NCBI GenBank assembly: GCA_015066565.1
Contig: SVOB01000001.1
Coordinates: forward strand, 1,240,001 to 1,304,000
Length of the DNA: 64,000 nt
Direction: 5' to 3'
Origin: Oscillospiraceae bacterium
Lineage (GTDB): Bacteria; Bacillota; Clostridia; Oscillospirales; Acutalibacteraceae
Shown: positions 1 through 64,000 of the stretch, piece after piece
How the letters are laid out: each line of letters opens with the position of its first letter
Position numbering within the stretch: the stretch's first letter is position 1
Notes under the pieces: model-generated
What the model was told of the DNA's origin: nothing
The model's input: only the letters and a program-made list of their open reading frames with translations
Database searches by the model: none
Program-made: the position numbers and the translations under genes

Positions 1-356
1 CGGCTATGCTCAAGGACAACCATATTGACGCGGGCGGCGGAATTAAAAACGCAGTCGCTTCCCTTAAAAAGAAAATCGGCCATACCGTTAAAATCGAGGT
101 TGAAACGAGAAATATTGACGAGGTCAAAGAGGCTCTTGACGCGGGCGCGGATATAATTATGCTCGATAATATGAGCCTTGAAGAGATGAAAACGGCGGTT
201 GAGGTTATAAACGGCAGGGCGCTTGCGGAAGCGAGCGGCGGAATTACCCCCGAAAATGTCCGCGAGGTTGCCGAAACGGGCGTTGATATAATTTCGCTCG
301 GCGCTATTACCCATTCGGTAAAGGCTATGGATATTTCTATGAAGATGGTGAAATAA
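1..356 (+). CDS. nadC: Nicotinate-nucleotide pyrophosphorylase, C-terminal part
   Basis: The gene is cut by the left edge; about 117 C-terminal residues remain, read from base 3. Quinolinate phosphoribosyltransferase makes nicotinate mononucleotide from quinolinate and PRPP in the cytoplasmic de novo NAD pathway. The fragment carries the barrel motifs of the family: LKDNHI near its start, IEVETRN, ADIIMLDNM, EASGGI and the C-terminal VDIISLGAITHS. These hold the substrate and phosphate contacts. The stop lies one base before rpe, so the two are probably cotranscribed. nadA and nadB would be expected upstream but cannot be seen. The family call is secure; nothing can be said about the N-terminal half or the promoter. 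Confidence 0.93.
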   Translation, partial: AMLKDNHIDAGGGIKNAVASLKKKIGHTVKIEVETRNIDEVKEALDAGADIIMLDNMSLEEMKTAVEVINGRALAEASGGITPENVREVAETGVDIISLGAITHSVKAMDISMKMVK

Positions 357-357
357 A

Positions 358-1035
358 ATGAAAAAAATGCAAATCGCTCCGTCAATTCTTTCGTGCGACT
401 ACGGTAAGATTGCCGAGGAGCTTGAAAAAATGGAAAAAAGCGGCGCGGATATAATTCACGTTGACGTTATGGACGGTCATTTCGTTCCGAATATTACTCT
501 CGGCGCTCCCGTTGTAAAGTGTATAAGAAAGTATTCGTCGCTTCCCTTTGACGTCCATCTTATGATAACCGACCCGATTGATTATGTTGAGGATTTTATT
601 AATGCGGGTGCGGATTCGATAACAATTCATCTTGAATGTGACAGCGATATAGAAAAAACCCTTTCTCTTATAAAGGAAAAGGGTTGCAAGGCGGCTGTTT
701 CGGTTAAGCCGAAAACTCCAGCCGAGGCTGTGTTCGATTATCTTGACAAGGTTTCAATGGTTCTCGTTATGACCGTTGAGCCGGGCTTCGGCGGTCAGTC
801 GTTTATGGAGGATATGATGCCGAAGGTCAAAAAAATCAAGGAAGAAATTGACCGGAGGGGACTCGACGTAAGTATTCAGGTTGACGGCGGTATCGGCGAA
901 AAGACAATAGCCAAAGCCGCTTCAAACGGCGCCGACATTTTTGTTTCGGGCAACGCTCTTTTCAAGGCGGAAAACACAGCCGAGGCAATTAAGACCTTCA
1001 AAGCCCTTGCGGCGGAAGCTTACCCCGAAAAATAA
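358..1035 (+). CDS. rpe: Ribulose-phosphate 3-epimerase
   Basis: This 225-residue protein has the length and motifs of ribulose-5-phosphate 3-epimerase, the cytoplasmic pentose-phosphate enzyme that interconverts ribulose-5-P and xylulose-5-P. Visible signatures are IAPSILSCD at the N-terminus, HVDVMDGHFVPN with the catalytic Asp and metal His, DVHLMI, MTVEPGFGGQ, and QVDGGI with the second catalytic Asp. The start used is the ATG at 358, directly after the nadC stop; a second ATG three codons later (367) is possible because it also precedes the conserved core. The last 38 bases overlap the end of the convergent mecA-like gene, so the two 3' ends share DNA. Confidence 0.96.
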   Translation: MKKMQIAPSILSCDYGKIAEELEKMEKSGADIIHVDVMDGHFVPNITLGAPVVKCIRKYSSLPFDVHLMITDPIDYVEDFINAGADSITIHLECDSDIEKTLSLIKEKGCKAAVSVKPKTPAEAVFDYLDKVSMVLVMTVEPGFGGQSFMEDMMPKVKKIKEEIDRRGLDVSIQVDGGIGEKTIAKAASNGADIFVSGNALFKAENTAEAIKTFKALAAEAYPEK

Positions 1036-1555
1036 GAGACCCGTATTCACGGACAAGCTGTTCGGAAAGAAGCGAATCGGCGGGAACGAAGGCGTATTCG
1101 CTTAAGACAAGGCGAAGCTTTCCTTTGAACTCGGGCTTCGGAGAAAGGATTAGCGCATAGCCGTCACGGTATTTAAAAAGCTCGGTTTTTTCGGTTTCGT
1201 TCTCTGTCAGCACCCTTATGTCCGTAAAGGCGCACAGGCGGTTGAAATCCTTGAACAGAGCGGTTATTGTCGGGCTTTCCTTTTTGATTTTCAGCTTTCC
1301 CGTGTAATCGTTTTTTGAGAGGGTGAATTCGATTTTACAACCGGTTTCCCCCTTAAAAACCTCGATAAGCATTTTAGAGCGAGGGTCAATATCACGCTTT
1401 AAGGCGTTTCGGGCTTCTTCAAGCAGGGTCCAGATTACCCGTCTGGTTTCAATATTTGAATAATCAAGCTCTTCAAACGAAATTCCGAGCTCTTTCATAT
1501 CCTCGTGCGTAAGCAATATGTAAAAGCTGTTTTCGTTTAAGGCTTCAATTCTCAT
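998..1555 (-). CDS. MecA-like ClpC adaptor
   Basis: The protein is about 185 residues. Its opening, MRIEALNENSF followed by THEDMKELGIS, matches the MecA/YpbH adaptor family, which delivers substrates to ClpCP protease in Firmicutes. An N-terminal substrate-binding half and a C-terminal ClpC-binding half are plausible, with the acidic, Lys-rich linker short; the total is somewhat shorter than the roughly 220 residues of Bacillus MecA. The ATG at 1555 is preferred over a longer reading from 1648 because a GGGGGT-type ribosome site lies just upstream and the family signature starts exactly there. The gene converges on rpe and overlaps its last 38 bases. Which substrates it delivers is unknown. 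Confidence 0.8.
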   Translation of the reverse strand: MRIEALNENSFYILLTHEDMKELGISFEELDYSNIETRRVIWTLLEEARNALKRDIDPRSKMLIEVFKGETGCKIEFTLSKNDYTGKLKIKKESPTITALFKDFNRLCAFTDIRVLTENETEKTELFKYRDGYALILSPKPEFKGKLRLVLSEYAFVPADSLLSEQLVREYGSLIFRGKLPPQGL

Positions 1556-1641
1556 AAAATTACCCCCTTGCGCTCCTATTTTTATAATATTAAGCGTACA
1601 GGTTTTAAGCAACTGATTTTTTTTGGAAAAGAGGGATATTC

Positions 1642-2712
1642 TTGGCAACTAATCGTGCTGCGATGCCGCAGGAGGTTAAGGATACAAGAAAATATTCGTC
1701 AGGCACTCTTTTAATGCTCGCTCCGCTTGTTGTAATGACAACCTATTACTACGGCGAACGGGCTTTGAGGATGGTGCTTTTATCCGCTCTGACAGCGGTT
1801 ATTACTGAATATATAGGCTCGATTTTTGTTCGCAAAAAGGCAACTCTTGCCGATTTTAACGCTCTTTGCATAGGAATTATGATTCCGCTTTTATTACCTG
1901 CGAGCAGTCCGCTGTGGCTTGCGCTTGTAGGCGTTGTGTTTGCAATAGCGGTCGTAAAGCTTCCGTTCGGAAACGCGAGAAGCAATATGTTCGAGCCCGT
2001 TAGTGCGGCGATTGCTTTCCTCACGGTCTGCAGTAAGGCTTATATGTTCACCTACCCCGCAGTCGGCGTTATCAAGGCGTCAAACGTTATTCTCGGAAGC
2101 GATTTTACCGAGGGAACGTCGCTGGCTTCGATGCTCTACCAGAATAATTCAATCGGTACAAATTTAATCAGCATGCTCGATTTGTGGATAGGCTCGGTTG
2201 CAGGGCCTATGGGCGCTACCTGCGGATTTGCGTTGCTCGCAATTTTAGTTTCAATGTTTTTCAGCAGACGAAACGAGCTTTGGGCGACAATGAGCTTTAT
2301 TATTGTCTGCGCCGTATATGCGTTTATTTTCCCGAGAGTTCTCACGGGTCGGCTTGTGTCGGTCGTTATGGAGCTTTCGGCGGGAATGTTGATTTTTGCG
2401 GCAATCTTCTTAATTACAAATCCCGCAATACTTCCGAAAACGAGGAACGGAAAAATCTTTTTCGGCGTGTTCACGGGTCTTTTATGTATGCTTATGCGTT
2501 CGTTCGGCGTTTATGAAGAGGGCGTTTGCTTCGCCGTTCTTATTGCCGACGCGCTGAGCGAACAGTTTGATAAAATCCATCTTCCCTCGTTTAAAAGGAC
2601 GGCGCCGCCCGAAAAGGCGCCCCTGACGGACGAGGAATTTGAAAGAATAACGGATACGGCGTTTATTGACGTCGGCGAAGCTCCGGGAGCGGGAGGTGCC
2701 GAAAATGTCTGA
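1642..2712 (+). CDS. Divergent RnfD/NqrB-type membrane subunit
   Basis: This is a 356-residue polytopic membrane protein of the RnfD/NqrB family. In complete complexes RnfD carries a covalently bound FMN on Thr and forms part of the ion-translocating core. Family features are MLAPLV near residue 25, repeated hydrophobic helices, the FNALCIGIMIPLLLP segment, and a GPMGATCGFALL stretch near 188-199 where canonical members have a GS-GE-S motif. EGTSLA at 157-162 sits where SGATPL normally carries the flavinylated Thr; T159 could be the flavin site, but this alignment is by eye. The TTG start at 1642 has GAGGG eight bases upstream; an ATG at 1663 is an alternative. It overlaps the next gene by 8 bases and begins a D-E-A module lacking RnfB, C and G. 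Confidence 0.8.
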   Translation: MATNRAAMPQEVKDTRKYSSGTLLMLAPLVVMTTYYYGERALRMVLLSALTAVITEYIGSIFVRKKATLADFNALCIGIMIPLLLPASSPLWLALVGVVFAIAVVKLPFGNARSNMFEPVSAAIAFLTVCSKAYMFTYPAVGVIKASNVILGSDFTEGTSLASMLYQNNSIGTNLISMLDLWIGSVAGPMGATCGFALLAILVSMFFSRRNELWATMSFIIVCAVYAFIFPRVLTGRLVSVVMELSAGMLIFAAIFLITNPAILPKTRNGKIFFGVFTGLLCMLMRSFGVYEEGVCFAVLIADALSEQFDKIHLPSFKRTAPPEKAPLTDEEFERITDTAFIDVGEAPGAGGAENV

Positions 2713-3724
2713 CAGACCTCTGAGTGAAACGTTCAGAAAAGGCGTTATTACCAATAATCCGCTGCTTTTCCAGATAGTCGGCGTCTGCCCCGTAGTCGCC
2801 ATAGCGCTGTCGGTGAGAACGGCTTTGGTGGTTGCGGCAATAAACGCGGTCGAGCTTGTGCTTATTGAAACTCTCGCCTGCCTTCTTTTCAAAAAAATCA
2901 AAAGATATTTAAGAGTGCTTATCTACGCCTTACTCGGCTTTGCTGTTAACCTTCCGCTGTTTATTCTCATAGGCAGGTTTGAGCCGGAAATCAGCGAGAG
3001 CATAGGTATTTTCCTTCCGCTTCTCGCGGTAAACTCGGTTATAGCGGTTAAGTGCGAAACCTTTGCGGTTAAGAATACGTTTAAGGATACTCTCGCCGAT
3101 TCGTTTGCAACGGCTCTGGGCTACGGCCTTGTAACAATTCTTGTCGGCGCTGTCCGTGAGGTTTTAGGCTCGGGTACGTTTTTGGGAAAAAACGTCGGGC
3201 TTCCCTACATGGCGGACGCGTTCCTTATGCCCTTCGGCGGCTTTATGGTTCTCGGCTTTATTGCGGCTGTAGTGAAGGGTCTGTCCGCTAAAAAATATTC
3301 TGACGAGGTCAACGGCTCAATGCTTGACACCTCGCAGATAAGAATGCTTCATATCAAGCATTTAAAACAGCTTATCGACGAGAATGAGGACGACGATATA
3401 TTCTTTGACGACTCTGTTCTCAACGACCTTGAGCCTAAGAAATCAAGGTTTAAGAAAAAACAGAAGGCAACTGCTCCCGAGCAGACGATAGTTATTCCCG
3501 CCGTTACCGACGAGGTGACCGAAAAGCCCGTCGAAGAGGAAAAAACGACCGGCTACCAGCCGTTTGCGGACCTTCTTAAAACGCTCGAAAGCCATGAGCC
3601 CGAAACGGTTGAAGCGACCGAGCCTGCTCCCGACCCGCTTGAGCTTAACGACGAGTGGGAACTTCCGCCGCAGGAAGAGGAAAACACGGCTGAAGAACAG
3701 AACGACGGAGGTGACGGAGAATGA
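2705..3724 (+). CDS. RnfE/NqrD-like membrane subunit with acidic cytosolic tail
   Basis: The first ~195 residues are a six-helix Rnf-Nqr domain: NNPLLFQIVGVCP at 17-29, LPLLAVNS at 104-111, KCETFA at 116-121 (canonical RAEAFA) and the late GLVTILVGAVREVLGSGT block. RnfE/NqrD contribute cysteines to an intramembrane [2Fe-2S] cluster. Here C28 is kept, but the second ligand position (canonical NC) reads N110-S111. Residues ~200-339 form a charged Glu/Pro-rich extension absent from standard RnfE. The start is the ATG at 2705 with GGGAGG just upstream, overlapping the D subunit; the ATGA at 3721 overlaps the A subunit, so translation is coupled. Electron-carrying function is doubtful. Confidence 0.8.
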   Translation: MSDRPLSETFRKGVITNNPLLFQIVGVCPVVAIALSVRTALVVAAINAVELVLIETLACLLFKKIKRYLRVLIYALLGFAVNLPLFILIGRFEPEISESIGIFLPLLAVNSVIAVKCETFAVKNTFKDTLADSFATALGYGLVTILVGAVREVLGSGTFLGKNVGLPYMADAFLMPFGGFMVLGFIAAVVKGLSAKKYSDEVNGSMLDTSQIRMLHIKHLKQLIDENEDDDIFFDDSVLNDLEPKKSRFKKKQKATAPEQTIVIPAVTDEVTEKPVEEEKTTGYQPFADLLKTLESHEPETVEATEPAPDPLELNDEWELPPQEEENTAEEQNDGGDGE

Positions 3725-4314
3725 GTTATTTTTTCTTTGATTTATTCTCAGCGGCTTTCTACGCCTGCCTGTTACAGAACTTTATTTTCACGGGCGGTTA
3801 CGGCGCAAGCGAGGCTATAAGAATGTCTGCAAAGCCGAAAAACCTTTTTCCGCTTTCGGTGTTTATAGTCTATTTTTCAACGCTGACCTCTGTTATCTGC
3901 CGATTGCTTGAATTAAACCCGAGAATCTCTGCTCTTGAAGCGCTTTATCACAATATACTTTTCTATGCGGTTTTGTGTGTTCTTTATCTTATTACGCTCG
4001 TTATAGTTCTTGTTTTAAAGGCGCCTAAAAGAGTTGTCAGACGTGTCGGCATAGCGGCGTTTAACACGCTCGTTCTTTCTGTTCCGTTTATCAACTACCG
4101 CGCGGGCTTTAATCTCGTCGGGGCGATAGGCTCCGGCATAGGCGCGGGTATCGCCTTCGTTCTTGCGGTATTGCTTATTAATATCGGACTTCAGAAGCTC
4201 GAACAGAACACCTCGATTCCCCGTCATTTCAAGGGAACGCCTGCGATATTCATTTATGTTTCGCTTCTCTCCCTCGGCTTTATGGCGCTGACGGGAAGGT
4301 CAATATTCATTTAA
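3721..4314 (+). CDS. RnfA/NqrE-like membrane subunit lacking cluster cysteines
   Basis: This 197-residue, six-helix protein belongs to the Rnf-Nqr family. Its C-terminus (IPRHFKGTPAIFIYVSLLSLGFMALTG) closely follows the RnfA pattern of P-x-x-F-x-G then a LMSLAFMGFSG-like helix. The two cysteines that in RnfA/NqrE help hold the intramembrane [2Fe-2S] cluster are missing: the FLGLCP position reads GYGASE (S30), and the TNC position reads FNT (T116). The remaining Cys residues (16, 60, 86) lie elsewhere. The ATG overlaps the previous stop as ATGA. As the last member of the D-E-A trio, it supports a membrane core retained without its redox cofactor. Function unknown. Confidence 0.78.
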   Translation: MSYFFFDLFSAAFYACLLQNFIFTGGYGASEAIRMSAKPKNLFPLSVFIVYFSTLTSVICRLLELNPRISALEALYHNILFYAVLCVLYLITLVIVLVLKAPKRVVRRVGIAAFNTLVLSVPFINYRAGFNLVGAIGSGIGAGIAFVLAVLLINIGLQKLEQNTSIPRHFKGTPAIFIYVSLLSLGFMALTGRSIFI

Positions 4315-4324
4315 GGATTTTTTG

Positions 4325-5494
4325 ATGGAAAACAACGAAAACAACAGACAGAAACGCCCGAAAAACAGGGCGGTATACAGCTTTCGCAAAAACTACCCGG
4401 GCTCAACGGGCGGCAGTGATTATTCTATAGGCGAAAGCAGAAAAATGCAGAACCGTGAACGCAGGAACAAGCTTGTTTTTGCGTTTGTTCTGTTACTTGT
4501 TTTTTGCCTGAGCTTCGTTGCAACCTCAACGGCAATAAAGCTGTCAAAAAGACCTGTTAAAAAGGAAACCGAAAAGGACGAGGTAACCGTCAAGGCGGCG
4601 GCAACCCTCGGCGAAATGAAGGCGCTTTACTTTTCTTCGGATATTTTCAGCTCGGAGGCAGAGCTTGAAAAGGCTATTGATAAGCTTAAAAAGGAACAGG
4701 CGGACACGGCTGTGATTGAATTTAAAACTCCCGACGGCGACCTTTGTTACGAAAGCAATCTGCCCGCCGCAAAAAACGCCTATGCGACAAAGAACGCTTA
4801 CGGCTTTGTAAGGGAGTATGTTCAGCAGATTAAAGAGCTTAATTACAGGGTTATAGCGAAGGTTACCTGCTTTGAGGACAACAAGGCGGCAACAGTTATA
4901 AGCGACGCGGCTATTACAAATGAAAAGCTTGAGCTTTTTTCGGACGCCGATACCTCAAGGTGCTGGCTCAACCCGTATTCCCAGACGGCGAGGGAATATC
5001 TTATTGACATTTTAGGCGAGATAAACGGGCTTGACGTCGACGGCTTTTTGCTCACTCAGGTAACCTTTCCGGTTTCGTCAAATTCGGACGTTGCGGTTTA
5101 CCGTGACGAAACCGCCATAACGGACAGAAACGCAGTTATAAAGCAGTTTATTTCGCAGGCAATTAAAACTGCGGGCGAAAAAGAGGTAATTATAGGCGTC
5201 AGCTTTGACGCGGCGTTCGGCTCCGACCTCAACGGCCTCGGCGGAAACATACTCGACAGCGAGGCGAGGTATTATGCTCCCGACCTTCGAGCCGCAAGTC
5301 AGGTTCAGGACGTGCTTTTTGACGATACGCTGTTTTCGGGCGGTTCATTCGCTCAGTTTGAATTCGTTAAAACATATTTCGATAAGCTGAACGAACAGCA
5401 GACCGAAAATGTTTTCGTTCCGATTTGCGACAACGCGCCCTACTCTCTTGACGCGCTTGAGGACGTAAACTGCCGTACATATATTATTGATTAA
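4325..5494 (+). CDS. Membrane-anchored DUF4015-like putative glycoside hydrolase
   Basis: The 389-residue protein has a basic cytosolic N-terminus, one membrane helix at about residues 48-70, and an extracytoplasmic domain. That domain resembles the putative glycoside-hydrolase barrel family (DUF4015): ALYFSSDIFSS starts the domain, followed by AVIEFKTPDGDL, YRVIAKVTCFED, CWLNPYSQTAREYL and NGLDVDGFLL, the expected beta-strand-end motifs of a TIM barrel. The C-terminal quarter is shorter than in some members. Substrate is unknown; cell-wall polysaccharide is an inference. AAGGA lies eight bases upstream of the ATG at 4325, ten bases after the Rnf-like trio, so it is probably in the same operon. 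Confidence 0.65.
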   Translation: MENNENNRQKRPKNRAVYSFRKNYPGSTGGSDYSIGESRKMQNRERRNKLVFAFVLLLVFCLSFVATSTAIKLSKRPVKKETEKDEVTVKAAATLGEMKALYFSSDIFSSEAELEKAIDKLKKEQADTAVIEFKTPDGDLCYESNLPAAKNAYATKNAYGFVREYVQQIKELNYRVIAKVTCFEDNKAATVISDAAITNEKLELFSDADTSRCWLNPYSQTAREYLIDILGEINGLDVDGFLLTQVTFPVSSNSDVAVYRDETAITDRNAVIKQFISQAIKTAGEKEVIIGVSFDAAFGSDLNGLGGNILDSEARYYAPDLRAASQVQDVLFDDTLFSGGSFAQFEFVKTYFDKLNEQQTENVFVPICDNAPYSLDALEDVNCRTYIID

Positions 5495-5595
5495 GTTAAA
5501 AGTGACTGTTTGACTACATATTGTGGTTAAAATAATAAAATCCACAATTAAAAAAATAAAAAAAGAAAAAACTTTAAAAAAATCAAAATTTATTA

Positions 5596-5624
5596 TTGAC
5601 ATAAATTAAAATATGTAGTATAGT
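5596..5624 (+). promoter_or_regulatory. Sigma-A promoter of the tRNA operon
   Basis: TTGACA, a 17-base AT-rich spacer, then TATAGT sits 30 bases upstream of tRNA-Val. The match to the housekeeping consensus is very good. The roughly 100 bases upstream are A-rich, as expected of an UP element at a strong stable-RNA promoter. Confidence 0.85.
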
Positions 5625-5653
5625 AATCAAGCCGTTTGAAACAGCGGCGTTGT

Positions 5654-5729
5654 GGGAGCATAGCTCAGCTGGGAGAGCATCTGCCTTACAAGCAGAGGGT
5701 CACAGGTTCGAGCCCTGTTGTTCCCACCA
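5654..5729 (+). tRNA. tRNA-Val (anticodon TAC)
   Basis: The cloverleaf has a 7-bp acceptor stem (GGGAGCA with TGTTCCC, one G-T pair), discriminator A and encoded CCA. The anticodon loop reads TTACAAG within a CTGC/GCAG stem, giving TAC (Val). The T-loop is GTTCGAGCC. It is the first of five tRNAs sharing one promoter. Confidence 0.95.
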
Positions 5730-5734
5730 CTTAT

Positions 5735-5808
5735 GGCCTGGTAGTTCAGCTGGTTAGAACGCTAGCCTGTCACGCTAGAGGTCGTCGGTTCGAGCCCGAT
5801 CCAGGTCG
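5735..5808 (+). tRNA. tRNA-Asp (anticodon GTC)
   Basis: The acceptor stem pairs GGCCTGG with CCAGGTC, discriminator G. The anticodon stem CTAGC/GCTAG encloses a loop with GTC (Asp). No CCA is encoded; GTTT follows, so the end must be added enzymatically, unlike its Val, Phe and Gly neighbours. Confidence 0.95.
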
Positions 5809-5813
5809 TTTAC

Positions 5814-5889
<76 letters not shown>

Positions 5890-5894
5890 TAAAT

Positions 5895-5970
5895 GCGGAT
5901 GTAGCTCATCTGGTAGAGCGCCACCTTGCCAAGGTGGAGGTAGCGAGTTCGAGCCTCGTCATCCGCTCCA
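5895..5970 (+). tRNA. tRNA-Gly (anticodon GCC)
   Basis: The acceptor stem pairs GCGGATG with CATCCGC, discriminator T, encoded CCA. The anticodon stem CCACC/GGTGG encloses TTGCCAA, giving GCC (Gly). Confidence 0.95.
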
Positions 5971-6050
5971 CTCGGAACGCTGATGAAAAAATTTGGCGTT
6001 CCTTATTTTTTCCGATGACACGGTTTATGCCCCCTCGGAATTGAATATAC

Positions 6051-6122
6051 GGCGACATAGCCAAGTGGTAAGGCACGGGTCTGCAAAACCCTGATTCCCC
6101 AGTTCAAATCTGGGTGTCGCCT
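6051..6122 (+). tRNA. tRNA-Cys (anticodon GCA)
   Basis: The acceptor stem pairs GGCGACA with TGTCGCC, and the discriminator is the T expected for tRNA-Cys. The anticodon loop TCTGCAAA gives GCA (Cys). No CCA is encoded. It is separated from tRNA-Gly by 80 bases but no terminator is visible between, so it is probably the last member of the operon. Confidence 0.95.
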
Positions 6123-6126
6123 CTTG

Positions 6127-6159
6127 AAAAAAGGACTTGCAAACGCAAGTCCTTTTTTC
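6127..6159 (+). terminator. Intrinsic terminator of the tRNA operon
   Basis: A hairpin with AAGGACTTGC paired to GCAAGTCCTT around an AAAC loop ends in a T run. Its sequence is nearly the same as the terminator after the next gene (6851-6880). Confidence 0.88.
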
Positions 6160-6160
6160 A

Positions 6161-6262
6161 GCTAAATCTGTCCTTGCGGACAGGTGAAATCGCCTGCGGC
6201 GGTGAAATTCCCTTCGGGAATGAAATTCGCCTTCGGCGAGCGAAGGACAGATTTAATTTAGC
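6161..6262. repeat. Tandem mini-hairpin element A
   Basis: An outer stem (GCTAAATCTGTCCTT, matched by AAGGACAGATTTA plus five extra bases before GC) encloses four small hairpins: GTCC/GGAC, CGCC/GGCG, TTCCC/GGGAA and TCGCC/GGCGA. TGAAAT-type separators lie between the inner hairpins. The ~100-base element is non-coding and follows the tRNA terminator directly. It resembles element B at 6880-6970 in design. The remaining ~90 bases up to the Nudix gene hold only its leader. Confidence 0.7.
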
Positions 6263-6355
6263 CGTGAGGCAAAGCCGAACGATTTAGCCAAAGACGGATG
6301 CCTTTGATTTCTCTGCGAAGCAAATGAGCTTAAATTAGTTGTTGAGGTGAAATAA

Positions 6356-6847
6356 ATGGAACTCTGGGATGCGTACGACAGAAATCTGAATAAAATAGAT
6401 AACCTGATTTTAATAAGAGGCGAAAAAATTCCCGACGGCGTTTTTCATCTTGTATGCGATATTATTGTCCGCCATAAAGACGGCGAGTACCTTTTAATGC
6501 AAAGGGACGAAAGAAAGCATTTCGGCGGTATGTGGGAAGCGACTGCGGGTGGCTCAGCGTTAAAAGGCGAAACACCGCTTGAATGTGCAAAAAGAGAGCT
6601 TTTTGAGGAAACGGGAATCTGCTCCGAAAAGCTTAAAGAGGTCGGCAGAGTTATAAGCGACGAACACAAATCGTATTATGTTGAATTTTTATGTGAAACG
6701 GATTGTGACAAAAACTCGGTTGTTTTACAGGAGGGCGAAACCTCCGCTTTTAAATGGGTCGGCAAAGACGAACTGCTTAATATGAAAAAATCGCAGTTGG
6801 TTACCGAGAGGATGCAGAACTTTGTTGATGAGCTGAAAAACGGATAA
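6356..6847 (+). CDS. Nudix hydrolase
   Basis: The 163-residue cytoplasmic protein opens with ELWDAYDRN, typical of the isopentenyl-diphosphate-isomerase-like Nudix branch. It carries a complete Nudix box (G-x5-E-x7-R-E-L-x-E-E-x-G-I) around residues 66-88, including RELFEETGI. Nudix enzymes cleave nucleoside diphosphates linked to another group; the substrate cannot be told here. GAGGTGA lies seven bases before the ATG at 6356. It is a single-gene unit, bounded by near-identical terminator hairpins and tandem-hairpin elements on both sides. Confidence 0.85.
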   Translation: MELWDAYDRNLNKIDNLILIRGEKIPDGVFHLVCDIIVRHKDGEYLLMQRDERKHFGGMWEATAGGSALKGETPLECAKRELFEETGICSEKLKEVGRVISDEHKSYYVEFLCETDCDKNSVVLQEGETSAFKWVGKDELLNMKKSQLVTERMQNFVDELKNG

Positions 6848-6850
6848 ATG

Positions 6851-6880
6851 AAAGGACTTGCGTATGCAAGTCCTTTTTTC
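6851..6880 (+). terminator. Intrinsic terminator of the Nudix gene
   Basis: AAAGGACTTGC pairs with GCAAGTCCTTT around a short loop and ends in six T. The stem is the same as in the tRNA operon terminator at 6127-6159, suggesting duplication of this terminator. Confidence 0.85.
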
Positions 6881-6970
6881 AATGATGTTTGCCCTGTCGG
6901 GCAAATGATGTTGACTTCTGAAATGATGACGCTTCGCTAATGATGCGCTTGGTAGTTATGAAGCGTAAAG
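6880..6970. repeat. Tandem mini-hairpin element B
   Basis: Small inverted repeats are separated by ATGATG. They include TTTGCCC/GGGCAAA around TGTC, and ACGCTTC paired at a distance with GAAGCGT. No open reading frame or tRNA is present. The layout mirrors element A (6161-6262), with ATGATG replacing TGAAAT as separator. Confidence 0.6.
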
Positions 6971-6980
6971 TGTTTAAGTC

Positions 6981-7018
6981 AAAAGAAGCTCTATCTTAAA
7001 AAAGATAGAGCTTCTTTT
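6981..7018. terminator. Bidirectional terminator at the restriction-modification end
   Basis: A long perfect stem pairs AAAAGAAGCTCTATCTT with AAGATAGAGCTTCTTTT. It can end transcription from either side, and the stop codon of the nuclease-like gene lies inside its right arm. Confidence 0.85.
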
Positions 7019-7631
7019 ATTCTAAAACATCTGTATTCATAAAAAAATCATTGTTAAAACATGAATAATCATAAAACTTACCCTTATTGATAACCGCACC
7101 GCTTCGATTTATTGTTAATGTGGTTTTTTGATTATCTGTTATTTGATATGTATCTAAATCTATATTGTCAAACTTTGCAACATCTTTTGTATTGAAAATA
7201 TAAAAATAACATTTTCTATCAATTCCTTTGTCGTTGAATACTGCTATCCATACATAAAAGACATCGTCTCCCATGTCATATCTAATTTTTGGATGAAAAC
7301 TAAATTTTCTTATATCTGGATCGGCTGTTTCAATTCCTTCAGATGTTTTAACTTGTAAGTATTTAGATATAATTTCAAGAGGAGTATCTTTACAGTATTC
7401 ACATAAGTTTGTTACACATTTTGCATTTTTTCCATTATATTTTTTATGTCTAATATATTGATTGCTATATTTTTTGCATTTTGGACACCAATACTTTGAT
7501 ATAGAAAAATCGATTCCCTCGTCAATATATGCTCTATGAACTTGCCATCCAAGGTCATGGAGTAACATAGACAATTGCATTTCGCCATATAATCCAATAA
7601 CAAGTTTTTTAGTATCATTGTTTTCGCTCAT
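7017..7631 (-). CDS. Putative type II restriction endonuclease (DUF4365-like)
   Basis: The 204-residue protein starts at the ATG at 7631, with GGAGGT seven bases upstream. A PD-(D/E)XK-like core is suggested by YIDEGIDFSI near 35-45 and LQVKTSEG near 92-99, giving an Asp then a Q-V-K signature as in DUF4365 nucleases. Between them lies a CPKC ... CEYC zinc-ribbon-like insertion. It overlaps the end of the methyltransferase gene by 17 bases, so the two are translationally coupled, as expected of a cognate restriction-modification pair. The gene is much richer in A+T than its surroundings, suggesting recent transfer. Nuclease function is an inference from context and the weak motif. Confidence 0.62.
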   Translation of the reverse strand: MSENNDTKKLVIGLYGEMQLSMLLHDLGWQVHRAYIDEGIDFSISKYWCPKCKKYSNQYIRHKKYNGKNAKCVTNLCEYCKDTPLEIISKYLQVKTSEGIETADPDIRKFSFHPKIRYDMGDDVFYVWIAVFNDKGIDRKCYFYIFNTKDVAKFDNIDLDTYQITDNQKTTLTINRSGAVINKGKFYDYSCFNNDFFMNTDVLE

Positions 7632-8859
7632 AATCGACCTCCGAGATTTTATTATTAGGAAAATATTTTCTAATATTATTAATACTACTTTTTCTAAACA
7701 TTTCTTTGTTGATTTCGGTTGAGAGCCCAATTCTACCAAGTTTTTTTGCGGCAATAACTGATGTGAAACTGCCACCAAAGGGATCAAATACAATATCTCC
7801 AGGATAGGAAAACATTTGTATGGCAAATTCTGGAATTTCATATGGAAATGGAGCGGTGTGACCTAATTTGTTTTCGCCTTTTGAATTTATTTTAAATACA
7901 GGTTTGATTTTCACTATATCTCGACGCCATTTTGCTATATAATCCTCAGAAATTTGTGTTGATTGATTTTGCATGCCTTGCGTAATTATTGATTTAAGCG
8001 AAAAACGTTTGCCGCGATTTGATTTGCTTCTTTTGAAACAATTAGGATTTTTGCATTCCCAGCTTTTTAATCCAATTTCTGAATATGCATTTCCATTTAC
8101 TTGAAGCGAACCGCAAATAGGACAAGGATATCTTAACTTATCGTCTCTGTGTTTATGAAAAATTAATATATGTTCATAACAATTTAAAGGATATTGGTAA
8201 AATGGGTATGGTTTGTTTCCGTTTTTTTGTCTTTGACTTTGAACTTCACCTTTGTCCCAAATAAAATCGTCAACAAAGGTGAAGCCTTCCTCTTCAAAAA
8301 TTTTAGTAAAATATGAACCTAATGGAATTCTTCTTTTTCCCCAAACGGATGTTGTAAACAGATTATCATTGTCAAATATATCGCCGACATTGAAAACAAA
8401 TACCCTATGATTGTCTAATACTCGATATGCTTCTCTAATAATGTTACGCATATCATTTAAATATAAATCTAGGTTATCCCAATGAGAGTATTCACGGGCG
8501 TTATAATAGGGGGGAGAAGTTACCATTAAACCAAGTGATTCAGATGGGAGATTTTTTAAAACGTTTAAACAGTTGCCCCATATTATTTTAATTCCATCGT
8601 CTTTTTGGTTTATAAAATCAACAAGCACCTCATCAGAAACAGAGGTGTTTTTTTGATATACTTCCTTTACAAATTTTATATATAGATTTAACCATTCTTT
8701 GATAGCATAATCTATAGAATTGTTTTTTGAAGGAGTATTCTTAAGATTATTTACGCGTAAGTTTAATTCTTCTATTTGTTCACAACTAAAGACAGAACGC
8801 AGATAGTCATCTGCGCTTGCTAATATTTCATCAAGATAATTTTTTTGTTTTGTGTTCAT
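7615..8859 (-). CDS. DNA methyltransferase (N4-cytosine/N6-adenine type)
   Basis: The 414-residue protein has the beta-class arrangement of amino-methyltransferases. The catalytic TSPPYYNAREY (TSPPY) is near residue 115, the SAM-binding FDPFGGSFTS near residue 365, and the target-recognition region lies between them. A CPICG ... CKNPNC zinc ribbon around 250-275 sits in that central region and may read DNA. GTG at 8865 would overlap the GGAG ribosome site, so the ATG at 8859 is chosen. The methyltransferase is first in the operon and probably protects the host from the downstream nuclease. Base composition is strongly AT-rich compared with the flanks. Confidence 0.88.
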   Translation of the reverse strand: MNTKQKNYLDEILASADDYLRSVFSCEQIEELNLRVNNLKNTPSKNNSIDYAIKEWLNLYIKFVKEVYQKNTSVSDEVLVDFINQKDDGIKIIWGNCLNVLKNLPSESLGLMVTSPPYYNAREYSHWDNLDLYLNDMRNIIREAYRVLDNHRVFVFNVGDIFDNDNLFTTSVWGKRRIPLGSYFTKIFEEEGFTFVDDFIWDKGEVQSQRQKNGNKPYPFYQYPLNCYEHILIFHKHRDDKLRYPCPICGSLQVNGNAYSEIGLKSWECKNPNCFKRSKSNRGKRFSLKSIITQGMQNQSTQISEDYIAKWRRDIVKIKPVFKINSKGENKLGHTAPFPYEIPEFAIQMFSYPGDIVFDPFGGSFTSVIAAKKLGRIGLSTEINKEMFRKSSINNIRKYFPNNKISEVDYERKQ

Positions 8860-8904
8860 AAACACTCCAGAAAAAATAATATTTTTTTATTCTATGATAA
8901 ATTA

Positions 8905-8933
8905 ATTATATCAATTTATTACTTTTTAGTCAA
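8905..8933 (-). promoter_or_regulatory. Promoter of the restriction-modification operon
   Basis: On the minus strand TTGACT, 17 bases, then TATAAT lies about 45 bases upstream of the methyltransferase start. The whole 180-base gap to the next gene is AT-rich. Confidence 0.75.
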
Positions 8934-9039
8934 CATTTGAAAGATAATAAGTAAGCCAAAAACGTTTATCTTCTAACATTAAATGCACACGGTTCTTTAT
9001 ATCCTCACATATAATGTATATGTGAAGGGAGGTGAGGGA

Positions 9040-9390
9040 GTGGGCTGCAGAAATTTAAGTTCCTGTGAAATCAACAGCGTTATCGCAAACGACAGTCAGG
9101 CGACAGTTTTCGCCGATTCCTGCTGTAACAGGGTCAGCCGTGAAATGTGCGCTTCAGCCGTTAAAATCAACGGCGATTACAGAATTACCTGTGAGGGAAG
9201 AGTCTGCAATATGATGCTTAACGCTCTTGCTTCGGGCGACAGCGTGACCGTTAAATACAGCGGAAAGAATTGTTGCGGAAAATATTGCGTTACTGCTTCC
9301 GGTGTTCCCGACAGCGTTACGCTTTTAACTGATAACAGAGTCAGATTTACCTTGTCGGATTTTATTACCGACGGAATTCTGAGATATTAA
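9040..9390 (+). CDS. Cysteine-rich small protein, unknown
   Basis: I do not recognise this 116-residue protein. It contains ten Cys residues (3, 9, 28, 29, 37, 51, 56, 78, 79, 83), including CC pairs at 28-29 and 78-79, then a Cys-free C-terminal third with beta-strand character (VTLLTDNRVRFTL). There is no signal peptide or membrane helix. The GTG at 9040 is chosen because GGGAGGTGAG lies five bases upstream; a longer reading from 8983 has no ribosome site. It is followed by a strong terminator. Metal binding or disulfide stabilisation is possible but not shown. Confidence 0.6.
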   Translation: MGCRNLSSCEINSVIANDSQATVFADSCCNRVSREMCASAVKINGDYRITCEGRVCNMMLNALASGDSVTVKYSGKNCCGKYCVTASGVPDSVTLLTDNRVRFTLSDFITDGILRY

Positions 9391-9397
9391 TATAAAA

Positions 9398-9426
9398 AGA
9401 GCCTATCCGTTTCGGATAGGCTCTCG
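9398..9426. terminator. Bidirectional terminator
   Basis: A 12-bp perfect stem, AGAGCCTATCCG with CGGATAGGCTCT around TTT, lies between two convergent genes. A-rich and T-rich flanks allow it to work in both directions. Confidence 0.9.
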
Positions 9427-9445
9427 TTTTCCTTTTGAAAGAGAA

Positions 9446-11527
9446 TCAGTCTTCAGCTTCCTGACGCGCCTTGTAATCAGCGATTACCTTATCGGCAACG
9501 TTTTTGGGAGCTTCTTCATATCTTGCAAACTCAAAGGTGAAATAACCTCTGCCTGCAGTTACCGAACGAAGAACTGTTGAGAAGTCGCCCATTTCAGCCA
9601 TGGGAACCTCGGCAACGAGCTCCTGCATCTTCGGCTCGTCGGCAGCGCCCATACCGAGAACTCTGCCGCGGCGCTTTGTAACGTCGCCCATGATGTCGCC
9701 GAGATTGTCGTCGGGCATATAAGCCTTAAGTGTTCCGACAGGCTCAAGAATAGCGGGGTCAGCAAGCGGAACAGCGTTTTTGAACGCTATTGAAGCGGCT
9801 GTCTTGAACGCCATTTCCGAAGAGTCAACCGGATGGTAAGAGCCGTCGTAAAGAGTAGCCTTGATGTTAACCATCGGGTAACCTGCGATAGCGCCCTTTG
9901 CAACTGAATCGCGAAGTCCCTTTTCAACAGCGGGGAAGAAGTTCTTCGGAACCGAACCGCCGAATACTTCCTCGGCGAATACAAGCTCTTCGCTGTCGCA
10001 AGGCTCGAAGCGAATCCAAACGTCGCCGAACTGGCCGTGACCGCCTGACTGCTTCTTATGTCTGCCCTGAACCTCAACCTTTTTACGGATTGTTTCTCTG
10101 TAAGCAACCTTCGGCTGCTGGAGGTCAACCTCAACGCCGAACTTTGTCTTGAGCTTTGTAACAACAACGTCAAGATGCTGTTCGCCAAGACCCGAGAGAA
10201 TCTGCTCTCTTGTTTCCTTGTTGATTTCAAAAGAAAGGGTCGGGTCTTCTTCGATAAGTCTGTTAAGACCTGCGGCAACCTTTTCTTCCTCGCCCTTCTT
10301 ACGGACAATAACCGCCATTGAAAGACAGGGGTTCGGGAAGGAAACGCCCTTTAATGTAAGCGGTTCTTTAGCCGAGCAGAGCGTGTCGCCCGTCTTGAAG
10401 CCCGAAAGCTTTGTAACAACGCCGATATCGCCGGCTGTGATTTCTTTTATATCGGTCTGCTTAGCGCCGTTGACGGAGATAAGCTTGCCCATCTTTTCGC
10501 TTTCGCCCGTGCGTGAATTATAAGCGGGTGTTTCAGCCGTAATCTTACCGCTGACAACCTTGAAGAAGGACATCTTGCCTACGAACGGGTCGGCAACAGT
10601 CTTAAAGCAGATAGCGGCGAGAGGACCGTTGGGGTCGCAGGAAAGCTGCTTTTCGTTTCCGTTGGCGTCGGTGGCGATTTCGCCCGCAACCTTAACAGCC
10701 GAGGGAGTAAGCTTAGAAAGAACGTCCATAACCTGCTCAACAGCCTGAAGCTGAAGTCCGCTGCAAGCGAGTACGGGATAAACAGCGCCTGCGGCTATGC
10801 CTGCCTGAAGGCCCTTGACGATTTCGTCGTGAGTGAAGGCTTCTTCGCCCTCGTCAAAGAATTTCATCATAAGGTCTTCATCAGTGCCTGCAACAGCTTC
10901 AATGAAGTCTGAGTGCATCTGCTTGATTGTAGCGTCGTCGGGAATAGCTACCTCGGTAGCCTTGCCGCCGTCATACTTGAACGCCTTGTTCTTGATGAAG
11001 TTAACATAGCAGTCAACCTTGCCGCCGTTCATATAGGGAATAAGTACGGGGCAAACTGCCGAGCCGTATTCAGCCTTGAGAGCGTCAAGAGTTGTATAGA
11101 AGCTCTTGTCCTCGGCGTCAACGCCTGTTACGACAAAGAACTTAGCGATACCGCGCTTTGTAGCGGCTTTGAAAGCCTTTTCGGCGCCTACGTCGAGCGA
11201 GTTGCCCGCCGAAGTAACTATAAGAGCGCTTCCTGCGGCGCGGATTGCTTCTGATACGCCGCCCTCAAAATCGAAAAGACCGGGAGCGTCGATAATATTA
11301 ATTTTCCTGCCGTTCCACTCGAATGATGCCATAGCGGAAGAAACAGATGTCTTGCGGCGTTTTTCCTCGGCGTCAAAGTCGAGAACTGTGTTGCCGTCGG
11401 CAACCTTACCAAGACGGTCTGTTGCGCCTGCGGTAAAAAGCATAGCCTCGCAAAGAGTAGTTTTACCCCTGCCGCCATGGCCGACGACAGCGATGTTACG
11501 AATGTCTTCTGCTGCATAGGGTTTCAT
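9446..11527 (-). CDS. Elongation factor G-like GTPase paralogue
   Basis: The 693-residue protein has the five-domain layout of EF-G: GTPase domain to about 270, domain II to ~390, and EF-G domains III-V with KPKVAYRETI-type and GQFGDVWIRFEP motifs. It belongs to the secondary EF-G-like group rather than FusA itself, which would sit in a str operon. The G1 loop is GHGGRGKT (16-23). G3 reads DAPGL (80-84) instead of DTPGH, losing the catalytic His. G4 reads TGVD (134-137) instead of NKxD, which weakens predicted guanine selection. The ATG at 11527 has AGGAGG nine bases upstream. Role unknown; a stress or ribosome-rescue factor is a guess. Confidence 0.85.
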   Translation of the reverse strand: MKPYAAEDIRNIAVVGHGGRGKTTLCEAMLFTAGATDRLGKVADGNTVLDFDAEEKRRKTSVSSAMASFEWNGRKINIIDAPGLFDFEGGVSEAIRAAGSALIVTSAGNSLDVGAEKAFKAATKRGIAKFFVVTGVDAEDKSFYTTLDALKAEYGSAVCPVLIPYMNGGKVDCYVNFIKNKAFKYDGGKATEVAIPDDATIKQMHSDFIEAVAGTDEDLMMKFFDEGEEAFTHDEIVKGLQAGIAAGAVYPVLACSGLQLQAVEQVMDVLSKLTPSAVKVAGEIATDANGNEKQLSCDPNGPLAAICFKTVADPFVGKMSFFKVVSGKITAETPAYNSRTGESEKMGKLISVNGAKQTDIKEITAGDIGVVTKLSGFKTGDTLCSAKEPLTLKGVSFPNPCLSMAVIVRKKGEEEKVAAGLNRLIEEDPTLSFEINKETREQILSGLGEQHLDVVVTKLKTKFGVEVDLQQPKVAYRETIRKKVEVQGRHKKQSGGHGQFGDVWIRFEPCDSEELVFAEEVFGGSVPKNFFPAVEKGLRDSVAKGAIAGYPMVNIKATLYDGSYHPVDSSEMAFKTAASIAFKNAVPLADPAILEPVGTLKAYMPDDNLGDIMGDVTKRRGRVLGMGAADEPKMQELVAEVPMAEMGDFSTVLRSVTAGRGYFTFEFARYEEAPKNVADKVIADYKARQEAED

Positions 11528-11748
11528 AATATTCCTCCTGTATCTTAAAGATTTAATTACAAAAGAAGTAATCATTCAATAGCAATTAATTATACAATAT
11601 TAAAAGACGTTTTTACAATGTAAAAACCTACGAAATAAATAACAACTTTTTATACATAATTAATATAAGGCGAAAAAATAATGAACAATTTTTCGTCATA
11701 GTTTTGAAAATAAGGGGTCATTTACCTGTTATATCAGACCGATATATC

Positions 11749-11777
11749 TTGATTTTTATACGGGCTGATAGTATAAT
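11749..11777 (+). promoter_or_regulatory. Promoter of the murL-murD2 operon
   Basis: TTGATT, 17 bases, then TATAAT ends 44 bases upstream of the murL ATG. The rest of the 294-base divergent gap (11528-11821) is AT-rich; I see no other feature there apart from the region serving the EF-G-like gene. Confidence 0.78.
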
Positions 11778-11821
11778 ATATTAAATATGATTTTTTATTG
11801 AACCGACTAAAGGAAAAGGCT

Positions 11822-13195
11822 ATGCAGAACGGCAAATTTCATGAATTCAGAGAAAAATATCAGACCTTTGTCTATCACGGCTTTTCGCTTGAAAAGGCGG
11901 AGGGAGAAATCCGCATTTCTTTCGATTTTGAAATCGAAGGGCTTACCTCGTTTCGCCCCGAAACGAGAATTAAGACTGATAACCTGAATATCATTAACAG
12001 CTTCGATTCGCCGACGGCTGAAAGCCTTGTTTTTTCGCTCGGAATGGTTGAGCTGATAAGCTACTGGAAGGCGGCGTGCTGTAAAAACGTAAGGGTTGAA
12101 TGCGGGAGCCTTGACGCCGAACAGGTTATCTGGTGGAAGCGCCTTTATTTCAACGGGCTTTCCGAATTCTTTTACAGAAACGGGATTGAAACCGATATTG
12201 ACTCGTTTATGAATATATCTTCGTCCGAAACCGAAGCTCAGACGGCGGGTGAGATTAATTTCAGCGGAAAGAATATTATTCCTGTCGGCGGCGGAAAGGA
12301 CAGCGCCGTCACGGCTGAGCTTATGAGCGACAGACGGCTTGACAATATGTTCTTTACCGTTAACGACCAGAAGGCGAGAACCGAAACGGTCAGGGCGGCT
12401 GGCTATAACGAAAAAAGCATCATCAGAACCTACCGCACAATTTCGCCCGAGCTTCTTGAGTTAAATAAACTCGGTTTTCTCAACGGACACACTCCGTTTT
12501 CGGCGATAGTCGCTTTCTTAAGCGCCTACTGTTCATATTTAATCGGCGCAAAATACATTGTGCTTTCAAACGAGTCAAGCGCAAACGACACTAATCTTAT
12601 TGACGCCGAGGTAAATCACCAGTATTCAAAATCCTATCGGTTTGAAAAGGATTTCACCGATTATCTCGATAAATATCTCGTAAAGGGAATTAATTATTTC
12701 AGTTTGCTCAGAGCGTTTAACGAGTTACAGATTGCAAAGCAGTTTTCGGCTTTTCCTCAGTATTTTGATGAGTTCAGAAGCTGTAACAGAGGAAGCAAAA
12801 AGAACGTCTGGTGCGGCGAATGCGCAAAATGTCTTTTCGTTTATTCAATTCTTTCGCCGTTTATCGAAAGCGAAAGGCTTGAAAAAATCTTCGGGAAGAA
12901 TATGCTTGACGACCTTTCTCTTAAGGAGGATTTTGACGGATTGACAGGGTTGTCGCCCGTAAAGCCGTTTGAATGTGTCGGTACTGCCGACGAGGTCTGC
13001 TTCGCTCTTTCAAAGACGGTTGAAAATTATAAAAAGGCGGGCAAGCAGTTGCCGAAGCTTCTCGAGTATTTTGACAACTCGGGCAAAAAGGTTCACGCGA
13101 ACTTATTAAAGGAATTTAATACCGAAAACAATATTCCCGCCGAGTTTACAGAAAACGTTACGGAGATGTATAAATATGTTTCCAGAGATAATTGA
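11822..13195 (+). CDS. murL: UDP-MurNAc-L-Ala-L-Glu epimerase (MurL family)
   Basis: The 457-residue protein matches the MurL family, which epimerises the terminal L-Glu of UDP-MurNAc-L-Ala-L-Glu to D-Glu using ATP. An ATP-pyrophosphatase-like loop, PVGGGKDSAVT, lies at 155-164. NGHTPFSA (221-228) and LSNESSANDTN (248-258) follow, then WCGECAKC at 330-337 with C331, C334 and C337. The ATG at 11822 is chosen over TTG at 11798 because AAAGGA sits just before it. The last 20 bases overlap the start of a MurD-like ligase, the pairing known for MurL/MurD2. Without that neighbour it could be mistaken for a QueC-like or tRNA-modifying enzyme. Confidence 0.85.
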   Translation: MQNGKFHEFREKYQTFVYHGFSLEKAEGEIRISFDFEIEGLTSFRPETRIKTDNLNIINSFDSPTAESLVFSLGMVELISYWKAACCKNVRVECGSLDAEQVIWWKRLYFNGLSEFFYRNGIETDIDSFMNISSSETEAQTAGEINFSGKNIIPVGGGKDSAVTAELMSDRRLDNMFFTVNDQKARTETVRAAGYNEKSIIRTYRTISPELLELNKLGFLNGHTPFSAIVAFLSAYCSYLIGAKYIVLSNESSANDTNLIDAEVNHQYSKSYRFEKDFTDYLDKYLVKGINYFSLLRAFNELQIAKQFSAFPQYFDEFRSCNRGSKKNVWCGECAKCLFVYSILSPFIESERLEKIFGKNMLDDLSLKEDFDGLTGLSPVKPFECVGTADEVCFALSKTVENYKKAGKQLPKLLEYFDNSGKKVHANLLKEFNTENNIPAEFTENVTEMYKYVSRDN

Positions 13196-14474
13196 GTATT
13201 TAAAGGATAAGGATTTGCTTCTGCTCGGCTTCGGCCGTGAGGGCAGGAGTACGCTTGAATATATAAGAAAATACCTTCCCGACAAAAAGCTGACGTTAGC
13301 GGATAAAAATCCCGTTTCGCTTGACGACAAAAACGTTGAAACGGTTATAGGCGAATGTTATCTTGACAGCATTAACGATTACGATTTGGTTATAAAAAGT
13401 CCGGGCATTTCGCTTCGCGACGTCGAAATTGAGGACAGGTCAAAAATCACCTGTCAGGTGGATCTGTTCCTGAAATTCGCCCCGTGCCGCAAAATCGGAA
13501 TCACCGGCTCAAAGGGCAAGACGACAACCTCGACCTTAACGTATATGATGCTTAAGGAGGCGGGCGTTGACACCGTTCTTATAGGCAATATCGGCATCCC
13601 CGTTTTCGAATGTATTGAAAAGGTGAACGAAAACACGGTTGCGGTTATCGAAATGTCGTCACACCAGCTTGAATTCTGTTCCGCTTCGCCCGAGGTTGCG
13701 GTTTTCACAAATATTTTTGAAGAGCACCTTGACCATTACAAAGGCGGTTTTACAGGTTATGTAAACGCTAAAACGAATATCGCCCGTTTTCAGAGTGAAA
13801 AGGATTTGTTTGTTTACGGCGAAAAGAGCGACATTCCGCTTTTCGTAAAGCTTGACGGGGTTAAAAGCGAAAAAATGCCCGTCAGTGACGAAACGTTTGA
13901 CCTTCCGTTTGAAAACGAGCACCTTTTAGGCTCTCACAACAGGACTGACGTTTGCTACGCGTACGCTGCTGCAAGGCGGTTCGGCGTTACAAGGGAAAAC
14001 GCTGTGGCGGCGGCGAATTCGTTTAAGGGAATTGAACACAGAATGGAAAAGGTCGGCGAGTTCGGCGGTATTATTTTCTATAACGACTGTATTGCGACGA
14101 TTCCCTTTGCGGTTATGAACGCCGTTCACGCTCTTAAAAAGGTCGGTACGCTCATCATCGGCGGCAAGGACAGAGGGCTTGATTATTCGGAGTTTGTTGA
14201 GAGCCTTTATAACGAGGGAATTGACAATATAATCTGTATGCCCGATACGGGTTATTCAATCGGAAAACGCCTTGAGGAACGACAGGCGAAAAGCAACATC
14301 ATCTATGCCGAAAATATGGAAAAGGCGGTTTCGCTCGCATTTGAAAATACAAAAAAGGGCAAAATATGTCTGTTATCTCCCGCAGCTTCAAGCTACAACG
14401 TATATAAGAATTTTGAAGAAAAGGGGAGACATTATAAATCGCTCATTTATGGTTATTCAAAGAAGGAGGGATAG
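13176..14474 (+). CDS. murD2: UDP-MurNAc-L-Ala ligase, MurD2 type (L-Glu adding)
   Basis: The 432-residue Mur ligase has the three expected domains: an N-terminal UDP-binding Rossmann domain starting LLLLGFGREG (14-23), an ATP domain with GITGSKGKTTT (108-118) and EMSSHQLE, and a C-terminal domain with GGKDRGLDY and LLSPAASSYN. MurD normally adds D-Glu to UDP-MurNAc-L-Ala. Here the start lies inside the murL gene, so the MurD2 role (adding L-Glu, then epimerisation by MurL) is inferred from context. Conserved ATP residues are intact. It is cytoplasmic peptidoglycan precursor synthesis. Donor specificity cannot be read from the sequence by eye. Confidence 0.85.
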   Translation: MFPEIIEYLKDKDLLLLGFGREGRSTLEYIRKYLPDKKLTLADKNPVSLDDKNVETVIGECYLDSINDYDLVIKSPGISLRDVEIEDRSKITCQVDLFLKFAPCRKIGITGSKGKTTTSTLTYMMLKEAGVDTVLIGNIGIPVFECIEKVNENTVAVIEMSSHQLEFCSASPEVAVFTNIFEEHLDHYKGGFTGYVNAKTNIARFQSEKDLFVYGEKSDIPLFVKLDGVKSEKMPVSDETFDLPFENEHLLGSHNRTDVCYAYAAARRFGVTRENAVAAANSFKGIEHRMEKVGEFGGIIFYNDCIATIPFAVMNAVHALKKVGTLIIGGKDRGLDYSEFVESLYNEGIDNIICMPDTGYSIGKRLEERQAKSNIIYAENMEKAVSLAFENTKKGKICLLSPAASSYNVYKNFEEKGRHYKSLIYGYSKKEG

Positions 14475-14476
14475 GT

Positions 14477-14905
14477 ATGAATGAGTATATCTTCTGGGCA
14501 GTCGCAATCGTTGTGTTTGCGGTGCTCGAGGCAATAACGACCCAGCTTGTGTCTGTGTGGTTTATTGCGGGTTCAATAGCGGCGCTTTTATCAAAGTGGC
14601 TCGGCGTGCCGTTCTATCTTCAGCTTATCGTTTTCTTGGGGATAAGCGTAATAACGCTTGTTCTGACCCGACCGCTTATCAAAAAGCACCTTAAGCCGAA
14701 AAACGAGCCGACAAACGCCGACAGGGTTATCGGTCAGACGGCGGTTGTCACGGAAAAAATCGATAACCTTTCTGCAACCGGTCAGGTTAAGGTTGACGGG
14801 CAGATATGGTCGGCGCGAAGTTGTGACGACGCGGTTATCGAAGAGGGAAAACAGGTTGAAATCAAGCGAATTGACGGCGTAAAGCTGATAGTCGCTGAAA
14901 AATAA
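14477..14905 (+). CDS. NfeD-like membrane protein
   Basis: The 142-residue protein has two to three N-terminal membrane helices (about 5-22, 27-42, 47-64) and a C-terminal OB-fold-like domain beginning near IGQTAVVTEKI (84-94), with GQVKVDGQIWSA typical of NfeD C-terminal domains. NfeD proteins accompany SPFH/stomatin proteins in membrane microdomains, and the next gene encodes exactly such a partner. It starts two bases after the murD2 stop with GGAGGG upstream, so it may share that transcript. The long-protease form of NfeD (with a ClpP-like domain) is absent. Confidence 0.88.
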   Translation: MNEYIFWAVAIVVFAVLEAITTQLVSVWFIAGSIAALLSKWLGVPFYLQLIVFLGISVITLVLTRPLIKKHLKPKNEPTNADRVIGQTAVVTEKIDNLSATGQVKVDGQIWSARSCDDAVIEEGKQVEIKRIDGVKLIVAEK

Positions 14906-14926
14906 AAAATAAAAAGGAGTATTACT

Positions 14927-15856
14927 ATGGATCCTATCGCTTATATCATTATTGGTTTAATCGCAGCTGCAGTTATTGCGCTGGTATTTACGAACATCAG
15001 AGTTGTTCCGCAGTCAAAGGCTTACGTTATGGAGCGTCTGGGCGCATATTCCGAAACCTGGGACACGGGACTTCATATCAAGGTTCCCTTTATTGACAGG
15101 ATTGCGAAAATCGTTTCACTTAAGGAACAGGTCGTTGACTTCGACCCCCAGCCCGTTATCACAAAGGATAACGTTACAATGCAGATAGACACGGTTGTTT
15201 TCTATCAGATTACCGACCCGAAGCTCTATACCTACGGCGTTGAAAGACCGATTTCCGCTATCGAAAACCTTTCGGCTACAACGCTTCGTAACATCATAGG
15301 CGAGCTTGAGCTTGACTCAACTCTTACCTCAAGAGATACAATCAACGCTAAAATCCGCGTAATCCTTGACGAAGCTACCGACCCGTGGGGCATCAAGGTA
15401 AACCGTGTTGAGCTTAAGAACATTATTCCTCCGCGTGAAATTCAGGACGCGATGGAAAAGCAGATGAAGGCTGAGCGTGAACGCCGTGAGGCTATCCTTC
15501 GCGCAGAGGGTGAAAAGCAGTCGAAGATTCTTGTCGCAGAAGGTCATAAGGAATCAAAGATTCTTGAGGCTCAGGCTGACAAGCAGTCCGCTATTCTTGC
15601 GGCTGAGGCTGTTAAGGAAGCTAAAATCCGTGAGGCAGAGGGTGAAGCTGAGGCTATTGCAAAGGTTCAGCATGCGAATGCCGAGGCTATCAAGATGCTC
15701 AACGAGGCTAATGCAAATGACGCAGTTCTTAAGCTTAAGAGCCTTGAAGCGTTCGCTAAGGCGGCTGACGGTCAGGCGACAAAAATTATTATTCCGTCCG
15801 AGCTGCAGGGACTTGCAGGTCTTGCAGAGGGCGTAATCGAATCAGTTAAGAAATAA
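14927..15856 (+). CDS. SPFH/band-7 protein (paraslipin, QmcA-like)
   Basis: The 309-residue protein has one N-terminal membrane helix (about 5-24), an SPFH domain beginning IRVVPQSKAYVMERLG (25-40), then an Ala/Glu-rich coiled coil from ~165 to ~265 made of repeated AEG/AEA blocks, and a short hydrophobic end. The segment KNIIPPREIQDAMEKQMKAE is the hallmark of the paraslipin/QmcA branch. These proteins oligomerise on the membrane and organise microdomains together with NfeD, the upstream gene. A GGAG ribosome site precedes the ATG. Confidence 0.92.
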   Translation: MDPIAYIIIGLIAAAVIALVFTNIRVVPQSKAYVMERLGAYSETWDTGLHIKVPFIDRIAKIVSLKEQVVDFDPQPVITKDNVTMQIDTVVFYQITDPKLYTYGVERPISAIENLSATTLRNIIGELELDSTLTSRDTINAKIRVILDEATDPWGIKVNRVELKNIIPPREIQDAMEKQMKAERERREAILRAEGEKQSKILVAEGHKESKILEAQADKQSAILAAEAVKEAKIREAEGEAEAIAKVQHANAEAIKMLNEANANDAVLKLKSLEAFAKAADGQATKIIIPSELQGLAGLAEGVIESVKK

Positions 15857-15862
15857 AAAGAG

Positions 15863-16186
15863 TTTGTAGGGCGGGGGCTTGCTCCCGCCTACGTTTTAAT
15901 TGATATATTACCGTAGGGAGCGGCGAGTCGCCGCTCCAAAAAAATATATCTGATTTTACGGGACGGGAGACCCGTCCCCTACGAAAACATTTGAATTGAC
16001 ATTATTCCCGTAGGGGGCGACAACCCTGGCGCCCCGTAATCACATCTGAATTTGCGGGCTGCCGAGGTCGTCAGCCCCTACGATGTGATTTGGATTTGCA
16101 TCATTCCGTAGGGGCGAGCTGTGCTCGCCCGCCGAATGACATCAGACTAAAACGGGCGACCTCAGGAAGCCCCTACGAAAAATAAA
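15863..16186. repeat. Palindrome array 1 (GTAGGGG family)
   Basis: This 342-base gap is filled with about seven palindromic units of ~25-30 bases, separated by AT-rich spacers of ~20-25 bases. Each unit has one end reading CCGTAGGGG or its complement CCCCTACGG and a GC-rich inverted repeat inside, such as GGCGAGC/GCTCGCC or GGAGCGGCG/CGCCGCTCC. The interior changes from unit to unit while the GTAGGG edge is kept. No coding frame is credible. The same family occurs at 36150-36705 and 48580-48806. Confidence 0.82.
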
Positions 16187-16198
16187 AAGGATAACAAA

Positions 16199-16741
16199 AT
16201 GGATTTAACCGAAAAAACATTAAAAAACAACGTACTGTTTGAGGGTAAGGTTCTTACGCTCTGTCACGACGACGTGCTTCTTCCCAACGGCAAAGAGGGA
16301 AAGCGTGAAATCGTAAAGCACAGGGGCGGAGTTTGCGTTGCGCCTCTTACCGAAAATAACGAGCTGATTTTTGTCAGACAGTTCCGTTATGCCTACGGCG
16401 AGGTTGTTTTGGAATTGCCTGCGGGCAAGCTCGAAAAGGGCGAGGACCCGTTTGAATCGGGAGTGCGTGAACTGAAAGAGGAAACAGGATGTACCGCCGA
16501 TAAATACACCTTTTTGGGAAAGCTTTATCCGTCGCCGGGTTACACGAGCGAGATAATCAGTATTTATCTTGCCGAGGGGCTTCATTCGGGCGAGCAGTCG
16601 CTTGACGAGGACGAGTTTTTAGGCGTTGAAAAAATTCCGCTTGAAAAGGCGGTTGAAATGGTTATGAACAACGGGATTTATGACAGCAAAACTCAGGTTG
16701 CCGTTTTAAAAATTGCAAAAATTGTCGGAGAGAGAAAATGA
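16199..16741 (+). CDS. nudF: ADP-ribose pyrophosphatase (Nudix)
   Basis: The 180-residue protein matches ADP-sugar pyrophosphatases: GGVCVAPL at 43-50, FVRQFRYAYGE, ELPAGKLEKGED, and the Nudix box with RELKEETGC at 92-100. PSPGYTSE is a family-typical segment after the box. These enzymes cleave ADP-ribose to AMP and ribose-5-P. It overlaps maf by four bases (ATGA), so the two are coupled housecleaning enzymes. AAAAGG precedes the ATG; the palindrome array ends just upstream, so the promoter may lie within or before it. Confidence 0.9.
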   Translation: MDLTEKTLKNNVLFEGKVLTLCHDDVLLPNGKEGKREIVKHRGGVCVAPLTENNELIFVRQFRYAYGEVVLELPAGKLEKGEDPFESGVRELKEETGCTADKYTFLGKLYPSPGYTSEIISIYLAEGLHSGEQSLDEDEFLGVEKIPLEKAVEMVMNNGIYDSKTQVAVLKIAKIVGERK

Positions 16742-17289
16742 AAACTGTATTGGCTTCCGCCTCGCCGAGAAGAAAACAGATTCTTGAAAACGCAGGCTTT
16801 GAGGTTGAAATAAGGGTTTCCGAGGCAGACGAAACATTACCCGAGGGAATATCTCCCGAAAAGGCGGTTGAATATCTCGCTTCGGTAAAGGCTCACGCGG
16901 TTAAAAGAGAAAAGGACGAGCTTGTTATCGCCGCCGACACGGTTGTTGCGCTTGACGGAAAAATCCTCGGCAAGCCCCGTGACGAAAAAGAGGCGTTTGA
17001 AATGCTGTCTTTGCTGTCCGGCAAAAAACACACGGTTTATACGGGCGTGTGTCTGTTATATAATGAAAAGGAAGAAATTTTTTCCGACAGCACCGGGGTT
17101 GAGTTTTACCCGCTGACTGACGGCGAAATTTTAAAATATATTGAAACAGGCGAGCCTATGGACAAGGCGGGCGCTTACGGAATTCAGGGTAAGGGTTGCG
17201 TTTTTGTAAAAGGAATTAAAGGTGATTATTTTAACGTAATGGGGTTGCCTGTCGCAAAACTCAATCAAAAATTGAAAAATTTTGATTAA
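16738..17289 (+). CDS. maf: Maf nucleotide pyrophosphatase
   Basis: The 183-residue protein shows all Maf signatures: LASASPRRKQIL at 5-16, VIAADTVVALDGKILGKP at 62-79, and DKAGAYGIQGKG near 142-153. Maf/YhdE proteins hydrolyse non-canonical or modified nucleoside triphosphates and are linked to septum inhibition when overproduced. The start overlaps the nudF stop. It is followed by an AT-rich stretch without an obvious hairpin before the next promoter. Confidence 0.93.
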   Translation: MKTVLASASPRRKQILENAGFEVEIRVSEADETLPEGISPEKAVEYLASVKAHAVKREKDELVIAADTVVALDGKILGKPRDEKEAFEMLSLLSGKKHTVYTGVCLLYNEKEEIFSDSTGVEFYPLTDGEILKYIETGEPMDKAGAYGIQGKGCVFVKGIKGDYFNVMGLPVAKLNQKLKNFD

Positions 17290-17326
17290 AAATAAGAAAA
17301 TAAATCAAAATTACTAAAAATTTCAA

Positions 17327-17355
17327 TTGACATTTGCTTGATTTTATTGTAAATT
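17327..17355 (+). promoter_or_regulatory. Promoter before the tandem paralogues
   Basis: TTGACA, 17 bases, then TAAATT lies 70 bases upstream of the first paralogue. The -35 is perfect and the -10 moderate. Confidence 0.65.
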
Positions 17356-17424
17356 GTTAATGTATCATTTTATGTCATGGTGAAATGGCATCAAACCCTC
17401 TCGGGTTAGAAAGGGGAAGTTTTT

Positions 17425-18438
17425 ATGGCTAAAAAAGAAAAAAGGGAACTCACACCCGAAGAAAAGGCTGAAAAACTTGAAAAAAAGTTAAAGAAAAGAA
17501 AGCTTTTTGCCGATTCGTTTTTCAAGGCAGTAGCGGTTTTCGTTACTCTTGCTTTGATTTTCTCTGTTGCATATATCGCTTTCTCAAGACCGACGGTTGT
17601 TCCCCAGCAGATTGCTGTTCAGGGTAGCGGAACTACTCCCGCGGCGGCTCCGTCAACAGGCGGAAACACTGCTCCCGCAACAACACCTTCGGATTCAGGC
17701 ACAACTCCTGCCTCGACTCCTGCCGATAACGGCGGTTCGTCAGACAATAACGGCGGCGACGCAGCACCGGCAAGCAACGATCCTGCAACAGTAGCAGGCG
17801 TTATTAACAGCGCTATGGCGGCAGCGGCAAATGCAGGCTATACCTGGTCGAGAACAGGTAACATCACAGAACTCAACGTACCGAGTAAAGATACTCTTAA
17901 TAAGATTATCAGCGGCGTATCCGAGGGTTCAACAGTTGACTCGGTTGTAGGCGGCTTCCTCGGCGCAAAGGGAAATACTGAAACTCTTACAATTTCAGCA
18001 GGTCAGACACCTATGAATGAAGAGGGTACAGACAAGTATTATCACTGGGATCACTATAAAATTATTCCTACAAGCGTAACAGCAGAAGACCTTCAGAATC
18101 TTCAGGTAAACGGCAACGAGTATACATTTACTCTTGCGGCTTGTCAGAATCCGTCACCCGGTTCAGCAGGCTTCTCGAGATTCTCAAACGACTATGTAAC
18201 GCTTGATGAAGTTAATACCGAAATCAAGGCTAATGTCAGCGTAGTATCGGTTAGCGATATGACAGCAACCTTCGGTCCTATGAACGTTAAGATGACAATC
18301 GAAAACGGCAAGGTAACAGCGCTTCATTATGATTATACAGCAAGCGTAAATCCGATGAACCTCAAGGCAACAATTATTCCTATCAGCGCAAACGGCGCAA
18401 TGCAGGTTTCGGCTGATTACACTAACTTCAAGTACTGA
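17425..18438 (+). CDS. Membrane-anchored protein of unknown function, paralogue 1
   Basis: I do not recognise this 337-residue protein. Residues 1-30 are highly charged (MAKKEKRELTPEEKAEK), one membrane helix spans about 32-54, a Thr/Pro/Ala/Ser/Gly/Asn linker runs to ~115, and a ~220-residue domain fills the rest. The domain includes YTWSRTGNITEL, KDTLNKIISG and a YYHWDHYKIIP segment; it is probably extracytoplasmic. From base 17833 the DNA is the same as paralogue 2 for about 596 bases, while the N-terminal halves differ widely. GAAAGGGG precedes the ATG. Surface anchoring through the helix is inferred. Confidence 0.72.
   Translation: MAKKEKRELTPEEKAEKLEKKLKKRKLFADSFFKAVAVFVTLALIFSVAYIAFSRPTVVPQQIAVQGSGTTPAAAPSTGGNTAPATTPSDSGTTPASTPADNGGSSDNNGGDAAPASNDPATVAGVINSAMAAAANAGYTWSRTGNITELNVPSKDTLNKIISGVSEGSTVDSVVGGFLGAKGNTETLTISAGQTPMNEEGTDKYYHWDHYKIIPTSVTAEDLQNLQVNGNEYTFTLAACQNPSPGSAGFSRFSNDYVTLDEVNTEIKANVSVVSVSDMTATFGPMNVKMTIENGKVTALHYDYTASVNPMNLKATIIPISANGAMQVSADYTNFKY
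17833..18428 (+). repeat. Long direct repeat, copy 1 (partner 18933-19528)
   Basis: The 596-base segment recurs 1,100 bases downstream with no mismatch that I could find by eye. It covers most of the shared domain of the two paralogues and ends within a few bases of both stop codons. Such identity beside diverged N-termini points to recent gene conversion or recombination. Confidence 0.85.
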
Positions 18439-18494
18439 TTAATATAGTATATAAAGAATTAAGAAATTTTACATAACTGAAGGGAGTTTTCTTA

Positions 18495-19538
18495 ATGGCT
18501 AAGAAAGAAAAACCGGAGTTGACACCTGAGCAGCTCGAAGCAAAGAAAATTAAAAAGCAGAGAAGAAGCGAAGGCTGGACAAAGTTCTGGGCAGTAGTTC
18601 TTGCTCTTGTTCTTGTATGCGGCGTTGCTTTCGGCGCAAAGACCTTGGCAGGCAAGGCTGTTGCAAAGGCTAAGGAAGAGGCCGCAAGCCAGCAGGCTGA
18701 TATTGAAAACAGCGGCACACCGGCAGTTACACCCGGCGCTAACACAAATACAAACACAACCCCGACACCTGCGGCGCCCGCAGATAACAATAACAATGCG
18801 GCACCCGCTGACAACAGCGGCTCAAATGACGCGGCTCCCGCAGACAATAACGGCGGCGACGCGGCACCGGCAAGCAACGATCCTGCAACAGTAGCAGGCA
18901 TCATCAATAACGCTATGGCGGCAGCGGCAAACGCAGGCTATACCTGGTCGAGAACAGGTAACATCACAGAACTCAACGTACCGAGTAAAGATACTCTTAA
19001 TAAGATTATCAGCGGCGTATCCGAGGGTTCAACAGTTGACTCGGTTGTAGGCGGCTTCCTCGGCGCAAAGGGAAATACTGAAACTCTTACAATTTCAGCA
19101 GGTCAGACACCTATGAATGAAGAGGGTACAGACAAGTATTATCACTGGGATCACTATAAAATTATTCCTACAAGCGTAACAGCAGAAGACCTTCAGAATC
19201 TTCAGGTAAACGGCAACGAGTATACATTTACTCTTGCGGCTTGTCAGAATCCGTCACCCGGTTCAGCAGGCTTCTCGAGATTCTCAAACGACTATGTAAC
19301 GCTTGATGAAGTTAATACCGAAATCAAGGCTAATGTCAGCGTAGTATCGGTTAGCGATATGACAGCAACCTTCGGTCCTATGAACGTTAAGATGACAATC
19401 GAAAACGGCAAGGTAACAGCGCTTCATTATGATTATACAGCAAGCGTAAATCCGATGAACCTCAAGGCAACAATTATTCCTATCAGCGCAAACGGCGCAA
19501 TGCAGGTTTCGGCTGATTACACTAACTTTAAGTACTAA
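18495..19538 (+). CDS. Membrane-anchored protein of unknown function, paralogue 2
   Basis: The 347-residue product has the same plan as its neighbour: charged N-terminus (MAKKEKPELTPEQ), one helix at about 31-50, an Asn/Ala/Pro/Thr-rich linker, then the shared domain. From base 18933 on I see no difference from paralogue 1 at the DNA level until base 19529, whereas the linker and helix are clearly different. GAAGGGAG lies nine bases before the ATG. The two genes are 56 bases apart and probably cotranscribed; a strong terminator follows. No function can be assigned. Confidence 0.72.
   Translation: MAKKEKPELTPEQLEAKKIKKQRRSEGWTKFWAVVLALVLVCGVAFGAKTLAGKAVAKAKEEAASQQADIENSGTPAVTPGANTNTNTTPTPAAPADNNNNAAPADNSGSNDAAPADNNGGDAAPASNDPATVAGIINNAMAAAANAGYTWSRTGNITELNVPSKDTLNKIISGVSEGSTVDSVVGGFLGAKGNTETLTISAGQTPMNEEGTDKYYHWDHYKIIPTSVTAEDLQNLQVNGNEYTFTLAACQNPSPGSAGFSRFSNDYVTLDEVNTEIKANVSVVSVSDMTATFGPMNVKMTIENGKVTALHYDYTASVNPMNLKATIIPISANGAMQVSADYTNFKY
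18933..19528 (+). repeat. Long direct repeat, copy 2 (partner 17833-18428)
   Basis: This is the second copy of the 596-base repeat. The first differences are just outside: c/t at 18429 versus 19529 on the right, and t/c at 17832 versus 18932 on the left. Confidence 0.85.
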
Positions 19539-19589
19539 TCCGACGGTATACTAATTATTATTAGTATGTAAATACCAAAACCCAATTTT

Positions 19590-19622
19590 GACGGGGAGCT
19601 TCGGCTCCCCGTCATTTTTTTG
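19590..19622 (+). terminator. Intrinsic terminator after paralogue 2
   Basis: GACGGGGAGC pairs with GCTCCCCGTC around TTCG, followed by seven T. The stem core GGGGAGC recurs in the repeats at 20080-20212. Confidence 0.9.
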
Positions 19623-19720
19623 TATCTGAACACTTTTGCACACGAACTTCCTTTAACAGAAAAAGTTGACACTGATTTTTGCAAGTGATAAACTAAAGAA
19701 AAAATGTGAAAGATGTGCAT

Positions 19721-20077
19721 ATGAAAAAATACAATGGAAACAATATAAAACTTGCAAAAACGCTTAGGAAAAACCAGACTCCCTGGGAAAGGAAACTGTG
19801 GTATCAGTTTTTAAGGGATTATCCTATAAAGTTTTACAGGCAACGAGCCATCGGAAACTATATAGTAGATTTTTACTGTTCAAAGGCAAAACTTGTAATT
19901 GAACTTGACGGCAGTCAGCACTTTTTTGACGGCAATAAAGCCCAAGACAACAAAAGAACAAAAGAATTAGAAGAACTGGGACTGGCTGTCTTAAGAATAC
20001 CAAACAACGAGGTATTTGATAATTTTTATAATGTGTGTCAGTTTATTGATTTAAAAGTTAAAGAAAATTTGCGCTGA
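19721..20077 (+). CDS. DUF559 (Vsr-like) nuclease-domain protein
   Basis: The 118-residue protein is a stand-alone DUF559 domain, related to very-short-patch-repair endonucleases. Family marks are LRKNQTPWERKLW near 13-25, FYRQRAIGNYIVDFYC with the catalytic Asp, LVIELDGSQH with the second acidic residue and Gln-His, and a final LGLAVLRIPNNEV. The ATG at 19721 is used although its ribosome site is weak; GTG at 19706 is an alternative. It stands alone between GGGGAGC/GCTCCCC repeats. DNA cleavage is likely by family, but target and role are unknown. Confidence 0.82.
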   Translation: MKKYNGNNIKLAKTLRKNQTPWERKLWYQFLRDYPIKFYRQRAIGNYIVDFYCSKAKLVIELDGSQHFFDGNKAQDNKRTKELEELGLAVLRIPNNEVFDNFYNVCQFIDLKVKENLR

Positions 20078-20079
20078 TA

Positions 20080-20212
20080 AAGCTCCCCAATTAAGGGGAG
20101 CTTTTACAACCTCTCCTGCTAAGGAGAGGGGGACCGCCGTCAGGCGGTGGAGAGGTTTTAACCCCTCAGTCTCGCTTCGCTTGACAGCTCCCCTTAGCAG
20201 GGGAGCTTTTTA
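20080..20212. repeat. AGCTCCCC-type palindromic repeat cluster
   Basis: Three hairpins lie in a row: AGCTCCCC/GGGGAGCT at 20081-20102, CCTCTCC paired with GGAGAGG and an inner ACCGCC/GGCGGT at ~20110-20156, and AGCTCCCC/GGGGAGCT at 20186-20207. The outer two are near duplicates. A related AGTCTCCC...GGAGG unit occurs within the array at 36150-36705. The cluster directly follows the DUF559 gene; T runs make the outer hairpins act as terminators too. Confidence 0.72.
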
Positions 20213-20294
20213 CAACCGTGATTCTAACTAGTATATGAATATTAAATATAATATAATAAAAACGAATAATATAAGCCCTGAAAATAAAGCGTTT

Positions 20295-20320
20295 CCACAA
20301 GATATTGTGGGTGTTTTTTT
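20295..20320 (+). terminator. Terminator upstream of the ribosomal operon
   Basis: CCACAA pairs with TTGTGG around GATA, followed by GTG and seven T. It insulates the ribosomal operon from upstream transcription. Confidence 0.6.
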
Positions 20321-20378
20321 ATGTAAAACTATTTTTTAAAAAAAGTTGCACTTTTCACAAATTTTTTGAAAAAAGTTC

Positions 20379-20407
20379 TTGCAATTTGCATAACGGTATG
20401 TTATTAT
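20379..20407 (+). promoter_or_regulatory. Main promoter of the S10-spc-alpha operon
   Basis: TTGCAA, 17 bases, then TATTAT with A/T-rich DNA upstream. Transcription would start near 20414, leaving a leader of about 290 bases before rpsJ. Confidence 0.75.
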
Positions 20408-20413
20408 ATCAAA

Positions 20414-20703
20414 GCTCGCGAATTGGGAAAGGGGATACTATGCCCAAACGAGCAAGGCGTTGAAGCAGAAGGTGGCAGTCCTTTGAGACTGGGAATTTCT
20501 GTGGAGTATGTCCGATTAAAAAACCGGGCGAAAAGAAGCAGATTGTTTTGAGCGCGGCTCAGAACAGGTCTGCTCAGGCATCTGTTAAGACCCGAAAGAC
20601 TTTTAAAAAGTTTTTCGGTTTTTAAGCGGAGAGGGTGGAAACACCCGGCCGGGTTGCAGGTTATCGCTTGAAGATGCCGCCCCAATTTAAGGAGGAAAAA
20701 ACA
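20414..20703 (+). promoter_or_regulatory. Structured leader with attenuator of the ribosomal operon
   Basis: The leader holds a terminator-like hairpin at 20591-20623: CCGAAAGACTTTTT pairs with AAAAAGTTTTTCGG and is followed by five T. Before it lie GC-rich inverted segments, and after it GCGGAGAGGGTGGAAACACCC and a GAAGATGCCGCCCC stretch. This is the form expected of transcription attenuation, perhaps by a ribosomal protein such as L4. The controlling ligand is inferred, not seen. The AAGGAGG site of rpsJ ends the leader. A 61-codon frame in this stretch has no ribosome site and is not called. Confidence 0.6.
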
Positions 20704-21021
20704 ATGGCAACAGCAAAAGGTAAGAAAATCAGAATCAGGCTCAAGGGCTACGACCACAACCTTGTGGACAAAGCGGCTGAAAAAATCGTTGAGACAGCTA
20801 AGCGCACAGGCGCTCAGGTTTCCGGTCCCGTTCCGCTCCCCACTGAAAAGGAAGTAGTTACGATTCTTCGCGCAGTTCATAAGTATAAGGATTCGCGTGA
20901 GCAGTTTGAGCAGAGAACACACAAAAGGCTTATCGACATCCTCAGACCCTCAAATAAGACTGTTGAGGCTCTGACAGGTCTTGAGCTTCCCGCAGGCGTT
21001 GATATCGAGATTAAGCTTTAA
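20704..21021 (+). CDS. rpsJ: 30S ribosomal protein S10
   Basis: The 105-residue product has the standard S10 length and motifs: [21 protein letters not shown] at the N-terminus, GPVPLPTEK at ~41-49 and [12 protein letters not shown]. It is part of the 30S head and doubles as NusE in antitermination. AAGGAGG lies seven bases before the ATG; a longer frame reaching back to 20635 is rejected. It is first in the superoperon, behind the attenuator leader. Confidence 0.98.
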
Positions 21022-21104
21022 TCTCTATTACATTATAATATAACGCACTGTGAGGTCACGTTGGACGCAAACGCGTTCAACCAATAACCAAGGAGGAAAT
21101 AAAA

Positions 21105-21737
21105 ATGAAAAAAGGTCTTATTGGTAAGAAAATCGGTATGACTCAGCTTTTCGACGAAAAGGGCAAGGTTGTTCCCGTAACAGTCGTTGAGTTAGGACCG
21201 TGCACCGTTGTCCAGAAGAAGACTGCTGAAACAGACGGCTATGACGCTGTACAGCTCGGCTTCGGCGATATGAAGGTGCAGAGAGTGAACAAGCCCATGG
21301 CTGGTCACTTCAAGAAGGCGGACGTAGCTCCCAAGAAGGTTCTTAAGGAATTCAAGCTTGAGGATATGTCTTCCGTAAACGTCGGCGATATTATCAAGGC
21401 TGACGTATTCGAAGCCGGTGAAAAGGTTGACGTAGTCGGCACAAGCAAGGGTAAGGGAACAGCAGGTGTTATTAAGCGCTGGAATTTCGGCAGACTTAAA
21501 GAGACACACGGTTCAGGCCCCGTCGCCCGTCATCAGGGTTCAATGGGCGCTTGCTCGGATCCTTCAAGAGTTTTCAAAGGAAAGAAGCTCGCCGGTCATC
21601 TCGGTACTGAAAGAGTCACCGTACAGAATTTAGATGTAGTTAAGGTTGATGCTGAAAACAACCTCATCGCTATCAAGGGCGCCATCCCCGGCCCCAAGGG
21701 CGGTTACGTTGTAGTAGCAAACGCCTGCAAGAAATAA
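21105..21737 (+). CDS. rplC: 50S ribosomal protein L3
   Basis: The 210-residue protein opens with [15 protein letters not shown], the L3 signature, and contains [13 protein letters not shown] and [20 protein letters not shown], the loop near the peptidyl-transferase centre. AGGAGG precedes the ATG. An 83-base gap after rpsJ contains a small inverted repeat (GTTGGACGC/GCGTTCAAC). Confidence 0.98.
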
Positions 21738-21753
21738 GAGAGGAGTGTTTTGA

Positions 21754-22380
21754 ATGGCTACAAAATTAGCAGTATTGAATAATACGGGCAAAAAAGTATC
21801 CGACATCGAACTGTCAGACAGCATTTTTGCCATTGAGCCGAGCAAATCGGCTATGCACCTTGTAGTAGTTAACTACTTGGCTTCACAGCGTCAGGGCACT
21901 CAGTCAACTCTTACGCGTTCAGAAGTTTCCGGCGGCGGCAAAAAGCCCTGGAGACAGAAGGGTTCAGGCCGTGCAAGACAGGGCTCAACCCGCGCTCCGC
22001 AGTGGTATCACGGCGGTATCGCTCACGGACCGAAGCCCCGTGCTTACGGCTTCTCAATCAACAAGAAGGTTAAGAGACTCGCTATGAAGAGCGCTCTTTC
22101 CTCAAAGGTTGCGGCTGAAGAAATGATTGTTCTCGATTCCTTCGGACTTGACGCAATCAAGACAGCTGAAGCTAAAAAGGTTCTCGACGCCGTTAAGGCG
22201 GCTAAGAAGACTCTCGTAGTTCTTCCCGAGAAAGACGACGTAGTTTATAAGAGCGCTAGAAACATCGAAGGTGTTGAAGTTACTCTTGTAAATACACTTA
22301 ATGTTTATGACATTCTTAACTGCGACACAATCGTAGTCCTCAAGGATGCCGTTACTAAGATCGAGGAGGTATATGCATAA
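21754..22380 (+). CDS. rplD: 50S ribosomal protein L4
   Basis: The 208-residue product shows TRSEVSGGGKKPWRQKGSGRARQG-type loop residues (split across 50-75) that reach into the exit tunnel, and RAPQWYHGG. In several bacteria L4 also represses its own operon by leader attenuation, which fits the hairpin before rpsJ. Its stop overlaps the ATG of rplW by one base. Confidence 0.98.
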   Translation: MATKLAVLNNTGKKVSDIELSDSIFAIEPSKSAMHLVVVNYLASQRQGTQSTLTRSEVSGGGKKPWRQKGSGRARQGSTRAPQWYHGGIAHGPKPRAYGFSINKKVKRLAMKSALSSKVAAEEMIVLDSFGLDAIKTAEAKKVLDAVKAAKKTLVVLPEKDDVVYKSARNIEGVEVTLVNTLNVYDILNCDTIVVLKDAVTKIEEVYA

Positions 22381-22676
22381 TGAAATCAGCACAGGATATT
22401 ATCCTCCGCCCCGTAATTACTGAAAACAGTATGGAAGGCGTTGCAGATAAGAAATATACCTTTAAGGTTGCAAAGGACGCTACAAAAATCGACATCAAGA
22501 GAGCTGTTGAAGAGCTTTTCGACGTTGAGGTAGCTAAGGTAAACACAATGCATGTCCGTGGCAGACAGAGAAGACAGGGCTATACGCAGGGCCGCACGGC
22601 TTCCTGGAAAAAGGCTATCGTTACTCTGACTGAGGATTCAAAGACTATCGAGTTCTTCGACGGCATCTATCAGTAA
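22380..22676 (+). CDS. rplW: 50S ribosomal protein L23
   Basis: The 98-residue protein has DIILRPVITENS at the start, YTFKVAKDATKIDIKRAVE and VNTMHVRGRQRR. L23 lines the tunnel exit and docks SRP and trigger factor. The 102-base gap to rplB holds a CCGACGGC/GCCGTCGG inverted repeat at about 22692-22736 with no open frame, perhaps an RNA structure within the operon. Confidence 0.97.
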   Translation: MKSAQDIILRPVITENSMEGVADKKYTFKVAKDATKIDIKRAVEELFDVEVAKVNTMHVRGRQRRQGYTQGRTASWKKAIVTLTEDSKTIEFFDGIYQ

Positions 22677-22778
22677 GATTTTTCTTACATTCCGACGGCA
22701 ACGTATGGGGTTTGACATTACCCGCTAAGCCGTCGGGGCGCAAAAGCGCTGTAACATCCAGAAAAGGAGAGGATTGGA

Positions 22779-23612
22779 ATGTCTATTAAAGTTTACAAGC
22801 CGACTACTAACGCAAGACGTAATATGTCGGTTACAGATTATTCCGAGCTTTCAAAGGTTGCTCCCGAAAGAAGCCTTCTTGAGCCTCTTAAGAAGCACTC
22901 CGGCAGAAACAGCTACGGAAGAATAACCGTCCGTCATCACGGCGGCGGAAACCGCCAGAAGTACCGTGTTATCGATTTTAAGAGAGATAAGTACGATATG
23001 AAGGCAAACGTACTCACTCTTGAGTACGACCCCAACCGTTCTGCTCATATTGCTCTCGTACAGTATGAGGACGGCGAAAAGAGATATATTCTCGCTCCCG
23101 TCGGTCTTAAGGTCGGCGATGTTATCGAGGCAGGCGCTTCGGCAGATATTAAGGTCGGTAACGCGCTTCCTCTTTCAAACATCCCCACCGGTACATTCAT
23201 CCACAACGTTGAAATGTATCCCGGCAGAGGCGGTCAGCTCGCCCGCGCGGCAGGCAACGCTGCTCAGCTCATGGCTAAGGAAGGCGGCTACGCTCTTCTC
23301 CGTTTGCCCTCAGGCGAACTGAGAAACGTTCCTGCTTCCTGCATGGCGACAGTCGGCACAGTCGGCAACACTGACCACGAGAACGTTAAGCTCGGTAAAG
23401 CAGGCCGTACACGCCACAGAGGTATCCGCCCGACAGTCCGCGGTTCCGTAATGAACCCGAACGACCACCCCCACGGCGGTGGTGAAGGTAAGTCACCTAT
23501 CGGTCGTCCCGGCCCCGTTACACCTTGGGGTAAACCTGCTCTCGGTTATAAGACAAGAGCTAAGAAAAAGAGTTCCGACAAGCTTATAATTAAGCGTCGT
23601 AACGATAAGTAA
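22779..23612 (+). CDS. rplB: 50S ribosomal protein L2
   Basis: The 277-residue protein has the full L2 length, with [31 protein letters not shown], the [14 protein letters not shown] block and the C-terminal [13 protein letters not shown] containing the peptidyl-transferase-associated His. GGAGAGG lies upstream of the ATG. Confidence 0.98.
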
Positions 23613-23632
23613 TCGGAAAGGAGTGCAATAAA

Positions 23633-23902
23633 ATGGGAAGAAGCGTTAAAAAGGGCCCCTATGTTCAGCCCAAGCTTTTCAAAAGAGTTGAAGAAATGAA
23701 CAAGACAGGCGAAAAGATCGTTTTAAAGACCTGGAGCCGCAGTTCCACAATTTTCCCGCAGTTTGTTGGTCACACCTTTGCGGTTCATGACGGACGCAAG
23801 CATGTTCCGGTATATGTTACTGAGGATATGGTTGGTCACAAACTCGGTGAATTTGCTCCTACACGTACCTTCAAGGGTCACGCAGGAAGCAAGACAAACT
23901 AA
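23633..23902 (+). CDS. rpsS: 30S ribosomal protein S19
   Basis: The 89-residue protein starts [17 protein letters not shown] and includes [16 protein letters not shown] and [19 protein letters not shown], all standard for S19 of the 30S head. GGAAAGGAG precedes the ATG, 20 bases after rplB. Confidence 0.98.
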
Positions 23903-23923
23903 GCAGAAAAGGAGTGTTAATCA

Positions 23924-24256
23924 ATGGAAGCAACTGCTAAGGCAATGCATGTTAGAATTGCACCTCGTAAGGTTCAGATAGTTCTTGACCTTATCCGCAA
24001 TAAGCCTTGTGACGAAGCTCTGGCTATCTTGAAGTACACACCTAAAGCTGCGTGTGAACCGATTGAAAAGCTTTTGAAGTCTGCAATGGCTAATGCAGAA
24101 AATAAAGATATGGACACTTCAGCGCTTTATGTTGCAGAGTGCAGCGTAAGCCAGGGTCCTACTCTTAAGAGAATCAGACCCAGAGCACAGGGCCGTGCGT
24201 TCAGAATAAACAAGAAAACTTCGCACATTTTCCTTACGCTCAGGGAAGCAGAATAA
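23924..24256 (+). CDS. rplV: 50S ribosomal protein L22
   Basis: The 110-residue product carries [17 protein letters not shown] at 11-27, [12 protein letters not shown] and the tunnel hairpin region [17 protein letters not shown]. The alternating order S19-L22-S3 is canonical. AAAGGAG precedes the ATG. Confidence 0.98.
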
Positions 24257-24274
24257 AAGAGGAGGTAAGTTAGA

Positions 24275-24955
24275 ATGGGACAGAAAATTAATCCTACCGG
24301 TCTTAGAATCGGCGTTATCAAGGATTGGGAATCTCGTTGGTATGCTGACAAGAGCAGCTTCGGCGACACCCTTGTTTCGGACTATGAACTTCGTGAGTAT
24401 CTCCTCGATATGTTCTACAAAATCGGTGCAGGCGTACCGAAGATTGAAATTGAGAGAGACCCGAAGAGAGTCCGCATAAACATCCACTGCGCAAAGCCCG
24501 GTCTTGTTATCGGTAAGGGCGGCGCTGAAATCGAGAAGCTCAAGGCTCTTTGCCAGAAGAAGCTCGGAAATGAAAAGGATGTATTCATCAACATTATTGA
24601 AATCAAGCAGCCCGATCTCAACGCTCAGCTCGTTGCCGAAGGCATCGCTGCACAGCTCGAGAAGAGAGTTTCGTTCCGCCGCGCGCTCAAGCAGTCAATC
24701 GGCAGAACAATGAGAGCAGGCGCTAAAGGTATTAAGACACAGGTAAGCGGTCGTGTAGGCGGCGCGGAAATCGCCCGCACAGAGCAGTACCATGAAGGAA
24801 CTATCCCGCTTCAGACAATCCGTGCCGACATTGACTACGGTTTCGCAGAGGCTAAGACAACCTACGGCAGAATCGGCGTTAAGGTATGGATTTACAAGGG
24901 CGAGGTTCTTCATGACAGCCGCAAGCCCGGCAAAAGGGAAGGAGGAGCCAAGTAA
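24275..24955 (+). CDS. rpsC: 30S ribosomal protein S3
   Basis: The 226-residue protein has [12 protein letters not shown] at the N-terminus, the KH-domain loop [12 protein letters not shown] at ~76-87 and the C-terminal [23 protein letters not shown]3 forms part of the mRNA entry channel. Its stop overlaps the rplP ATG by one base. Confidence 0.98.
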
Positions 24956-25389
24956 TGTTATTGCCTAAGAGAGTTAAGTACCGCAGAGTACAGAGAGGCC
25001 GCCTTAAAGGTAAGGCTATTCGTGGTTCAAAGGTAAGCTACGGCGATTACGGTCTTGTTGCCCTCGAACCCGCATGGATCACAGCTAATCAGATCGAAGC
25101 AGCCCGTGTTGCTATGACAAGATATATCAAGCGTGGCGGTCAGGTCTGGATTAAGATTTTCCCCGACAAGCCCATCACAGAGAAGCCCGCTGAAACCCGA
25201 ATGGGTTCAGGTAAAGGTTCTCCCGAATATTGGGTAGCAGTAGTTAAACCCGGCAGAGTTATGTTTGAAATCGCCGGCGTTAGCGAAGAGCTTGCAAGAG
25301 AGGCTATGCGTCTCGCTGCAAACAAGCTTCCCATCAAGTGTAAGTTTGTCCGCAAGGAAGAAACTATGGAACAGGATGGTGAGCAGTAA
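24955..25389 (+). CDS. rplP: 50S ribosomal protein L16
   Basis: The 144-residue product has [22 protein letters not shown]-like segment [16 protein letters not shown], and [21 protein letters not shown] near 76-98. L16 organises the A-site tRNA region of 23S rRNA. Start and stop overlap neighbouring genes by one base each (TAATG). Confidence 0.98.
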
Positions 25390-25592
25390 TGAAAGCAAGT
25401 GAACTCAGAAAAATGTCAGCTTCAGAGTTGGATGCTAAACTCTTGGAACTCAAGGACGAGCTCTTTAAGCTTCGTTTTCAGCAAGCCATCAACCAACTCG
25501 ACAATCCAATGCGTATTAACGCCGTTAAGAAGGATATCGCGAGAATTAAGACAATTCAGCGTGATGTAGAGCTTCACGGCGCTGAGTCCTAA
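25389..25592 (+). CDS. rpmC: 50S ribosomal protein L29
   Basis: The 67-residue protein has [28 protein letters not shown]-type helices and ends with [13 protein letters not shown], matching L29. It sits beside the exit tunnel next to L23. Translation is coupled to L16 by a TAATG overlap. Confidence 0.97.
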
Positions 25593-25612
25593 GGAAAGGG
25601 TAGGTGTTCATG

Positions 25613-25867
25613 ATGGAAAGAAATCTTCGTAAAACACAGGTCGGAACAGTAATCAGCGATAAGATGGATAAGACTGTCGTTGTTGCTATCCGCGATAAGG
25701 TAAGGCATCCGCTTTACAAGAAAATCGTTAACCGTACAGTAAAGATTAAGGTTCACGACGAAGCCAACGAGTGCGGCATCGGTGACAGAGTTCTCGTTAT
25801 GGAAACCCGTCCGATGTCCAAGGATAAGAGATGGCGTGTCGTTGAAATCATCGAGAAAGCTAAATAA
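25613..25867 (+). CDS. rpsQ: 30S ribosomal protein S17
   Basis: The 84-residue protein begins [23 protein letters not shown] and includes [15 protein letters not shown] and [12 protein letters not shown], the S17 OB fold. Two adjacent ATG codons (25610 and 25613) could start it; 25613 gives the usual MERN form and eight-base spacing from the AGG. A GTG at 25604 lies inside the ribosome site. Confidence 0.96.
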
Positions 25868-25897
25868 TAGTTTAGGTAAGAAAAAGGAGGCAATACT

Positions 25898-26266
25898 GTG
25901 ATACAGCAACAGACTTTGCTTAAAGTTGCCGACAACACAGGGGCTAAGGAGCTTATGTGCATCCGAGTTCTCGGTGGTTCAGGCAAAAGATATGCCAATA
26001 TCGGCGATGTCATTGTAGCTTCAGTCAAAAAGGCTGCTCCCGGCGGAACAGCTAAAAAGGGCGAAGTTGTAAGGGCAGTAGTTGTTAGAACAGTTTCAGG
26101 CGTTCGCAGAGACGACGGTACTTATATCCGCTTCGACGAAAACGCCGCTGTTATAATCAGAGAAGACAAAAATCCCAGAGGCACCCGTATCTTCGGGCCG
26201 GTTGCCAGAGAGCTCCGTGAGAAGGACTATATGAAGATATTGTCCCTTGCTCCGGAAGTGCTTTAA
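25898..26266 (+). CDS. rplN: 50S ribosomal protein L14
   Basis: The 122-residue product starts at GTG 25898, with AAAGGAGG eight bases upstream. It has [22 protein letters not shown] at the N-terminus and [29 protein letters not shown] at the C-terminus, both diagnostic of L14. Confidence 0.97.
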
Positions 26267-26281
26267 TAGGAGGTGCCAAGG

Positions 26282-26602
26282 ATGAACAATCTTCACGTAA
26301 AAACAGGTGACGAGGTAATCGTTATCAACGGCAAGAACCGCGGTAAGAGGGGTAAGGTCATGCAGGTCAGCCCCAAGGAAGGCAAGGTTATTGTCGAGGG
26401 CGTAAACGTTGTTACCAAGCACGTTAAGCCCCGTCAGATGGGTGAGCCCGGCGGTCTTATTAAGGCTGAAAGCGCTCTCTATGCTGACAAGGTTCAGCTT
26501 ATCTGCCCCAAGTGCGGCAAGCCCACAAGAGTCGGTCACGCACTTGACAAGAACGGCAAAAAAGTAAGAGTTTGCAAAAAGTGCAACGCTCAGTTTGAAT
26601 AA
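26282..26602 (+). CDS. rplX: 50S ribosomal protein L24
   Basis: The 106-residue protein has a KOW motif (VKTGDEVIVINGKNRGKRGKV) and ends with two CxxC pairs (CPKCGK and CKKCN), a zinc-ribbon variant of L24. GTG at 26273 lies inside the AGGAGGTG ribosome site, so the ATG at 26282 is chosen. Confidence 0.96.
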   Translation: MNNLHVKTGDEVIVINGKNRGKRGKVMQVSPKEGKVIVEGVNVVTKHVKPRQMGEPGGLIKAESALYADKVQLICPKCGKPTRVGHALDKNGKKVRVCKKCNAQFE

Positions 26603-26618
26603 GGGAGGGACATAACAA

Positions 26619-27161
26619 ATGGCAGCAAGACTTAAAGAAATGTATACAAAAGAAGTCGCCCCCGCACTTTTCAAGAAGTTCGGTTATAAGAGTGTTATGC
26701 AAATCCCGAAGCTTGATAAAATTGTTATCAACGTAGGCTGCGGCGAAGCTAAGGATAACCCCAAGGCTATCGACGCTATAGTCGGCGACATCGCCACAAT
26801 CACAGGTCAGAAGCCCGTTGTTTGTAAGGCTAAGAAATCAGTCGCTAACTTTAAGCTTCGTGAAGGCATGCCTATCGGCGTTAAGGTAACACTTCGCGGC
26901 GATAAGATGTATGAGTTCCTTGACAGGTTCTTCAACATCGCGCTTCCCAGAGTTCGTGACTTCAGAGGTATCAACCCCAATTCCTTCGACGGCAGAGGTA
27001 ACTACTCAACCGGTATCAAGGAGCAGTTGATTTTCCCTGAAATCGAGTACGATAAAGTTGACAAGGTTCGTGGTATGGACATCTGCTTCGTAACCACAGC
27101 CAATACCGATGAAGAGGCCAGAGAGCTGCTTACTCTCATGGGCGCTCCGTTTGCTAAATAA
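26619..27161 (+). CDS. rplE: 50S ribosomal protein L5
   Basis: The 180-residue protein contains [45 protein letters not shown] and the C-terminal [21 protein letters not shown], standard for L5. It contacts the P-site tRNA and 5S rRNA. GGGAGGG precedes the ATG. Confidence 0.98.
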
Positions 27162-27174
27162 GGAGGGATAACAA

Positions 27175-27360
27175 GTGGCTAAAACAGCAATGAAGGTTAA
27201 GCAGGCTCGTCCCGCTAAGTATTCATCAAGACAGTACAACCGCTGTAAAATCTGCGGCAGACCACATGCTTATCTCCGTAAGTACGGAGTATGCCGTATC
27301 TGTTTCAGAGAGTTGGCACATGCAGGTCAGATTCCCGGTGTAAAGAAGTCAAGTTGGTAA
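27175..27360 (+). CDS. rpsN: 30S ribosomal protein S14, zinc type
   Basis: The 61-residue product is the short zinc-binding S14, with CKIC and CRIC pairs around [11 protein letters not shown]. This form is typical of Firmicutes and Actinobacteria. GTG at 27175 is the start, with GGAGGG eight bases upstream. Confidence 0.97.
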
Positions 27361-27391
27361 GAAAAAGAGCAATCTAAGGAGGTAAAACAGT

Positions 27392-27790
27392 ATGCAAATT
27401 ACTGATTCTATCGCCGATATGCTTACAAGAATTCGTAACGCGAACTCAGCAAAGCATGATACGGTGAAGGTACCCGCATCAAACATGAAGAAAGCGATTG
27501 CTCAGATTCTTGTTGATGAAGGTTACATTAAAGGTTTCACGGTTGAAGATGACGGAAAACAGGGTATGATGGAGATTACTCTCAAATACGGCCCCAACAA
27601 GTCATCCGTAATCACCGGTTTACGCAGAGTTTCAAAGCCCGGTCTGCGTATTTATACAAGCTGTGAGGAAATGCCCAGAGTTATGAAGGGTCTCGGCATT
27701 GCAATCCTCTCAACACCTAAGGGCGTAATGACAGATAAGGACGCACGCAAGGCTAATGTCGGCGGTGAAGTCCTCGCATTCATCTGGTAA
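27392..27790 (+). CDS. rpsH: 30S ribosomal protein S8
   Basis: The 132-residue protein opens [16 protein letters not shown] and has [21 protein letters not shown] and a final [23 protein letters not shown]8 binds helix 21 of 16S rRNA and in E. coli represses the spc operon. AAGGAGG precedes the ATG. Confidence 0.98.
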
Positions 27791-27804
27791 GGAGGTACAG
27801 TACT

Positions 27805-28350
27805 ATGTCTCGTATCGGCAGAGAGCCCATCGTTATTCCGGCGGGCGTCGATGTTACTGTTGACGGCAGCACTGTTACCGTAAAGGGCCCCAAGGGCGAA
27901 CTCACCAGAACAGTGCACCCCAACATGACAGTTGAGAAGAAGGACGGCCAGATTTTGGTTTCACGTCCTAACGACAATAAGGAAAACCGTTCACTTCACG
28001 GTTTGACAAGAACTCTTATTGCCAATATGGTAACAGGCGTTGAAAAGGGCTTCTCAAAGGAGCTTGAAATCAACGGTATCGGTTACCGTGCAGAAAAGAA
28101 GGGCAAGGACCTTGTAATGACCATCGGTTATTCACATCAGGTTATTATGTCCGAGGTTGACGGAATTTCAATTGACGTTCCGGCGCCTAACAAGATTATC
28201 ATTTCCGGTCCCGACAAGCAGAAGGTTGGCCAGTTCGCAGCCGAGGTCAGAGAAAAGAGACCTCCCGAGCCGTATAAGGGCAAGGGCATCAAGTATGCGT
28301 CTGAGCACATCCGCCGCAAGGAAGGTAAAGCCGGTAAGGGCGGCAAATAA
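27805..28350 (+). CDS. rplF: 50S ribosomal protein L6
   Basis: The 181-residue product starts [14 protein letters not shown] and includes [29 protein letters not shown] and the C-terminal [15 protein letters not shown]-type signature (residues [13 protein letters not shown]). L6 lies near the factor-binding site. GGAGG precedes the ATG. Confidence 0.98.
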
Positions 28351-28365
28351 AAGGAGGGTTTCTAA

Positions 28366-28725
28366 ATGGTTAAAAAGCCTGATTCAAACAAGGCAAGACT
28401 TAATCGCCATAAGAGAGTCCGTGGAAAGGTTACAGGCACTGCTGAGTGCCCCCGCCTTAATGTGTTCCGCTCACTTCAGCACATCTATGCTCAGCTTATA
28501 GATGATGTTGCCGGCGTTACATTGGTTTCAGCTTCAACAGTTGAAAAGGACTTTACGGAATATGGCGGTAATATGTCCGCAGCTAAGAGCGTGGGCAAAT
28601 TATTGGCTGAAAGAGCTGCTGAGAAGAATATCAAAGATTGCGTATTCGACAGAGGCGGTTATATCTATCACGGCAGAGTTAAAGAGCTCGCCGAAGGCGC
28701 TCGCGAGGGCGGCCTGAACTTCTAA
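28366..28725 (+). CDS. rplR: 50S ribosomal protein L18
   Basis: The 119-residue protein has a basic N-terminus ([15 protein letters not shown]), [18 protein letters not shown] and a C-terminal [25 protein letters not shown], all L18 motifs for 5S rRNA binding. Confidence 0.98.
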
Positions 28726-28741
28726 GAGAGGAGAGAATATT

Positions 28742-29236
28742 ATGGCTAAAATTGACGCTTCCACAATGGAGCTTCAGGAACGTGTAGTTTCTATAAACCG
28801 TGTTTCAAAGACTGTAAAGGGCGGCCGTATCTTCAAGTTCTCTGCTCTTGTAGTCGTTGGTGACGGAAACGGCACTATCGGTTTCGGTCTTGGTAAGTCC
28901 GGCGAAGTTCCGGACGCTATCCGTAAGGGTATTGAGGACGCTAAGAAGAATCTTATGAAGATTTCTCTTAAGGGTACTACAATTCCTCACGAGGTTATCG
29001 GTAAGTTCGGCGCAGGCGTTGTTCTTCTTAAACCCGCTGCTCCCGGTACAGGCGTTATCGCCGGCGGCCCGGTTCGTGCGGTTGTTGAAACAGTCGGCAT
29101 CAAGGACATCCGTTCCAAGGCTCTTCGTTCAAACAATCCCTGCAACGTAGTCAGAGCTACCATCAACGGTCTTGCTCAGCTCCGTAATGCAGATGAAGTT
29201 GCCGCTATCCGCGGTAAAAACGTAAAAGACATATAA
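28742..29236 (+). CDS. rpsE: 30S ribosomal protein S5
   Basis: The 164-residue protein has [20 protein letters not shown] and [21 protein letters not shown], the double-stranded RNA-binding and fidelity-related regions of S5, then [26 protein letters not shown] lies before the ATG. Confidence 0.98.
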
Positions 29237-29250
29237 GGAGGGCGTAAGTA

Positions 29251-29430
29251 ATGGCTAATTTGCAGATTAAGCTCGTTAAGAGCACTATCGGCAGCAAAAA
29301 GGACCAGATTGCTACAGTTCGCTCTCTCGGTCTTAAGAAAATCGGCGATGTTGTGGTACAGCCCGACAATCCTCAGACACAGGGTAAGATTCACAAGGTC
29401 GCACATCTTGTTGAGGTTACAGAAGCTTAA
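29251..29430 (+). CDS. rpmD: 50S ribosomal protein L30
   Basis: This short gene encodes 59 residues beginning [19 protein letters not shown] and including [22 protein letters not shown], which match L30. AAGGAGGG lies eight bases before the ATG, and the gene occupies the usual slot between S5 and L15. Confidence 0.96.
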
Positions 29431-29445
29431 AGGAGGTGCGAAAGT

Positions 29446-29889
29446 ATGAAATTGCATGAACTCTCACCCGCTGAGGGCAGCAAGAAAGCTGTCAAGAGAA
29501 TCGGACGCGGTCCCGCTTCCGGTCAGGGTAAAACAGCCGGTAAAGGTCATAAGGGCCAGAAGGCAAGAGCAGGCGGAGGTATGCGCCCCGGTTTCGAGGG
29601 TGGCCAGATGCCTTTACAGAGAAGACTTCCCAAGAGAGGCTTCAACAACATCTTCGCAAAGGAGATTGCCATTGTTAACGTAGCGGCTCTCGATAAGAAA
29701 TTCGAGGACGGCGCAACAGTTGACATCGAGGCACTCAAAGCAGCAGGTCTTATTAAGAAGGAGCTTGACGGCGTCAAGGTTCTCGGCAACGGCGAAATCA
29801 CCAAAAAGCTTACTGTTCAGGTCAATGCTTTTTCCGATTCGGCAAAGGCAAAGATTGAAGCAGCCGGCGGAAAGGCCGAGGTGATTTAA
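29446..29889 (+). CDS. rplO: 50S ribosomal protein L15
   Basis: The 147-residue product begins [13 protein letters not shown] and carries the Gly/Arg-rich loop [20 protein letters not shown] and [18 protein letters not shown]15 is a late-assembly 50S protein. It ends two bases before secY. Confidence 0.98.
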
Positions 29890-29891
29890 CA

Positions 29892-31211
29892 ATGATAAAA
29901 ACCATTGTTAATGCTTGGAAAATCGCAGACCTCAGAAAAAAGTTAATTTTTACGGCGCTTATGGTGCTCGTATTCAGAGTTGGTTGCGCTTTACCCGTTC
30001 CGTTTGTTAATATTGCAAGCGAGGGTATCCTTCCGGATTCAACAGCGAACAACTTTATGACATATCTTAGCATGATGACAGGTAACGCCTTCAACTACGG
30101 AACTCTTTTCGCAATGTCGGTTACGCCTTACATCAACGCTTCGATTATCATTCAGCTTCTTACAGTTGCAATCCCTGCTCTTCAGAAGCTCTCTCAGGAG
30201 GGTGAAGAAGGCAGAAAGAAGATAGGCAAAATCACCCGTTATTCAGCGGCAGCATTAGCTTTAATGCAGAGTACGGCTTACTTCTTCTACATCCGTTCTC
30301 AGGGCTTTATTTCAACAGCCTCTGACGGATCGAAGTACACAGGCTTCGCTGCAGTATTCCAGGCAGCAGTTATCATTCTCTGCTATACAGCAGGCGCGGC
30401 GTTTATCATCTGGTTGGGCGACCTCATCAACGAAAAAGGTGTCGGCAACGGTATTTCAATTATCCTTTTTGCCGGTATCGTAGCGGGAATCCCCACCATT
30501 ATGTATCAGTTGTATTCATATATGAACCACGGCGGCGTTTACTATGCGCTTGCTCCTCTTGCGTTAATCATTATGATTCTTATGATTGCGTACATCGTCT
30601 GGATGGATAATGCCGAAAGACGTATTCCGGTTCAGTATGCTAAAAGAGTTGTCGGCAGAAAGATGTACGGCGGACAGTCCTCACACATTCCGATTAAGGT
30701 TAATATGTGCGGCGTTCTTCCTATAATCTTCGCTTCGTCAATTCTCTCCCTTCCGCCGACAATCGGTATGTTTGTCACTCCTAAAGAGGGCAGCTTCTGG
30801 GAGACATTCCTCAACTGGTTCAATTCCGACAGCGTTGTATACGGAGTAATTTACTTCATTCTTATAATTTTCTTCGCATATTTCTATGCGGCAATCCAGT
30901 ACAATCCGATTGAGATGTCAAACAACATCCGTAATCAGGGCGGCGTCATCCCCGGTATCCGTGCCGGCAGACCCACTTCGGAGTTTATCACAAGAGTTCT
31001 CAACAGACTCACACTTCTCGGAGCTTTGCTTCTTTCGGTTGTTGCGATATTCCCGATTATCTTCACCCAGGTTACAACTGCGGTTGACTATCCGATGAAC
31101 ATTTCTCTCGGCGGTACATCAATCATCATCGTTGTAGGCGTTGCTCTTGAAACAGTCAAGCAGCTTGAAAGCCAGATGATGATGCGTCACTACAAGGGCT
31201 TCCTTGATTAA
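29892..31211 (+). CDS. secY: Preprotein translocase subunit SecY
   Basis: The 439-residue protein has ten predicted membrane helices. Key SecY motifs are FRVGCALPVPF, MSVTPYINASIIIQLL, LSQEGEEGRKKI (cytosolic loop) and IPVQYAKRVVGRKMYGG-like SecA-contact loop, plus NNIRNQGGVIPGIRAG in the C5 loop. It forms the Sec channel with SecE/SecG, encoded elsewhere. Placement after L15 is universal in Firmicutes. Confidence 0.98.
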   Translation: MIKTIVNAWKIADLRKKLIFTALMVLVFRVGCALPVPFVNIASEGILPDSTANNFMTYLSMMTGNAFNYGTLFAMSVTPYINASIIIQLLTVAIPALQKLSQEGEEGRKKIGKITRYSAAALALMQSTAYFFYIRSQGFISTASDGSKYTGFAAVFQAAVIILCYTAGAAFIIWLGDLINEKGVGNGISIILFAGIVAGIPTIMYQLYSYMNHGGVYYALAPLALIIMILMIAYIVWMDNAERRIPVQYAKRVVGRKMYGGQSSHIPIKVNMCGVLPIIFASSILSLPPTIGMFVTPKEGSFWETFLNWFNSDSVVYGVIYFILIIFFAYFYAAIQYNPIEMSNNIRNQGGVIPGIRAGRPTSEFITRVLNRLTLLGALLLSVVAIFPIIFTQVTTAVDYPMNISLGGTSIIIVVGVALETVKQLESQMMMRHYKGFLD

Positions 31212-31226
31212 TCAGAGGAGAACAAA

Positions 31227-31859
31227 ATGAATTTGATTTTATTGGGAGCTCCCGGAGCAGGTAAGGGCACACAGGCTGAAAAGATTTGTGAAAAGCTCTC
31301 TATTCCTGCTATTTCGACGGGTAATATAATCCGCGAAGCCTTGGCGAACGGTACCGAAATGGGACTTAAGGCTAAGGAATATATAAACGCCGGCAAGCTC
31401 GTACCCGACGAGGTTGTCATAGGCATTATCAAGGAAAGACTCGCTGAGGATGATTGCAAAAACGGCTTCATCCTTGACGGCTTCCCGAGAACAATCCCTC
31501 AGGCTCAGGCGCTCGACGAGATGGGCATTGTCATTGACAGGGTTATCGACATCGAGGTTGCTGACGAAACAGTAGTCAAAAGAATGTCGGGCAGAAGAGT
31601 TTGTTCCAAGTGCGGCGCTTCTTATCATCTTGAATTCAAGAAGCCGATTAACGACGGCGTATGCGACAGCTGCGGCGCAGAGTTAATTCAGCGCAAGGAC
31701 GACCACCCCGACACCGTGCTCGACAGACTTAAGGTCTATCACGAGCAGACAGAGCCCTTAAAGGATTACTACGAAAAAACGGGTAAACTTAAGGTTGTCG
31801 AAGGACAGGAAGAGGTTAAGGAAACAACCGCTCTTGTCTTCGAAGCATTGGAGAACTAA
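31227..31859 (+). CDS. adk: Adenylate kinase
   Basis: The 210-residue enzyme interconverts ATP+AMP and 2 ADP. It has the P-loop LGAPGAGKGTQ (5-15), LDGFPRT near 84-90 and a zinc-binding long lid with CSKC and CDSC pairs (~127-150), as in Gram-positive Adk. The AMP-site segment reads STGNIIRE where many Adk have STGDxxR. GAGGAG precedes the ATG. It lies between secY and map as in other Firmicutes. Confidence 0.97.
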   Translation: MNLILLGAPGAGKGTQAEKICEKLSIPAISTGNIIREALANGTEMGLKAKEYINAGKLVPDEVVIGIIKERLAEDDCKNGFILDGFPRTIPQAQALDEMGIVIDRVIDIEVADETVVKRMSGRRVCSKCGASYHLEFKKPINDGVCDSCGAELIQRKDDHPDTVLDRLKVYHEQTEPLKDYYEKTGKLKVVEGQEEVKETTALVFEALEN

Positions 31860-31861
31860 GC

Positions 31862-32611
31862 ATGATAGTGCTAAAATCAGCAAGAGAAATTGACATAATG
31901 CGTAAAGCCTGTCAAATCTCGGCGGAAGCATTAAGGATAGCAGGTGAGGCAGTCAAGGAGGGCGTTTCGACCTACGAGATTGACCAAATAGCCTATAACT
32001 ATATAAAGAAGCAGGGCGCTGAGCCCAACTTCCTTCACTATAACGGCTACCCTGCTACCGCATGCATTTCTATTAATGACGAGATCATTCATGGTATTCC
32101 GAGCAAGAACCGTATACTGCATCGCGGCGACATAGTCAGTATTGACCTTGGAGCCAAGATTGACGGCTATAACGGTGACAATGCCGCTACCTTTGCCGTC
32201 GGCGAAATATCCGACGAGGCAAAACGTCTTTGCGAGACGACTGAAGAAAGCCTTTATAAAGGAATTGAAAAGGCGCTCGCAGGCGGCAGACTCGGTGATA
32301 TTGGTTATGCAGTACAGAGTTATTGCGAGGACAGAGGGTTCTCGGTCGTGCGTGAATACACGGGTCACGGCGTAGGAACTCATCTGCATGAAGATCCGAG
32401 CGTACCTAACTACGGAACTCCCGGAAGAGGAGTACGCCTGTTACCGGGTATGACAATTGCAATCGAGCCTATGATTACTCTCGGCAAGGCGGCAATAAAC
32501 GTTATGCCCGACGGTTGGACGGTTAAGACCAGGGACGGTTCACTCGCCGCTCATTATGAGCATACGATAGCCATTACCTCCTCAGGTCCCGTAATTCTTA
32601 CAAAAATATGA
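31862..32611 (+). CDS. map: Methionine aminopeptidase type I
   Basis: The 249-residue enzyme removes the initiator Met. Metal ligands are visible: D in VSIDLGAKIDGY, D in NGDNAATF, H in GHGVGTHLHE, E in AIEPMITLG and E in HYEHTIAI. There is no N-terminal zinc-finger extension. The gene starts two bases after adk and overlaps the KOW gene by four bases. Confidence 0.97.
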   Translation: MIVLKSAREIDIMRKACQISAEALRIAGEAVKEGVSTYEIDQIAYNYIKKQGAEPNFLHYNGYPATACISINDEIIHGIPSKNRILHRGDIVSIDLGAKIDGYNGDNAATFAVGEISDEAKRLCETTEESLYKGIEKALAGGRLGDIGYAVQSYCEDRGFSVVREYTGHGVGTHLHEDPSVPNYGTPGRGVRLLPGMTIAIEPMITLGKAAINVMPDGWTVKTRDGSLAAHYEHTIAITSSGPVILTKI

Positions 32612-32871
32612 TTGCGGAATTTAAAAGAGGGACGGTTGTTGTATCCGCGGCAGGGCGCGATAAAACACGGCTTTTGGCTGTGGTGGGCCTTGAAAACAAC
32701 AGAGTTCTGGTTTGCGACGGTAAGGAAAGACCTCTTATTAACCCGAAGAGTAAAAATCCGAAGCACCTCAAACAGACCGGACACACGGTTGATATGGACT
32801 TGATTTGTTCGGACCGAGCATTAAGAAAAGCGTTGAAGAAAATCCGTGAGGATTTCAAGGAGGCTAATTGA
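32608..32871 (+). CDS. KOW-domain RNA-binding protein (L14e-like)
   Basis: The 87-residue protein has an N-terminal KOW-like strand ([15 protein letters not shown]), resembling archaeal/eukaryotic L14e, and [15 protein letters not shown] in the middle. It is a known but uncharacterised companion between map and infA in Firmicutes spc operons. The ATG overlaps the map stop (ATGA), and the stop abuts infA. A ribosome-associated role is inferred. Confidence 0.88.
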
Positions 32872-32872
32872 T

Positions 32873-33091
32873 ATGTCAAAACAGGATATGATTGAAATAG
32901 AGGGTACGGTAACAGAGGCTTTGCCGAACGCTACGTTTTTGGTAGAGCTTGAAAACGGCCATCAGATTACGGCTTTTATTTCGGGTAAGCTGAGAATGAA
33001 TTATATCAGAATCCTTCCCGGCGACAAGGTTACGGTTGAAATGTCACCCTATGACCTTACAAAGGGCCGTATCACATGGCGTTCCAAATAA
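32873..33091 (+). CDS. infA: Translation initiation factor IF-1
   Basis: The 72-residue OB-fold protein reads [21 protein letters not shown], then [18 protein letters not shown] and [11 protein letters not shown], all IF-1 signatures. AAGGAGG lies upstream inside the previous gene. A reading extended to 32846 is rejected as it has no ribosome site. Confidence 0.98.
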
Positions 33092-33110
33092 TTTTAGGAG
33101 GTATATTTAA

Positions 33111-33224
33111 ATGAAAGTCAGACCTTCTGTCAGAAAAATGTGCGAAAAGTGCAAGATTATTAAGCGCAAGGGTAAAATCATGGTTATCTGTGAGAATCCC
33201 AAGCATAAGCAGCGTCAAGGTTAA
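33111..33224 (+). CDS. rpmJ: 50S ribosomal protein L36
   Basis: This short gene encodes 37 residues, [19 protein letters not shown] at the start and [10 protein letters not shown] at the end. Cys residues and His make the zinc ribbon of the C+ form of L36. TAGGAGG lies nine bases before the ATG. Confidence 0.97.
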
Positions 33225-33257
33225 TTCCTTGCAATACTAAATGGAGGTAATTGTAAT

Positions 33258-33626
33258 ATGGCGCGTATATCCGGTGTTGATTTACCGAGAGATAAGAGAG
33301 TCGAAATCGGCTTGACCTATATTTTCGGAATCGGACGCAAAACAGCAAGCGACATTATCGCTGCTACAGGTATAAATCCCGACACTCGAGTAAAGGATTT
33401 AACCGAAGAAGAAGTTTCAAAGATTCGTGAGTATATCGATCACAACGTTAAGGTTGAGGGTGACCTTCGCCGTGAAACTGCTTACGACATTAAAAGACTT
33501 GTTGAAATCGGCTGCTACCGTGGCATCCGTCACAGAAAGGGCTTGCCCGTAAGAGGTCAGACCTCTAAGAACAACGCCCGTACACGTAAGGGCCCGAAGA
33601 AGACAGTCGCTAACAAGAAGAAGTAA
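33258..33626 (+). CDS. rpsM: 30S ribosomal protein S13
   Basis: The 122-residue product starts [21 protein letters not shown] and ends with the basic [22 protein letters not shown] tail that touches tRNA. GGAGG lies ten bases upstream of the ATG. Confidence 0.98.
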
Positions 33627-33642
33627 TTGAGGAGGGATTAAC

Positions 33643-34038
33643 ATGGCCGCAACAAAAAAAGGCGCTACAAGAAAGCGTCGTGAAAGAAAAAATATTGAAA
33701 AGGGTGCTGCTCATATTCAATCCACCTTCAACAACACGATTGTAACCATTGCCGATGTACAGGGTAATGTAATTTCGTGGGCTACTTCAGGTGAAATGGG
33801 CTTTAGAGGCTCAAAGAAGTCTACTCCCTTTGCAGCTCAGACAGCAGCGGAAACAGCAGCTAAGGCTGCTATGGAGCACGGTCTTAAGACTGTTGAAGTC
33901 TTTGTCAAAGGCCCCGGCCAGGGCCGTGAGGCAGCTATCCGTGCGCTTCAGGCAGCAGGCTTGGAAATTACTCTTATCAAAGACGTAACTCCCATTCCTC
34001 ACAATGGCTGCCGTCCGCCTAAGAGAAGACGTGTATAA
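33643..34038 (+). CDS. rpsK: 30S ribosomal protein S11
   Basis: The 131-residue protein contains [36 protein letters not shown] and the C-terminal [18 protein letters not shown], typical of S11 on the 30S platform. GGAGGG precedes the ATG. Confidence 0.98.
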
Positions 34039-34053
34039 AGGAGGAGAATCAGA

Positions 34054-34656
34054 ATGGCAAAGAATATGCAGCCCGTAGCTAAACGCTGCAAGGCTCTCGG
34101 TCTTTCACCCGCAGTTTTGGGTTATTCAAAGAAGAATACAAACCGCAATCCTAAGGGCACAATGAGAAGAAAGCAGTCCGAGTACGGCATGCAGCTCAAT
34201 GAAAAGCAAAAGGTTAAATTTATTTACGGTATGCTTGAAAAGCAGTTCAGCTCATACTATGAAAAGGCAGCTAAGATGCCCGGCAAGACAGGCGAGAATC
34301 TTCTCGTTCTCTGCGAGCGCCGCCTTGACAACGTAGTTTTCCATCTCGGCTTTGCGGCTACACGCCGTCAGGCCCGTCAGCTTGTTAACCACGGTCATTT
34401 TACCGTTGACGGTAAGAAGGTTGACATCCCTTCATACCAGGTTAAGCCCGGTCAGGTTATCGCTGTAAGAGAGAAGAGCAAGGCTTCAAGCTTATTCCAG
34501 CGCCTTACAGGTGAGGACGCTCCGTTCATTACCACACCTGCTTGGATGGAGAAGGATGCTAACGAGCTTAAGGGTACAATTTTAAGAATGCCCACCCGCG
34601 AGGATATTGACTATCCCGTTGAAGAGCACCTTATCGTCGAGCTCTATTCTAAGTAA
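34054..34656 (+). CDS. rpsD: 30S ribosomal protein S4
   Basis: The 200-residue protein has an N-terminal region without the usual zinc Cys set (only one Cys, in AKRCKALG), then the S4 RNA-binding domain ([23 protein letters not shown]). S4 initiates 30S assembly and often regulates the alpha operon. GGAGGAG lies before the ATG. Confidence 0.97.
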
Positions 34657-34721
34657 TAGCGAACCCAAACACGAAAAACTTGAATACAGATTTTTCTGTA
34701 AATTTAATAGGAGGGTTTTAA

Positions 34722-35672
34722 ATGATTGGTATTGAAAAGCCCAACATCGAAGCGTTGGATTTATCCGCTGACGGAACTTACGGTAAGTTCGTTGTAGAGC
34801 CGCTTGAAAGAGGTTACGGCGTTACTCTCGGTAACTCCTTAAGAAGAGTTCTTCTTTCCTCAATCCCCGGCTATGCAATCACATCAGTAAAAATTGACGG
34901 CGTTCTTCACGAGTTCTCAACCGTTCCCGGTGTCAAGGAGGACGTCACTGAAATAGTCCTTAACTTAAAGGGCGTAATTCTTAAGATCCACGGCGACGGC
35001 CCCAAGACCATCTATGTGGACGCTAAGGGCGAAGGCGTTGTCACTGCAGGCGACATTAAAACCGATTCCGAGGTTGAAATCCTCAATCCCGATCACGTTA
35101 TCGCCACTCTCGGCGAGGGCGCTGAATTGGTTATGGAAATGACAGCCGACAAGGGCAGAGGCTACGTTTCTTCTGACAGAAACAAGCAGTTCCTTCAGCC
35201 CGCTATCGGTGTTATAGCAATGGATTCCATTTACACACCCGTTCTTAAAGTTAATTACACCATCGAGAACACCCGTGTAGGTCAGATTACCGACTATGAC
35301 AAGCTTTCACTTGAGGCTTGGACAAACGGTACAATCACCGCTCAGGAAGCAGTTTCTCTCGGTGCTAAAATCCTTACAGAGCATCTCAACCTCTTCGTTG
35401 ACCTTTCGGAAGAAGCAGGCAACGCTGAGATTATGGTAGTAAAAGACGACAACGGCAAGGAAAAGGCTCTTGAAATGACTATTGAAGAGCTTGACCTTTC
35501 GGTTCGTTCCTTCAACTGCCTTAAGAGAGCCGGCATCAACACTGTTGAGGATTTGATTAGTAAGTCTGAGGAAGATATGATGAAGGTCAGAAACCTTGGC
35601 AGAAAATCTCTTGAAGAGGTTGTCGCTAAGCTTGCAAGCCTTAACTTCACACTCAGAAACGACGACGAATAA
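34722..35672 (+). CDS. rpoA: RNA polymerase alpha subunit
   Basis: The 316-residue product shows [25 protein letters not shown] at the N-terminus (dimerisation), [11 protein letters not shown] near 184, and a C-terminal domain with [23 protein letters not shown] that binds UP elements. GGAGGG precedes the ATG. Confidence 0.98.
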
Positions 35673-35742
35673 TTCTGTTGTCCGACTAAAACCGCAGAAG
35701 ATATTTCTGCTTTACTGACTTAATTAAAAGGAGTGATTTTTA

Positions 35743-36090
35743 ATGCCCGGTACAAGAAAGCTTGGCAGACCGACTGATCACAGAAAGTCAATGCTGAGAG
35801 GTATGGTAACATACCTTTTCGAGAACGGTCAGATAGAAACCACCGTTACAAGAGCTAAAGAGGTTCGCGCTATTGCTGAGAAAATGATTACTCTTGCAAA
35901 GGTTAATAACCTCAACAATAAAAGAGCAGCTCTCTCATACATCACTAAGGAAGCAGTTGTCAAGAAGCTTTTTGACGAAATTGCTCCCAAATATGCAGAC
36001 GTAAACGGCGGTTATACAAGAATAACAAAGACCGGCCCCCGCAGAGGCGACGCAGCAGAGATGTGCATCATCGAGCTTATAGAGAAATAA
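35743..36090 (+). CDS. rplQ: 50S ribosomal protein L17
   Basis: The 115-residue protein opens [22 protein letters not shown] and ends [23 protein letters not shown], the L17 pattern. It closes the superoperon and is followed by a strong terminator. Confidence 0.98.
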
Positions 36091-36096
36091 TTATTA

Positions 36097-36126
36097 AAAC
36101 CCGACTGATTTCAGTCGGGTTTTTGT
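36097..36126 (+). terminator. Terminator of the ribosomal superoperon
   Basis: AAACCCGACTGA pairs with TCAGTCGGGTTT around TT, followed by TTG and four T. It ends a transcript of nearly 16 kb. Confidence 0.92.
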
Positions 36127-36149
36127 TTTGATGAAGTTCATATCAAAAG

Positions 36150-36705
36150 AATACCGTAGGGGCGGTCATCGGCCGCCCGCAAAGTCAGATAAAATTTATT
36201 ATGGAGCGTCGAGGTCGCCGCTCCCTACAAATCCCCGTTTAATGATTATCAAATTAAAAACGGACGAGCAATGCTCGTCCCTACGGTTTGAGTTAAATTA
36301 AAAATGTCATTGTAGGGGCGAGCTGTGCTCGCCCGCAAATTCAGATGTTATTTATTTTGGAGCGTCGAGGTCGCCGCTCCCTACAAATCCCCGTTTAATG
36401 ATTATCAAATTAAAAACGGACGAGCAATGCTCGTCCCTACGGTTTGAGTTATATTAAAAATGTCCTCGTAGGGGCGGTCATCGGCCGCCCGCAAACCAGT
36501 CTCCCTTGTGCAAAGGGAGGTGTCACGCAAGGCGTGACGGAGGGATTGTCAAAGCCCGCAAAAGCAGATATATTTTTTTGGAGCGTCGAGGTCGCCGCTC
36601 CCTACAGATGTCCTTTGATAATTTTTCCCGTAGGGGACGGCGTCTCGACGTCCCGCAATAATCAATATGCTTTACGGGCGGACGTGGAAGCGAAGCCCCT
36701 GCATA
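36150..36705. repeat. Palindrome array 2 (GTAGGGG family) with 156-base duplication
   Basis: Around ten palindromic units occur in about 560 bases. Recurrent units are GTAGGGGCGGTCATCGGCC, GTAGGGGCGAGCTGTGCTCG, GGAGCGTCGAGGTCGCCGCT and GGACGAGCAATGCTCGTCC, alternately orientated and spaced by AT-rich DNA. A block starting at 36203 is repeated at 36359 (period 156) for about 105 bases with very few changes, and GGAGCGTCGAGG recurs at 36580. A unit of another family (AGTCTCCCTTG...GGAGG, ~36498-36545) is inserted. Frames across this stretch are not credible genes. Confidence 0.82.
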
Positions 36706-36839
36706 GACGTAATAACCGGCAGATTTCTGCGAAAATTGACACAAAAATCACAATTCGTCATTATATCCCATATATTGACAATCTATTTATTAAAGAGTTG
36801 TCTAACTTGTAGAAATTAGTAAAAACTTATAATTTTTAA

Positions 36840-36868
36840 TTGACTAAAAGTAGGTAATATGTTTTAAT
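36840..36868 (+). promoter_or_regulatory. Promoter of the uracil permease gene
   Basis: TTGACT, 17 bases, then TTTAAT. The leader of about 50 bases before the ATG is too short for a PyrR attenuator, and no riboswitch is visible in it. Confidence 0.6.
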
Positions 36869-36924
36869 TAAAGAGGTTAAAAACCAACAAATCATTTCAA
36901 AGTACATTAAGGGAGGAAATGAAA

Positions 36925-38295
36925 ATGAATCTTACTTACGGCATTAAAGACAAGCCTAAGTTCGGTCAGCTTATTGTTTTTGCTCTTCAGCAGTTGCTTG
37001 CTATCCTCGCAGCTACAATAGCGGTACCGGGCATTGTAAACGGAGCAACAGGCTCTGAAATGAGTCAGTCGGCAGCCCTTTTCGGCGCAGGCGTCGGCAC
37101 AATCGTTTATCTTTTATTTACTAAATTCAGAAGCCCCGTATTCCTCGGCTCGTCATTCGCTTTCTTAGGCTCAATGATGGCAGCTTTTGCAGGCGCAGCT
37201 TCTGCAGCGGCAGGTTATGCAGGATTTATCATCGGTGCGATTTTTGCAGGTCTTGTTTATGTAGTTCTTGCAATCATCGTTAAGTTTGCAGGTGTTAAGT
37301 GGATTAACAAGCTTATGCCCGCAACGGTTATCGGACCGACAGTTTCCATTATTGGCCTTTGCCTGGCAGGTAATGCTATCGGCGACTTCAACGGTGCGAA
37401 CCTTCTTGCAAATGCAGGCATAGAGGTTAATACCTATGCTAGCGTTTGTATCGGTCTTGTTACATTGTTTGTTGTTGTAATCAGCTCTGTATTCGGCAAG
37501 AAGATGATGAAACTCATCCCTTTCATTATCGGTATCATTGCAGGCTACATTGTTGCAACAATCATTACTATAGTTGGTCTTAAGACAGGCGACACCACGC
37601 TTCAGTTTATCGACTTCAGCGTATTCAAGGATATGACAATCTTTGCTGTTCCCGACTTTACATTCCTTAAGGGCATTGGCGGTTTAAAGGATATCACGGG
37701 CAGCTACATTGCAACTGTTGCCGTAGCTTACGCTCCTGTTGCATTTGTTGTATTTGCCGAGCATATCGCAGACCACAAGAACCTTTCGACAGTTGTCGGT
37801 AAGGACCTTCTTGAGGACCCCGGTCTCCACAGAACTCTTCTCGGTGACGGCGTAGGTTCAATGGCGGGCGCTTTCTTCGGCGGTTGCCCGAACACAACCT
37901 ACGGCGAGTCAATCGGTTGCGTAGCTATCACGGGCAACGCTTCAATAGTTACAATTCTCACAACTGCAATTATGGCTATTGTTGTATCGTTCTTCGGTCC
38001 GTTCGTAACATTCCTCGCCTCGATTCCCAGCGCAGTAATGGGCGGCGTTTGCATTACGCTTTACGGCTTTATCGCAGTAAGCGGTCTTAAGATGATTCAG
38101 AAGGTTGACCTCGGCGAGAACAAGAATCTCTTTGTTGTTGCGGTTATTCTTATCTGCGGTATCGGCGGACTTAGCTTAACATTCGGCAAGATTACCATTA
38201 CAAATATTGCCTGCGCTTTGATTCTCGGCATCATCACAAATCTTATCGTTTCAAGAAAAAAGGATGACGCTCCCGTTGAAGAAAAGGCTGAATAA
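36925..38295 (+). CDS. Uracil/xanthine permease family transporter
   Basis: The 456-residue protein is an NCS2 family transporter closest to UraA. Visible features are QLIVFALQQLLAILAATIAVP at the N-terminus, SPVFLGSSFAFLGS, VGPT-like MPATVIGPTVSIIGL, AEHIADHKN (conserved Glu/His), and GGCPNTTYGESIG, the NCS2 signature. Twelve to fourteen membrane segments are expected. The ATG at 36925 is eight bases from GGGAGG; the ATG at 36919 is too close. It is a single-gene unit. Uracil is the likely substrate, but xanthine cannot be excluded. Confidence 0.92.
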   Translation: MNLTYGIKDKPKFGQLIVFALQQLLAILAATIAVPGIVNGATGSEMSQSAALFGAGVGTIVYLLFTKFRSPVFLGSSFAFLGSMMAAFAGAASAAAGYAGFIIGAIFAGLVYVVLAIIVKFAGVKWINKLMPATVIGPTVSIIGLCLAGNAIGDFNGANLLANAGIEVNTYASVCIGLVTLFVVVISSVFGKKMMKLIPFIIGIIAGYIVATIITIVGLKTGDTTLQFIDFSVFKDMTIFAVPDFTFLKGIGGLKDITGSYIATVAVAYAPVAFVVFAEHIADHKNLSTVVGKDLLEDPGLHRTLLGDGVGSMAGAFFGGCPNTTYGESIGCVAITGNASIVTILTTAIMAIVVSFFGPFVTFLASIPSAVMGGVCITLYGFIAVSGLKMIQKVDLGENKNLFVVAVILICGIGGLSLTFGKITITNIACALILGIITNLIVSRKKDDAPVEEKAE

Positions 38296-38313
38296 TTTAA
38301 TTTAAAAATCTTA

Positions 38314-38349
38314 AAGCGGTATGCTAAAGGGCATACCGCTTGTTTTTTT
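38314..38349 (+). terminator. Terminator of the permease gene
   Basis: AGCGGTATGC pairs with GCATACCGCT around TAAAGG-type loop, then TTG and seven T. Confidence 0.92.
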
Positions 38350-38400
38350 CTTGACTATTTTTTCTGTAAATGTTAAATTATTCTCAGAGGTGTTTATTCA

Positions 38401-39444
38401 ATGAAAATTTTCAGAACAATTACGGCAATTTTACTTTCACTAATCATTATTCTGTCACTTTGTTCGTGCAAAATCGAAATGGTAGATAACAGTACGACGA
38501 CAACAACTTCCAATCAGCAGGAAGAAGTCGATATCGACAACTGGCAGGAATATGACATTAAAGAATATGAGATTGAGGACGGCGCGTTTGAGATTTCGGG
38601 TGAGCTTAACCTTTATAAATATGAGGATTTGCCCGAAGCTCAAAATGTTATTCCGACTCTCAACGAGTATTTTGACATTGAACTGAAGCTTGACGAAGAA
38701 ATTAATTATTCTAACGGCTACGGCAACTGGGGCTGGGATGACGGCAAGCAGTTGGTTGACGAAAGCGCTTCGGTTTCAATGTCGTCAAAGACCGGTAAGT
38801 TCACTTTAAACTATAAGCCCGCGAGCGAAATTATTTACGCCGCTTCAAAAATTACCTCGGTTGACGAGGATAAGTGGAATGACGAAATAACCGAGTTTGC
38901 GGAAAAATTTGAAGGTATAACCGGTAAGCTCACTCTTGACGGAAGCGTTGCTACGGCTGACCTCTATTATCCCTATATATCCGAGGACGGCGAGGACAGC
39001 ACCGAGCTTCATCTCTTCGGCAGAAAGTATTATTTCGTTTCTCAAAACAGCAAACAGACCGTTGACGTTCAGGACGGCACAAGCTGTTATATTGAATGCG
39101 GAAACAGCGATATAAAGACAAGAGACGTTCAGTATTTCGTAGTCACTGCGCTTAACGACGGAACAATCGTCACTGTTGACAATAACATTACAAAGGCTGA
39201 AATTGTTTCCGACGGAACAAAGAGAATGATTGACGAATCCGATATGGATGATGTTCTTCAGTTCTTCGGCTCGCCCATTAAGGATGACAAGATGATTGTC
39301 AAGAGGGTTTATATTAATTCTTACAGCAACTATTTCGGCTATCCCGAAATTGTGCCTACGGTCAAAATCGACTATGTTTTTGAAAGCGACACTGACGAGG
39401 GAGTAAGAACAACCGAGCTTTCACTTGACGGCTTTAAAGACTGA
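38401..39444 (+). CDS. Lipoprotein of unknown function
   Basis: The 347-residue protein has a typical lipoprotein signal: MKIFRTITAILLSLIIILSLCSC, with a lipobox ending at C21 or C23. A Thr-rich linker (STTTTT) follows, then an acidic domain rich in Tyr, Asp and Glu, with no motif I recognise. It should be anchored on the outer face of the membrane. GAGG lies ten bases before the ATG. It is a single-gene unit with a promoter-like AT-rich region between the preceding terminator and its start. Confidence 0.75.
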   Translation: MKIFRTITAILLSLIIILSLCSCKIEMVDNSTTTTTSNQQEEVDIDNWQEYDIKEYEIEDGAFEISGELNLYKYEDLPEAQNVIPTLNEYFDIELKLDEEINYSNGYGNWGWDDGKQLVDESASVSMSSKTGKFTLNYKPASEIIYAASKITSVDEDKWNDEITEFAEKFEGITGKLTLDGSVATADLYYPYISEDGEDSTELHLFGRKYYFVSQNSKQTVDVQDGTSCYIECGNSDIKTRDVQYFVVTALNDGTIVTVDNNITKAEIVSDGTKRMIDESDMDDVLQFFGSPIKDDKMIVKRVYINSYSNYFGYPEIVPTVKIDYVFESDTDEGVRTTELSLDGFKD

Positions 39445-39463
39445 TAAAAACTGATAAAAAAAG

Positions 39464-39497
39464 AAAGCCCCTGCGGGTTAAACCGCAGGGGTTCGTT
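39464..39497. terminator. Bidirectional terminator
   Basis: AGCCCCTGCGG pairs with CCGCAGGGGTT around GTTAAA, flanked by A-rich and T-rich runs between convergent genes. Confidence 0.9.
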
Positions 39498-39508
39498 TTG
39501 CTTAAAGA

Positions 39509-39910
39509 TTATTCGTCTGCGTCCTCGTCAAGCTCAAAATCAAACTCAAGCTTTTCACCGCAGGCGGGGCAAACAACGTAGTCGTCGTCAAGCGTGGAAT
39601 CTTCAAAATAAACTGTCTCGCCGCAAGCGGGGCAAACTACTTCAAACATTTCCTCGCCGTAATCCTCGTCTTCGTCATCTTCCCAATCTTCATAGAAATC
39701 GTCCTCAAGAAGAGCAAGGTCGTCGTCAACCTCGTCAAGCTGAGCGCCGATAAGCTCAACCTCGTCGTCGAGGTCGGCAACCGTAAGCGCCATATCGTCA
39801 AGAACGTCTATAATAGCATTGATAACCTTAACGGTGTCGTCGTTTTCGTTGAGCTTAAGGCCTTCGGTAAGACCCTTGAGGTAAGCAACCTTTTCAGTAA
39901 GATTCATCAT
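39509..39910 (-). CDS. CD1247-like protein with zinc ribbon
   Basis: The 133-residue protein has an N-terminal helical region (LTEKVAYLKGLTEGL) as in the CD1247 N-terminal domain family of Clostridia, a very acidic middle (EDWEDDEDEDYGEE), and a C-terminal zinc ribbon with two CPACGE motifs. It lies 12 bases after efp and is probably cotranscribed with it, a conserved pairing in Clostridia as far as I recall. Function unknown; the acidic linker and ribbon could contact ribosomal or nucleic-acid partners. Confidence 0.8.
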   Translation of the reverse strand: MMNLTEKVAYLKGLTEGLKLNENDDTVKVINAIIDVLDDMALTVADLDDEVELIGAQLDEVDDDLALLEDDFYEDWEDDEDEDYGEEMFEVVCPACGETVYFEDSTLDDDYVVCPACGEKLEFDFELDEDADE

Positions 39911-39922
39911 AACCGTTCTCCT

Positions 39923-40486
39923 TTAACCGTTAGCTCTGGACATATATTCGCCTGTTCTTGTGTCAACGTTAATCATTTCACCTTCGTCAATGAAAAGGGG
40001 AACACGGATTTCAGCGCCTGTTTCAAGAGTAGCGGGCTTTGTAGCGTTAGTAGCTGTGTTGCCTGCGAAGCCGGGCTCGGTCTTTGTAACCTGAAGAACA
40101 ACGAAGTTCGGAGGCTCAACGCCGAAAACCTTGCCCTTGTAAGAAAGGACTTTACAGGTCATGTTCTCTTTAACGAACTTGAAGTTGTCGCCAAGCTCGG
40201 TTGCGTTGATAGGAACAAGCTCATAAGTTTCGGGGTCCATGAAATAATAGAGGTCGCCGTCTGAATATGAGAAATCCATATCCTTTCTCTCAATAAACGC
40301 TGTCGGGAATTTATCGGTGGGGCTGAATGTCTTTTCAACAACGCTTCCTGCGATTACGTTACGTATTTTTGTACGAACGAACGCAGCGCCCTTACCGGGC
40401 TTAACGTGCTGGAATTCAATAATCTGATAAACCTGACCGTCCATTTCGAAAGTAATGCCGTTTTTAAAATCACCAGCTGATACCAT
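39923..40486 (-). CDS. efp: Elongation factor P
   Basis: The 187-residue product has three OB-like domains. [14 protein letters not shown] starts it, and the P-site loop reads [12 protein letters not shown] with K32 at the tip where some bacteria carry a modification; the last domain has [19 protein letters not shown] relieves stalling at polyproline. GGAGGA lies upstream of the ATG. No modification enzyme is visible nearby. Confidence 0.97.
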
Positions 40487-40571
40487 AAAATTTTTCCTCC
40501 AATAAGTTTTTAAACTTTTACAGTTTTATTCTACACTATAAATGTATATTTTTCAAGTGTTTTAGCCGAAA

Positions 40572-41642
40572 TTAAAGCACTCTCAACGCTTTGGGGGCTT
40601 CGGTGAGATTCATATTGCCGTCGGCGGTAATATAAATCATATCCTCAATTCTTACGCCGAATTTTCCGGGAAGATAAATGCCGGGCTCATCCGTTACGAC
40701 AAAGCCCTCGCGAAGTACGCTTTCACTTCTGGGTGAAACTGACGGGAATTCGTGAATTTCAACGCCTACGCCGTGACCGAGACCGTGACCGAAATAATCG
40801 CCGTAGCCTGCGGCGGCAATAATATCACGGGCAACCTTGTCCGCTTCAACGCAGGAAACGCCGGGCTTATAAGCCTTAATACTCTCTGTCTGAGCCTTAA
40901 GCACGGTTTCATAGACCTTTTTCATTTCGTCCGTTGCAAAGCCGAGTGCGACAGTTCTTGTCATATCCGAGTGATAGCCGTTGACGACTGCGCCGAAATC
41001 CATTGTGATAAAGTCGCCGTTCCGAACTCTGTAATCCGACGGAACGCCGTGAGGCATACTCGAATTTTTACCCGCTACGGCTATTGTTTCAAACGAGAGG
41101 GCTTCTGCGCCGTTTTTGAGCATATAGAAATCAAGCTCGAGCTGAATATCCTTTTCTCTTATGCCCTCCTTAATAAAGGCGCAGGTGTGTTCAAGAGCCT
41201 TTTCGGCAATACGCTGAGCCGCTTTTATGTTTTCGATTTCGGAATAATTCTTAACCGAACGAAGCGACGAAATAAAGGTGTCGAGCGTGTCGTCCGTAAC
41301 GAAATTAAATTCGCCGAGCTTTTCCGAAAGCACGCCGAGAAGAGAAACGGTGAGCCTTGAAGCCTCAATGCCGATATTCTTTACGTTTTCATGGGCGAAG
41401 TAGTCGCCTAACTGTGAAATATACTGTTCCTGAAGAACAACCTCGCAGTCCTTGACGGTATTTTCCGCCGCTTCAATATAGCGGCTGTCGGTTATAAAAA
41501 CTGCCCTGTCCTTTGTGACGAGAAGATAGCCGTCAGAGGACTCGAAGCGGGTGAAATAACGTCTGTTCTCGGGTGAAATAATAAGACAGCCGTCAATTTT
41601 ACAGTCGGGCAAACGTAATAAATCCTGTAACTTTTTAATCAT
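40572..41642 (-). CDS. M24 family Xaa-Pro aminopeptidase-like
   Basis: The 356-residue protein has a creatinase-type N-terminal domain (to ~125) and a pita-bread catalytic domain. Metal ligands can be seen: D in ITMDFGAVV, D in HSDMTRTV, H in GHGLGHGVGVEIHE, E in VTDEPGIYLP and E in VRIEDMI. It is expected to cleave N-terminal residues before Pro. The gene is upstream of efp by ~85 bases and overlaps yqeG by eight bases. The position next to efp is widespread in Firmicutes. Confidence 0.93.
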   Translation of the reverse strand: MIKKLQDLLRLPDCKIDGCLIISPENRRYFTRFESSDGYLLVTKDRAVFITDSRYIEAAENTVKDCEVVLQEQYISQLGDYFAHENVKNIGIEASRLTVSLLGVLSEKLGEFNFVTDDTLDTFISSLRSVKNYSEIENIKAAQRIAEKALEHTCAFIKEGIREKDIQLELDFYMLKNGAEALSFETIAVAGKNSSMPHGVPSDYRVRNGDFITMDFGAVVNGYHSDMTRTVALGFATDEMKKVYETVLKAQTESIKAYKPGVSCVEADKVARDIIAAAGYGDYFGHGLGHGVGVEIHEFPSVSPRSESVLREGFVVTDEPGIYLPGKFGVRIEDMIYITADGNMNLTEAPKALRVL

Positions 41643-42159
41643 TAAAACCGTATCCTTTCAATTTAAGAACCTCTTTCATAAGCGAGGCCTCTCTTTTTCT
41701 TCTTAAAGCATAGTAGTAGTAAAAGCGGATTTCATTCTCGATTTTATCGGTCTTTATTGAAACCGCGCCCGCCTTGTTTGCGGCTACAACGTCAGTTGTA
41801 ATCTGGTCGCCTATCATAGCGATTTTTTCGGGCGGGATGTTAAAATCCTCGGCGGCTTTGAGAATACCCTTCGGGCTTGGCTTGAAAGACAGCCCGTAGG
41901 TTTTTATTCCGAGATGGTTGCTGATTTTTTCAGCCCTGCCGAGCGAGGCGTTTGAAATAACAGCAATTTCAAGACCGCCCTGACGGATTTTATTAACCCA
42001 GTCCTTTGCGCCGTCAATAAAATCAATCGTATTGTCATAGACGAGGGTGTTGTCGGCGTCAACGGCGACGAGCGTTATCCCGCGGGATAACAGGCCCTCG
42101 GGCGAAATGTCGAGAACAGAGTGAAAAATATAATCGGGGATGTATTTTTTCTTAATCAT
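41635..42159 (-). CDS. yqeG: YqeG-family HAD phosphatase
   Basis: The 174-residue protein belongs to the HAD IIIA phosphatases. Motif I is VAVDADNTLV (D34 and D36 region), motif II is VISNAS, motif III includes KPSPKG and motif IV is MIGDQITTDV. YqeG members are linked to phosphatidylglycerophosphate phosphatase activity or ribosome-related operons; the exact substrate is unknown here. It overlaps the M24 peptidase start. Confidence 0.9.
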   Translation of the reverse strand: MIKKKYIPDYIFHSVLDISPEGLLSRGITLVAVDADNTLVYDNTIDFIDGAKDWVNKIRQGGLEIAVISNASLGRAEKISNHLGIKTYGLSFKPSPKGILKAAEDFNIPPEKIAMIGDQITTDVVAANKAGAVSIKTDKIENEIRFYYYYALRRKREASLMKEVLKLKGYGFND

Positions 42160-42169
42160 AATACCACCA

Positions 42170-42200
42170 AAAAAACAAAAACGAGCAGAAACCTGCTCGT
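42170..42200 (-). terminator. Terminator of rpsU
   Basis: ACGAGCAG pairs with CTGCTCGT around AAAC; on the minus strand the stem is followed by a T-rich run (42170-42180). Confidence 0.85.
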
Positions 42201-42208
42201 TCTTATTT

Positions 42209-42385
42209 TTACTTATACTTGCGTTTACGAGCAGCCTCGGATTTTTTCTTTCTCTTTACAGAGGGCTTCTCGTAGTGCTCTCTTTTACGAACCTCCTGGA
42301 TAACTCCATCGCGTGAGGTCTGTCTCTTAAAGCGACGAAGAGCGCTGTCTAAAGACTCGTTTTCTTTAACTTTTACCTGACTCAC
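42209..42385 (-). CDS. rpsU: 30S ribosomal protein S21
   Basis: This gene encodes 58 residues, beginning [20 protein letters not shown] and ending with a basic RKRKYK tail, matching S21. The start is GTG at 42385, with GGGAGGG nine bases upstream. S21 acts on the 30S platform near the anti-Shine-Dalgarno. The gene has its own terminator. Confidence 0.97.
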
Positions 42386-42455
42386 TTAAATTCCCTCCCT
42401 TTTTTATGGGATTATACTGCGATATTATAACTGATTTATCAGGCGTTGTCAAGAG

Positions 42456-43121
42456 TTAATGAACCTTTTTTTCGCCTGTAATTTCAGGGAATCTTGATAT
42501 AATAACACCGACAATCGAGGTTATTATAATTTCGGGTATCATATAGAGTCCGTTATAGAAAATCGAGTAGATTACAGCAAGACCGGTTCCCGAGAATTTT
42601 TCAAGAATTTTTGCGCCAATTGAGTAGAAGCCGTCCTGTGTGAAAAACCATTCAGCCCAGGCGCCGTAGAAGATTGCGCCCGAAACAATATGGATTAAAT
42701 ATCTTAACAAAAGCGCAAGAAGAATTCCGCAGAGAATAGCCGCCGTCGGCTTTAGCTTGTTTCTGAAAATTCCGCCGATACCGAGAACAGTGTAGGCGAG
42801 AACATAGTCAAGAATACAAACGCAGATTGCCTGCCAGAAAATCATCTGGTCGTCGCCGGGTAAAAACATAGCCGAAACAACCTTTACGCCGAGAAGCATC
42901 TGGATAAGCGAATAGGCAAAGCCGCTTAAAAATCCCCATTTAAGCCCGTGACGGTATGAAATCATAACGATAGGAAGCATGCTCGCAAGGGTGATTGTTC
43001 CGCCGAAGGGCAGTTCAAGACCTATGAGCTTTGAAACCATTTCAAGTATTGCCGCCATTGCTATAAGCAGGGCGCATTCGACAAGGGTTCTTGTCTTTGT
43101 GTAAGAGCGTGTGTCTGACAT
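42456..43121 (-). CDS. thiT: ECF thiamine transporter S-component ThiT
   Basis: The 221-residue membrane protein has about six helices, matching ThiT. Marks are ALLIAMAAILEMVSKLIGLELPFGG-type first helices, a SYRHGLKWGFLSGF stretch, and the conserved thiamine-pocket region with YGAWAEWFF. It needs the shared EcfA/A'/T module, not found in this window. The ATG at 43121 has GGAGG eight bases upstream. A TPP riboswitch with a terminator lies directly before it, so the gene is off when thiamine pyrophosphate is plentiful. Confidence 0.93.
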   Translation of the reverse strand: MSDTRSYTKTRTLVECALLIAMAAILEMVSKLIGLELPFGGTITLASMLPIVMISYRHGLKWGFLSGFAYSLIQMLLGVKVVSAMFLPGDDQMIFWQAICVCILDYVLAYTVLGIGGIFRNKLKPTAAILCGILLALLLRYLIHIVSGAIFYGAWAEWFFTQDGFYSIGAKILEKFSGTGLAVIYSIFYNGLYMIPEIIITSIVGVIISRFPEITGEKKVH

Positions 43122-43140
43122 TTTTAATTCCTCCAATAAA

Positions 43141-43167
43141 AAATCCCCTGCGAAAAGCCGCAGGGGA
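43141..43167 (-). terminator. Terminator hairpin of the TPP riboswitch
   Basis: On the minus strand CCCCTGCGGC pairs with GCCGCAGGGG-like bases around TTTTC and is followed by a T run before the thiT ribosome site. It is the expected off-switch expression platform. Confidence 0.85.
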
Positions 43168-43182
43168 ACGAAAGCTCTTTAA

Positions 43183-43270
43183 CTCCCTACGGCGGCATTA
43201 TCCGCATCAGGTCAAGGGTTCAGAGCCGCGTTTAGCTCTATCTCAGCCGACTGACGTCAGCACCCCTGTA
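43183..43270 (-). promoter_or_regulatory. TPP (THI-box) riboswitch
   Basis: On the minus strand the conserved elements follow in order: ACAGGGGTGC, GGCTGAGAT, ACCCTTGACCTGAT, then GCGGATAATGCCGCCGTAGGGA. All are core THI-element bases (the CTGAGA and ACCTGAT/GGATAATGCC blocks bind the pyrimidine and pyrophosphate). The terminator follows and the only downstream gene is thiT. Confidence 0.96.
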
Positions 43271-43317
43271 TTTATTTGCAAATTGATTTTATCACCGCAG
43301 GAACGTTTTGTCAACGG

Positions 43318-44175
43318 TTAATGAATACTTCCCGTTGAAATGAGTTTGACTATAAAATAAAGAAAAACGATTGCGCCGAGGATTATTCGGTAATAGCCGA
43401 AAATCTTGAAGTCGTGACGTCTGATGTATTTAAGGAAATATTTTATTGCGATAACCGAAACGACAAACGAAACAATACAGCCGAAAAACAGAACTGCGAT
43501 TTCGGTTCCCGTAATCGAAACGCCGGAAATTACGAACTTCGCTATTTTAAGAAGCGAAGCGCCCGCCATGGCGGGAACGGCGAGGAAAAAGGTGAACTGG
43601 GCAGCGGTCGGACGGGAAACGCCTATTAAAAGCGAGCCGACTATTGTTGCGCCTGACCTTGACGTGCCGGGAAAAATTGCGGCGATAAGCTGAAAACAGC
43701 CGATTATAAGAGCGTCAAGAAACGAAATCTGGTTAATGGATTTGATTTTCGGCTCCTTGCCCTTGTTCCTGTTTTCTATAATTATGAACGCAACGCCGAA
43801 AAGAACAAGCATTATCGCCACCGACAGCCCGTTATAAAAATATTTCTGGCTAATGTTGTCGAGCGGAAGCCCGATAACTATTGTCGGAATACAGGCGACG
43901 ATTATTTTCATCCACATAACGACGGTGGTGCGCTTGTAATAGCCCTCCTCCTTTGAGGTAAAGGGCCACAGCTTATTCCAGAACATAAGAACTACCGCCA
44001 TTATAGCGCCGAGCTGAATAACGACGTTGAACATCTCAAGAAATTCGTCAGAGCAGTTGAGTTTGACAAAGTCATTAAGTAAAATAAGATGTCCCGTGCT
44101 GCTAATGGGCAGCCATTCGGTAATTCCCTCAATTATTCCGAAAAGAATAGATTTTAGTATTTCAATTAAAGCCAT
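43318..44175 (-). CDS. uppP: Undecaprenyl-diphosphatase
   Basis: The 285-residue protein has eight or so membrane helices. Catalytic motifs of BacA/UppP are present: GIIEGITEWLPISSTGHL at ~12-29 with the Glu-rich region, and PGTSRSGATIVGSLL at ~167-181. It recycles the C55 lipid carrier for peptidoglycan. GGGAG lies nine bases upstream of the ATG. It runs divergently from ddl. Confidence 0.96.
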   Translation of the reverse strand: MALIEILKSILFGIIEGITEWLPISSTGHLILLNDFVKLNCSDEFLEMFNVVIQLGAIMAVVLMFWNKLWPFTSKEEGYYKRTTVVMWMKIIVACIPTIVIGLPLDNISQKYFYNGLSVAIMLVLFGVAFIIIENRNKGKEPKIKSINQISFLDALIIGCFQLIAAIFPGTSRSGATIVGSLLIGVSRPTAAQFTFFLAVPAMAGASLLKIAKFVISGVSITGTEIAVLFFGCIVSFVVSVIAIKYFLKYIRRHDFKIFGYYRIILGAIVFLYFIVKLISTGSIH

Positions 44176-44261
44176 ATATAAACTCCCAAAAGCGACAAAT
44201 TTTTCATCTTTAAACTGATTATAACTTCAAAGCGATATTTTTTCAACCCGAAATTAATTAA

Positions 44262-44290
44262 TTGAGTTGTAAACGGCGTTAAAATATGAT
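44262..44290 (+). promoter_or_regulatory. Promoter of the ddl-ywiB-argS operon
   Basis: TTGAGT, 17 bases, then TATGAT, about 47 bases before the ddl ATG. Confidence 0.7.
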
Positions 44291-44336
44291 ATATTATATT
44301 GATATAAATTTTTAATAAATCCCGGAGGCATTTTTA

Positions 44337-45395
44337 ATGAAAACCGCTTTAGTTATATTTGGTTCTGATTCGAGCGAGCATGACGTTTCGTGCGTTTCCG
44401 CCTGCTCTGTTATAAAAAACATTCCTTCTGATAAATATGAAACCGTAATGCTCGGTATTACAAAAGACGGCAAATGGTATCTTTTCGAGGGCGACGTTGA
44501 CCTTCTTCCCGAGGATAAATGGGTAAGCTCGGGTAAGATTACGCCCGCCATCCTTTCTCCCGATTCTAACGACAGGGGACTGGTTGTTTTCGGCGAAAAC
44601 GGCGTGAGAAAAATTCATATTGACGTTGTTTTCCCCGTGCTTCACGGAAAAAACGGCGAGGACGGAACGATTCAGGGACTTCTCGAGCTGGCGAAGCTTC
44701 CCTATGTCGGCTGCGGAGTGCTTTCGTCGGCAGTCTGTATGGATAAGGATTTTGCAAACGCCGTTGCCGATTTCGCTCATATAAGACAGGCGAAGTGGCT
44801 TTCCGTAAAGAAATGCGACTATAAGAACATAAAGGTTGAATTCATTAAAAAATGCGCTTCGTACTTAGGCTTCCCGATTTTCGTAAAGCCCGCCAACGCA
44901 GGCTCGTCCGTCGGTATTTCCAAGGCGAAGGACGCTTCAGAGCTTGAAAAGGCGATTGAATTTGCCTTCGGCTTTGACGATAAGCTCGTTCTTGAGGAGG
45001 CTATTGTCGGCAGTGAGGTTGAGTGCGCAGTGCTCGGAAACGACGAGCCGATAGCTTCTTGCGTAGGCGAAATTGCGCCGTGTAACGAGTTCTACGATTA
45101 TGAGGCTAAATATCAGGCTGACAGCGGACTTTTCATTCCTGCAAGGCTTTCGGACGAAAAGACGGCGAAGGTCAGACAGGCGGCGCTTGAGGTCTATAAG
45201 GCGCTCGATTGCAGGGGGCTTTCACGCTGTGACTTCTTTGTCCGCGAAAGTGACGGCGAGGTCTATTTCAACGAGGTAAATACCATTCCCGGCTTTACGG
45301 CGATAAGTATGTACCCGAAGCTTTTTGACAAGGTAGGAATAAGCTACGGCGAGCTTCTCGACAGGCTTTTCACTCTCGCAGAGGAAAACAGATGA
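44337..45395 (+). CDS. ddl: D-alanine--D-alanine ligase
   Basis: The 352-residue ATP-grasp ligase makes the D-Ala-D-Ala end of peptidoglycan stem peptides. Motifs are FGSDSSEHDVS at the N-terminus, LHGKNGEDGTIQGLLE (100-115), KPANAGSSVGISKA, the omega-loop YDYEAKYQ with the Tyr associated with D-Ala specificity, and NEVNTIPGFT at the C-terminus. A D-lactate or D-serine specificity is not suggested. GGAGG precedes the ATG. Its stop overlaps the next gene by four bases. Confidence 0.95.
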   Translation: MKTALVIFGSDSSEHDVSCVSACSVIKNIPSDKYETVMLGITKDGKWYLFEGDVDLLPEDKWVSSGKITPAILSPDSNDRGLVVFGENGVRKIHIDVVFPVLHGKNGEDGTIQGLLELAKLPYVGCGVLSSAVCMDKDFANAVADFAHIRQAKWLSVKKCDYKNIKVEFIKKCASYLGFPIFVKPANAGSSVGISKAKDASELEKAIEFAFGFDDKLVLEEAIVGSEVECAVLGNDEPIASCVGEIAPCNEFYDYEAKYQADSGLFIPARLSDEKTAKVRQAALEVYKALDCRGLSRCDFFVRESDGEVYFNEVNTIPGFTAISMYPKLFDKVGISYGELLDRLFTLAEENR

Positions 45396-45808
45396 ACGTA
45401 ATAATTGAGATTATAAACACCCAGACTTCCGAGGGCGAAACGCAGAAAATAAGCGACAAAACCAAAGGCGAATTTTTTTCGGATGAAAACGGTTTTTCGC
45501 TTCGCTATGCCGATAAAAAGCTTGGCGGGCATACTGCTGTTACCGTTTCGGGCGGCGATTTCGTTTCGGTTGTCCGGACAGGCTCGGGGTATGACACGCA
45601 AATGTTTTTCGAGAAGGGGAAACGCCGTCCCCTTGTCTATAACACGCCGTACGGAGAAATAATGCTTGAAACCGACACGAAAAAAATCTCTTCACTTTCA
45701 GACGGGAAAAGCGGTTTCATTGAATTTGAATACGACTTGTTGCAGGGCGGAAATAAACAGTCAGGCAACAGAATGAAGATAAAATTTTCGGAGGAAGCAA
45801 ATGTCTAA
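45392..45808 (+). CDS. DUF1934 (YwiB-like) beta-barrel protein
   Basis: The 138-residue protein fits the DUF1934/YwiB family, a small calycin-like beta barrel. It has FSLRYADK and VVRTGSGYDTQMFFEKGKRR, then TPYGEIMLETDTKKI, typical of the family. In Firmicutes it lies before argS, as here. Function unknown. It overlaps ddl and argS by four and eight bases, so the three are translated in a chain. Confidence 0.85.
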   Translation: MNVIIEIINTQTSEGETQKISDKTKGEFFSDENGFSLRYADKKLGGHTAVTVSGGDFVSVVRTGSGYDTQMFFEKGKRRPLVYNTPYGEIMLETDTKKISSLSDGKSGFIEFEYDLLQGGNKQSGNRMKIKFSEEANV

Positions 45809-47543
45809 ATTAGTCAAAAAGGCTGAAGAACAAATTAAAAACGCTATCGGCGAAGCTCTTGCAAGGGCTATGGAAAGCGGAGCGCTGCCGAAGGCTGAAA
45901 TACCCGTAATTAACGTTGAGGTTCCCGCTGACAGAGCAAACGGCGACTACTCTTCAAACGCCGCTCTTTCTTCCGCAAGGGTTTTCAGAACCTCGCCGAG
46001 AAATATTGCCGAGGCAATTCTGGACAACCTCTCGCTTGAAAATACCTACTTTGAAAAATGCGAGGTTGCGGGCGCAGGCTTTATTAATTTTTTCTTCAAG
46101 CAGGACTTTTATTCGGATATAGTTCTTGATGTTCTTGAAAACGGCGAAAGCTACGGCTCGTCGGAGATGGGCAAGGGCAAAAAAATAAACGTCGAATTCG
46201 TTTCGGCTAACCCGACGGGACCTATGCACATGGGTAACGCAAGGGGCGGCGCATTGGGCGACTGCCTTGCGGCTGTGCTTGAAAAGGCGGGCTATGACGT
46301 CGAAAGGGAATTCTATATCAACGACGCAGGCAACCAGATTGAAAAATTCGCCCTTTCGCTCGATATTCGTTATCAGCAGCTTTTCCTCGGCGAAGAGGCA
46401 ATAGAGCTTCCCGAGGACAGCTATCACGGCAAGGATATTATTGAACGCGCTAAGCAGTTCGCCGAAATAAACGGCGACTCTTATCTCAAAAGAAGCGAGG
46501 ACGAGAGAAGAAAGGCTCTTGTTGATTTCGCCCTTCCGAAAAACATTGAGCTGATGAAAGAAAATATGCGTAAATACCGCATAGAATATAACACCTGGTT
46601 CCACGAGAGCGTTCTTCACAGGGGCGAAATTGCCGATACGATTGAGCTTCTTACAAAGAACGGCTATACCTATGAAAAGGACGGTGCGCTCTGGTACAGG
46701 AACAAGGAGCTTATGACGAAAATGCTTCTCTCCCAGGGTAAAACCGAGGAAGAGATTGAAAAGCTTGAGTTAAAGGACGACGTGCTTATCCGTCAGAACG
46801 GTAACCCGACCTACTTTGCAGCTGATATTGCCTATCACCGCAACAAGCTTGAAAAGAGAAATTTTGACACGGCTATTGATATCTGGGGCGCAGACCATCA
46901 CGGCCATGTTGCCAGAATGAAATGCGCGCTCGAGGCAATAGGCATTGATTCGTCAAGGCTTGAAATAGTGCTTATGCAGTTGGTAAATCTTGTCAAGGAC
47001 GGCAAACCCGTTAAAATGTCAAAGCGCACGGGCGACGCAATCACCCTTTCGGATTTGCTTGACGATATTCCCGTTGACGCGGCGAGGTTTTTCTTCAATA
47101 TGCGTGAGGCGGGCTCAACTATTGATTTCGACCTGGGACTTGCCGCCGAACAGACCTCACAGAACCCCGTTTATTACTGTCAGTACGCTCATGCGAGAAT
47201 TTGCAGTATTATTAAAAAAGCGGCTGCCGAGGGCGTTGAACTCCGAAAGGTTACAAGCGAAGAACTTAAACTTCTTTCTTCAACCGAGGAAACCGAGCTT
47301 ATACGTTTTCTTTCAACTCTTACGGCTGTTGTTGAAGGCGCGGCGAAGTTCAGAGACCCCGCGAGAATTACCCATTACGTCTATGACATGGCTACTCTTT
47401 TCCATAAGTTCTATAACGCGCATAAGGTTATGGTCGGGGATGAAAGTCTTATGCAGGCAAGGTTAGCGCTTTGCGTCTGTGTTCGCGATACGCTTAAAAA
47501 TCTTCTCTCGCTTCTTAAAATTTCGGCTCCCGATTCAATGTAG
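45801..47543 (+). CDS. argS: Arginyl-tRNA synthetase
   Basis: The 580-residue class I synthetase charges tRNA-Arg. The HIGH-like motif reads PTGPMHMGNARGG near 135, and the KMSKS-like motif reads VKMSKRTGDA near 410. The C-terminal anticodon-binding helices include YYCQYAHARICSI, typical of ArgRS. GGAGG precedes the ATG within the end of ywiB. Confidence 0.97.
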   Translation: MSKLVKKAEEQIKNAIGEALARAMESGALPKAEIPVINVEVPADRANGDYSSNAALSSARVFRTSPRNIAEAILDNLSLENTYFEKCEVAGAGFINFFFKQDFYSDIVLDVLENGESYGSSEMGKGKKINVEFVSANPTGPMHMGNARGGALGDCLAAVLEKAGYDVEREFYINDAGNQIEKFALSLDIRYQQLFLGEEAIELPEDSYHGKDIIERAKQFAEINGDSYLKRSEDERRKALVDFALPKNIELMKENMRKYRIEYNTWFHESVLHRGEIADTIELLTKNGYTYEKDGALWYRNKELMTKMLLSQGKTEEEIEKLELKDDVLIRQNGNPTYFAADIAYHRNKLEKRNFDTAIDIWGADHHGHVARMKCALEAIGIDSSRLEIVLMQLVNLVKDGKPVKMSKRTGDAITLSDLLDDIPVDAARFFFNMREAGSTIDFDLGLAAEQTSQNPVYYCQYAHARICSIIKKAAAEGVELRKVTSEELKLLSSTEETELIRFLSTLTAVVEGAAKFRDPARITHYVYDMATLFHKFYNAHKVMVGDESLMQARLALCVCVRDTLKNLLSLLKISAPDSM

Positions 47544-47602
47544 ACAAAAGGGAATTTATATAGTATAATACATTTCAAACCGCAGAAAGATGAGGTTAAT
47601 TT

Positions 47603-48508
47603 ATGGATTTTACAAACGCATTACAGCAGGTTTTAAAGGGTATTGAGCCTGTTATTGCCAAGGAGGGCTTCAAAGCCGTTATTCCCGAGGGCGCTTCAAA
47701 GGACTTTCCCGTTTTTGAGGAAAGCGATAAAAAATATGTTGAATACGAGGGCGATAAGGGTAAGATAAGACTTGTTTATTCAAATAATCTTCTCTCGCTT
47801 CTTTATACCGACGTTAAGGCTGACGAGGTTGACGGGCTTGATTTCAAAATCGGCTCGCAGACTCTTTTTGAGGAAGAAACTCTTGACGATAAAGAGATAA
47901 GGTCGCTGAGTAACATTTTTAACGAGGATATTGAAGAGTATTTCGGAACGAAAACTCAGGCGAGAAGCGCGAAGAAAAACATCCCCGTTTCAAAGGCGGC
48001 GGCTAAAAGCGGCGCTATGCAGTATGACGCGAACACCCTCGCTTCAAGGCTTACAGCGGCTTATCCCGATTTGAAAGAGCCTTATAAGGCAAACCTCGAA
48101 AAATACGGCGAGTTTTACGGCGAGGAGTTCTTTGTCGAATACGCTCACGTTATTATAAACACAATTAAGCAGAAGGATAAACAGCTTCTCAAAAAGGTTT
48201 TCAATATCCTCAACGACATTTATGAAAACGGCTCGTCAGACGTTCAGGGCCTTGTTGCAGTAACAATTCTCGGCGAGATGGATAACGACCCAGAATTAAT
48301 CGCTACGGCTAAGGAATATATGTCAGAGGAAATGGCTCAGCCCGTTATTTATATCAATCAGTATTTCCAGACAGCGGCGGGCAAACGCAAGAAGGCAAAG
48401 CTTAAAAATCCGCCTCCCTATAAGCCGAAAAAGGAAAAGAAGCCCGGCTTCTTCTCCCAGATGATGGCGGCTTCGGCAGGTCAGGGTCAGCCCCCGATGC
48501 CGATGTAA
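47603..48508 (+). CDS. Hypothetical cytoplasmic protein
   Basis: I do not recognise this 301-residue protein. It has an alpha/beta N-terminal part (to ~115) containing VEYEGDKGKIRLVYSNNLLSL, an Ala/Lys linker, a helical middle with AAYPDLKEPYKANLEKYGEF, and a Lys/Pro-rich tail KNPPPYKPKKEKKPGFF ending in Gln, Pro and Met. No signal or membrane helix is seen. GAGG precedes the ATG and a TATAAT-like -10 lies at 47563, so it may have its own promoter. A strong terminator follows. Confidence 0.72.
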   Translation: MDFTNALQQVLKGIEPVIAKEGFKAVIPEGASKDFPVFEESDKKYVEYEGDKGKIRLVYSNNLLSLLYTDVKADEVDGLDFKIGSQTLFEEETLDDKEIRSLSNIFNEDIEEYFGTKTQARSAKKNIPVSKAAAKSGAMQYDANTLASRLTAAYPDLKEPYKANLEKYGEFYGEEFFVEYAHVIINTIKQKDKQLLKKVFNILNDIYENGSSDVQGLVAVTILGEMDNDPELIATAKEYMSEEMAQPVIYINQYFQTAAGKRKKAKLKNPPPYKPKKEKKPGFFSQMMAASAGQGQPPMPM

Positions 48509-48531
48509 AATAATATAAAGATTAAAGATTT

Positions 48532-48562
48532 ACAGCCGTCTCAAACGAGGCGGCTGTTTTCG
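48532..48562 (+). terminator. Intrinsic terminator
   Basis: ACAGCCGTC pairs with GGCGGCTGT (one mismatch) around TCAAACGA, followed by TTTTCG and a T-rich region. Confidence 0.82.
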
Positions 48563-48579
48563 TTGTGTTTTTTATTGAA

Positions 48580-48806
48580 ATAACGGACGAGCGCTGCTCG
48601 CCCCTACGGATTGATATAAATTCAAACGTTATCGTAGGGGACGGCGTCCTCGACGTCCCGCAAAATCAGATGAAATTCACGGGGCGCCAGGGTTGTCGCC
48701 CCCTACAGAATGATATAAATCAAAATCATATTGTAGGGGCGGTCATTGGCCGCCCGCAAGGTCGGATGAAAAATAAACGGACGAGCACAGCTCGCCCCTA
48801 CAGGCT
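48580..48806. repeat. Palindrome array 3 (GTAGGGG family)
   Basis: Five palindromic units are spaced about 45-50 bases apart: GACGAGCGCTGCTCGCCCCT, GTAGGGGACGGCGTCCTCGA, GGGGCGCCAGGGTTGTCGCC, GTAGGGGCGGTCATTGGCCG and GGACGAGCACAGCTCGCCCC. AT-rich spacers contain recurring AATCAGATGAA and GATATAAAT words. It lies between a terminator and the end of birA and has no credible frame. Confidence 0.82.
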
Positions 48807-49598
48807 TTATTTATCGCTTAATTTTATACTTATTTCTCCGCTGTCAAGAGTTTCGATTCCGTTTTCGGTTTCAACCTTAAGCGAGCCGTTTTCGTCAATG
48901 TCAACAGCCCTTGCGAAAAAAGCCCTGCCGTTCTTTTCGTAGGTGATTTCTTTTCCTAAAACGAGAGAATACTTTTTGTATTTTTCAATATGGGTCGGGT
49001 TATTAAGGCTTTCAGCGTAACCGAAAAGATAATTGCAAATTCTTGCGATAAGCTCGTTTTTATCAAGTTCGTTTTCGCCTAAAGACGAGGCAGTATCCTT
49101 TATTTCGTCGGGGAAAAGCGAGGTTGAAATATTAATTCCAATTCCGATTATAAGGCTTTCGGCTTTTGTTCTGTCGGTGGGAGAAACGGCTTCGGTGAGT
49201 ATTCCGCAAATCTTTTTTCCGTCAAGAAAAACGTCGTTCACCCATTTAATAAGCGGCTTTTTGTCGGTCAGTTCTCTTATCGCCTCAACTACCGAAACGG
49301 CGGCGGCTGTAGTCGCCCTCGCCGCAAGAGACAGCGGAATATCGGGGTGGATAACAAGGGTGAAGTAAACGCCCGTTTTTTCGGGCGAATAAAAGCTTTT
49401 TCCGTGACGTCCTCTGCCCGCGGTCTGACCCTCGGCGCAGATAAGCATTGTTCTTTTATCCCCGTTTTCGAGCCGTCTTTTAGCCTCGGTATTTGTCGAG
49501 TCAATGCTTTCAAAAACCGAGATGTCAACATCTCTGTTTTCGGGCAGAAGAAACGATTTGATTTTTTCTTTTTCTAAAGTCACAGCCGTATTCACCAC
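48807..49598 (-). CDS. birA: Biotin--protein ligase
   Basis: The 263-residue protein has the catalytic and C-terminal domains but no N-terminal winged helix, so it is not a repressor. Motifs are SIDSTNTEAKR near 31-41, GRGRHGKSF (biotinyl-AMP loop), KWVNDVFLDGKKICGILTE near 119-137, and GIGINI. GTG at 49598 or the GTG codon next to it starts the gene. It is divergent from the MBL gene. Biotin-dependent carboxylases must be elsewhere. Confidence 0.92.
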   Translation of the reverse strand: MVNTAVTLEKEKIKSFLLPENRDVDISVFESIDSTNTEAKRRLENGDKRTMLICAEGQTAGRGRHGKSFYSPEKTGVYFTLVIHPDIPLSLAARATTAAAVSVVEAIRELTDKKPLIKWVNDVFLDGKKICGILTEAVSPTDRTKAESLIIGIGINISTSLFPDEIKDTASSLGENELDKNELIARICNYLFGYAESLNNPTHIEKYKKYSLVLGKEITYEKNGRAFFARAVDIDENGSLKVETENGIETLDSGEISIKLSDK

Positions 49599-49694
49599 TT
49601 TCTTAATTCGATTAATTCTATCACTTATTATTGTACTTGTAAATCCGAAAAATTAACAGTATAATACTTTTATAAACAAAAAGGGGAGTGAAAA

Positions 49695-50483
49695 ATGAGA
49701 CTTCTTCCTGTTAAAGAAATAGTTGACGGCATCTATCTTCTTGACGAATTCGGCGGAACAAACTGCTATCTCGTTGTCGGAAGCGAAAAGGCGTTGCTCA
49801 TAGACTGCGGAACGGGCTTTGCCGACCTTAAGGGGACGGTTGAAAGTCTGACGGCGCTTCCCGTTGAGGTCATAGCTACTCACGGCCACGTTGACCACAT
49901 AGGCGGGGCGGGAGCCTTTGAAAAAATTTATATTCATAAAGACGACACGGGCTTTATAAATAAAATTCAGTTTTCGCTTCCTGCGAGAAAGCTTTTTACC
50001 GCTATGAACGGCGCAGCAAAAAGTCAGGGCGTTAAGCTTTCGGACGTTAAAAGAGGAAAATACAGAACAAAATTCATTCCGATTGACGAGAGTTTTTCAC
50101 TTGACCTTGGGAACAGAAAAATAAAAATTAAGCACACGCCGGGTCACACAAAGGGGAGTATCGCCGTAATTGACGAAACGGATAAGATTATTTTCAGCGG
50201 CGACAACGTCTGTGACGCATTATGGCTTCACCTTGTCGGCTCGCTGAGTATTGAAGAATGGCTGCCGTCGGCTCAGTGGCTTTATGAAAAGAGCAAGGAA
50301 TACAGGGTTTTCTGGGGACACAGGAATGCGGAACTGACAAGCGATTTTATTCTTCAGGTCATTTCCTGGGGTAAGGAGATTATGGCTTTTTCAAAGAAAA
50401 ACGCCTTCCCTTCAAGAACGAAGCAATACCCGGAAACAAAGGACGGGATTTTATATAAAACCGGTAGGGTTTTTAAAAAATAA
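49695..50483 (+). CDS. Metallo-beta-lactamase-fold hydrolase
   Basis: The 262-residue protein has the zinc motif THGHVDHIGG (60-69 region), HTPGHTKGS with the next His, FSGDN with the bridging Asp, and WGHRN with the last His. These fit the glyoxalase-II-like subgroup; substrate is unknown. GGGGAG lies eight bases before the ATG. It is followed by the broken GPH transporter 12 bases later, so both probably shared a transcript and perhaps a catabolic task. Confidence 0.88.
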   Translation: MRLLPVKEIVDGIYLLDEFGGTNCYLVVGSEKALLIDCGTGFADLKGTVESLTALPVEVIATHGHVDHIGGAGAFEKIYIHKDDTGFINKIQFSLPARKLFTAMNGAAKSQGVKLSDVKRGKYRTKFIPIDESFSLDLGNRKIKIKHTPGHTKGSIAVIDETDKIIFSGDNVCDALWLHLVGSLSIEEWLPSAQWLYEKSKEYRVFWGHRNAELTSDFILQVISWGKEIMAFSKKNAFPSRTKQYPETKDGILYKTGRVFKK

Positions 50484-50495
50484 TGAGGTGTAACT

Positions 50496-51868
50496 ATGGA
50501 TGAAAAAACAGTTAGAAGCGAGGTTACCGAAGAAAAGGTTTCGGCGCTTTCAAAATTCTGGCTCTGTCTTGCAGATTGCCTTTGCGGAACCGCAAACGGA
50601 CTTCTCACGGGCGGCGGAATGTCATATTTTTTTGTAAATTATCTCGGTATGGACGAAAAGCTGGCGAGCATAGTCTGGATTATTTTCGGAATCTGGAACG
50701 CATTTAACGACCCGCTTTTCGGCTATCTTTCGGACAGAACGAAATCAAAGCTCGGAAGAAGAATTCCGTATATCCGCTATGGCGCAATATTTTATTCGGT
50801 GTTCTTTATTATAACGTGGGTTAAATGGCCAATCGGCGCTTCCCAGACGGCGCTGTTTATTCAGATGCTTGTCACTCTTTTCCTTTTCGACACGCTTTAT
50901 ACGGCTATCGCGACTTCGCTTTATGTAATGCCCTACACTATGGCGGTTTCAAACAAGGCGAGAAGCAATATCTTCCTTTGGAAATCTTTTTCTCGCTCGT
51001 TTCTCTTGCCGTTCCGCTTGTCGTTTTCCCGCTTATCAAGCCGAACCCCGGAGAAAGCCCGAGAAATTTCCAGATTATAATGACGGTTCTCGGAGTTGTG
51101 ATTTTCGCCGTTATTTTTGCTTCAACTTTCTTTTATAAGGAGAAAGTTCAGAGCGAAAAAGATGAAACCGAAAACATTTTCAAGGCGGTTGTTTCCTGCT
51201 TTAAAAACCGTTCCTTTGTTGTGTTCGAGGTGCTTTCGTTTACGGTTATTTTTATTCAGACTATTCTTATGCAGGGCGTTATCTATTACTTTGACGCTTA
51301 TAAAAACGTGCCTATGGCTTTCGCTTACGGCGCGCTTGGCGTAGGAGCGGTTTTCGGCGTTGTTCTCTTTGCGAGCAAGACGACAAAATGGGGAGTTAAA
51401 AAATGCACCCTTCTTATGTGTGTTGTCTTTGCTATCGGCGCAACAGTTATGATTTTCTTCGGAAAATACCTTCCCGTCGCTCTTTGCTGTTTCTTTACGG
51501 CGGGTATGGGCTTTGCGGGCGGAATGTACCTTGTTCCGCTTATGAACGGCGACGTTATCGACTATGACGAAAGCGTTACGGGTATAAGAAGAGAGGGTAT
51601 GTACGCAGGCGTAAACAGCCTTATCACAAAGCCTGCCATCAGCCTTGCAAACGCCGCTTTCCTTATGATAATAAAGTGGTTCGGATTTGACAAAACAATC
51701 AAAACCGAGCTTCAGACTCCGTGGGCAAAGCAGGGAATTCTTGTTGCCTGGATGGCAATTCCCGCAATTCTTCTTATCATTTGCGCTTTCTCGCTTAAAT
51801 TCTATCCGCTTGCGGGCGAAAAGTGGAATGAAACCAAGAAAATGCTTGAGGAAAGACATAATAAATAA
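50496..51868 (+). pseudogene. GPH-family sugar:cation symporter, frameshifted
   Basis: Two overlapping frames together make a full glycoside-pentoside-hexuronide symporter of about 457 residues. The first gives the N-terminal half, including NAFNDPLFGYLSDRTKSKLGRR, the family's D-P-x-G-x-x-SDR motif. The second continues from IFFSLVSLAVPLVV to the end, with NGDVIDYDESVTGIRREGMYAG. The break is at about 50980, where CTTTGGAAATC would restore W-E-I-F-F if one G were added. The gene has GAGGTG before its ATG. Unless the deletion is a sequencing error, the transporter is inactive. Confidence 0.85.
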
Positions 51869-51875
51869 AAAAACG

Positions 51876-51906
51876 CAGGGCGGTAAAATTTACTGCCCTG
51901 TTGATT
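51876..51906 (+). terminator. Terminator after the symporter
   Basis: CAGGGCGGTAAA pairs with TTTACTGCCCTG around AT-rich bases and is followed by TTGATTTTT. The T run doubles as the -35 region of the next promoter. Confidence 0.82.
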
Positions 51907-51929
51907 TTTACCATTTTTACTGGTATTAT
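51901..51929 (+). promoter_or_regulatory. Promoter of the MocR-like gene
   Basis: TTGATT, 17 bases, then TATTAT, overlapping the tail of the upstream terminator. Confidence 0.65.
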
Positions 51930-51963
51930 TAAAATATAAATAATGAAAGAAAGAATATGACCA

Positions 51964-53073
51964 ATGAATTATTCGGTAAATAAAAGCGAAAAAACGCCCG
52001 CCTATCTTCAGCTTTATTTTCAGCTTCGTGACGATATTGTCAGGGAAATTTATCCGTTCGGCAGTAGGTTGCCGTCGAAAAGACTTGTCGCCGATGAAAC
52101 GGGGATAAGCGTAATTACGGTTGAACACGCCTACGCTTTGCTTTGCGACGAGGGCTATGTTGAAGCAAGACAGAGAAGCGGGTATTTTGTAACCTTTACT
52201 AAAGAGGACGGCTTTTCGCTTCCGCCGGTGAAGGAAAAAGAGAAAAATATTTCCCACGCACAGTCTCACAGCGGCTTTTTTCCGTTTTCGGTGCTTGCGA
52301 AAACAATGAGATTTGTTTTAAGCGAATACGGTGAAGCCACGCTTGACACCTCGCCGAATACGGGCTGCGACGAACTGCGGGAAGCGATAAGAAGTTATCT
52401 TTTAAGAAGCAGGGGGCTTAACTGTGAAAGCGACCAGATTGTAATCGGCTCGGGCGCCGAATATCTTTACGCCCTTCTGATTGAGCTTTTCGGCAGGGAT
52501 AAAAAATACGGCCTTGAAAGCCCGTCTTATGAAAAAATCGAGCTTGTATATAAAAACGCAGGCGCAAGCTACGAAATGCTTTCGCTGTCACCCGACGGAA
52601 TTGACAGCAGGGCTCTTAAAGGAACAAGGGCGCAGGTGCTTCACATAACGCCTTACAGAAGCTTCCCGTCGGGCGTTACCGCTTCGGCTTCAAAAAGGCA
52701 CGAATACATCCGCTGGGCAGGGGAAAACGACAGGTTTATTATTGAGGACGATTTTGAGTCTGAGTTTTCGGTCCTCAAAAAGACCGAGGACACCCTTTTC
52801 AGCCTGACGGACAGGGATAACGTCATATATATGAACACCTTTTCGAGAACGATTTCGCCGTCAATGAGGGTCGGCTATATGGTGCTTCCGAAAAGGCTTG
52901 TCGGCGTTTTTGAGGAAAAGCTCGGCTTTTATTCCTGCTCGGTACCGACGTTTGAACAGCTTGTTATAGCGAGGCTTATTTCAAACGGGGATTTTGAACG
53001 CCATATCAACAGGGTAAGGCGACTTAAGCGAAAGGAACAGAGAGAAGCTTTGAACGCAAAAATTAAGAATTAA
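51964..53073 (+). CDS. Degenerate MocR-type (GntR/aminotransferase-like) regulator
   Basis: The 369-residue protein has an N-terminal GntR winged helix (FGSRLPSKRLVADETGISVITVEHAY at 32-57) and an aminotransferase-like domain from ~103. PLP-site features are NTGCDELREAI, ITPYRSFPSG (canonical TPxHQFPxG) and IIEDDFESEF. The lysine that binds PLP in FSKTLAPS-type motifs is Arg here (FSRTISPS, R295). The protein also ends about 80-100 residues earlier than usual MocR members, shortly after HINRVRRLKRK. DNA binding may persist, but PLP chemistry through a Schiff base is unlikely. Confidence 0.75.
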   Translation: MNYSVNKSEKTPAYLQLYFQLRDDIVREIYPFGSRLPSKRLVADETGISVITVEHAYALLCDEGYVEARQRSGYFVTFTKEDGFSLPPVKEKEKNISHAQSHSGFFPFSVLAKTMRFVLSEYGEATLDTSPNTGCDELREAIRSYLLRSRGLNCESDQIVIGSGAEYLYALLIELFGRDKKYGLESPSYEKIELVYKNAGASYEMLSLSPDGIDSRALKGTRAQVLHITPYRSFPSGVTASASKRHEYIRWAGENDRFIIEDDFESEFSVLKKTEDTLFSLTDRDNVIYMNTFSRTISPSMRVGYMVLPKRLVGVFEEKLGFYSCSVPTFEQLVIARLISNGDFERHINRVRRLKRKEQREALNAKIKN

Positions 53074-53077
53074 ACTA

Positions 53078-53106
53078 TTGACAGTGAGGGCTTGGATTGG
53101 TATAAT
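53078..53106 (+). promoter_or_regulatory. Consensus promoter of tRNA-Thr
   Basis: TTGACA, 17 bases, TATAAT, a perfect sigma-A promoter, 12 bases upstream of the tRNA. It begins four bases after the MocR-like stop codon. Confidence 0.9.
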
Positions 53107-53118
53107 ATCAAATGCCCT

Positions 53119-53191
53119 GCTGCTATGGCTCAGGAGGCAGAGCACATCCTTGGTAAGGATGAGGTCACCAGTTCGAATCTGGTTAGCAGCT
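53119..53191 (+). tRNA. tRNA-Thr (anticodon GGT)
   Basis: The acceptor stem pairs GCTGCTA with TAGCAGC, discriminator T. The anticodon stem CATCC/GGATG encloses TTGGTAA, giving GGT (Thr). No CCA is encoded. A terminator follows. Confidence 0.94.
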
Positions 53192-53196
53192 TTAAA

Positions 53197-53234
53197 AACA
53201 CCCGTTCACTCAAAAGAGTGGACGGGTGCTTTGT
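53197..53234. terminator. Terminator of tRNA-Thr
   Basis: AACACCCGTTCACTC pairs with GAGTGGACGGGTGCTT (one mismatch) around AAAA; T and A runs on both sides let it serve the convergent gene as well. Confidence 0.88.
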
Positions 53235-53250
53235 TTTATCGGAATGAATT

Positions 53251-55305
53251 TCAGTACATATCTATAACATAAATTTTCAGGATTCCTTCGGTGTAGGTCA
53301 TAAGCGTAAATGATTCGGGCAGTTCTTCCTCATGTTTTACAATATGCAAATCGTCGTTATTGTAAAGCGCAACATACTCGGCGCTTTCCCGTCCGAAGTC
53401 AATATCGTCTGCTACAAACTCGGCATGATTAAAAACGAGGTCAAACATCTCGTCATCGGGTGAGAAGAAGTTGCCCGTATATTTGCAGGATTGCTCGGCG
53501 CCTGTGATTTCATCATCTGCGAGATGAACCTCATAATATCTGTCACCGCCGGCGTTGAGCTCAACGCCTTTGTTGTCCTCGGCCGAATGCACAAAATACA
53601 TCCCGAAACGGCTGACTATCGTGCGGCAGGACGAGTTTTCCGCCTTCTGTTCTTTTTCCGGGTCTCTGTAGTTCAGGTCGTCCCAGACCCAGTATTCGGC
53701 GTCATCCATACTGTATTTCAAAGGCTTTTTACTGAGAATTTTTTCTGCCTTTGCAAGACCGTAATTGAAATTTATTCCGCACTGCTTTCCGTAAAAATAT
53801 TTGAGCTTATAAGTCATTACGCTTTCGGCTCTGAGAGCAAGCTCGTTATATTCGGTGTCTTCAAGACGGACTATCTGGGGGAGAGCTTCGGGAGAAAGCT
53901 CTTTGAGATAGTTGACGTCGACCTGAGCTTTCTTCTCGACGGAAGAGTTGAGATAGAGGTCAACGTTGTATTTTGAAACCAGCGTGTCAAGTCTCATACC
54001 GCCGAGAATCATTGTGAAAAGCGTTACCGCTATAACCGTATAACCGAAAAGCGGAAACCTTTTCGGCAGCCATATTTTAATTACGATTCCTACAAGCAAC
54101 GCGAGAAGAAGAGTGATAAGCCAGCAAATCGCAACCCGCTTTACGGTAAGTCCGAGCGCAGTCATATACATATACATTCTGAAATACGCCGAAGCAAAAA
54201 GGATTGTCGCCGTTGCGCTGAACACGGTGAGCATAATTCTGACGGGCAGTTTAAGCTTTCCGCAGATGAAATAAACGCCCGCGATTATCGCGACCGTCAG
54301 CGCCGTAGCGCCTGCAATATGGAAAAATCCGCTTCTCGCATATTCGGCGTAATTGATGTTTTCGGGAAGCTTTCCTGCAAACAGACCCCGTATCTGAACA
54401 AAGCCGAACAGCCCTTCAAGCAGGGTGAGAATGAAAAGAAAGGCGCAAACCGCGACTGCGTTTAACCTTGAAGGCTTTTCTTTTTCGGTTATTACGTCCT
54501 CCTCGGAATTGACAACCGAAAAGAGCATGGGAGCGACAAAAAATGTAACTATAGTTGAGAGAATAAGAGCGCCGATTATTTTTAAAATGTCGTTGAAATC
54601 AAAGTTTTCAAAGAAGCCTTCCACGGTGCTTTTGAAAAACTCGTCAGCCGAGGCGAAAAGAACAGTCAGGATTATAACGAACGGAATAGTACAGGCTGCG
54701 CCGATAATTATGTTAAGAAAAACCTTGTTCTTGCCTTTTCTGTTAAGCTTTGAAAAGACCGATTTGGCGGGAGCCGAAAGAATTGAAAACGCCTGAGAAA
54801 CATATACCCTTGAAGCCTCAACGGGAGTTGCAAGCGTAAGAGCGTCAATGCTCAGACCCGACTGTTGCATAAAAAGAAGCGCGGTAAGTACAATTACAAC
54901 GGGAGCCGTTACAAGATTTGTCAGCGTGTTCAAGTTGAAGGTATAGGTTGAGCAAAGGAACACGCAGGCGACAAGAAGCAGAATTGACACCGCGTCAAAG
55001 CTCAGCCTTTCTTTAGGTATAAGAATAAGAAATACGGCGTAAAGAGCTACGAAGCAGATAGGAATGAGCGCGCCGCCGTAAATTCCGTAATTGAGCAAAA
55101 GCGACCCGCCGAAAAACAGCGCGAACAGAAGAAGAACGCAAACGCCGGTCTTTTTCTGCTTTATAAACTCGTCGACGGCTTTCTTAAAACGGATTAGCCT
55201 CGGATTAGGCGCAACAACCGGCCTGGGATTCTGACCGTAAACAACGCCGTTGGCGTATTGCGGAGGAACGGGCGGCTGATAGTTATTATTAGGCGTATTA
55301 TCCAT
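53251..55305 (-). CDS. DUF4173-like large membrane protein
   Basis: The 684-residue protein begins with a Pro/Asn-rich cytosolic stretch (residues 1-45), then about twelve membrane helices to ~440, and ends in a ~230-residue extracytoplasmic domain. The segment ALPVNYAEYARSGFF-like (NINYAEYARSGFFHI) with LLEGLFGFVQIRGLF is the DUF4153/DUF4173 hallmark. These proteins are uncharacterised. GAGGGG precedes the ATG. A promoter with TTGACA is found 100 bases upstream, and the leader contains a CAGTCAGGC/TCTGACTG inverted repeat. Confidence 0.8.
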   Translation of the reverse strand: MDNTPNNNYQPPVPPQYANGVVYGQNPRPVVAPNPRLIRFKKAVDEFIKQKKTGVCVLLLFALFFGGSLLLNYGIYGGALIPICFVALYAVFLILIPKERLSFDAVSILLLVACVFLCSTYTFNLNTLTNLVTAPVVIVLTALLFMQQSGLSIDALTLATPVEASRVYVSQAFSILSAPAKSVFSKLNRKGKNKVFLNIIIGAACTIPFVIILTVLFASADEFFKSTVEGFFENFDFNDILKIIGALILSTIVTFFVAPMLFSVVNSEEDVITEKEKPSRLNAVAVCAFLFILTLLEGLFGFVQIRGLFAGKLPENINYAEYARSGFFHIAGATALTVAIIAGVYFICGKLKLPVRIMLTVFSATATILFASAYFRMYMYMTALGLTVKRVAICWLITLLLALLVGIVIKIWLPKRFPLFGYTVIAVTLFTMILGGMRLDTLVSKYNVDLYLNSSVEKKAQVDVNYLKELSPEALPQIVRLEDTEYNELALRAESVMTYKLKYFYGKQCGINFNYGLAKAEKILSKKPLKYSMDDAEYWVWDDLNYRDPEKEQKAENSSCRTIVSRFGMYFVHSAEDNKGVELNAGGDRYYEVHLADDEITGAEQSCKYTGNFFSPDDEMFDLVFNHAEFVADDIDFGRESAEYVALYNNDDLHIVKHEEELPESFTLMTYTEGILKIYVIDMY

Positions 55306-55401
55306 AATTACCCCTCTTTATAAATTTGCTCGGATATTTCCGCGTTTTCAGTCAGGCGTACTTTGTCTGACTGAATAACTTTTTGCGGATTGACACGTAC
55401 A

Positions 55402-55430
55402 ATATAGCACCTTATTTATCGTTTGTCAAT
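55402..55430 (-). promoter_or_regulatory. Promoter of the DUF4173-like gene
   Basis: On the minus strand TTGACA, 17 bases, TATATT. The 225-base gap to the next gene also carries an imperfect GACTG/CAGTC stem near 55475-55505 that may end the DUF2079 transcript. Confidence 0.75.
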
Positions 55431-55530
55431 AAATAATTATCGAAAAATAATATAATCGTGGTGAAAATGAAGAAGACTGCCTCCCTTTGAACAAAGAAGA
55501 CAGTCGAAAAATGAAAGCGTTTTTTATTTA

Positions 55531-57255
55531 TTAATTACTGTAAAGAACTGCAACAATATTTTCTTCATAGAATAAAAGAACATAGCCCTCCTTTAAATAA
55601 TCACTAACGGAAATTTTATTATCATACCGTAAGTCAGCTAAAATATATTCTGTAGGCTGTGAGGTGCTTTCAAGTTCATATAACTCGAAACGCTCTGAAA
55701 CATTTGCAAGTAAAAAAGTTGAAGCACATAAGGGCGCATTATCGGGAATTAACGAAATCGCCTGCTCAATTGCTTTTACCTCTTTTATTCTTGATTCGGT
55801 GGGAAACAGCTCTTTTGCTTTTGTTAAATATCCGCCAGAAAAGATAATTACAGAGCATAGTATTGCAATAATCAGACACCGACCTTTGTTTCTCTTTAAA
55901 GAGGAATAATTTGAGATTGCCAGATAAAAAAGAAGCCCACCGCTTCCGAAGACATATTGAAAGCCAATGTTAAACTGATACTTGTAATCGGTCATCAAAT
56001 TAACGACTAACAGCGGAATGAGAAGAATTAAGTTTTCGGGCTTTTTTATTGCAAAGGGTAAAAAGCTTAACCCGACTGTGAGATGGAGAAGAAAAACGAG
56101 TTTCTCTGAGGTGAATACCTGCGATATTGCATACGCCGGGTTTTGCATTATAGATTTCACAACGGTAAAGATCCCGCCGTCATCATAAATATAATTTCCG
56201 TATCTGTCGGAGGACATAATTCCCTCGCCGTAAATTGACATACATTTTGTAACAATAACAAAATAAACAATTGAGAAAACAAAGATTGTTAAACTACATT
56301 TGTAGTTTTTCTTTGCAAAAATATAGTAAAGTGAGATTACGGCAACATAAATCGCCGCATCTTCCTTTACACAGAGGGTTAAAAGTGAGAAAAGGAAGAT
56401 AGGAAATGCTTTTCCCTTTTCGAAAAAATACATTAACCACAGAATAAAGGGAGTTAAAAAGCAGTTTTCGTGAAGATACCAAAAGCAACCGCCCATAAAC
56501 GCAGGATAGAGAACAAGACATAATGAAAAAGCAACCGAGGACCTGTTTGACAAGCCGAAATGCTCACACAGCAAGGCAAGCGGGATAACAGCGCTCGAAA
56601 CAATAATCGCCTGTAAAATTAAAAGCGTACAGGGCGACGGGAATAAAAGATATATGGGAAGCAACAAATAGTAAACAGGTGAAAAATGAACGGCGAAATG
56701 ACTTAGCAAGGAGTCTCTTTCACAGGTAATTAGACATTTGCCTGTTTCCTTCATATAATAAAACATCTGTGAGAACAGTCCGAAATCATAACAGGGAGTT
56801 CTGTATGTTTTATAGTATATACAGCAAATACCGCCGACAAACAAAGTATAAAAAAGAATCAATAAAGAAATTATAAGCCATTTTTGGTTTTTGTTTATTT
56901 CAGGGATTTTTACCGAAATGTTAAAATAATGAATGGAAATGAACATAATAAGGCACATTCCAAACGAAAACATAAAATCGTTTGCCTGAATTGATGTTAA
57001 AACACAGAAAAACAGAACGCAAATAAAGAAAACCGTAAAGACCGTTTTATCATTTTTTATAAAGCAGAAAAAGACGAATAAAGCTGTAATACAAATAAGG
57101 AATACGGGAAAAGACAGACTGTCGAAAAATTTGCTTTCATAAAACGGTACGCCTGAAACAATAAGGCAGAATATTACACTGACAGAAAAACCCGTCAGCA
57201 ACCGTAAAATGAATTGATTTAGCTTTAATTCTTTTATACTGTTGAGTATTTTCAT
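55531..57255 (-). CDS. DUF2079 membrane protein, candidate BlaI target
   Basis: The 574-residue protein has about 12-13 membrane helices and resembles DUF2079 proteins, a GT-C-like family (GGCFWYLHENCFLTPFILW and RTPCYDFGLFSQMFYY, with the acidic-Phe-Gly motif of the family). The C-terminal 120 residues are a soluble domain with LIPDNAPLCASTFL. The ATG at 57255 has GGAGG six bases upstream. A BlaI-type operator lies 14 bases upstream, and a second exact copy lies inside the coding region. Enzyme activity and substrate are unknown. Confidence 0.75.
   Translation of the reverse strand: MKILNSIKELKLNQFILRLLTGFSVSVIFCLIVSGVPFYESKFFDSLSFPVFLICITALFVFFCFIKNDKTVFTVFFICVLFFCVLTSIQANDFMFSFGMCLIMFISIHYFNISVKIPEINKNQKWLIISLLILFYTLFVGGICCIYYKTYRTPCYDFGLFSQMFYYMKETGKCLITCERDSLLSHFAVHFSPVYYLLLPIYLLFPSPCTLLILQAIIVSSAVIPLALLCEHFGLSNRSSVAFSLCLVLYPAFMGGCFWYLHENCFLTPFILWLMYFFEKGKAFPIFLFSLLTLCVKEDAAIYVAVISLYYIFAKKNYKCSLTIFVFSIVYFVIVTKCMSIYGEGIMSSDRYGNYIYDDGGIFTVVKSIMQNPAYAISQVFTSEKLVFLLHLTVGLSFLPFAIKKPENLILLIPLLVVNLMTDYKYQFNIGFQYVFGSGGLLFYLAISNYSSLKRNKGRCLIIAILCSVIIFSGGYLTKAKELFPTESRIKEVKAIEQAISLIPDNAPLCASTFLLANVSERFELYELESTSQPTEYILADLRYDNKISVSDYLKEGYVLLFYEENIVAVLYSN
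56291..56308. promoter_or_regulatory. Intragenic copy of BlaI-type operator
   Basis: AAACTACATTTGTAGTTT lies inside the DUF2079 coding region, about 950 bases into the gene. Its 16-base core AACTACATTTGTAGTT is the same as the upstream operator. It might act as a roadblock or a looping site, or be a coincidence of AT-rich coding sequence. Confidence 0.45.
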
Positions 57256-57268
57256 TTTTACCTCCAAA

Positions 57269-57284
57269 AACTACATTTGTAGTT
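57269..57284. promoter_or_regulatory. BlaI-type operator before the DUF2079 gene
   Basis: AACTACATTTGTAGTT is an inverted repeat of the TACA-TGTA type bound by BlaI/MecI repressors. It lies between the blaR1-like gene and the DUF2079 ribosome site, so it should control that gene. Confidence 0.72.
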
Positions 57285-57297
57285 AATAGTACTAAAA

Positions 57298-57323
57298 CAA
57301 TAGGCGGTTATTTCCGCCTATTG
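57298..57323 (-). terminator. Hairpin after the M56 gene
   Basis: AATAGGCGGTTA pairs with a TCCGCCTATT arm around a short loop, with TTG and T-rich bases following on the minus strand. It may partly separate the M56 gene from the DUF2079 gene. Confidence 0.6.
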
Positions 57324-57324
57324 A

Positions 57325-58551
57325 TTAGTTTTCTGCGATAGCAGTTGTGGTTGTTTCATAATACGGCGCGGTTGTGGTGACCTCATAGTACGGCACGGTT
57401 GTAGTTTCTTCAAACACGTGCGTATACGGCTCACTGTAACCCTCGTCATTATTATAGTAATAAGTATATGTTTCATCCCGGTAATCAGTCAGTTGCTCGT
57501 TAAAAGTAGTTTGAGTTGTGTCAAGCTCTGAATAGTTACTCGGTGTTTCCTCTGCATAGACTTCGGATAAATTTGTCGTTGTTTCAACCGTGTTTGATTC
57601 GGTCGGTGAACTCCCTGAAACGCCGAACAATGTTCCCGAAAACAAAGTCATAATACAGACAAGAAGACAAAGACCGCCGAATTTTTTTGTCGCCCTGTGT
57701 GACAAAATCAGTTTAAGCCGATAATAAAGGTCGGCTTTTCCTCCGCCAAAGGAATCTATGATAGCGGGTTCTTTTGGGAAGGGTGAAGTTTTTTCTGCGG
57801 TTGCCGCAGACAGTATTGCCTGACAGTATGCCTTTTTTGAATCGTGACCTTCTTCGCCGATTACAGCTTCATCACATGAAAGCTCACACGCTTCGTCAAA
57901 TTTTCTTGACAGCATAGGCATTAGTGGGTTAAACCAATGGATACTGCGACAAACCAATACCAATAGCTTGAAAAACAAATCACGGCGAACAAAATGAGTA
58001 AGTTCGTGCTTAATAATCAGTCTGAGTTCACTTTCCTTATAATCGTCTCTCGGTAAGTAAACAGTTGGAAAAGAAAACCCTGTCATAGCAGGGGAGGATA
58101 ATCCCGAAAGAATAAGGATACGGGCGTTTTTTGTTCCTGTTTCCTGACAAACTTTTAGGGCGATTTCTTCTGTTGAAACGGAACAGTTATGTGCAAAACG
58201 GGAGGCGTATTCGTAAAAGCGATACTGCTTTAACAGGTAGTAAAAAACAAATCCGATAAAGCCAACCAACCATAATACAAACAGGATTAAATAAATGTTA
58301 AGGGAGTGTGACGGATTGGCGACTGTTTCTGCGGAAGATGATACATTGTAATTGTTTGAAACTGCGAATAAAGGCTTAAAAAACCCGGGCTTTACAGGAG
58401 TGAGAAAGCCTGCGAAAATTACAATCCACATTATATATCGGCGTTTTGCAGACCAAGTGTTTTTTAATAGTGAGGAAAGGGCGTAAAAACAAAGCGATAT
58501 TATACTCATTACGCCGGAGCAAATGCCAATGCTTATAATTACTTTTTCCAT
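57325..58551 (-). CDS. BlaR1-like M56 metallopeptidase sensor
   Basis: The 408-residue protein has N-terminal membrane helices (5-28, 38-52, 86-107), a cytosolic zinc-peptidase domain with KHELTHFVRRD (HELTH at 182-186) and DEACELSCDEAV carrying the third ligand, then a last helix at ~293-315. After it there is no penicillin-binding sensor domain. Instead a ~90-residue Thr/Tyr/Glu-rich tail with YYEVTTT and YYETTTT repeats ends the protein. It follows the blaI-like gene by nine bases. The likely job is to cleave that repressor on an unknown envelope signal. Confidence 0.85.
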   Translation of the reverse strand: MEKVIISIGICSGVMSIISLCFYALSSLLKNTWSAKRRYIMWIVIFAGFLTPVKPGFFKPLFAVSNNYNVSSSAETVANPSHSLNIYLILFVLWLVGFIGFVFYYLLKQYRFYEYASRFAHNCSVSTEEIALKVCQETGTKNARILILSGLSSPAMTGFSFPTVYLPRDDYKESELRLIIKHELTHFVRRDLFFKLLVLVCRSIHWFNPLMPMLSRKFDEACELSCDEAVIGEEGHDSKKAYCQAILSAATAEKTSPFPKEPAIIDSFGGGKADLYYRLKLILSHRATKKFGGLCLLVCIMTLFSGTLFGVSGSSPTESNTVETTTNLSEVYAEETPSNYSELDTTQTTFNEQLTDYRDETYTYYYNNDEGYSEPYTHVFEETTTVPYYEVTTTAPYYETTTTAIAEN

Positions 58552-58560
58552 TTTTAACCT

Positions 58561-58938
58561 CTAAATACTGTCTATCCAATCTTTAAGCTCTTTTATATCT
58601 TCTTCGGAAACCTTTTCACCGTCATAAAGGGCTTTTACAAGGCTGCTGAAAGATTTATTGCCAAACCTGTTGCGGAAGCTTTCCTGTTCAATCGACAGGT
58701 ATTGTTGTTCGGTAATTACTACATAGTAGGCTCTTTCTTTGCTTTTCTTTTCCGAACGAAGAAAGCCTTTTTTCTCGAGACGTGTAAGCATTGTGAGTAC
58801 GGTCTGTGGTTTCCAGTCTTTTTCAGGTAAAAACCGTCTTAACTTTTCAGTGAGTTCAGGGGATGTTACAGGCTCGGAAGAACTCCAAATGGTTTTCATA
58901 ATTTCAAATTCAGCGTCGGGAAGTTTTTTTAATGTCAT
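58561..58938 (-). CDS. BlaI/MecI-family repressor
   Basis: The 125-residue winged-helix protein has KKLPDAEFEIMKTIW at the start, a recognition region KDWKPQTVLTMLTRLEKKGFL (split near 44-64), and the C-terminal dimerisation helices. The ATG at 58938 has GAGGTG upstream; an extension to 59058 lacks a ribosome site and crosses the promoter. Two operators lie in its own promoter region, so it represses itself and the M56 gene. Induction would be by cleavage by the M56 partner. Confidence 0.92.
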   Translation of the reverse strand: MTLKKLPDAEFEIMKTIWSSSEPVTSPELTEKLRRFLPEKDWKPQTVLTMLTRLEKKGFLRSEKKSKERAYYVVITEQQYLSIEQESFRNRFGNKSFSSLVKALYDGEKVSEEDIKELKDWIDSI

Positions 58939-58952
58939 TGGAAACACCTCAT

Positions 58953-58965
58953 AACTACAATTGTC
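58953..58965. promoter_or_regulatory. BlaI-type operator, proximal
   Basis: AACTACAATTGTC resembles the TACA-TGTA operator with one weaker half. It lies between the -10 and the ribosome site of blaI. Confidence 0.6.
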
Positions 58966-58972
58966 TTTTTTT

Positions 58973-59001
58973 ATTTTACTACACGTGTAGTTTTTTGTCA
59001 A
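58973..59001 (-). promoter_or_regulatory. Promoter and operator of the blaI operon
   Basis: On the minus strand TTGACA, 17 bases, TAAAAT. The perfect palindrome ACTACACGTGTAGT (58978-58991) occupies the spacer and touches the -10, so repressor binding would block RNA polymerase directly. Confidence 0.85.
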
Positions 59002-59082
59002 TATAATAGAGCAGAATGTTTTATGCTGGTCTTCAACTAAATGAAAAATACGGAACACCCGATTGGGTATTCCGTATTTCTA

Positions 59083-59173
59083 CGCGGAAGGAGAGACTCG
59101 AACTCTCGCGCCGGGGTTTAGCCGACCTACGCCCTTAGCAGGGGCGCCTCGTCACCAACTTGAGTACTTCCGC
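59083..59173 (-). tRNA. tRNA-Ser (anticodon GCT)
   Basis: A 91-base type II tRNA with a long variable arm (TAGGTCGGCTAAACCCCGGC region). The acceptor stem GCGGAAG pairs with CTTCCGC, discriminator G. The anticodon stem CCCCT/AGGGG-like encloses GCT (Ser). No CCA is encoded. Confidence 0.93.
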
Positions 59174-59244
59174 ACATTGATAACGTCTCTGATTTTATTT
59201 ATTTAAATAAACAGGGGAATAGCAATTCCCCCGTAAATATCATT

Positions 59245-59335
59245 TGGCGGAGAGAGTGGGATTCGAACCCACGGTGCCCGTAAAGACACGACGGTTTTCA
59301 AGACCGTTCCGTTATGACCACTTCGGTATCTCTCC
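59245..59335 (-). tRNA. tRNA-Ser (anticodon TGA)
   Basis: A 91-base type II tRNA with acceptor GGAGAGA paired to TCTCTCC, discriminator G and encoded CCA. The anticodon stem ACGGT/ACCGT encloses CTTGAAA, giving TGA (Ser). The long variable arm reads CGTGTCTTTACGGGCACCG. It is upstream of tRNA-Ser (GCT) on the same strand, so the two may be cotranscribed. Confidence 0.94.
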
Positions 59336-59456
59336 GTAAGCGAAGATTATAATACCACAATGCACTCTCGTTTGTCAACATTAAATTGTTTTTATAAAGT
59401 AAAAAAAATCGAGGATTTTTTGTTGATATTAAACCCCTTTTGAACAGTTGTTTTGT

Positions 59457-59485
59457 TTGACATTTATATAGTATTTTGATACAAT
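59457..59485 (+). promoter_or_regulatory. Promoter of the GH31 operon
   Basis: TTGACA, 17 bases, then TACAAT, 31 bases before the GH31 start. I see no clear operator palindrome in the roughly 180-base gap. Confidence 0.78.
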
Positions 59486-59516
59486 TTAATGTGAATAATT
59501 TTCGGGAGGTAAAACA

Positions 59517-61544
59517 ATGCTTGCGCTTAATTCCGATAAAAAATCTTTAAATATTATTTTTGAAAACGAAAACGTTCTTTCCTTTTTGAAAAAGGAGCCT
59601 TTAATGTGGCTCGGTTCGGGCGAGGACGGTTTTTCTATGTCACGCGGCTCGTTTAAATTCAAGGAGAAGGTTCTTTCAAAAACCGCTCTCTATTATGAAA
59701 GCCACGAGGTTTCGGGCGGAAATATCATTCTTCATCTTGTATCGAAAAAGGATGAAACAAAGGTCAGTGTTACGGTTAAAACCGAGGGCAGTATTTTAAA
59801 GCTTATCCCCGCGGTTGAAACCGAGGGAAGCTTTAACCGTATGTGGTTCCGTATTCCTGCAACCGAGACCGAGCATGTTTACGGCTGCGGTGAGATTTTC
59901 ACAAAGTTTGATTTAAGAGGCGAAAAGGTTCGTATCTGGGTTGCTGAGCATCAGAACGGAATGAGAATCGCAAAGAAGATTATACGCAATACTCTTACCG
60001 GTCAGCACCCCCACAGAATAGGCAAGTTCCTCAATTACGAAAGTTATTATGCTCAGCCGACCTTTATGTCCTCGAGAAAGTATTTCGTTCACGTTGACTC
60101 GGACGCCTATATGGATTTCTGCTTCAACCAAACCGAATATCACGAGCTTGTTGTTCGTGATGTTGCCCCTGTTTACTTCGGCTTCGCAAACACATTTGAA
60201 GCGTTAAGCGGCGTTTTGTCGTCGCTTCTCGGCCGTCAGCCGCTTCTTCCCGAATGGGCTTATGACGGAACAATCCTCGGCATCCAGGGCGGAACCGAAA
60301 CAATGTTCAGAAAGATTGAAACAGCCGAACAGGCAGGCGTTAAGGTTACGGGCGTCTGGTGTCAGGACTGGGAGGGCGAAAGAATAACCGCCTTCGGCAA
60401 ACAGCTTATGTGGAACTGGGTCTGGGATAAGGAACTTTACCCCGACCTTGATAAAGCGATAGAGCAGTTACACGCAAGGGGAATAAAATTCCTCGGCTAT
60501 ATCAACCCGTTCCTTGCTATCGAAAAGGAGTTATATAAGGAAGCGACCGAAAAGGGCTACTGCGTAAAGGACGCTAACGGCGAGGATTATCTCGTTAAGA
60601 TTACGACCTTCCCCGCGGCTATGATTGACCTTACAAACCCCGACGCTTACGAGTGGATTAAGAATATTATCAAAACTAATATGATAGGCTTGGGTCTTGA
60701 CGGCTGGATGGCTGACTTCTCGGAATATCTTCCGACAGACTGCGTTCTCTATAACGGAATGGACGCAAAGGATATTCACAACACCTGGCCTGCGCTCTGG
60801 GCGAAGGCGAACCGTGAAGCGCTTGAAGAGACGGGCAAGCTCGGTCAGGTCCTTTTCTTCACAAGAGCGGGTCATACAAACACGGTTAAGTATTCAACTC
60901 TTATGTGGAACGGCGACCAGCACGTTGACTTTTCCTTTGACGACGGTCTTCCGTCGGTTATTCCCGCAACTCTTTCGCTCGCTGTCAGCGGCTTCGGTCT
61001 TTGCCACAGCGATATCGGCGGATACACGACCTTCGGCAAGATGAGAAGAAATGAAGAGCTGTTTATGCGTTGGAGTGAACTTAACGTCTTCACGCCTCTT
61101 TTCAGAGGCCACGAGGGCAACCAACCCGACAGCAACACTCAGTTTGACAAGAGCGATATGGTGCTCAGTCACTATGCGAAAATGTCGAGGCTTCACTACG
61201 GACTTAAGAATTACCTTATGGCGCTTGATAAAGAAAACAATCAGTTCGGCGTTCCCGTTATCAGACCTCTTTTCTATTATTACGGAAAAGAAAAGGATTT
61301 CACGGAAACTTACGAATTTTTGCTCGGCAGAGATTTGCTTGTCGCTCCCGTTCTTGAAGAGGGTGACGACAAGAGAAGCGTTTATCTTCCCGATGACGAA
61401 TGGATTAATCTCTGGAACGGCTATGAGCTTGTAGGCGGAACATATAACGTTGACGCTCCCATAGGCCAGCCGCCCGTATTCTGCCGTAAGTCAAGCCCGT
61501 ATTTAGAGCAGTTCAAGGCTCTTTTCGACAGCGAAAAAAACTAA
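59517..61544 (+). CDS. GH31 glycosidase, sulfoquinovosidase (YihQ)-like
   Basis: The 675-residue intracellular GH31 enzyme aligns over its whole length with E. coli YihQ, which releases sulfoquinovose from its glycosides. By a constant shift of five residues, the catalytic Asp405 and Asp472 of YihQ correspond to D400 (GWMADFSEYLPTD) and D467 (WNGDQHVDF). Of the five YihQ sugar-sulfonate residues (Q262, Q288, R301, W304, Y508), Q257, Q283, W299 and Y503 are kept, but R301 is Q296 (FGKQLMW). The sulfonate grip may therefore be changed. GGGAGG lies before the ATG. It is followed by an isomerase, a DUF4867-like protein and an alcohol dehydrogenase in one operon. Confidence 0.88.
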   Translation: MLALNSDKKSLNIIFENENVLSFLKKEPLMWLGSGEDGFSMSRGSFKFKEKVLSKTALYYESHEVSGGNIILHLVSKKDETKVSVTVKTEGSILKLIPAVETEGSFNRMWFRIPATETEHVYGCGEIFTKFDLRGEKVRIWVAEHQNGMRIAKKIIRNTLTGQHPHRIGKFLNYESYYAQPTFMSSRKYFVHVDSDAYMDFCFNQTEYHELVVRDVAPVYFGFANTFEALSGVLSSLLGRQPLLPEWAYDGTILGIQGGTETMFRKIETAEQAGVKVTGVWCQDWEGERITAFGKQLMWNWVWDKELYPDLDKAIEQLHARGIKFLGYINPFLAIEKELYKEATEKGYCVKDANGEDYLVKITTFPAAMIDLTNPDAYEWIKNIIKTNMIGLGLDGWMADFSEYLPTDCVLYNGMDAKDIHNTWPALWAKANREALEETGKLGQVLFFTRAGHTNTVKYSTLMWNGDQHVDFSFDDGLPSVIPATLSLAVSGFGLCHSDIGGYTTFGKMRRNEELFMRWSELNVFTPLFRGHEGNQPDSNTQFDKSDMVLSHYAKMSRLHYGLKNYLMALDKENNQFGVPVIRPLFYYYGKEKDFTETYEFLLGRDLLVAPVLEEGDDKRSVYLPDDEWINLWNGYELVGGTYNVDAPIGQPPVFCRKSSPYLEQFKALFDSEKN

Positions 61545-61574
61545 GTTAATTATTCCAAGGAGGATTATCAATAA

Positions 61575-62885
61575 ATGAAAAAAGTAAAAATCGGTGTAGT
61601 TTGTCTTGCAAGAAAGACCTACGACTTCGAAGCGGCGGCTGAAATTTACGCCGAAACACAGAAAAGATTAAAGGCAAGAGATGACGTTGACTGGGTATTT
61701 GTTGACGGTCTTGTTATCGAGGTTGACGAAGCTCAAAAAGCGGCGGCTTACCTTGCAGGTCAGGAGCTTGACGGCGTTGCCATTATCAGCGGCACCTTCC
61801 ATCTCGGCCACCTTGCGCCCACTATAAAGAAGGCGCTTAAATGCCCCGTTCTTCTCTGGGCGTTCAACGAGCTTCCCTATAACGGCGGTAAAATCAGACT
61901 TAATTCCGTTTGCGGACTTAACCTTAACGCTTCGGTATTATATAAGTCGGGTATTGACGACTATTCCTGTCACGTCGGCGACGATATAGACGAGGTCTGG
62001 CTCAATGTTATAAAGATGAAAGCGGCTGTTTCCCACGCTCACGTCGGCCTTGCAGGCTACAGAGCGGACGGTTTCTTCAATCTGAGCGTTGAGGATACCT
62101 ACCTCTTTAACCGAACGGGCGTACTTGTTGACCATTATGAACTCAGCGAACTTATGAACGAATATAAGATGGCTGAAACCGGCTTCACTGTTGACGAGGT
62201 CAAGAGCATTTACGACTGCTCTGACATTAACGACGCTCAGCTTGACAAGGTCAGCGTGCTTTCGCGTTCGATGGAGAACTTTATTAATAAGAATAAGCTT
62301 GACGCGCTTGCAATCCGCTGCTGGCCCGAATTCGCAAACACCTTCGGCGTTGCTCCCTGCGCGGCTATGAGTCTTCTTCAGGGCAAGGGCTACACGCTCG
62401 GCTGTGAGGGAGATATTGAGGGTACTCTTTCGCTTCTCGCCTGTAACGCAATTGCAAAGGACCCCGCTTTCCTTGCAGACTTATCTCAGGTTAATTTTGA
62501 AGAAAATTACGCTCTTCTCTGGCACTGCGGCGTAGCGGCTTATCCGCTTTGGGACGGCAAGTCGCTCCGTTCCCTCGACACCTATTTCGCAGGCGGAAGA
62601 GGAGTTACGGCAGGCTTCGTTATGAAGACGGGCACGGTTACGGTTATGAGAATTGACACTGCCCGTGGCAAGACAAGGCTCTTTATCGGCAAGGGCGAAG
62701 CTGTTCCCATGGAGCGTGAGCTTTCGGGCACATACGCAAAGGTTATCTTTGACCAGCCGATTTCTCAGCTTATTGATACCGTTACCGAAACGGGCGTTGC
62801 TCACCATATTTCAATGATTTACGGCGACTATACAAAGGAAATGAAGCTGTTCGCGCGTCTTATGGGCTTTGAGGTGATTGAATAA
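61575..62885 (+). CDS. Fucose/arabinose-isomerase-like protein, candidate sulfoquinovose isomerase
   Basis: The 436-residue protein belongs to the L-fucose/L-arabinose isomerase-like superfamily: an N-terminal domain with VKIGVVCLARKTYDFEAA, the LDGVAIISGTFHLGHLA region, a middle with HAHVGLAGYRADGF, then CWPEFANTFGVAPCAAMSLL and GCEGDIEGTLSLL near 300, and a C-terminal domain with LWHCGVAAYPL. E and D/H residues that could bind metal are present in CWPEF, EGDIEG and LWHCG. Members of this family act as SQ isomerases in transaldolase-type sulfoglycolysis, and the neighbour is YihQ-like. AAGGAGG precedes the ATG. Confidence 0.78.
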   Translation: MKKVKIGVVCLARKTYDFEAAAEIYAETQKRLKARDDVDWVFVDGLVIEVDEAQKAAAYLAGQELDGVAIISGTFHLGHLAPTIKKALKCPVLLWAFNELPYNGGKIRLNSVCGLNLNASVLYKSGIDDYSCHVGDDIDEVWLNVIKMKAAVSHAHVGLAGYRADGFFNLSVEDTYLFNRTGVLVDHYELSELMNEYKMAETGFTVDEVKSIYDCSDINDAQLDKVSVLSRSMENFINKNKLDALAIRCWPEFANTFGVAPCAAMSLLQGKGYTLGCEGDIEGTLSLLACNAIAKDPAFLADLSQVNFEENYALLWHCGVAAYPLWDGKSLRSLDTYFAGGRGVTAGFVMKTGTVTVMRIDTARGKTRLFIGKGEAVPMERELSGTYAKVIFDQPISQLIDTVTETGVAHHISMIYGDYTKEMKLFARLMGFEVIE

Positions 62886-63556
62886 TGCTTAAGGCATTAC
62901 AGGAAAAAAATCCTCATCTTAAAATATACGATATTTCTTCGCCCGAGTTTAAAAAGTTCGGCTTTGTTATGTCAGGCGAGCCTTTTAAAGAGCTTTTTGA
63001 AAAAATGAAAGACACGCCGCTTCCCGAGGAAGGCAATATCTATGTCGCTTCGGACGGTGAGCTTGAAAAGCTTGATATTTTTGAGAAGCTTGAAAAAAAT
63101 TACTACGGCGGAATGGCGGTGGAAATCGGCTACTGTAACGGTCAGAATACAAAAATCAACGCCCTCGAATACCATAAGGGCGAGGAAATTAACCTTGCGG
63201 TTACCGACCTTGCGCTGTTTTTAGGTCAGGTTCAGCAGTTGAGGGATAACACCCTTACAACAGACGAGCTTGAATGTTTCTTCGTTCCGAAGGGGACGGC
63301 GTATTCAATGTATCCGACTACGCTTCATTTTTCGCCCTGTAAGGTACATAAAGGCGGATTTTTATGTTCGGTTATCCTGCCGAGAGGAACTAACTCGCCT
63401 CTCGACGAAAAGAGAGAAGAGATTTTTGAAAACGACAAAACTCTCTGGATGACAAACAAATGGCTTATAGGTCACGCTGAAAGCCGACCCGTTTCAAACG
63501 GCGCTTTCTGCGGGCTGACGGGCGAAAACTATGAACTGATTCCTTTGGAGGATTAA
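62885..63556 (+). CDS. DUF4867-like protein
   Basis: The 223-residue protein resembles DUF4867 proteins and looks like a cupin/KduI-type beta-sandwich: VEIGYCNGQNTKINALEYHKGEE, then a second strand-rich half with VPKGTAYSMYPTTLHFSPC. H, E and other possible metal ligands occur in EYHKGEE and TLHF. It could be a ring-opening isomerase, mutarotase or similar accessory enzyme for the sugar made upstream, but that is inference. Its ATG overlaps the isomerase stop (TAATG). The name rests on recall of the family. Confidence 0.65.
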   Translation: MLKALQEKNPHLKIYDISSPEFKKFGFVMSGEPFKELFEKMKDTPLPEEGNIYVASDGELEKLDIFEKLEKNYYGGMAVEIGYCNGQNTKINALEYHKGEEINLAVTDLALFLGQVQQLRDNTLTTDELECFFVPKGTAYSMYPTTLHFSPCKVHKGGFLCSVILPRGTNSPLDEKREEIFENDKTLWMTNKWLIGHAESRPVSNGAFCGLTGENYELIPLED

Positions 63557-63558
63557 AA

Positions 63559-64000
63559 ATGAACTGGGATTTTCTTTTGCCCGTTAAGCTTTATTTCGGC
63601 TCGGGCAGAATTAACGAGCTTTCAAAGATTATTGATGAAAAGGGCTTTAAGAGGGGCGTTCTTGTCTGTGACGGAATATTTGCTCAGAACGGACTGGCGG
63701 ACGAAATCGTTAAGAAAAGCGGCGGAAAGCTGACGGCGGTTTTTTCGGATATTACGCCTAACCCCACAACCGAAAACGTCAATAATTGCGTTAAGCTTTT
63801 AAGACAGGAAAACGCCGAATTTGTTGTCGCTCTCGGCGGCGGAAGTTCAATGGACTGCGCCAAGGCGGCTTGCGCAATTAAAAATTCGGATGACCTTATT
63901 GACGATTATCACTCAGGTATAAAGAAGCTCAATGCAGATGATAAAATTCCTATGATTGCAGTTCCGACTACGGCGGGTACGGGAAGCGAGGTCACCTTTG
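63559..64000 (+). CDS. Iron-containing alcohol dehydrogenase, N-terminal part
   Basis: The gene runs off the right edge; 147 residues are visible. It opens MNWDFLLPVKLYFGSGRINELS, with the NAD-binding GGGSSMDCAKA near 95-105 and PTTAGTGSEVTF at the end, both signatures of iron-dependent alcohol dehydrogenases (BdhA/YqhD type). The metal ligands lie beyond the window. GGAGGA precedes the ATG, two bases after the DUF4867 stop. In a sulfoglycolytic operon it could reduce sulfolactaldehyde to dihydroxypropanesulfonate; other aldehydes are possible. Confidence 0.88.
   Translation, partial: MNWDFLLPVKLYFGSGRINELSKIIDEKGFKRGVLVCDGIFAQNGLADEIVKKSGGKLTAVFSDITPNPTTENVNNCVKLLRQENAEFVVALGGGSSMDCAKAACAIKNSDDLIDDYHSGIKKLNADDKIPMIAVPTTAGTGSEVTF

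Follow-up and report, generated by a model that had tools for sequence, protein, structure and literature searches.

A predicted sulfoquinovose operon of an Oscillospiraceae bacterium that may use a general split transketolase

At the end of a 64,000-nucleotide stretch of an Oscillospiraceae genome (GCA_015066565.1, contig SVOB01000001.1; the whole stretch is hereafter the window) lies a group of genes related to those of sulfoquinovose (SQ) catabolism. By which route would this operon degrade SQ, and which enzyme would split 6-deoxy-6-sulfofructose (SF)? The genes are best read as an SQ operon that is not of the transaldolase type. We assign a probability of roughly 0.6 to a sulfo-transketolase (sulfo-TK) route in which one general split transketolase, most likely the one termed TK1, would be used and isethionate would be the product.

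Organization of the operon

The initial annotation had recognized a tight operon of a YihQ-type GH31, a fucose-isomerase-like protein, a DUF4867 protein and an iron-dependent dehydrogenase (Fe-ADH). All four genes are indeed present on the + strand, separated by 30, −1 and 2 bases. The transporter expected downstream was also found past position 64,000, as a TauE/SafE protein and a GPH symporter, and the operon comprises seven genes in total, from GH31 through RpiB (Table 1). A promoter-like site, recognized by its match to the consensus, ends 31 bases before the GH31 start and is retained in the sister species (locus L037). The rest of the window contains ordinary chromosomal genes, as judged from PHROGs and Pfam family scans of 10 proteins each.

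Table 1. Features of the operon. Coordinates without prefix are window positions; those with C2 lie on the contig of the window genome (G000).
Feature	Coordinates	Strand	Remarks
Promoter-like site	59457..59485	+	TTGACA-17-TACAAT, near-consensus, TG before second hexamer
Ribosome-binding-like site	59504-59509	+	GGGAGG, upstream of GH31
GH31 sulfoquinovosidase, YihQ/SftG type	59517..61544	+	675 aa; variant motif QQQWY
Predicted SQ isomerase, second clade	61575..62885	+	436 aa; fucose-isomerase C-domain, predicted L-arabinose/L-fucose isomerase fold
DUF4867 cupin (SqvB/SftX)	62885..63556	+	PF16161, 256 bits; related to solved 9gyy
Fe-ADH, predicted sulfoacetaldehyde reductase (SqwF-like)	63559..64000	+	cut by window end; complete gene G000:C2:1303559-1304683, 374 aa
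TauE/SafE protein	C2:1304680-1305432		beyond window, after Fe-ADH
GPH symporter	C2:1305483-1306919		beyond window, after TauE/SafE
RpiB/LacAB protein	C2:1306923-1307396		beyond window, after GPH symporter
Terminator-like hairpin	C2:1307402-1307440		17 pairs, 3' of RpiB

The identical seven-gene order occurs in a second, sister genome, with protein identities of 85–95%. All seven genes are full-length in both species, and each has a dN/dS of 0.04–0.09 relative to its sister copy, at a dS of 0.7–1.2. Such conservation of gene order together with low dN/dS is not expected from chance; the operon is intact and under purifying selection. The genes that come after RpiB in either genome do not match the sulfoglycolysis reference set.

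Glycosidase, isomerase and DUF4867 protein

The GH31 scores 815 bits against the NCBIfam model NF007746 (PRK10426; cut-off 553), which we take to represent yihQ of E. coli, and the positions of the catalytic pair Asp405 and Asp472 of YihQ are conserved. It matches four of the five residues of the set Q262/Q288/R301/W304/Y508 (QQRWY), presumably the sulfonate-recognition set of YihQ. Trp304 and Tyr508 are retained and Gln replaces Arg301, giving QQQWY. In the alignments examined, Arg occupies this position in the solved sulfoquinovosidases (SQases) 5aed, 5aee, 8r56, 6pnr and 5ohy. Gln is present in 46 of 72 aligned GH31 rows, mostly from isomerase-bearing loci, in an alignment that includes some genes twice (e.g. 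L026/L050, L028/L040, L032/L057 and L037/L156), and also in GH31s from sulfo-transaldolase (sulfo-TAL)-type operons of the same family and genus. Judged by its context, the enzyme would work like an SQase and belongs to a variant clade. The operon marks a widespread GH31 group with Gln at the Arg301 position.

The isomerase matches PF02952 (45 bits) and the model NF048012, "sulfoquinovose isomerase SftI" (204.8 bits, E 2e-60), the latter below its 700-bit cut-off. This model is narrow, since the isomerases of a transaldolase cluster (L029, 401 bits) and a transketolase cluster (L035, 415 bits) fall short of it as well. The predicted structure (mean pLDDT 91.4) has a TMq of 0.87 to arabinose isomerase, suggesting an arabinose/fucose isomerase fold. 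At 24–28% identity to the SftI-type isomerases in the sulfo-TAL-type operons of its congeners, the protein marks a second clade of isomerases presumed to act on SQ. We did not count a distant second family match at C2:614576 (24%, E 2e-8) as an SQ isomerase; on a reading of the sequence, it adjoins an apparent sugar kinase and an apparent GH3 gene. For the DUF4867 protein, we propose a role as a ring-opening factor or mutarotase for SQ/SF.

Genes indicative of the pathway

We surveyed the neighbourhoods of isomerases of the window type, keeping 80 loci of the 145 relatives reported, within the stretch available for each locus and with weak hits counted (e.g. Fe-ADH at 23–25% identity). A transketolase or transaldolase homologue lies beside the isomerase in 53 of the 80 loci (transketolase only, 27; transaldolase only, 22; both, 4); the 27 loci with neither include the sister locus L037 and many short contigs. 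Window-type isomerases often neighbour sulfoglycolysis-type genes, and at least one homologue of GH31, DUF4867, transketolase, transaldolase or sulfolactaldehyde (SLA) reductase occurs in 71/80 loci, again with weak hits included. The accompanying genes differ between the classes. RpiB homologues are found in 26/31 transketolase-bearing loci, 0/22 transaldolase-only loci and 4/27 loci with neither, and Fe-ADH homologues in 21/31, 0/22 and 3/27, respectively. SLA-reductase homologues of the 3-hydroxyisobutyrate-dehydrogenase type show the reverse distribution (15/22 transaldolase-only, 0/27 transketolase-only loci), and no gene of this type was found in the operon.

The operon RpiB belongs to PF02502 (RpiB/LacAB, the family of SqwI). 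In a tree of 48 sequences, it groups in a 30-leaf clade that includes itself (support 0.93). The other leaves of this clade all come from isomerase-bearing loci, and it contains none of 17 RpiBs from elsewhere in the genus. Among 39 genomes of the genus, a close copy (93%) exists only in the sister, the remaining matches being 30–41% identical. The protein thus appears SqwI-like, grouping with RpiBs of sulfo-TK clusters. The resemblance of the Fe-ADH (PF00465) to those of transketolase clusters is uneven and counts against the sulfo-TK reading: it is 52–57% identical to those of five transketolase-bearing loci, yet the median is 34% over 17 hits in transketolase-only loci, and it scores 194.8 against the NCBIfam SarD model (cut-off 700). 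Dihydroxypropanesulfonate (DHPS), originally anticipated as the product, would on the evidence of the SqwI-like RpiB and putatively SqwF-like Fe-ADH give way to isethionate.

The assignment to SQ catabolism itself is supported by the gene content and by the symporter, whose counterparts in three sulfo-TAL-type operons of the same genus are 91–92% identical to it. Such operons occur in 11/39 genomes of the genus. Ten of these 11 stretches include a transaldolase gene, and the remaining one is truncated at its contig end. In G102 and G162, the transaldolase is unlinked from the SQ operon. Key enzymes can therefore lie away from SQ operons, so that the lack of a gene in the operon is no proof by itself.

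Genome searches for the carbon-splitting enzyme

The genome-wide search for an SF-cleaving enzyme covered transketolase/SqwGH, transaldolase, phosphoketolase and phosphofructokinase (PFK). The SF transketolase SqwGH was found neither in the operon nor elsewhere in the window genome, and a search of the sister genome showed the same gap. Contrary to the transaldolase-type route first proposed, with its gene predicted downstream, PF00923 has no match in the window genome or the sister (G213/G200), with the control positive in 10/14 genomes. A phosphoketolase route, yielding sulfoerythrose and acetyl phosphate, was rejected, the enzyme being found in 0/10 genomes (control positive in 3/14), as was an additional PFK acting as SF kinase, each of the 8 genomes tested having one PFK (PF00365), with none in the operon. 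A sulfo-EMP2 pathway would pair such a dedicated SF kinase with a class II aldolase (PF01116).

The split transketolases found in the genome are both general ones, TK1 (G000:C2:177520-179307) and TK2, with no third pair. By the RSFHR/RAFDR signature test, taken from PMC11659671 and applied to transketolase rows longer than 200 aa, RAFDR is present in 30/30 cluster rows and absent from TK1 and TK2. Neither was regarded as a relocated SqwGH, both also being common across the genus whether or not an SQ isomerase is present: C subunits like that of TK1 (at least 66% identity, some of them partial) occur in 37/39 genomes, and those like that of TK2 in the majority. As no dedicated carbon-splitting enzyme was found, a general-purpose or unknown enzyme would have to perform the step.

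TK1 as the candidate transketolase

In a comparison restricted to hits of at least 75% coverage, with genes split by locus set, the C subunits of TK1 (TK1C) of the two operon species are 70.8 and 72.0% identical to those of 28 congeners. Between the congeners, the average is 86.2%, and no per-genome mean is below 83.5%. The offset is absent from a class-III aminotransferase encoded next to TK2, with 86.8 and 86.1% vs 86.1%. The control rests on this gene, because an outlying paralogue row depresses the between-congener means for TK2N and TK2C, where the per-genome means go down to 41.5 and 32.7, respectively. Two genes of the SCP2 region gave 81.9/77.9 vs 80.4 and 73.1/72.5 vs 75.1. The HAD gene adjoining TK1 has diverged too (54.0 vs 68.6%, lowest other 55.6). 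In the tree, TK1N stays within the genus but TK1C is placed outside it, with a support of 0.50; TK1C may thus have been replaced from another source. As one event in one lineage, the divergence of TK1C carries little weight as a correlation.

Five residues after the phosphate-orienting His, TK1C of both operon species has Ala114, seen in 0/49 other TK1-like rows, which count some genomes twice, and in 30/30 SqwH rows. His109 is retained, in contrast to the Asp of every one of the 30 SqwH rows. The diagnostic SqwH columns are matched at 1/18 positions in TK1C and 0/9 in TK1N. In mean identity to SqwH, the two TK1C rank 10th and 11th of 45. Their pair shares 2 of 27 private columns with SqwH, compared with 0 or 1 for the 42 of 43 control pairs that were listed, the tree and convergence comparisons using the SqwH rows other than those on L1xx loci (4/30). 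We rejected this as proof of convergence, which, given the retained His109, the single diagnostic match and the middling identity rank, is not demonstrated.

Proposed pathway and alternatives

We infer the enzyme activities, product and transketolase of the pathway as follows. The GPH symporter would import sulfoquinovosyl glycerol and/or SQ, and the GH31, presumably cytoplasmic, would release SQ, which the isomerase, perhaps aided by DUF4867, would convert into SF. In place of a dedicated SF transketolase, a general split transketolase, most likely TK1, would cleave SF to 4-deoxy-4-sulfoerythrose, RpiB/SqwI would isomerize this to sulfoerythrulose, and a second transketolase cut would yield sulfoacetaldehyde. 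The two C2 units would be transferred to glyceraldehyde-3-phosphate, giving xylulose-5-phosphate, while Fe-ADH would reduce sulfoacetaldehyde to isethionate for export by the TauE protein.

Cleavage of SF (and/or sulfoerythrulose) by an unlinked enzyme of a kind new to sulfoglycolysis would agree with the failure to find a dedicated transaldolase, SqwGH or phosphoketolase in a genome with a single PFK, like the other seven tested, and with the lack of the SF-transketolase signature in TK1C and TK2C. G167, which also has GH31-isomerase-GPH, likewise yielded no transaldolase or third transketolase. We nevertheless consider it unlikely: an RpiB and Fe-ADH of the sulfo-TK type imply C4 and C2 intermediates that transketolase makes, and transketolases are promiscuous. 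There is a slim chance that SqwGH resides on a plasmid or an unassembled piece, the assemblies consisting of 3 contigs at 99.25% completeness and 20 contigs at about 90%; it would, however, have to be missing from two separately assembled genomes, in both of which genes without a match to the reference set follow RpiB, in the window genome after the terminator-like hairpin.

If Gln in place of the Arg of the solved SQases meant lost sulfonate recognition, the operon might serve another glycoside. The same Gln in the sulfo-TAL-type operons and in most GH31 rows, the retained Trp304 and Tyr508, and the presence of TauE, DUF4867 and a closely related symporter all point instead to SQ, leaving this reading a slightly slimmer chance still. 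A decayed, non-working remnant of a sulfo-TK operon would account for a key enzyme gene found in neither operon nor genome, and is improbable in view of the full-length genes in both species, their low dN/dS and the retained promoter-like site. Least credible, at the edge of what we would entertain, is a sulfo-TAL operon yielding DHPS: the congeneric operons, three of them with a 91–92% identical symporter, would favour it, yet neither PF00923 nor an SLA-reductase-type gene was found as described above, and the operon carries the RpiB that transaldolase-only loci lack.

Relation to known systems

The sulfo-TK pathway of Clostridium sp. MSTE9 employs SqvD, SqvB, SqwGH, SqwI, SqwF and SqwE, according to PMC9594981 and PMC12890257. 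The operon resembles it by family in its SQase, SQ isomerase, DUF4867, RpiB-family SqwI, Fe-ADH SqwF and sulfonate exporter, and differs in that no SqwGH was found, the GPH symporter resembles those of the genus's sulfo-TAL-type operons and the SQase has Gln at YihQ position 301. Rumen clusters of Caproiciproducens, Ca. Limivicinus and Sphaerochaetaceae are described in PMC13219744 as transcribing sqwG, sqwH and sqwI, with isethionate as the product; the habitat of the sister genome and the expected product are alike, whereas sqwGH was not found here. Compared with the sulfo-TAL pathway of Eubacterium rectale (SftG, SftI, SftT, SftR, SftE and SftX; PMC11968277), a type of operon that congeners carry, the SQase, isomerase, DUF4867 and exporter have counterparts, but transaldolase and SLA reductase do not, and the isomerase has 24–28% identity to those of the congeneric sulfo-TAL-type operons. 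The bifurcated clusters of Faecalicatena contain both SqwGH and transaldolases (PMC11659671); the operon shares their RpiB and Fe-ADH of the transketolase type, and neither of the two cleaving enzymes was found. No sulfo-TK cluster without SqwGH was encountered in the literature surveyed, which took in neither the 2021 paper that introduced sulfo-TK nor the 2023 one on a sulfoacetate variant.

The odds are about even that the operon represents a further sulfoglycolytic route, in which SF is split without a dedicated transketolase, transaldolase or kinase/aldolase pair, by a housekeeping transketolase remodelled for both phosphosugars and sulfosugars or by an enzyme not yet linked to SQ, and that the genus would then have switched between DHPS and isethionate by exchanging its catabolic module while a closely related transporter stayed in place. 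In a published screen of aquatic bacterial genomes (PMC13372026), a sulfo-TK call depends on the presence of an SF transketolase; under this rule the operon would be counted as unable to degrade SQ. Should cleavage be carried out by a general transketolase, the number of SQ degraders may be underestimated and it would be unsafe to call pathways by key gene. If true, two routes with different end products, DHPS (a C3 sulfonate) and isethionate (a C2 sulfonate), would replace each other within this genus, which has at least one member in the rumen; the sister genome comes from the rumen of water buffalo, and the window bacterium is a close relative of a rumen Clostridia species.

Operon content and substrate

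The operon was read past the window end in the genome assembly (G000; 3 contigs, completeness 99.25%, contamination 0%). The GH31, fucose-isomerase-family, DUF4867 and iron-dependent dehydrogenase (Fe-ADH) genes lie where the initial annotation had placed them, and the transporter it forecast beyond the window is present as a GPH:cation symporter. No regulator gene is seen within the operon, including the part past the window end. The gene beyond the 3' hairpin has a glycerophosphodiester phosphodiesterase domain and is apparently a separate unit. All seven genes are present at full length in both the window genome and its sister species (L037; G200 and G213 are apparently one genome, of this species), with dN/dS values of 0.04-0.09 between the two. 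The window is chromosomal, as it contains a ribosomal-protein region.

Features of the operon, its surroundings and related loci in the same genome
Feature	Position	Description
Ribosomal-protein region	window 24275-35672	ribosomal protein S3, SecY, M24 peptidase and RpoA among the scanned genes
BlaR1-type M56 peptidase, penicillinase-repressor-family protein	window 57325-59058, - strand	immediately upstream of the operon, opposite orientation
Fe-ADH		374 aa; gene overlaps the TauE/SafE gene
TauE/SafE protein	downstream of Fe-ADH	overlapped by the Fe-ADH gene
GPH:cation symporter	after TauE/SafE	TIGR00792, score above cut-off
RpiB/LacAB protein	after the symporter	PF02502
Hairpin	directly 3' of the RpiB/LacAB gene	17 pairs, T-rich tail
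Transketolase TK1	C2:177520-179307	profile search
Transketolase TK2	about C2:868959-870754	profile search
TK2 neighbourhood	L012:7070-11885 (G000:C2 about 868069-872884)	TK2 with class-III aminotransferase, SCP2-family protein, one protein without family
Distant isomerase-family protein	L013:942-5884	elsewhere in G000; adjoins apparent sugar kinase and GH3 genes (sequence reading); a separate sugar locus

The GH31 is a relative of YihQ (696 bits against 5aed). Its aligned recognition set is QQQWY, with Gln at the position of YihQ Arg301, which we take to be the sulfonate-binding residue; the solved sulfoquinovosidases 5aed, 5aee, 8r56, 6pnr and 5ohy have Arg there. Strong GH31 matches occur in 11 of 200 family genomes, and 10 of the 12 enzymes, the window's counted, carry Gln. 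Four Gln-bearing GH31s (L029, L031, L033 and L034) adjoin a transaldolase and a 3-hydroxyisobutyrate-dehydrogenase-type reductase, and thus belong to clusters of the transaldolase (sulfo-TAL) type; the family search covered the L029 proteins. The absence of Arg301 therefore does not argue against sulfoquinovose (SQ) as substrate. Across all loci, Gln is found in 46/72 aligned rows and the YihQ-like QQR pattern in 24/72, some rows being duplicates. We read the Gln-301 enzymes as a natural variant group of putative sulfoquinovosidases. The sugar of the operon is most probably SQ rather than another sugar.

Any function of the DUF4867 protein is putative; for E. rectale SftX, PMC11968277 reports negative mutarotase and kinase assays.

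A second isomerase clade

Compared with SftI-type isomerases, the window isomerase shows only 25-26% identity, both to those of two TAL clusters of the family and to that of one TK cluster. It belongs to a second clade, for which the loci of the best 80 of 145 relatives were fetched. The record labels of these 80 name Clostridia, Spirochaetes, Lokiarchaeota and Thermotogae, among others; in 53 of them the available stretch encodes a homologue of transketolase or transaldolase. The predicted fold (mean pLDDT 91.4) is of the L-arabinose/L-fucose isomerase type, matching the former with TMq 0.87 and the latter with about 0.75.

Nine metagenome contigs labelled Lokiarchaeota or Lokiarchaeia (L066, L068, L086, L087, L089, L090, L106, L109 and L112) combine a second-clade isomerase with a YihQ-like GH31, five of them (L068, L086, L106, L109 and L112) also with a transaldolase homologue. 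If the bins are clean, SQ catabolism is possible in these archaea.

The operon is probably of the transketolase type

Among the best 80 of 145 relatives, 31 loci bear a transketolase, 22 a transaldolase only, and in 27 neither was recognised in the stretch at hand; genes were called as mechanical ORFs and labelled by BLAST against a small reference set drawn from these loci. RpiB homologues occur in 26/31, 0/22 and 4/27 of these groups, respectively, and Fe-ADH homologues in 21/31, 0/22 and 3/27. The RpiB of the operon groups, with a support of 0.93, in a clade whose 30 leaves derive from isomerase-bearing loci and to which none of 17 RpiBs sampled elsewhere in the genus belongs. Apart from that of the sister species, the sequences closest to it are those of L039, a TK cluster, and of L056, a Bacillota MAG locus in which GH31, isomerase and RpiB form a short cluster; no transketolase was recognised on this 6 kb contig. 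Just 2 of the 39 genomes of the genus carry the operon RpiB; another RpiB elsewhere in the window genome is 39% identical to it. For the TauE protein, identity to homologues in TK-only loci (median 40%, maximum 46%) exceeds that to homologues in TAL-only loci (median 32%) or in the TAL operons of the genus (median 35%), where the maximum is 39%. According to PMC9594981 and PMC12890257, SqwI is a PF02502 protein, SqwF a PF00465 or metal-dependent alcohol dehydrogenase, and the product isethionate. Together, these lines of evidence mark the operon as probably one of the sulfo-TK type. Of the transaldolase-route SQ operon first proposed, the SQ part holds on gene content; the transaldolase part does not, no transaldolase having been found in the genome.

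A candidate enzyme for sulfofructose cleavage

Searches of the window genome also found no phosphoketolase, and profile searches returned two split transketolases, TK1 and TK2, and DXS. PMC11659671 reports that transketolases acting on 6-deoxy-6-sulfofructose (SF) carry the motif RAFDR in place of the RSFHR of two ordinary transketolases. In our alignment RAFDR is present in 30/30 SqwH rows, while the C subunits TK1C and TK2C have RAFHR (as in most TK1s of the family) and ASFHR, respectively; hence profile searches and alignment found no SqwGH in the genome. The sister species likewise has the operon, TK1 and TK2, and no third transketolase pair was found there.

TK1 is the likeliest candidate for the enzyme that would cut SF. 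TK1C of the two operon-bearing species is unusually diverged, with 70.8 and 72.0% identity to 28 congeners against a mean of 86.2% between those congeners. The offset is smaller for TK1N (72.6 and 72.2 versus 77.2; lowest value of any other genome 73.1) and absent for the aminotransferase next to TK2 (86.8 and 86.1 versus 86.1), a gene present in 17 of the 19 further genus stretches retrieved around TK2. TK1C is the subunit that holds the phosphate-orienting residues, and its Ala114 in the two species is shared with 30/30 SqwH rows and 0/49 other TK1-like rows. Other features speak against TK1: the residue in TK1C is the ordinary one in 17 of the 18 diagnostic columns, the HAD gene adjoining TK1 has diverged too, and the placement of TK1C outside the genus has a support of 0.50. 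We infer all activities from sequence and context.

Two other genomes, G102 and G167, have GH31-isomerase-GPH mini-operons (L028/L040 and L032/L057) with no RpiB, Fe-ADH or transketolase nearby. On the G102 contig a transaldolase is encoded some 35 kb from the mini-operon. G167 poses the same question in shorter form, since neither a transaldolase nor a third transketolase was found in it.

A possible exchange of modules within the genus

An isomerase match at E 1e-10 is found in 13 of 39 genus genomes; in two of them the isomerase belongs to the window type, in the other eleven to the SftI type. All eleven SftI-type stretches fetched are sulfo-TAL-type operons with an SLA-reductase homologue; a transaldolase is seen in ten, and the eleventh ends at a contig end. 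Three such operons have a symporter 91-92% identical to that of the window genome's operon, but a different isomerase, TauE and reductase. Most simply, a single transporter would have been retained and the catabolic genes behind it swapped, the product being dihydroxypropanesulfonate in one version and isethionate in the other.
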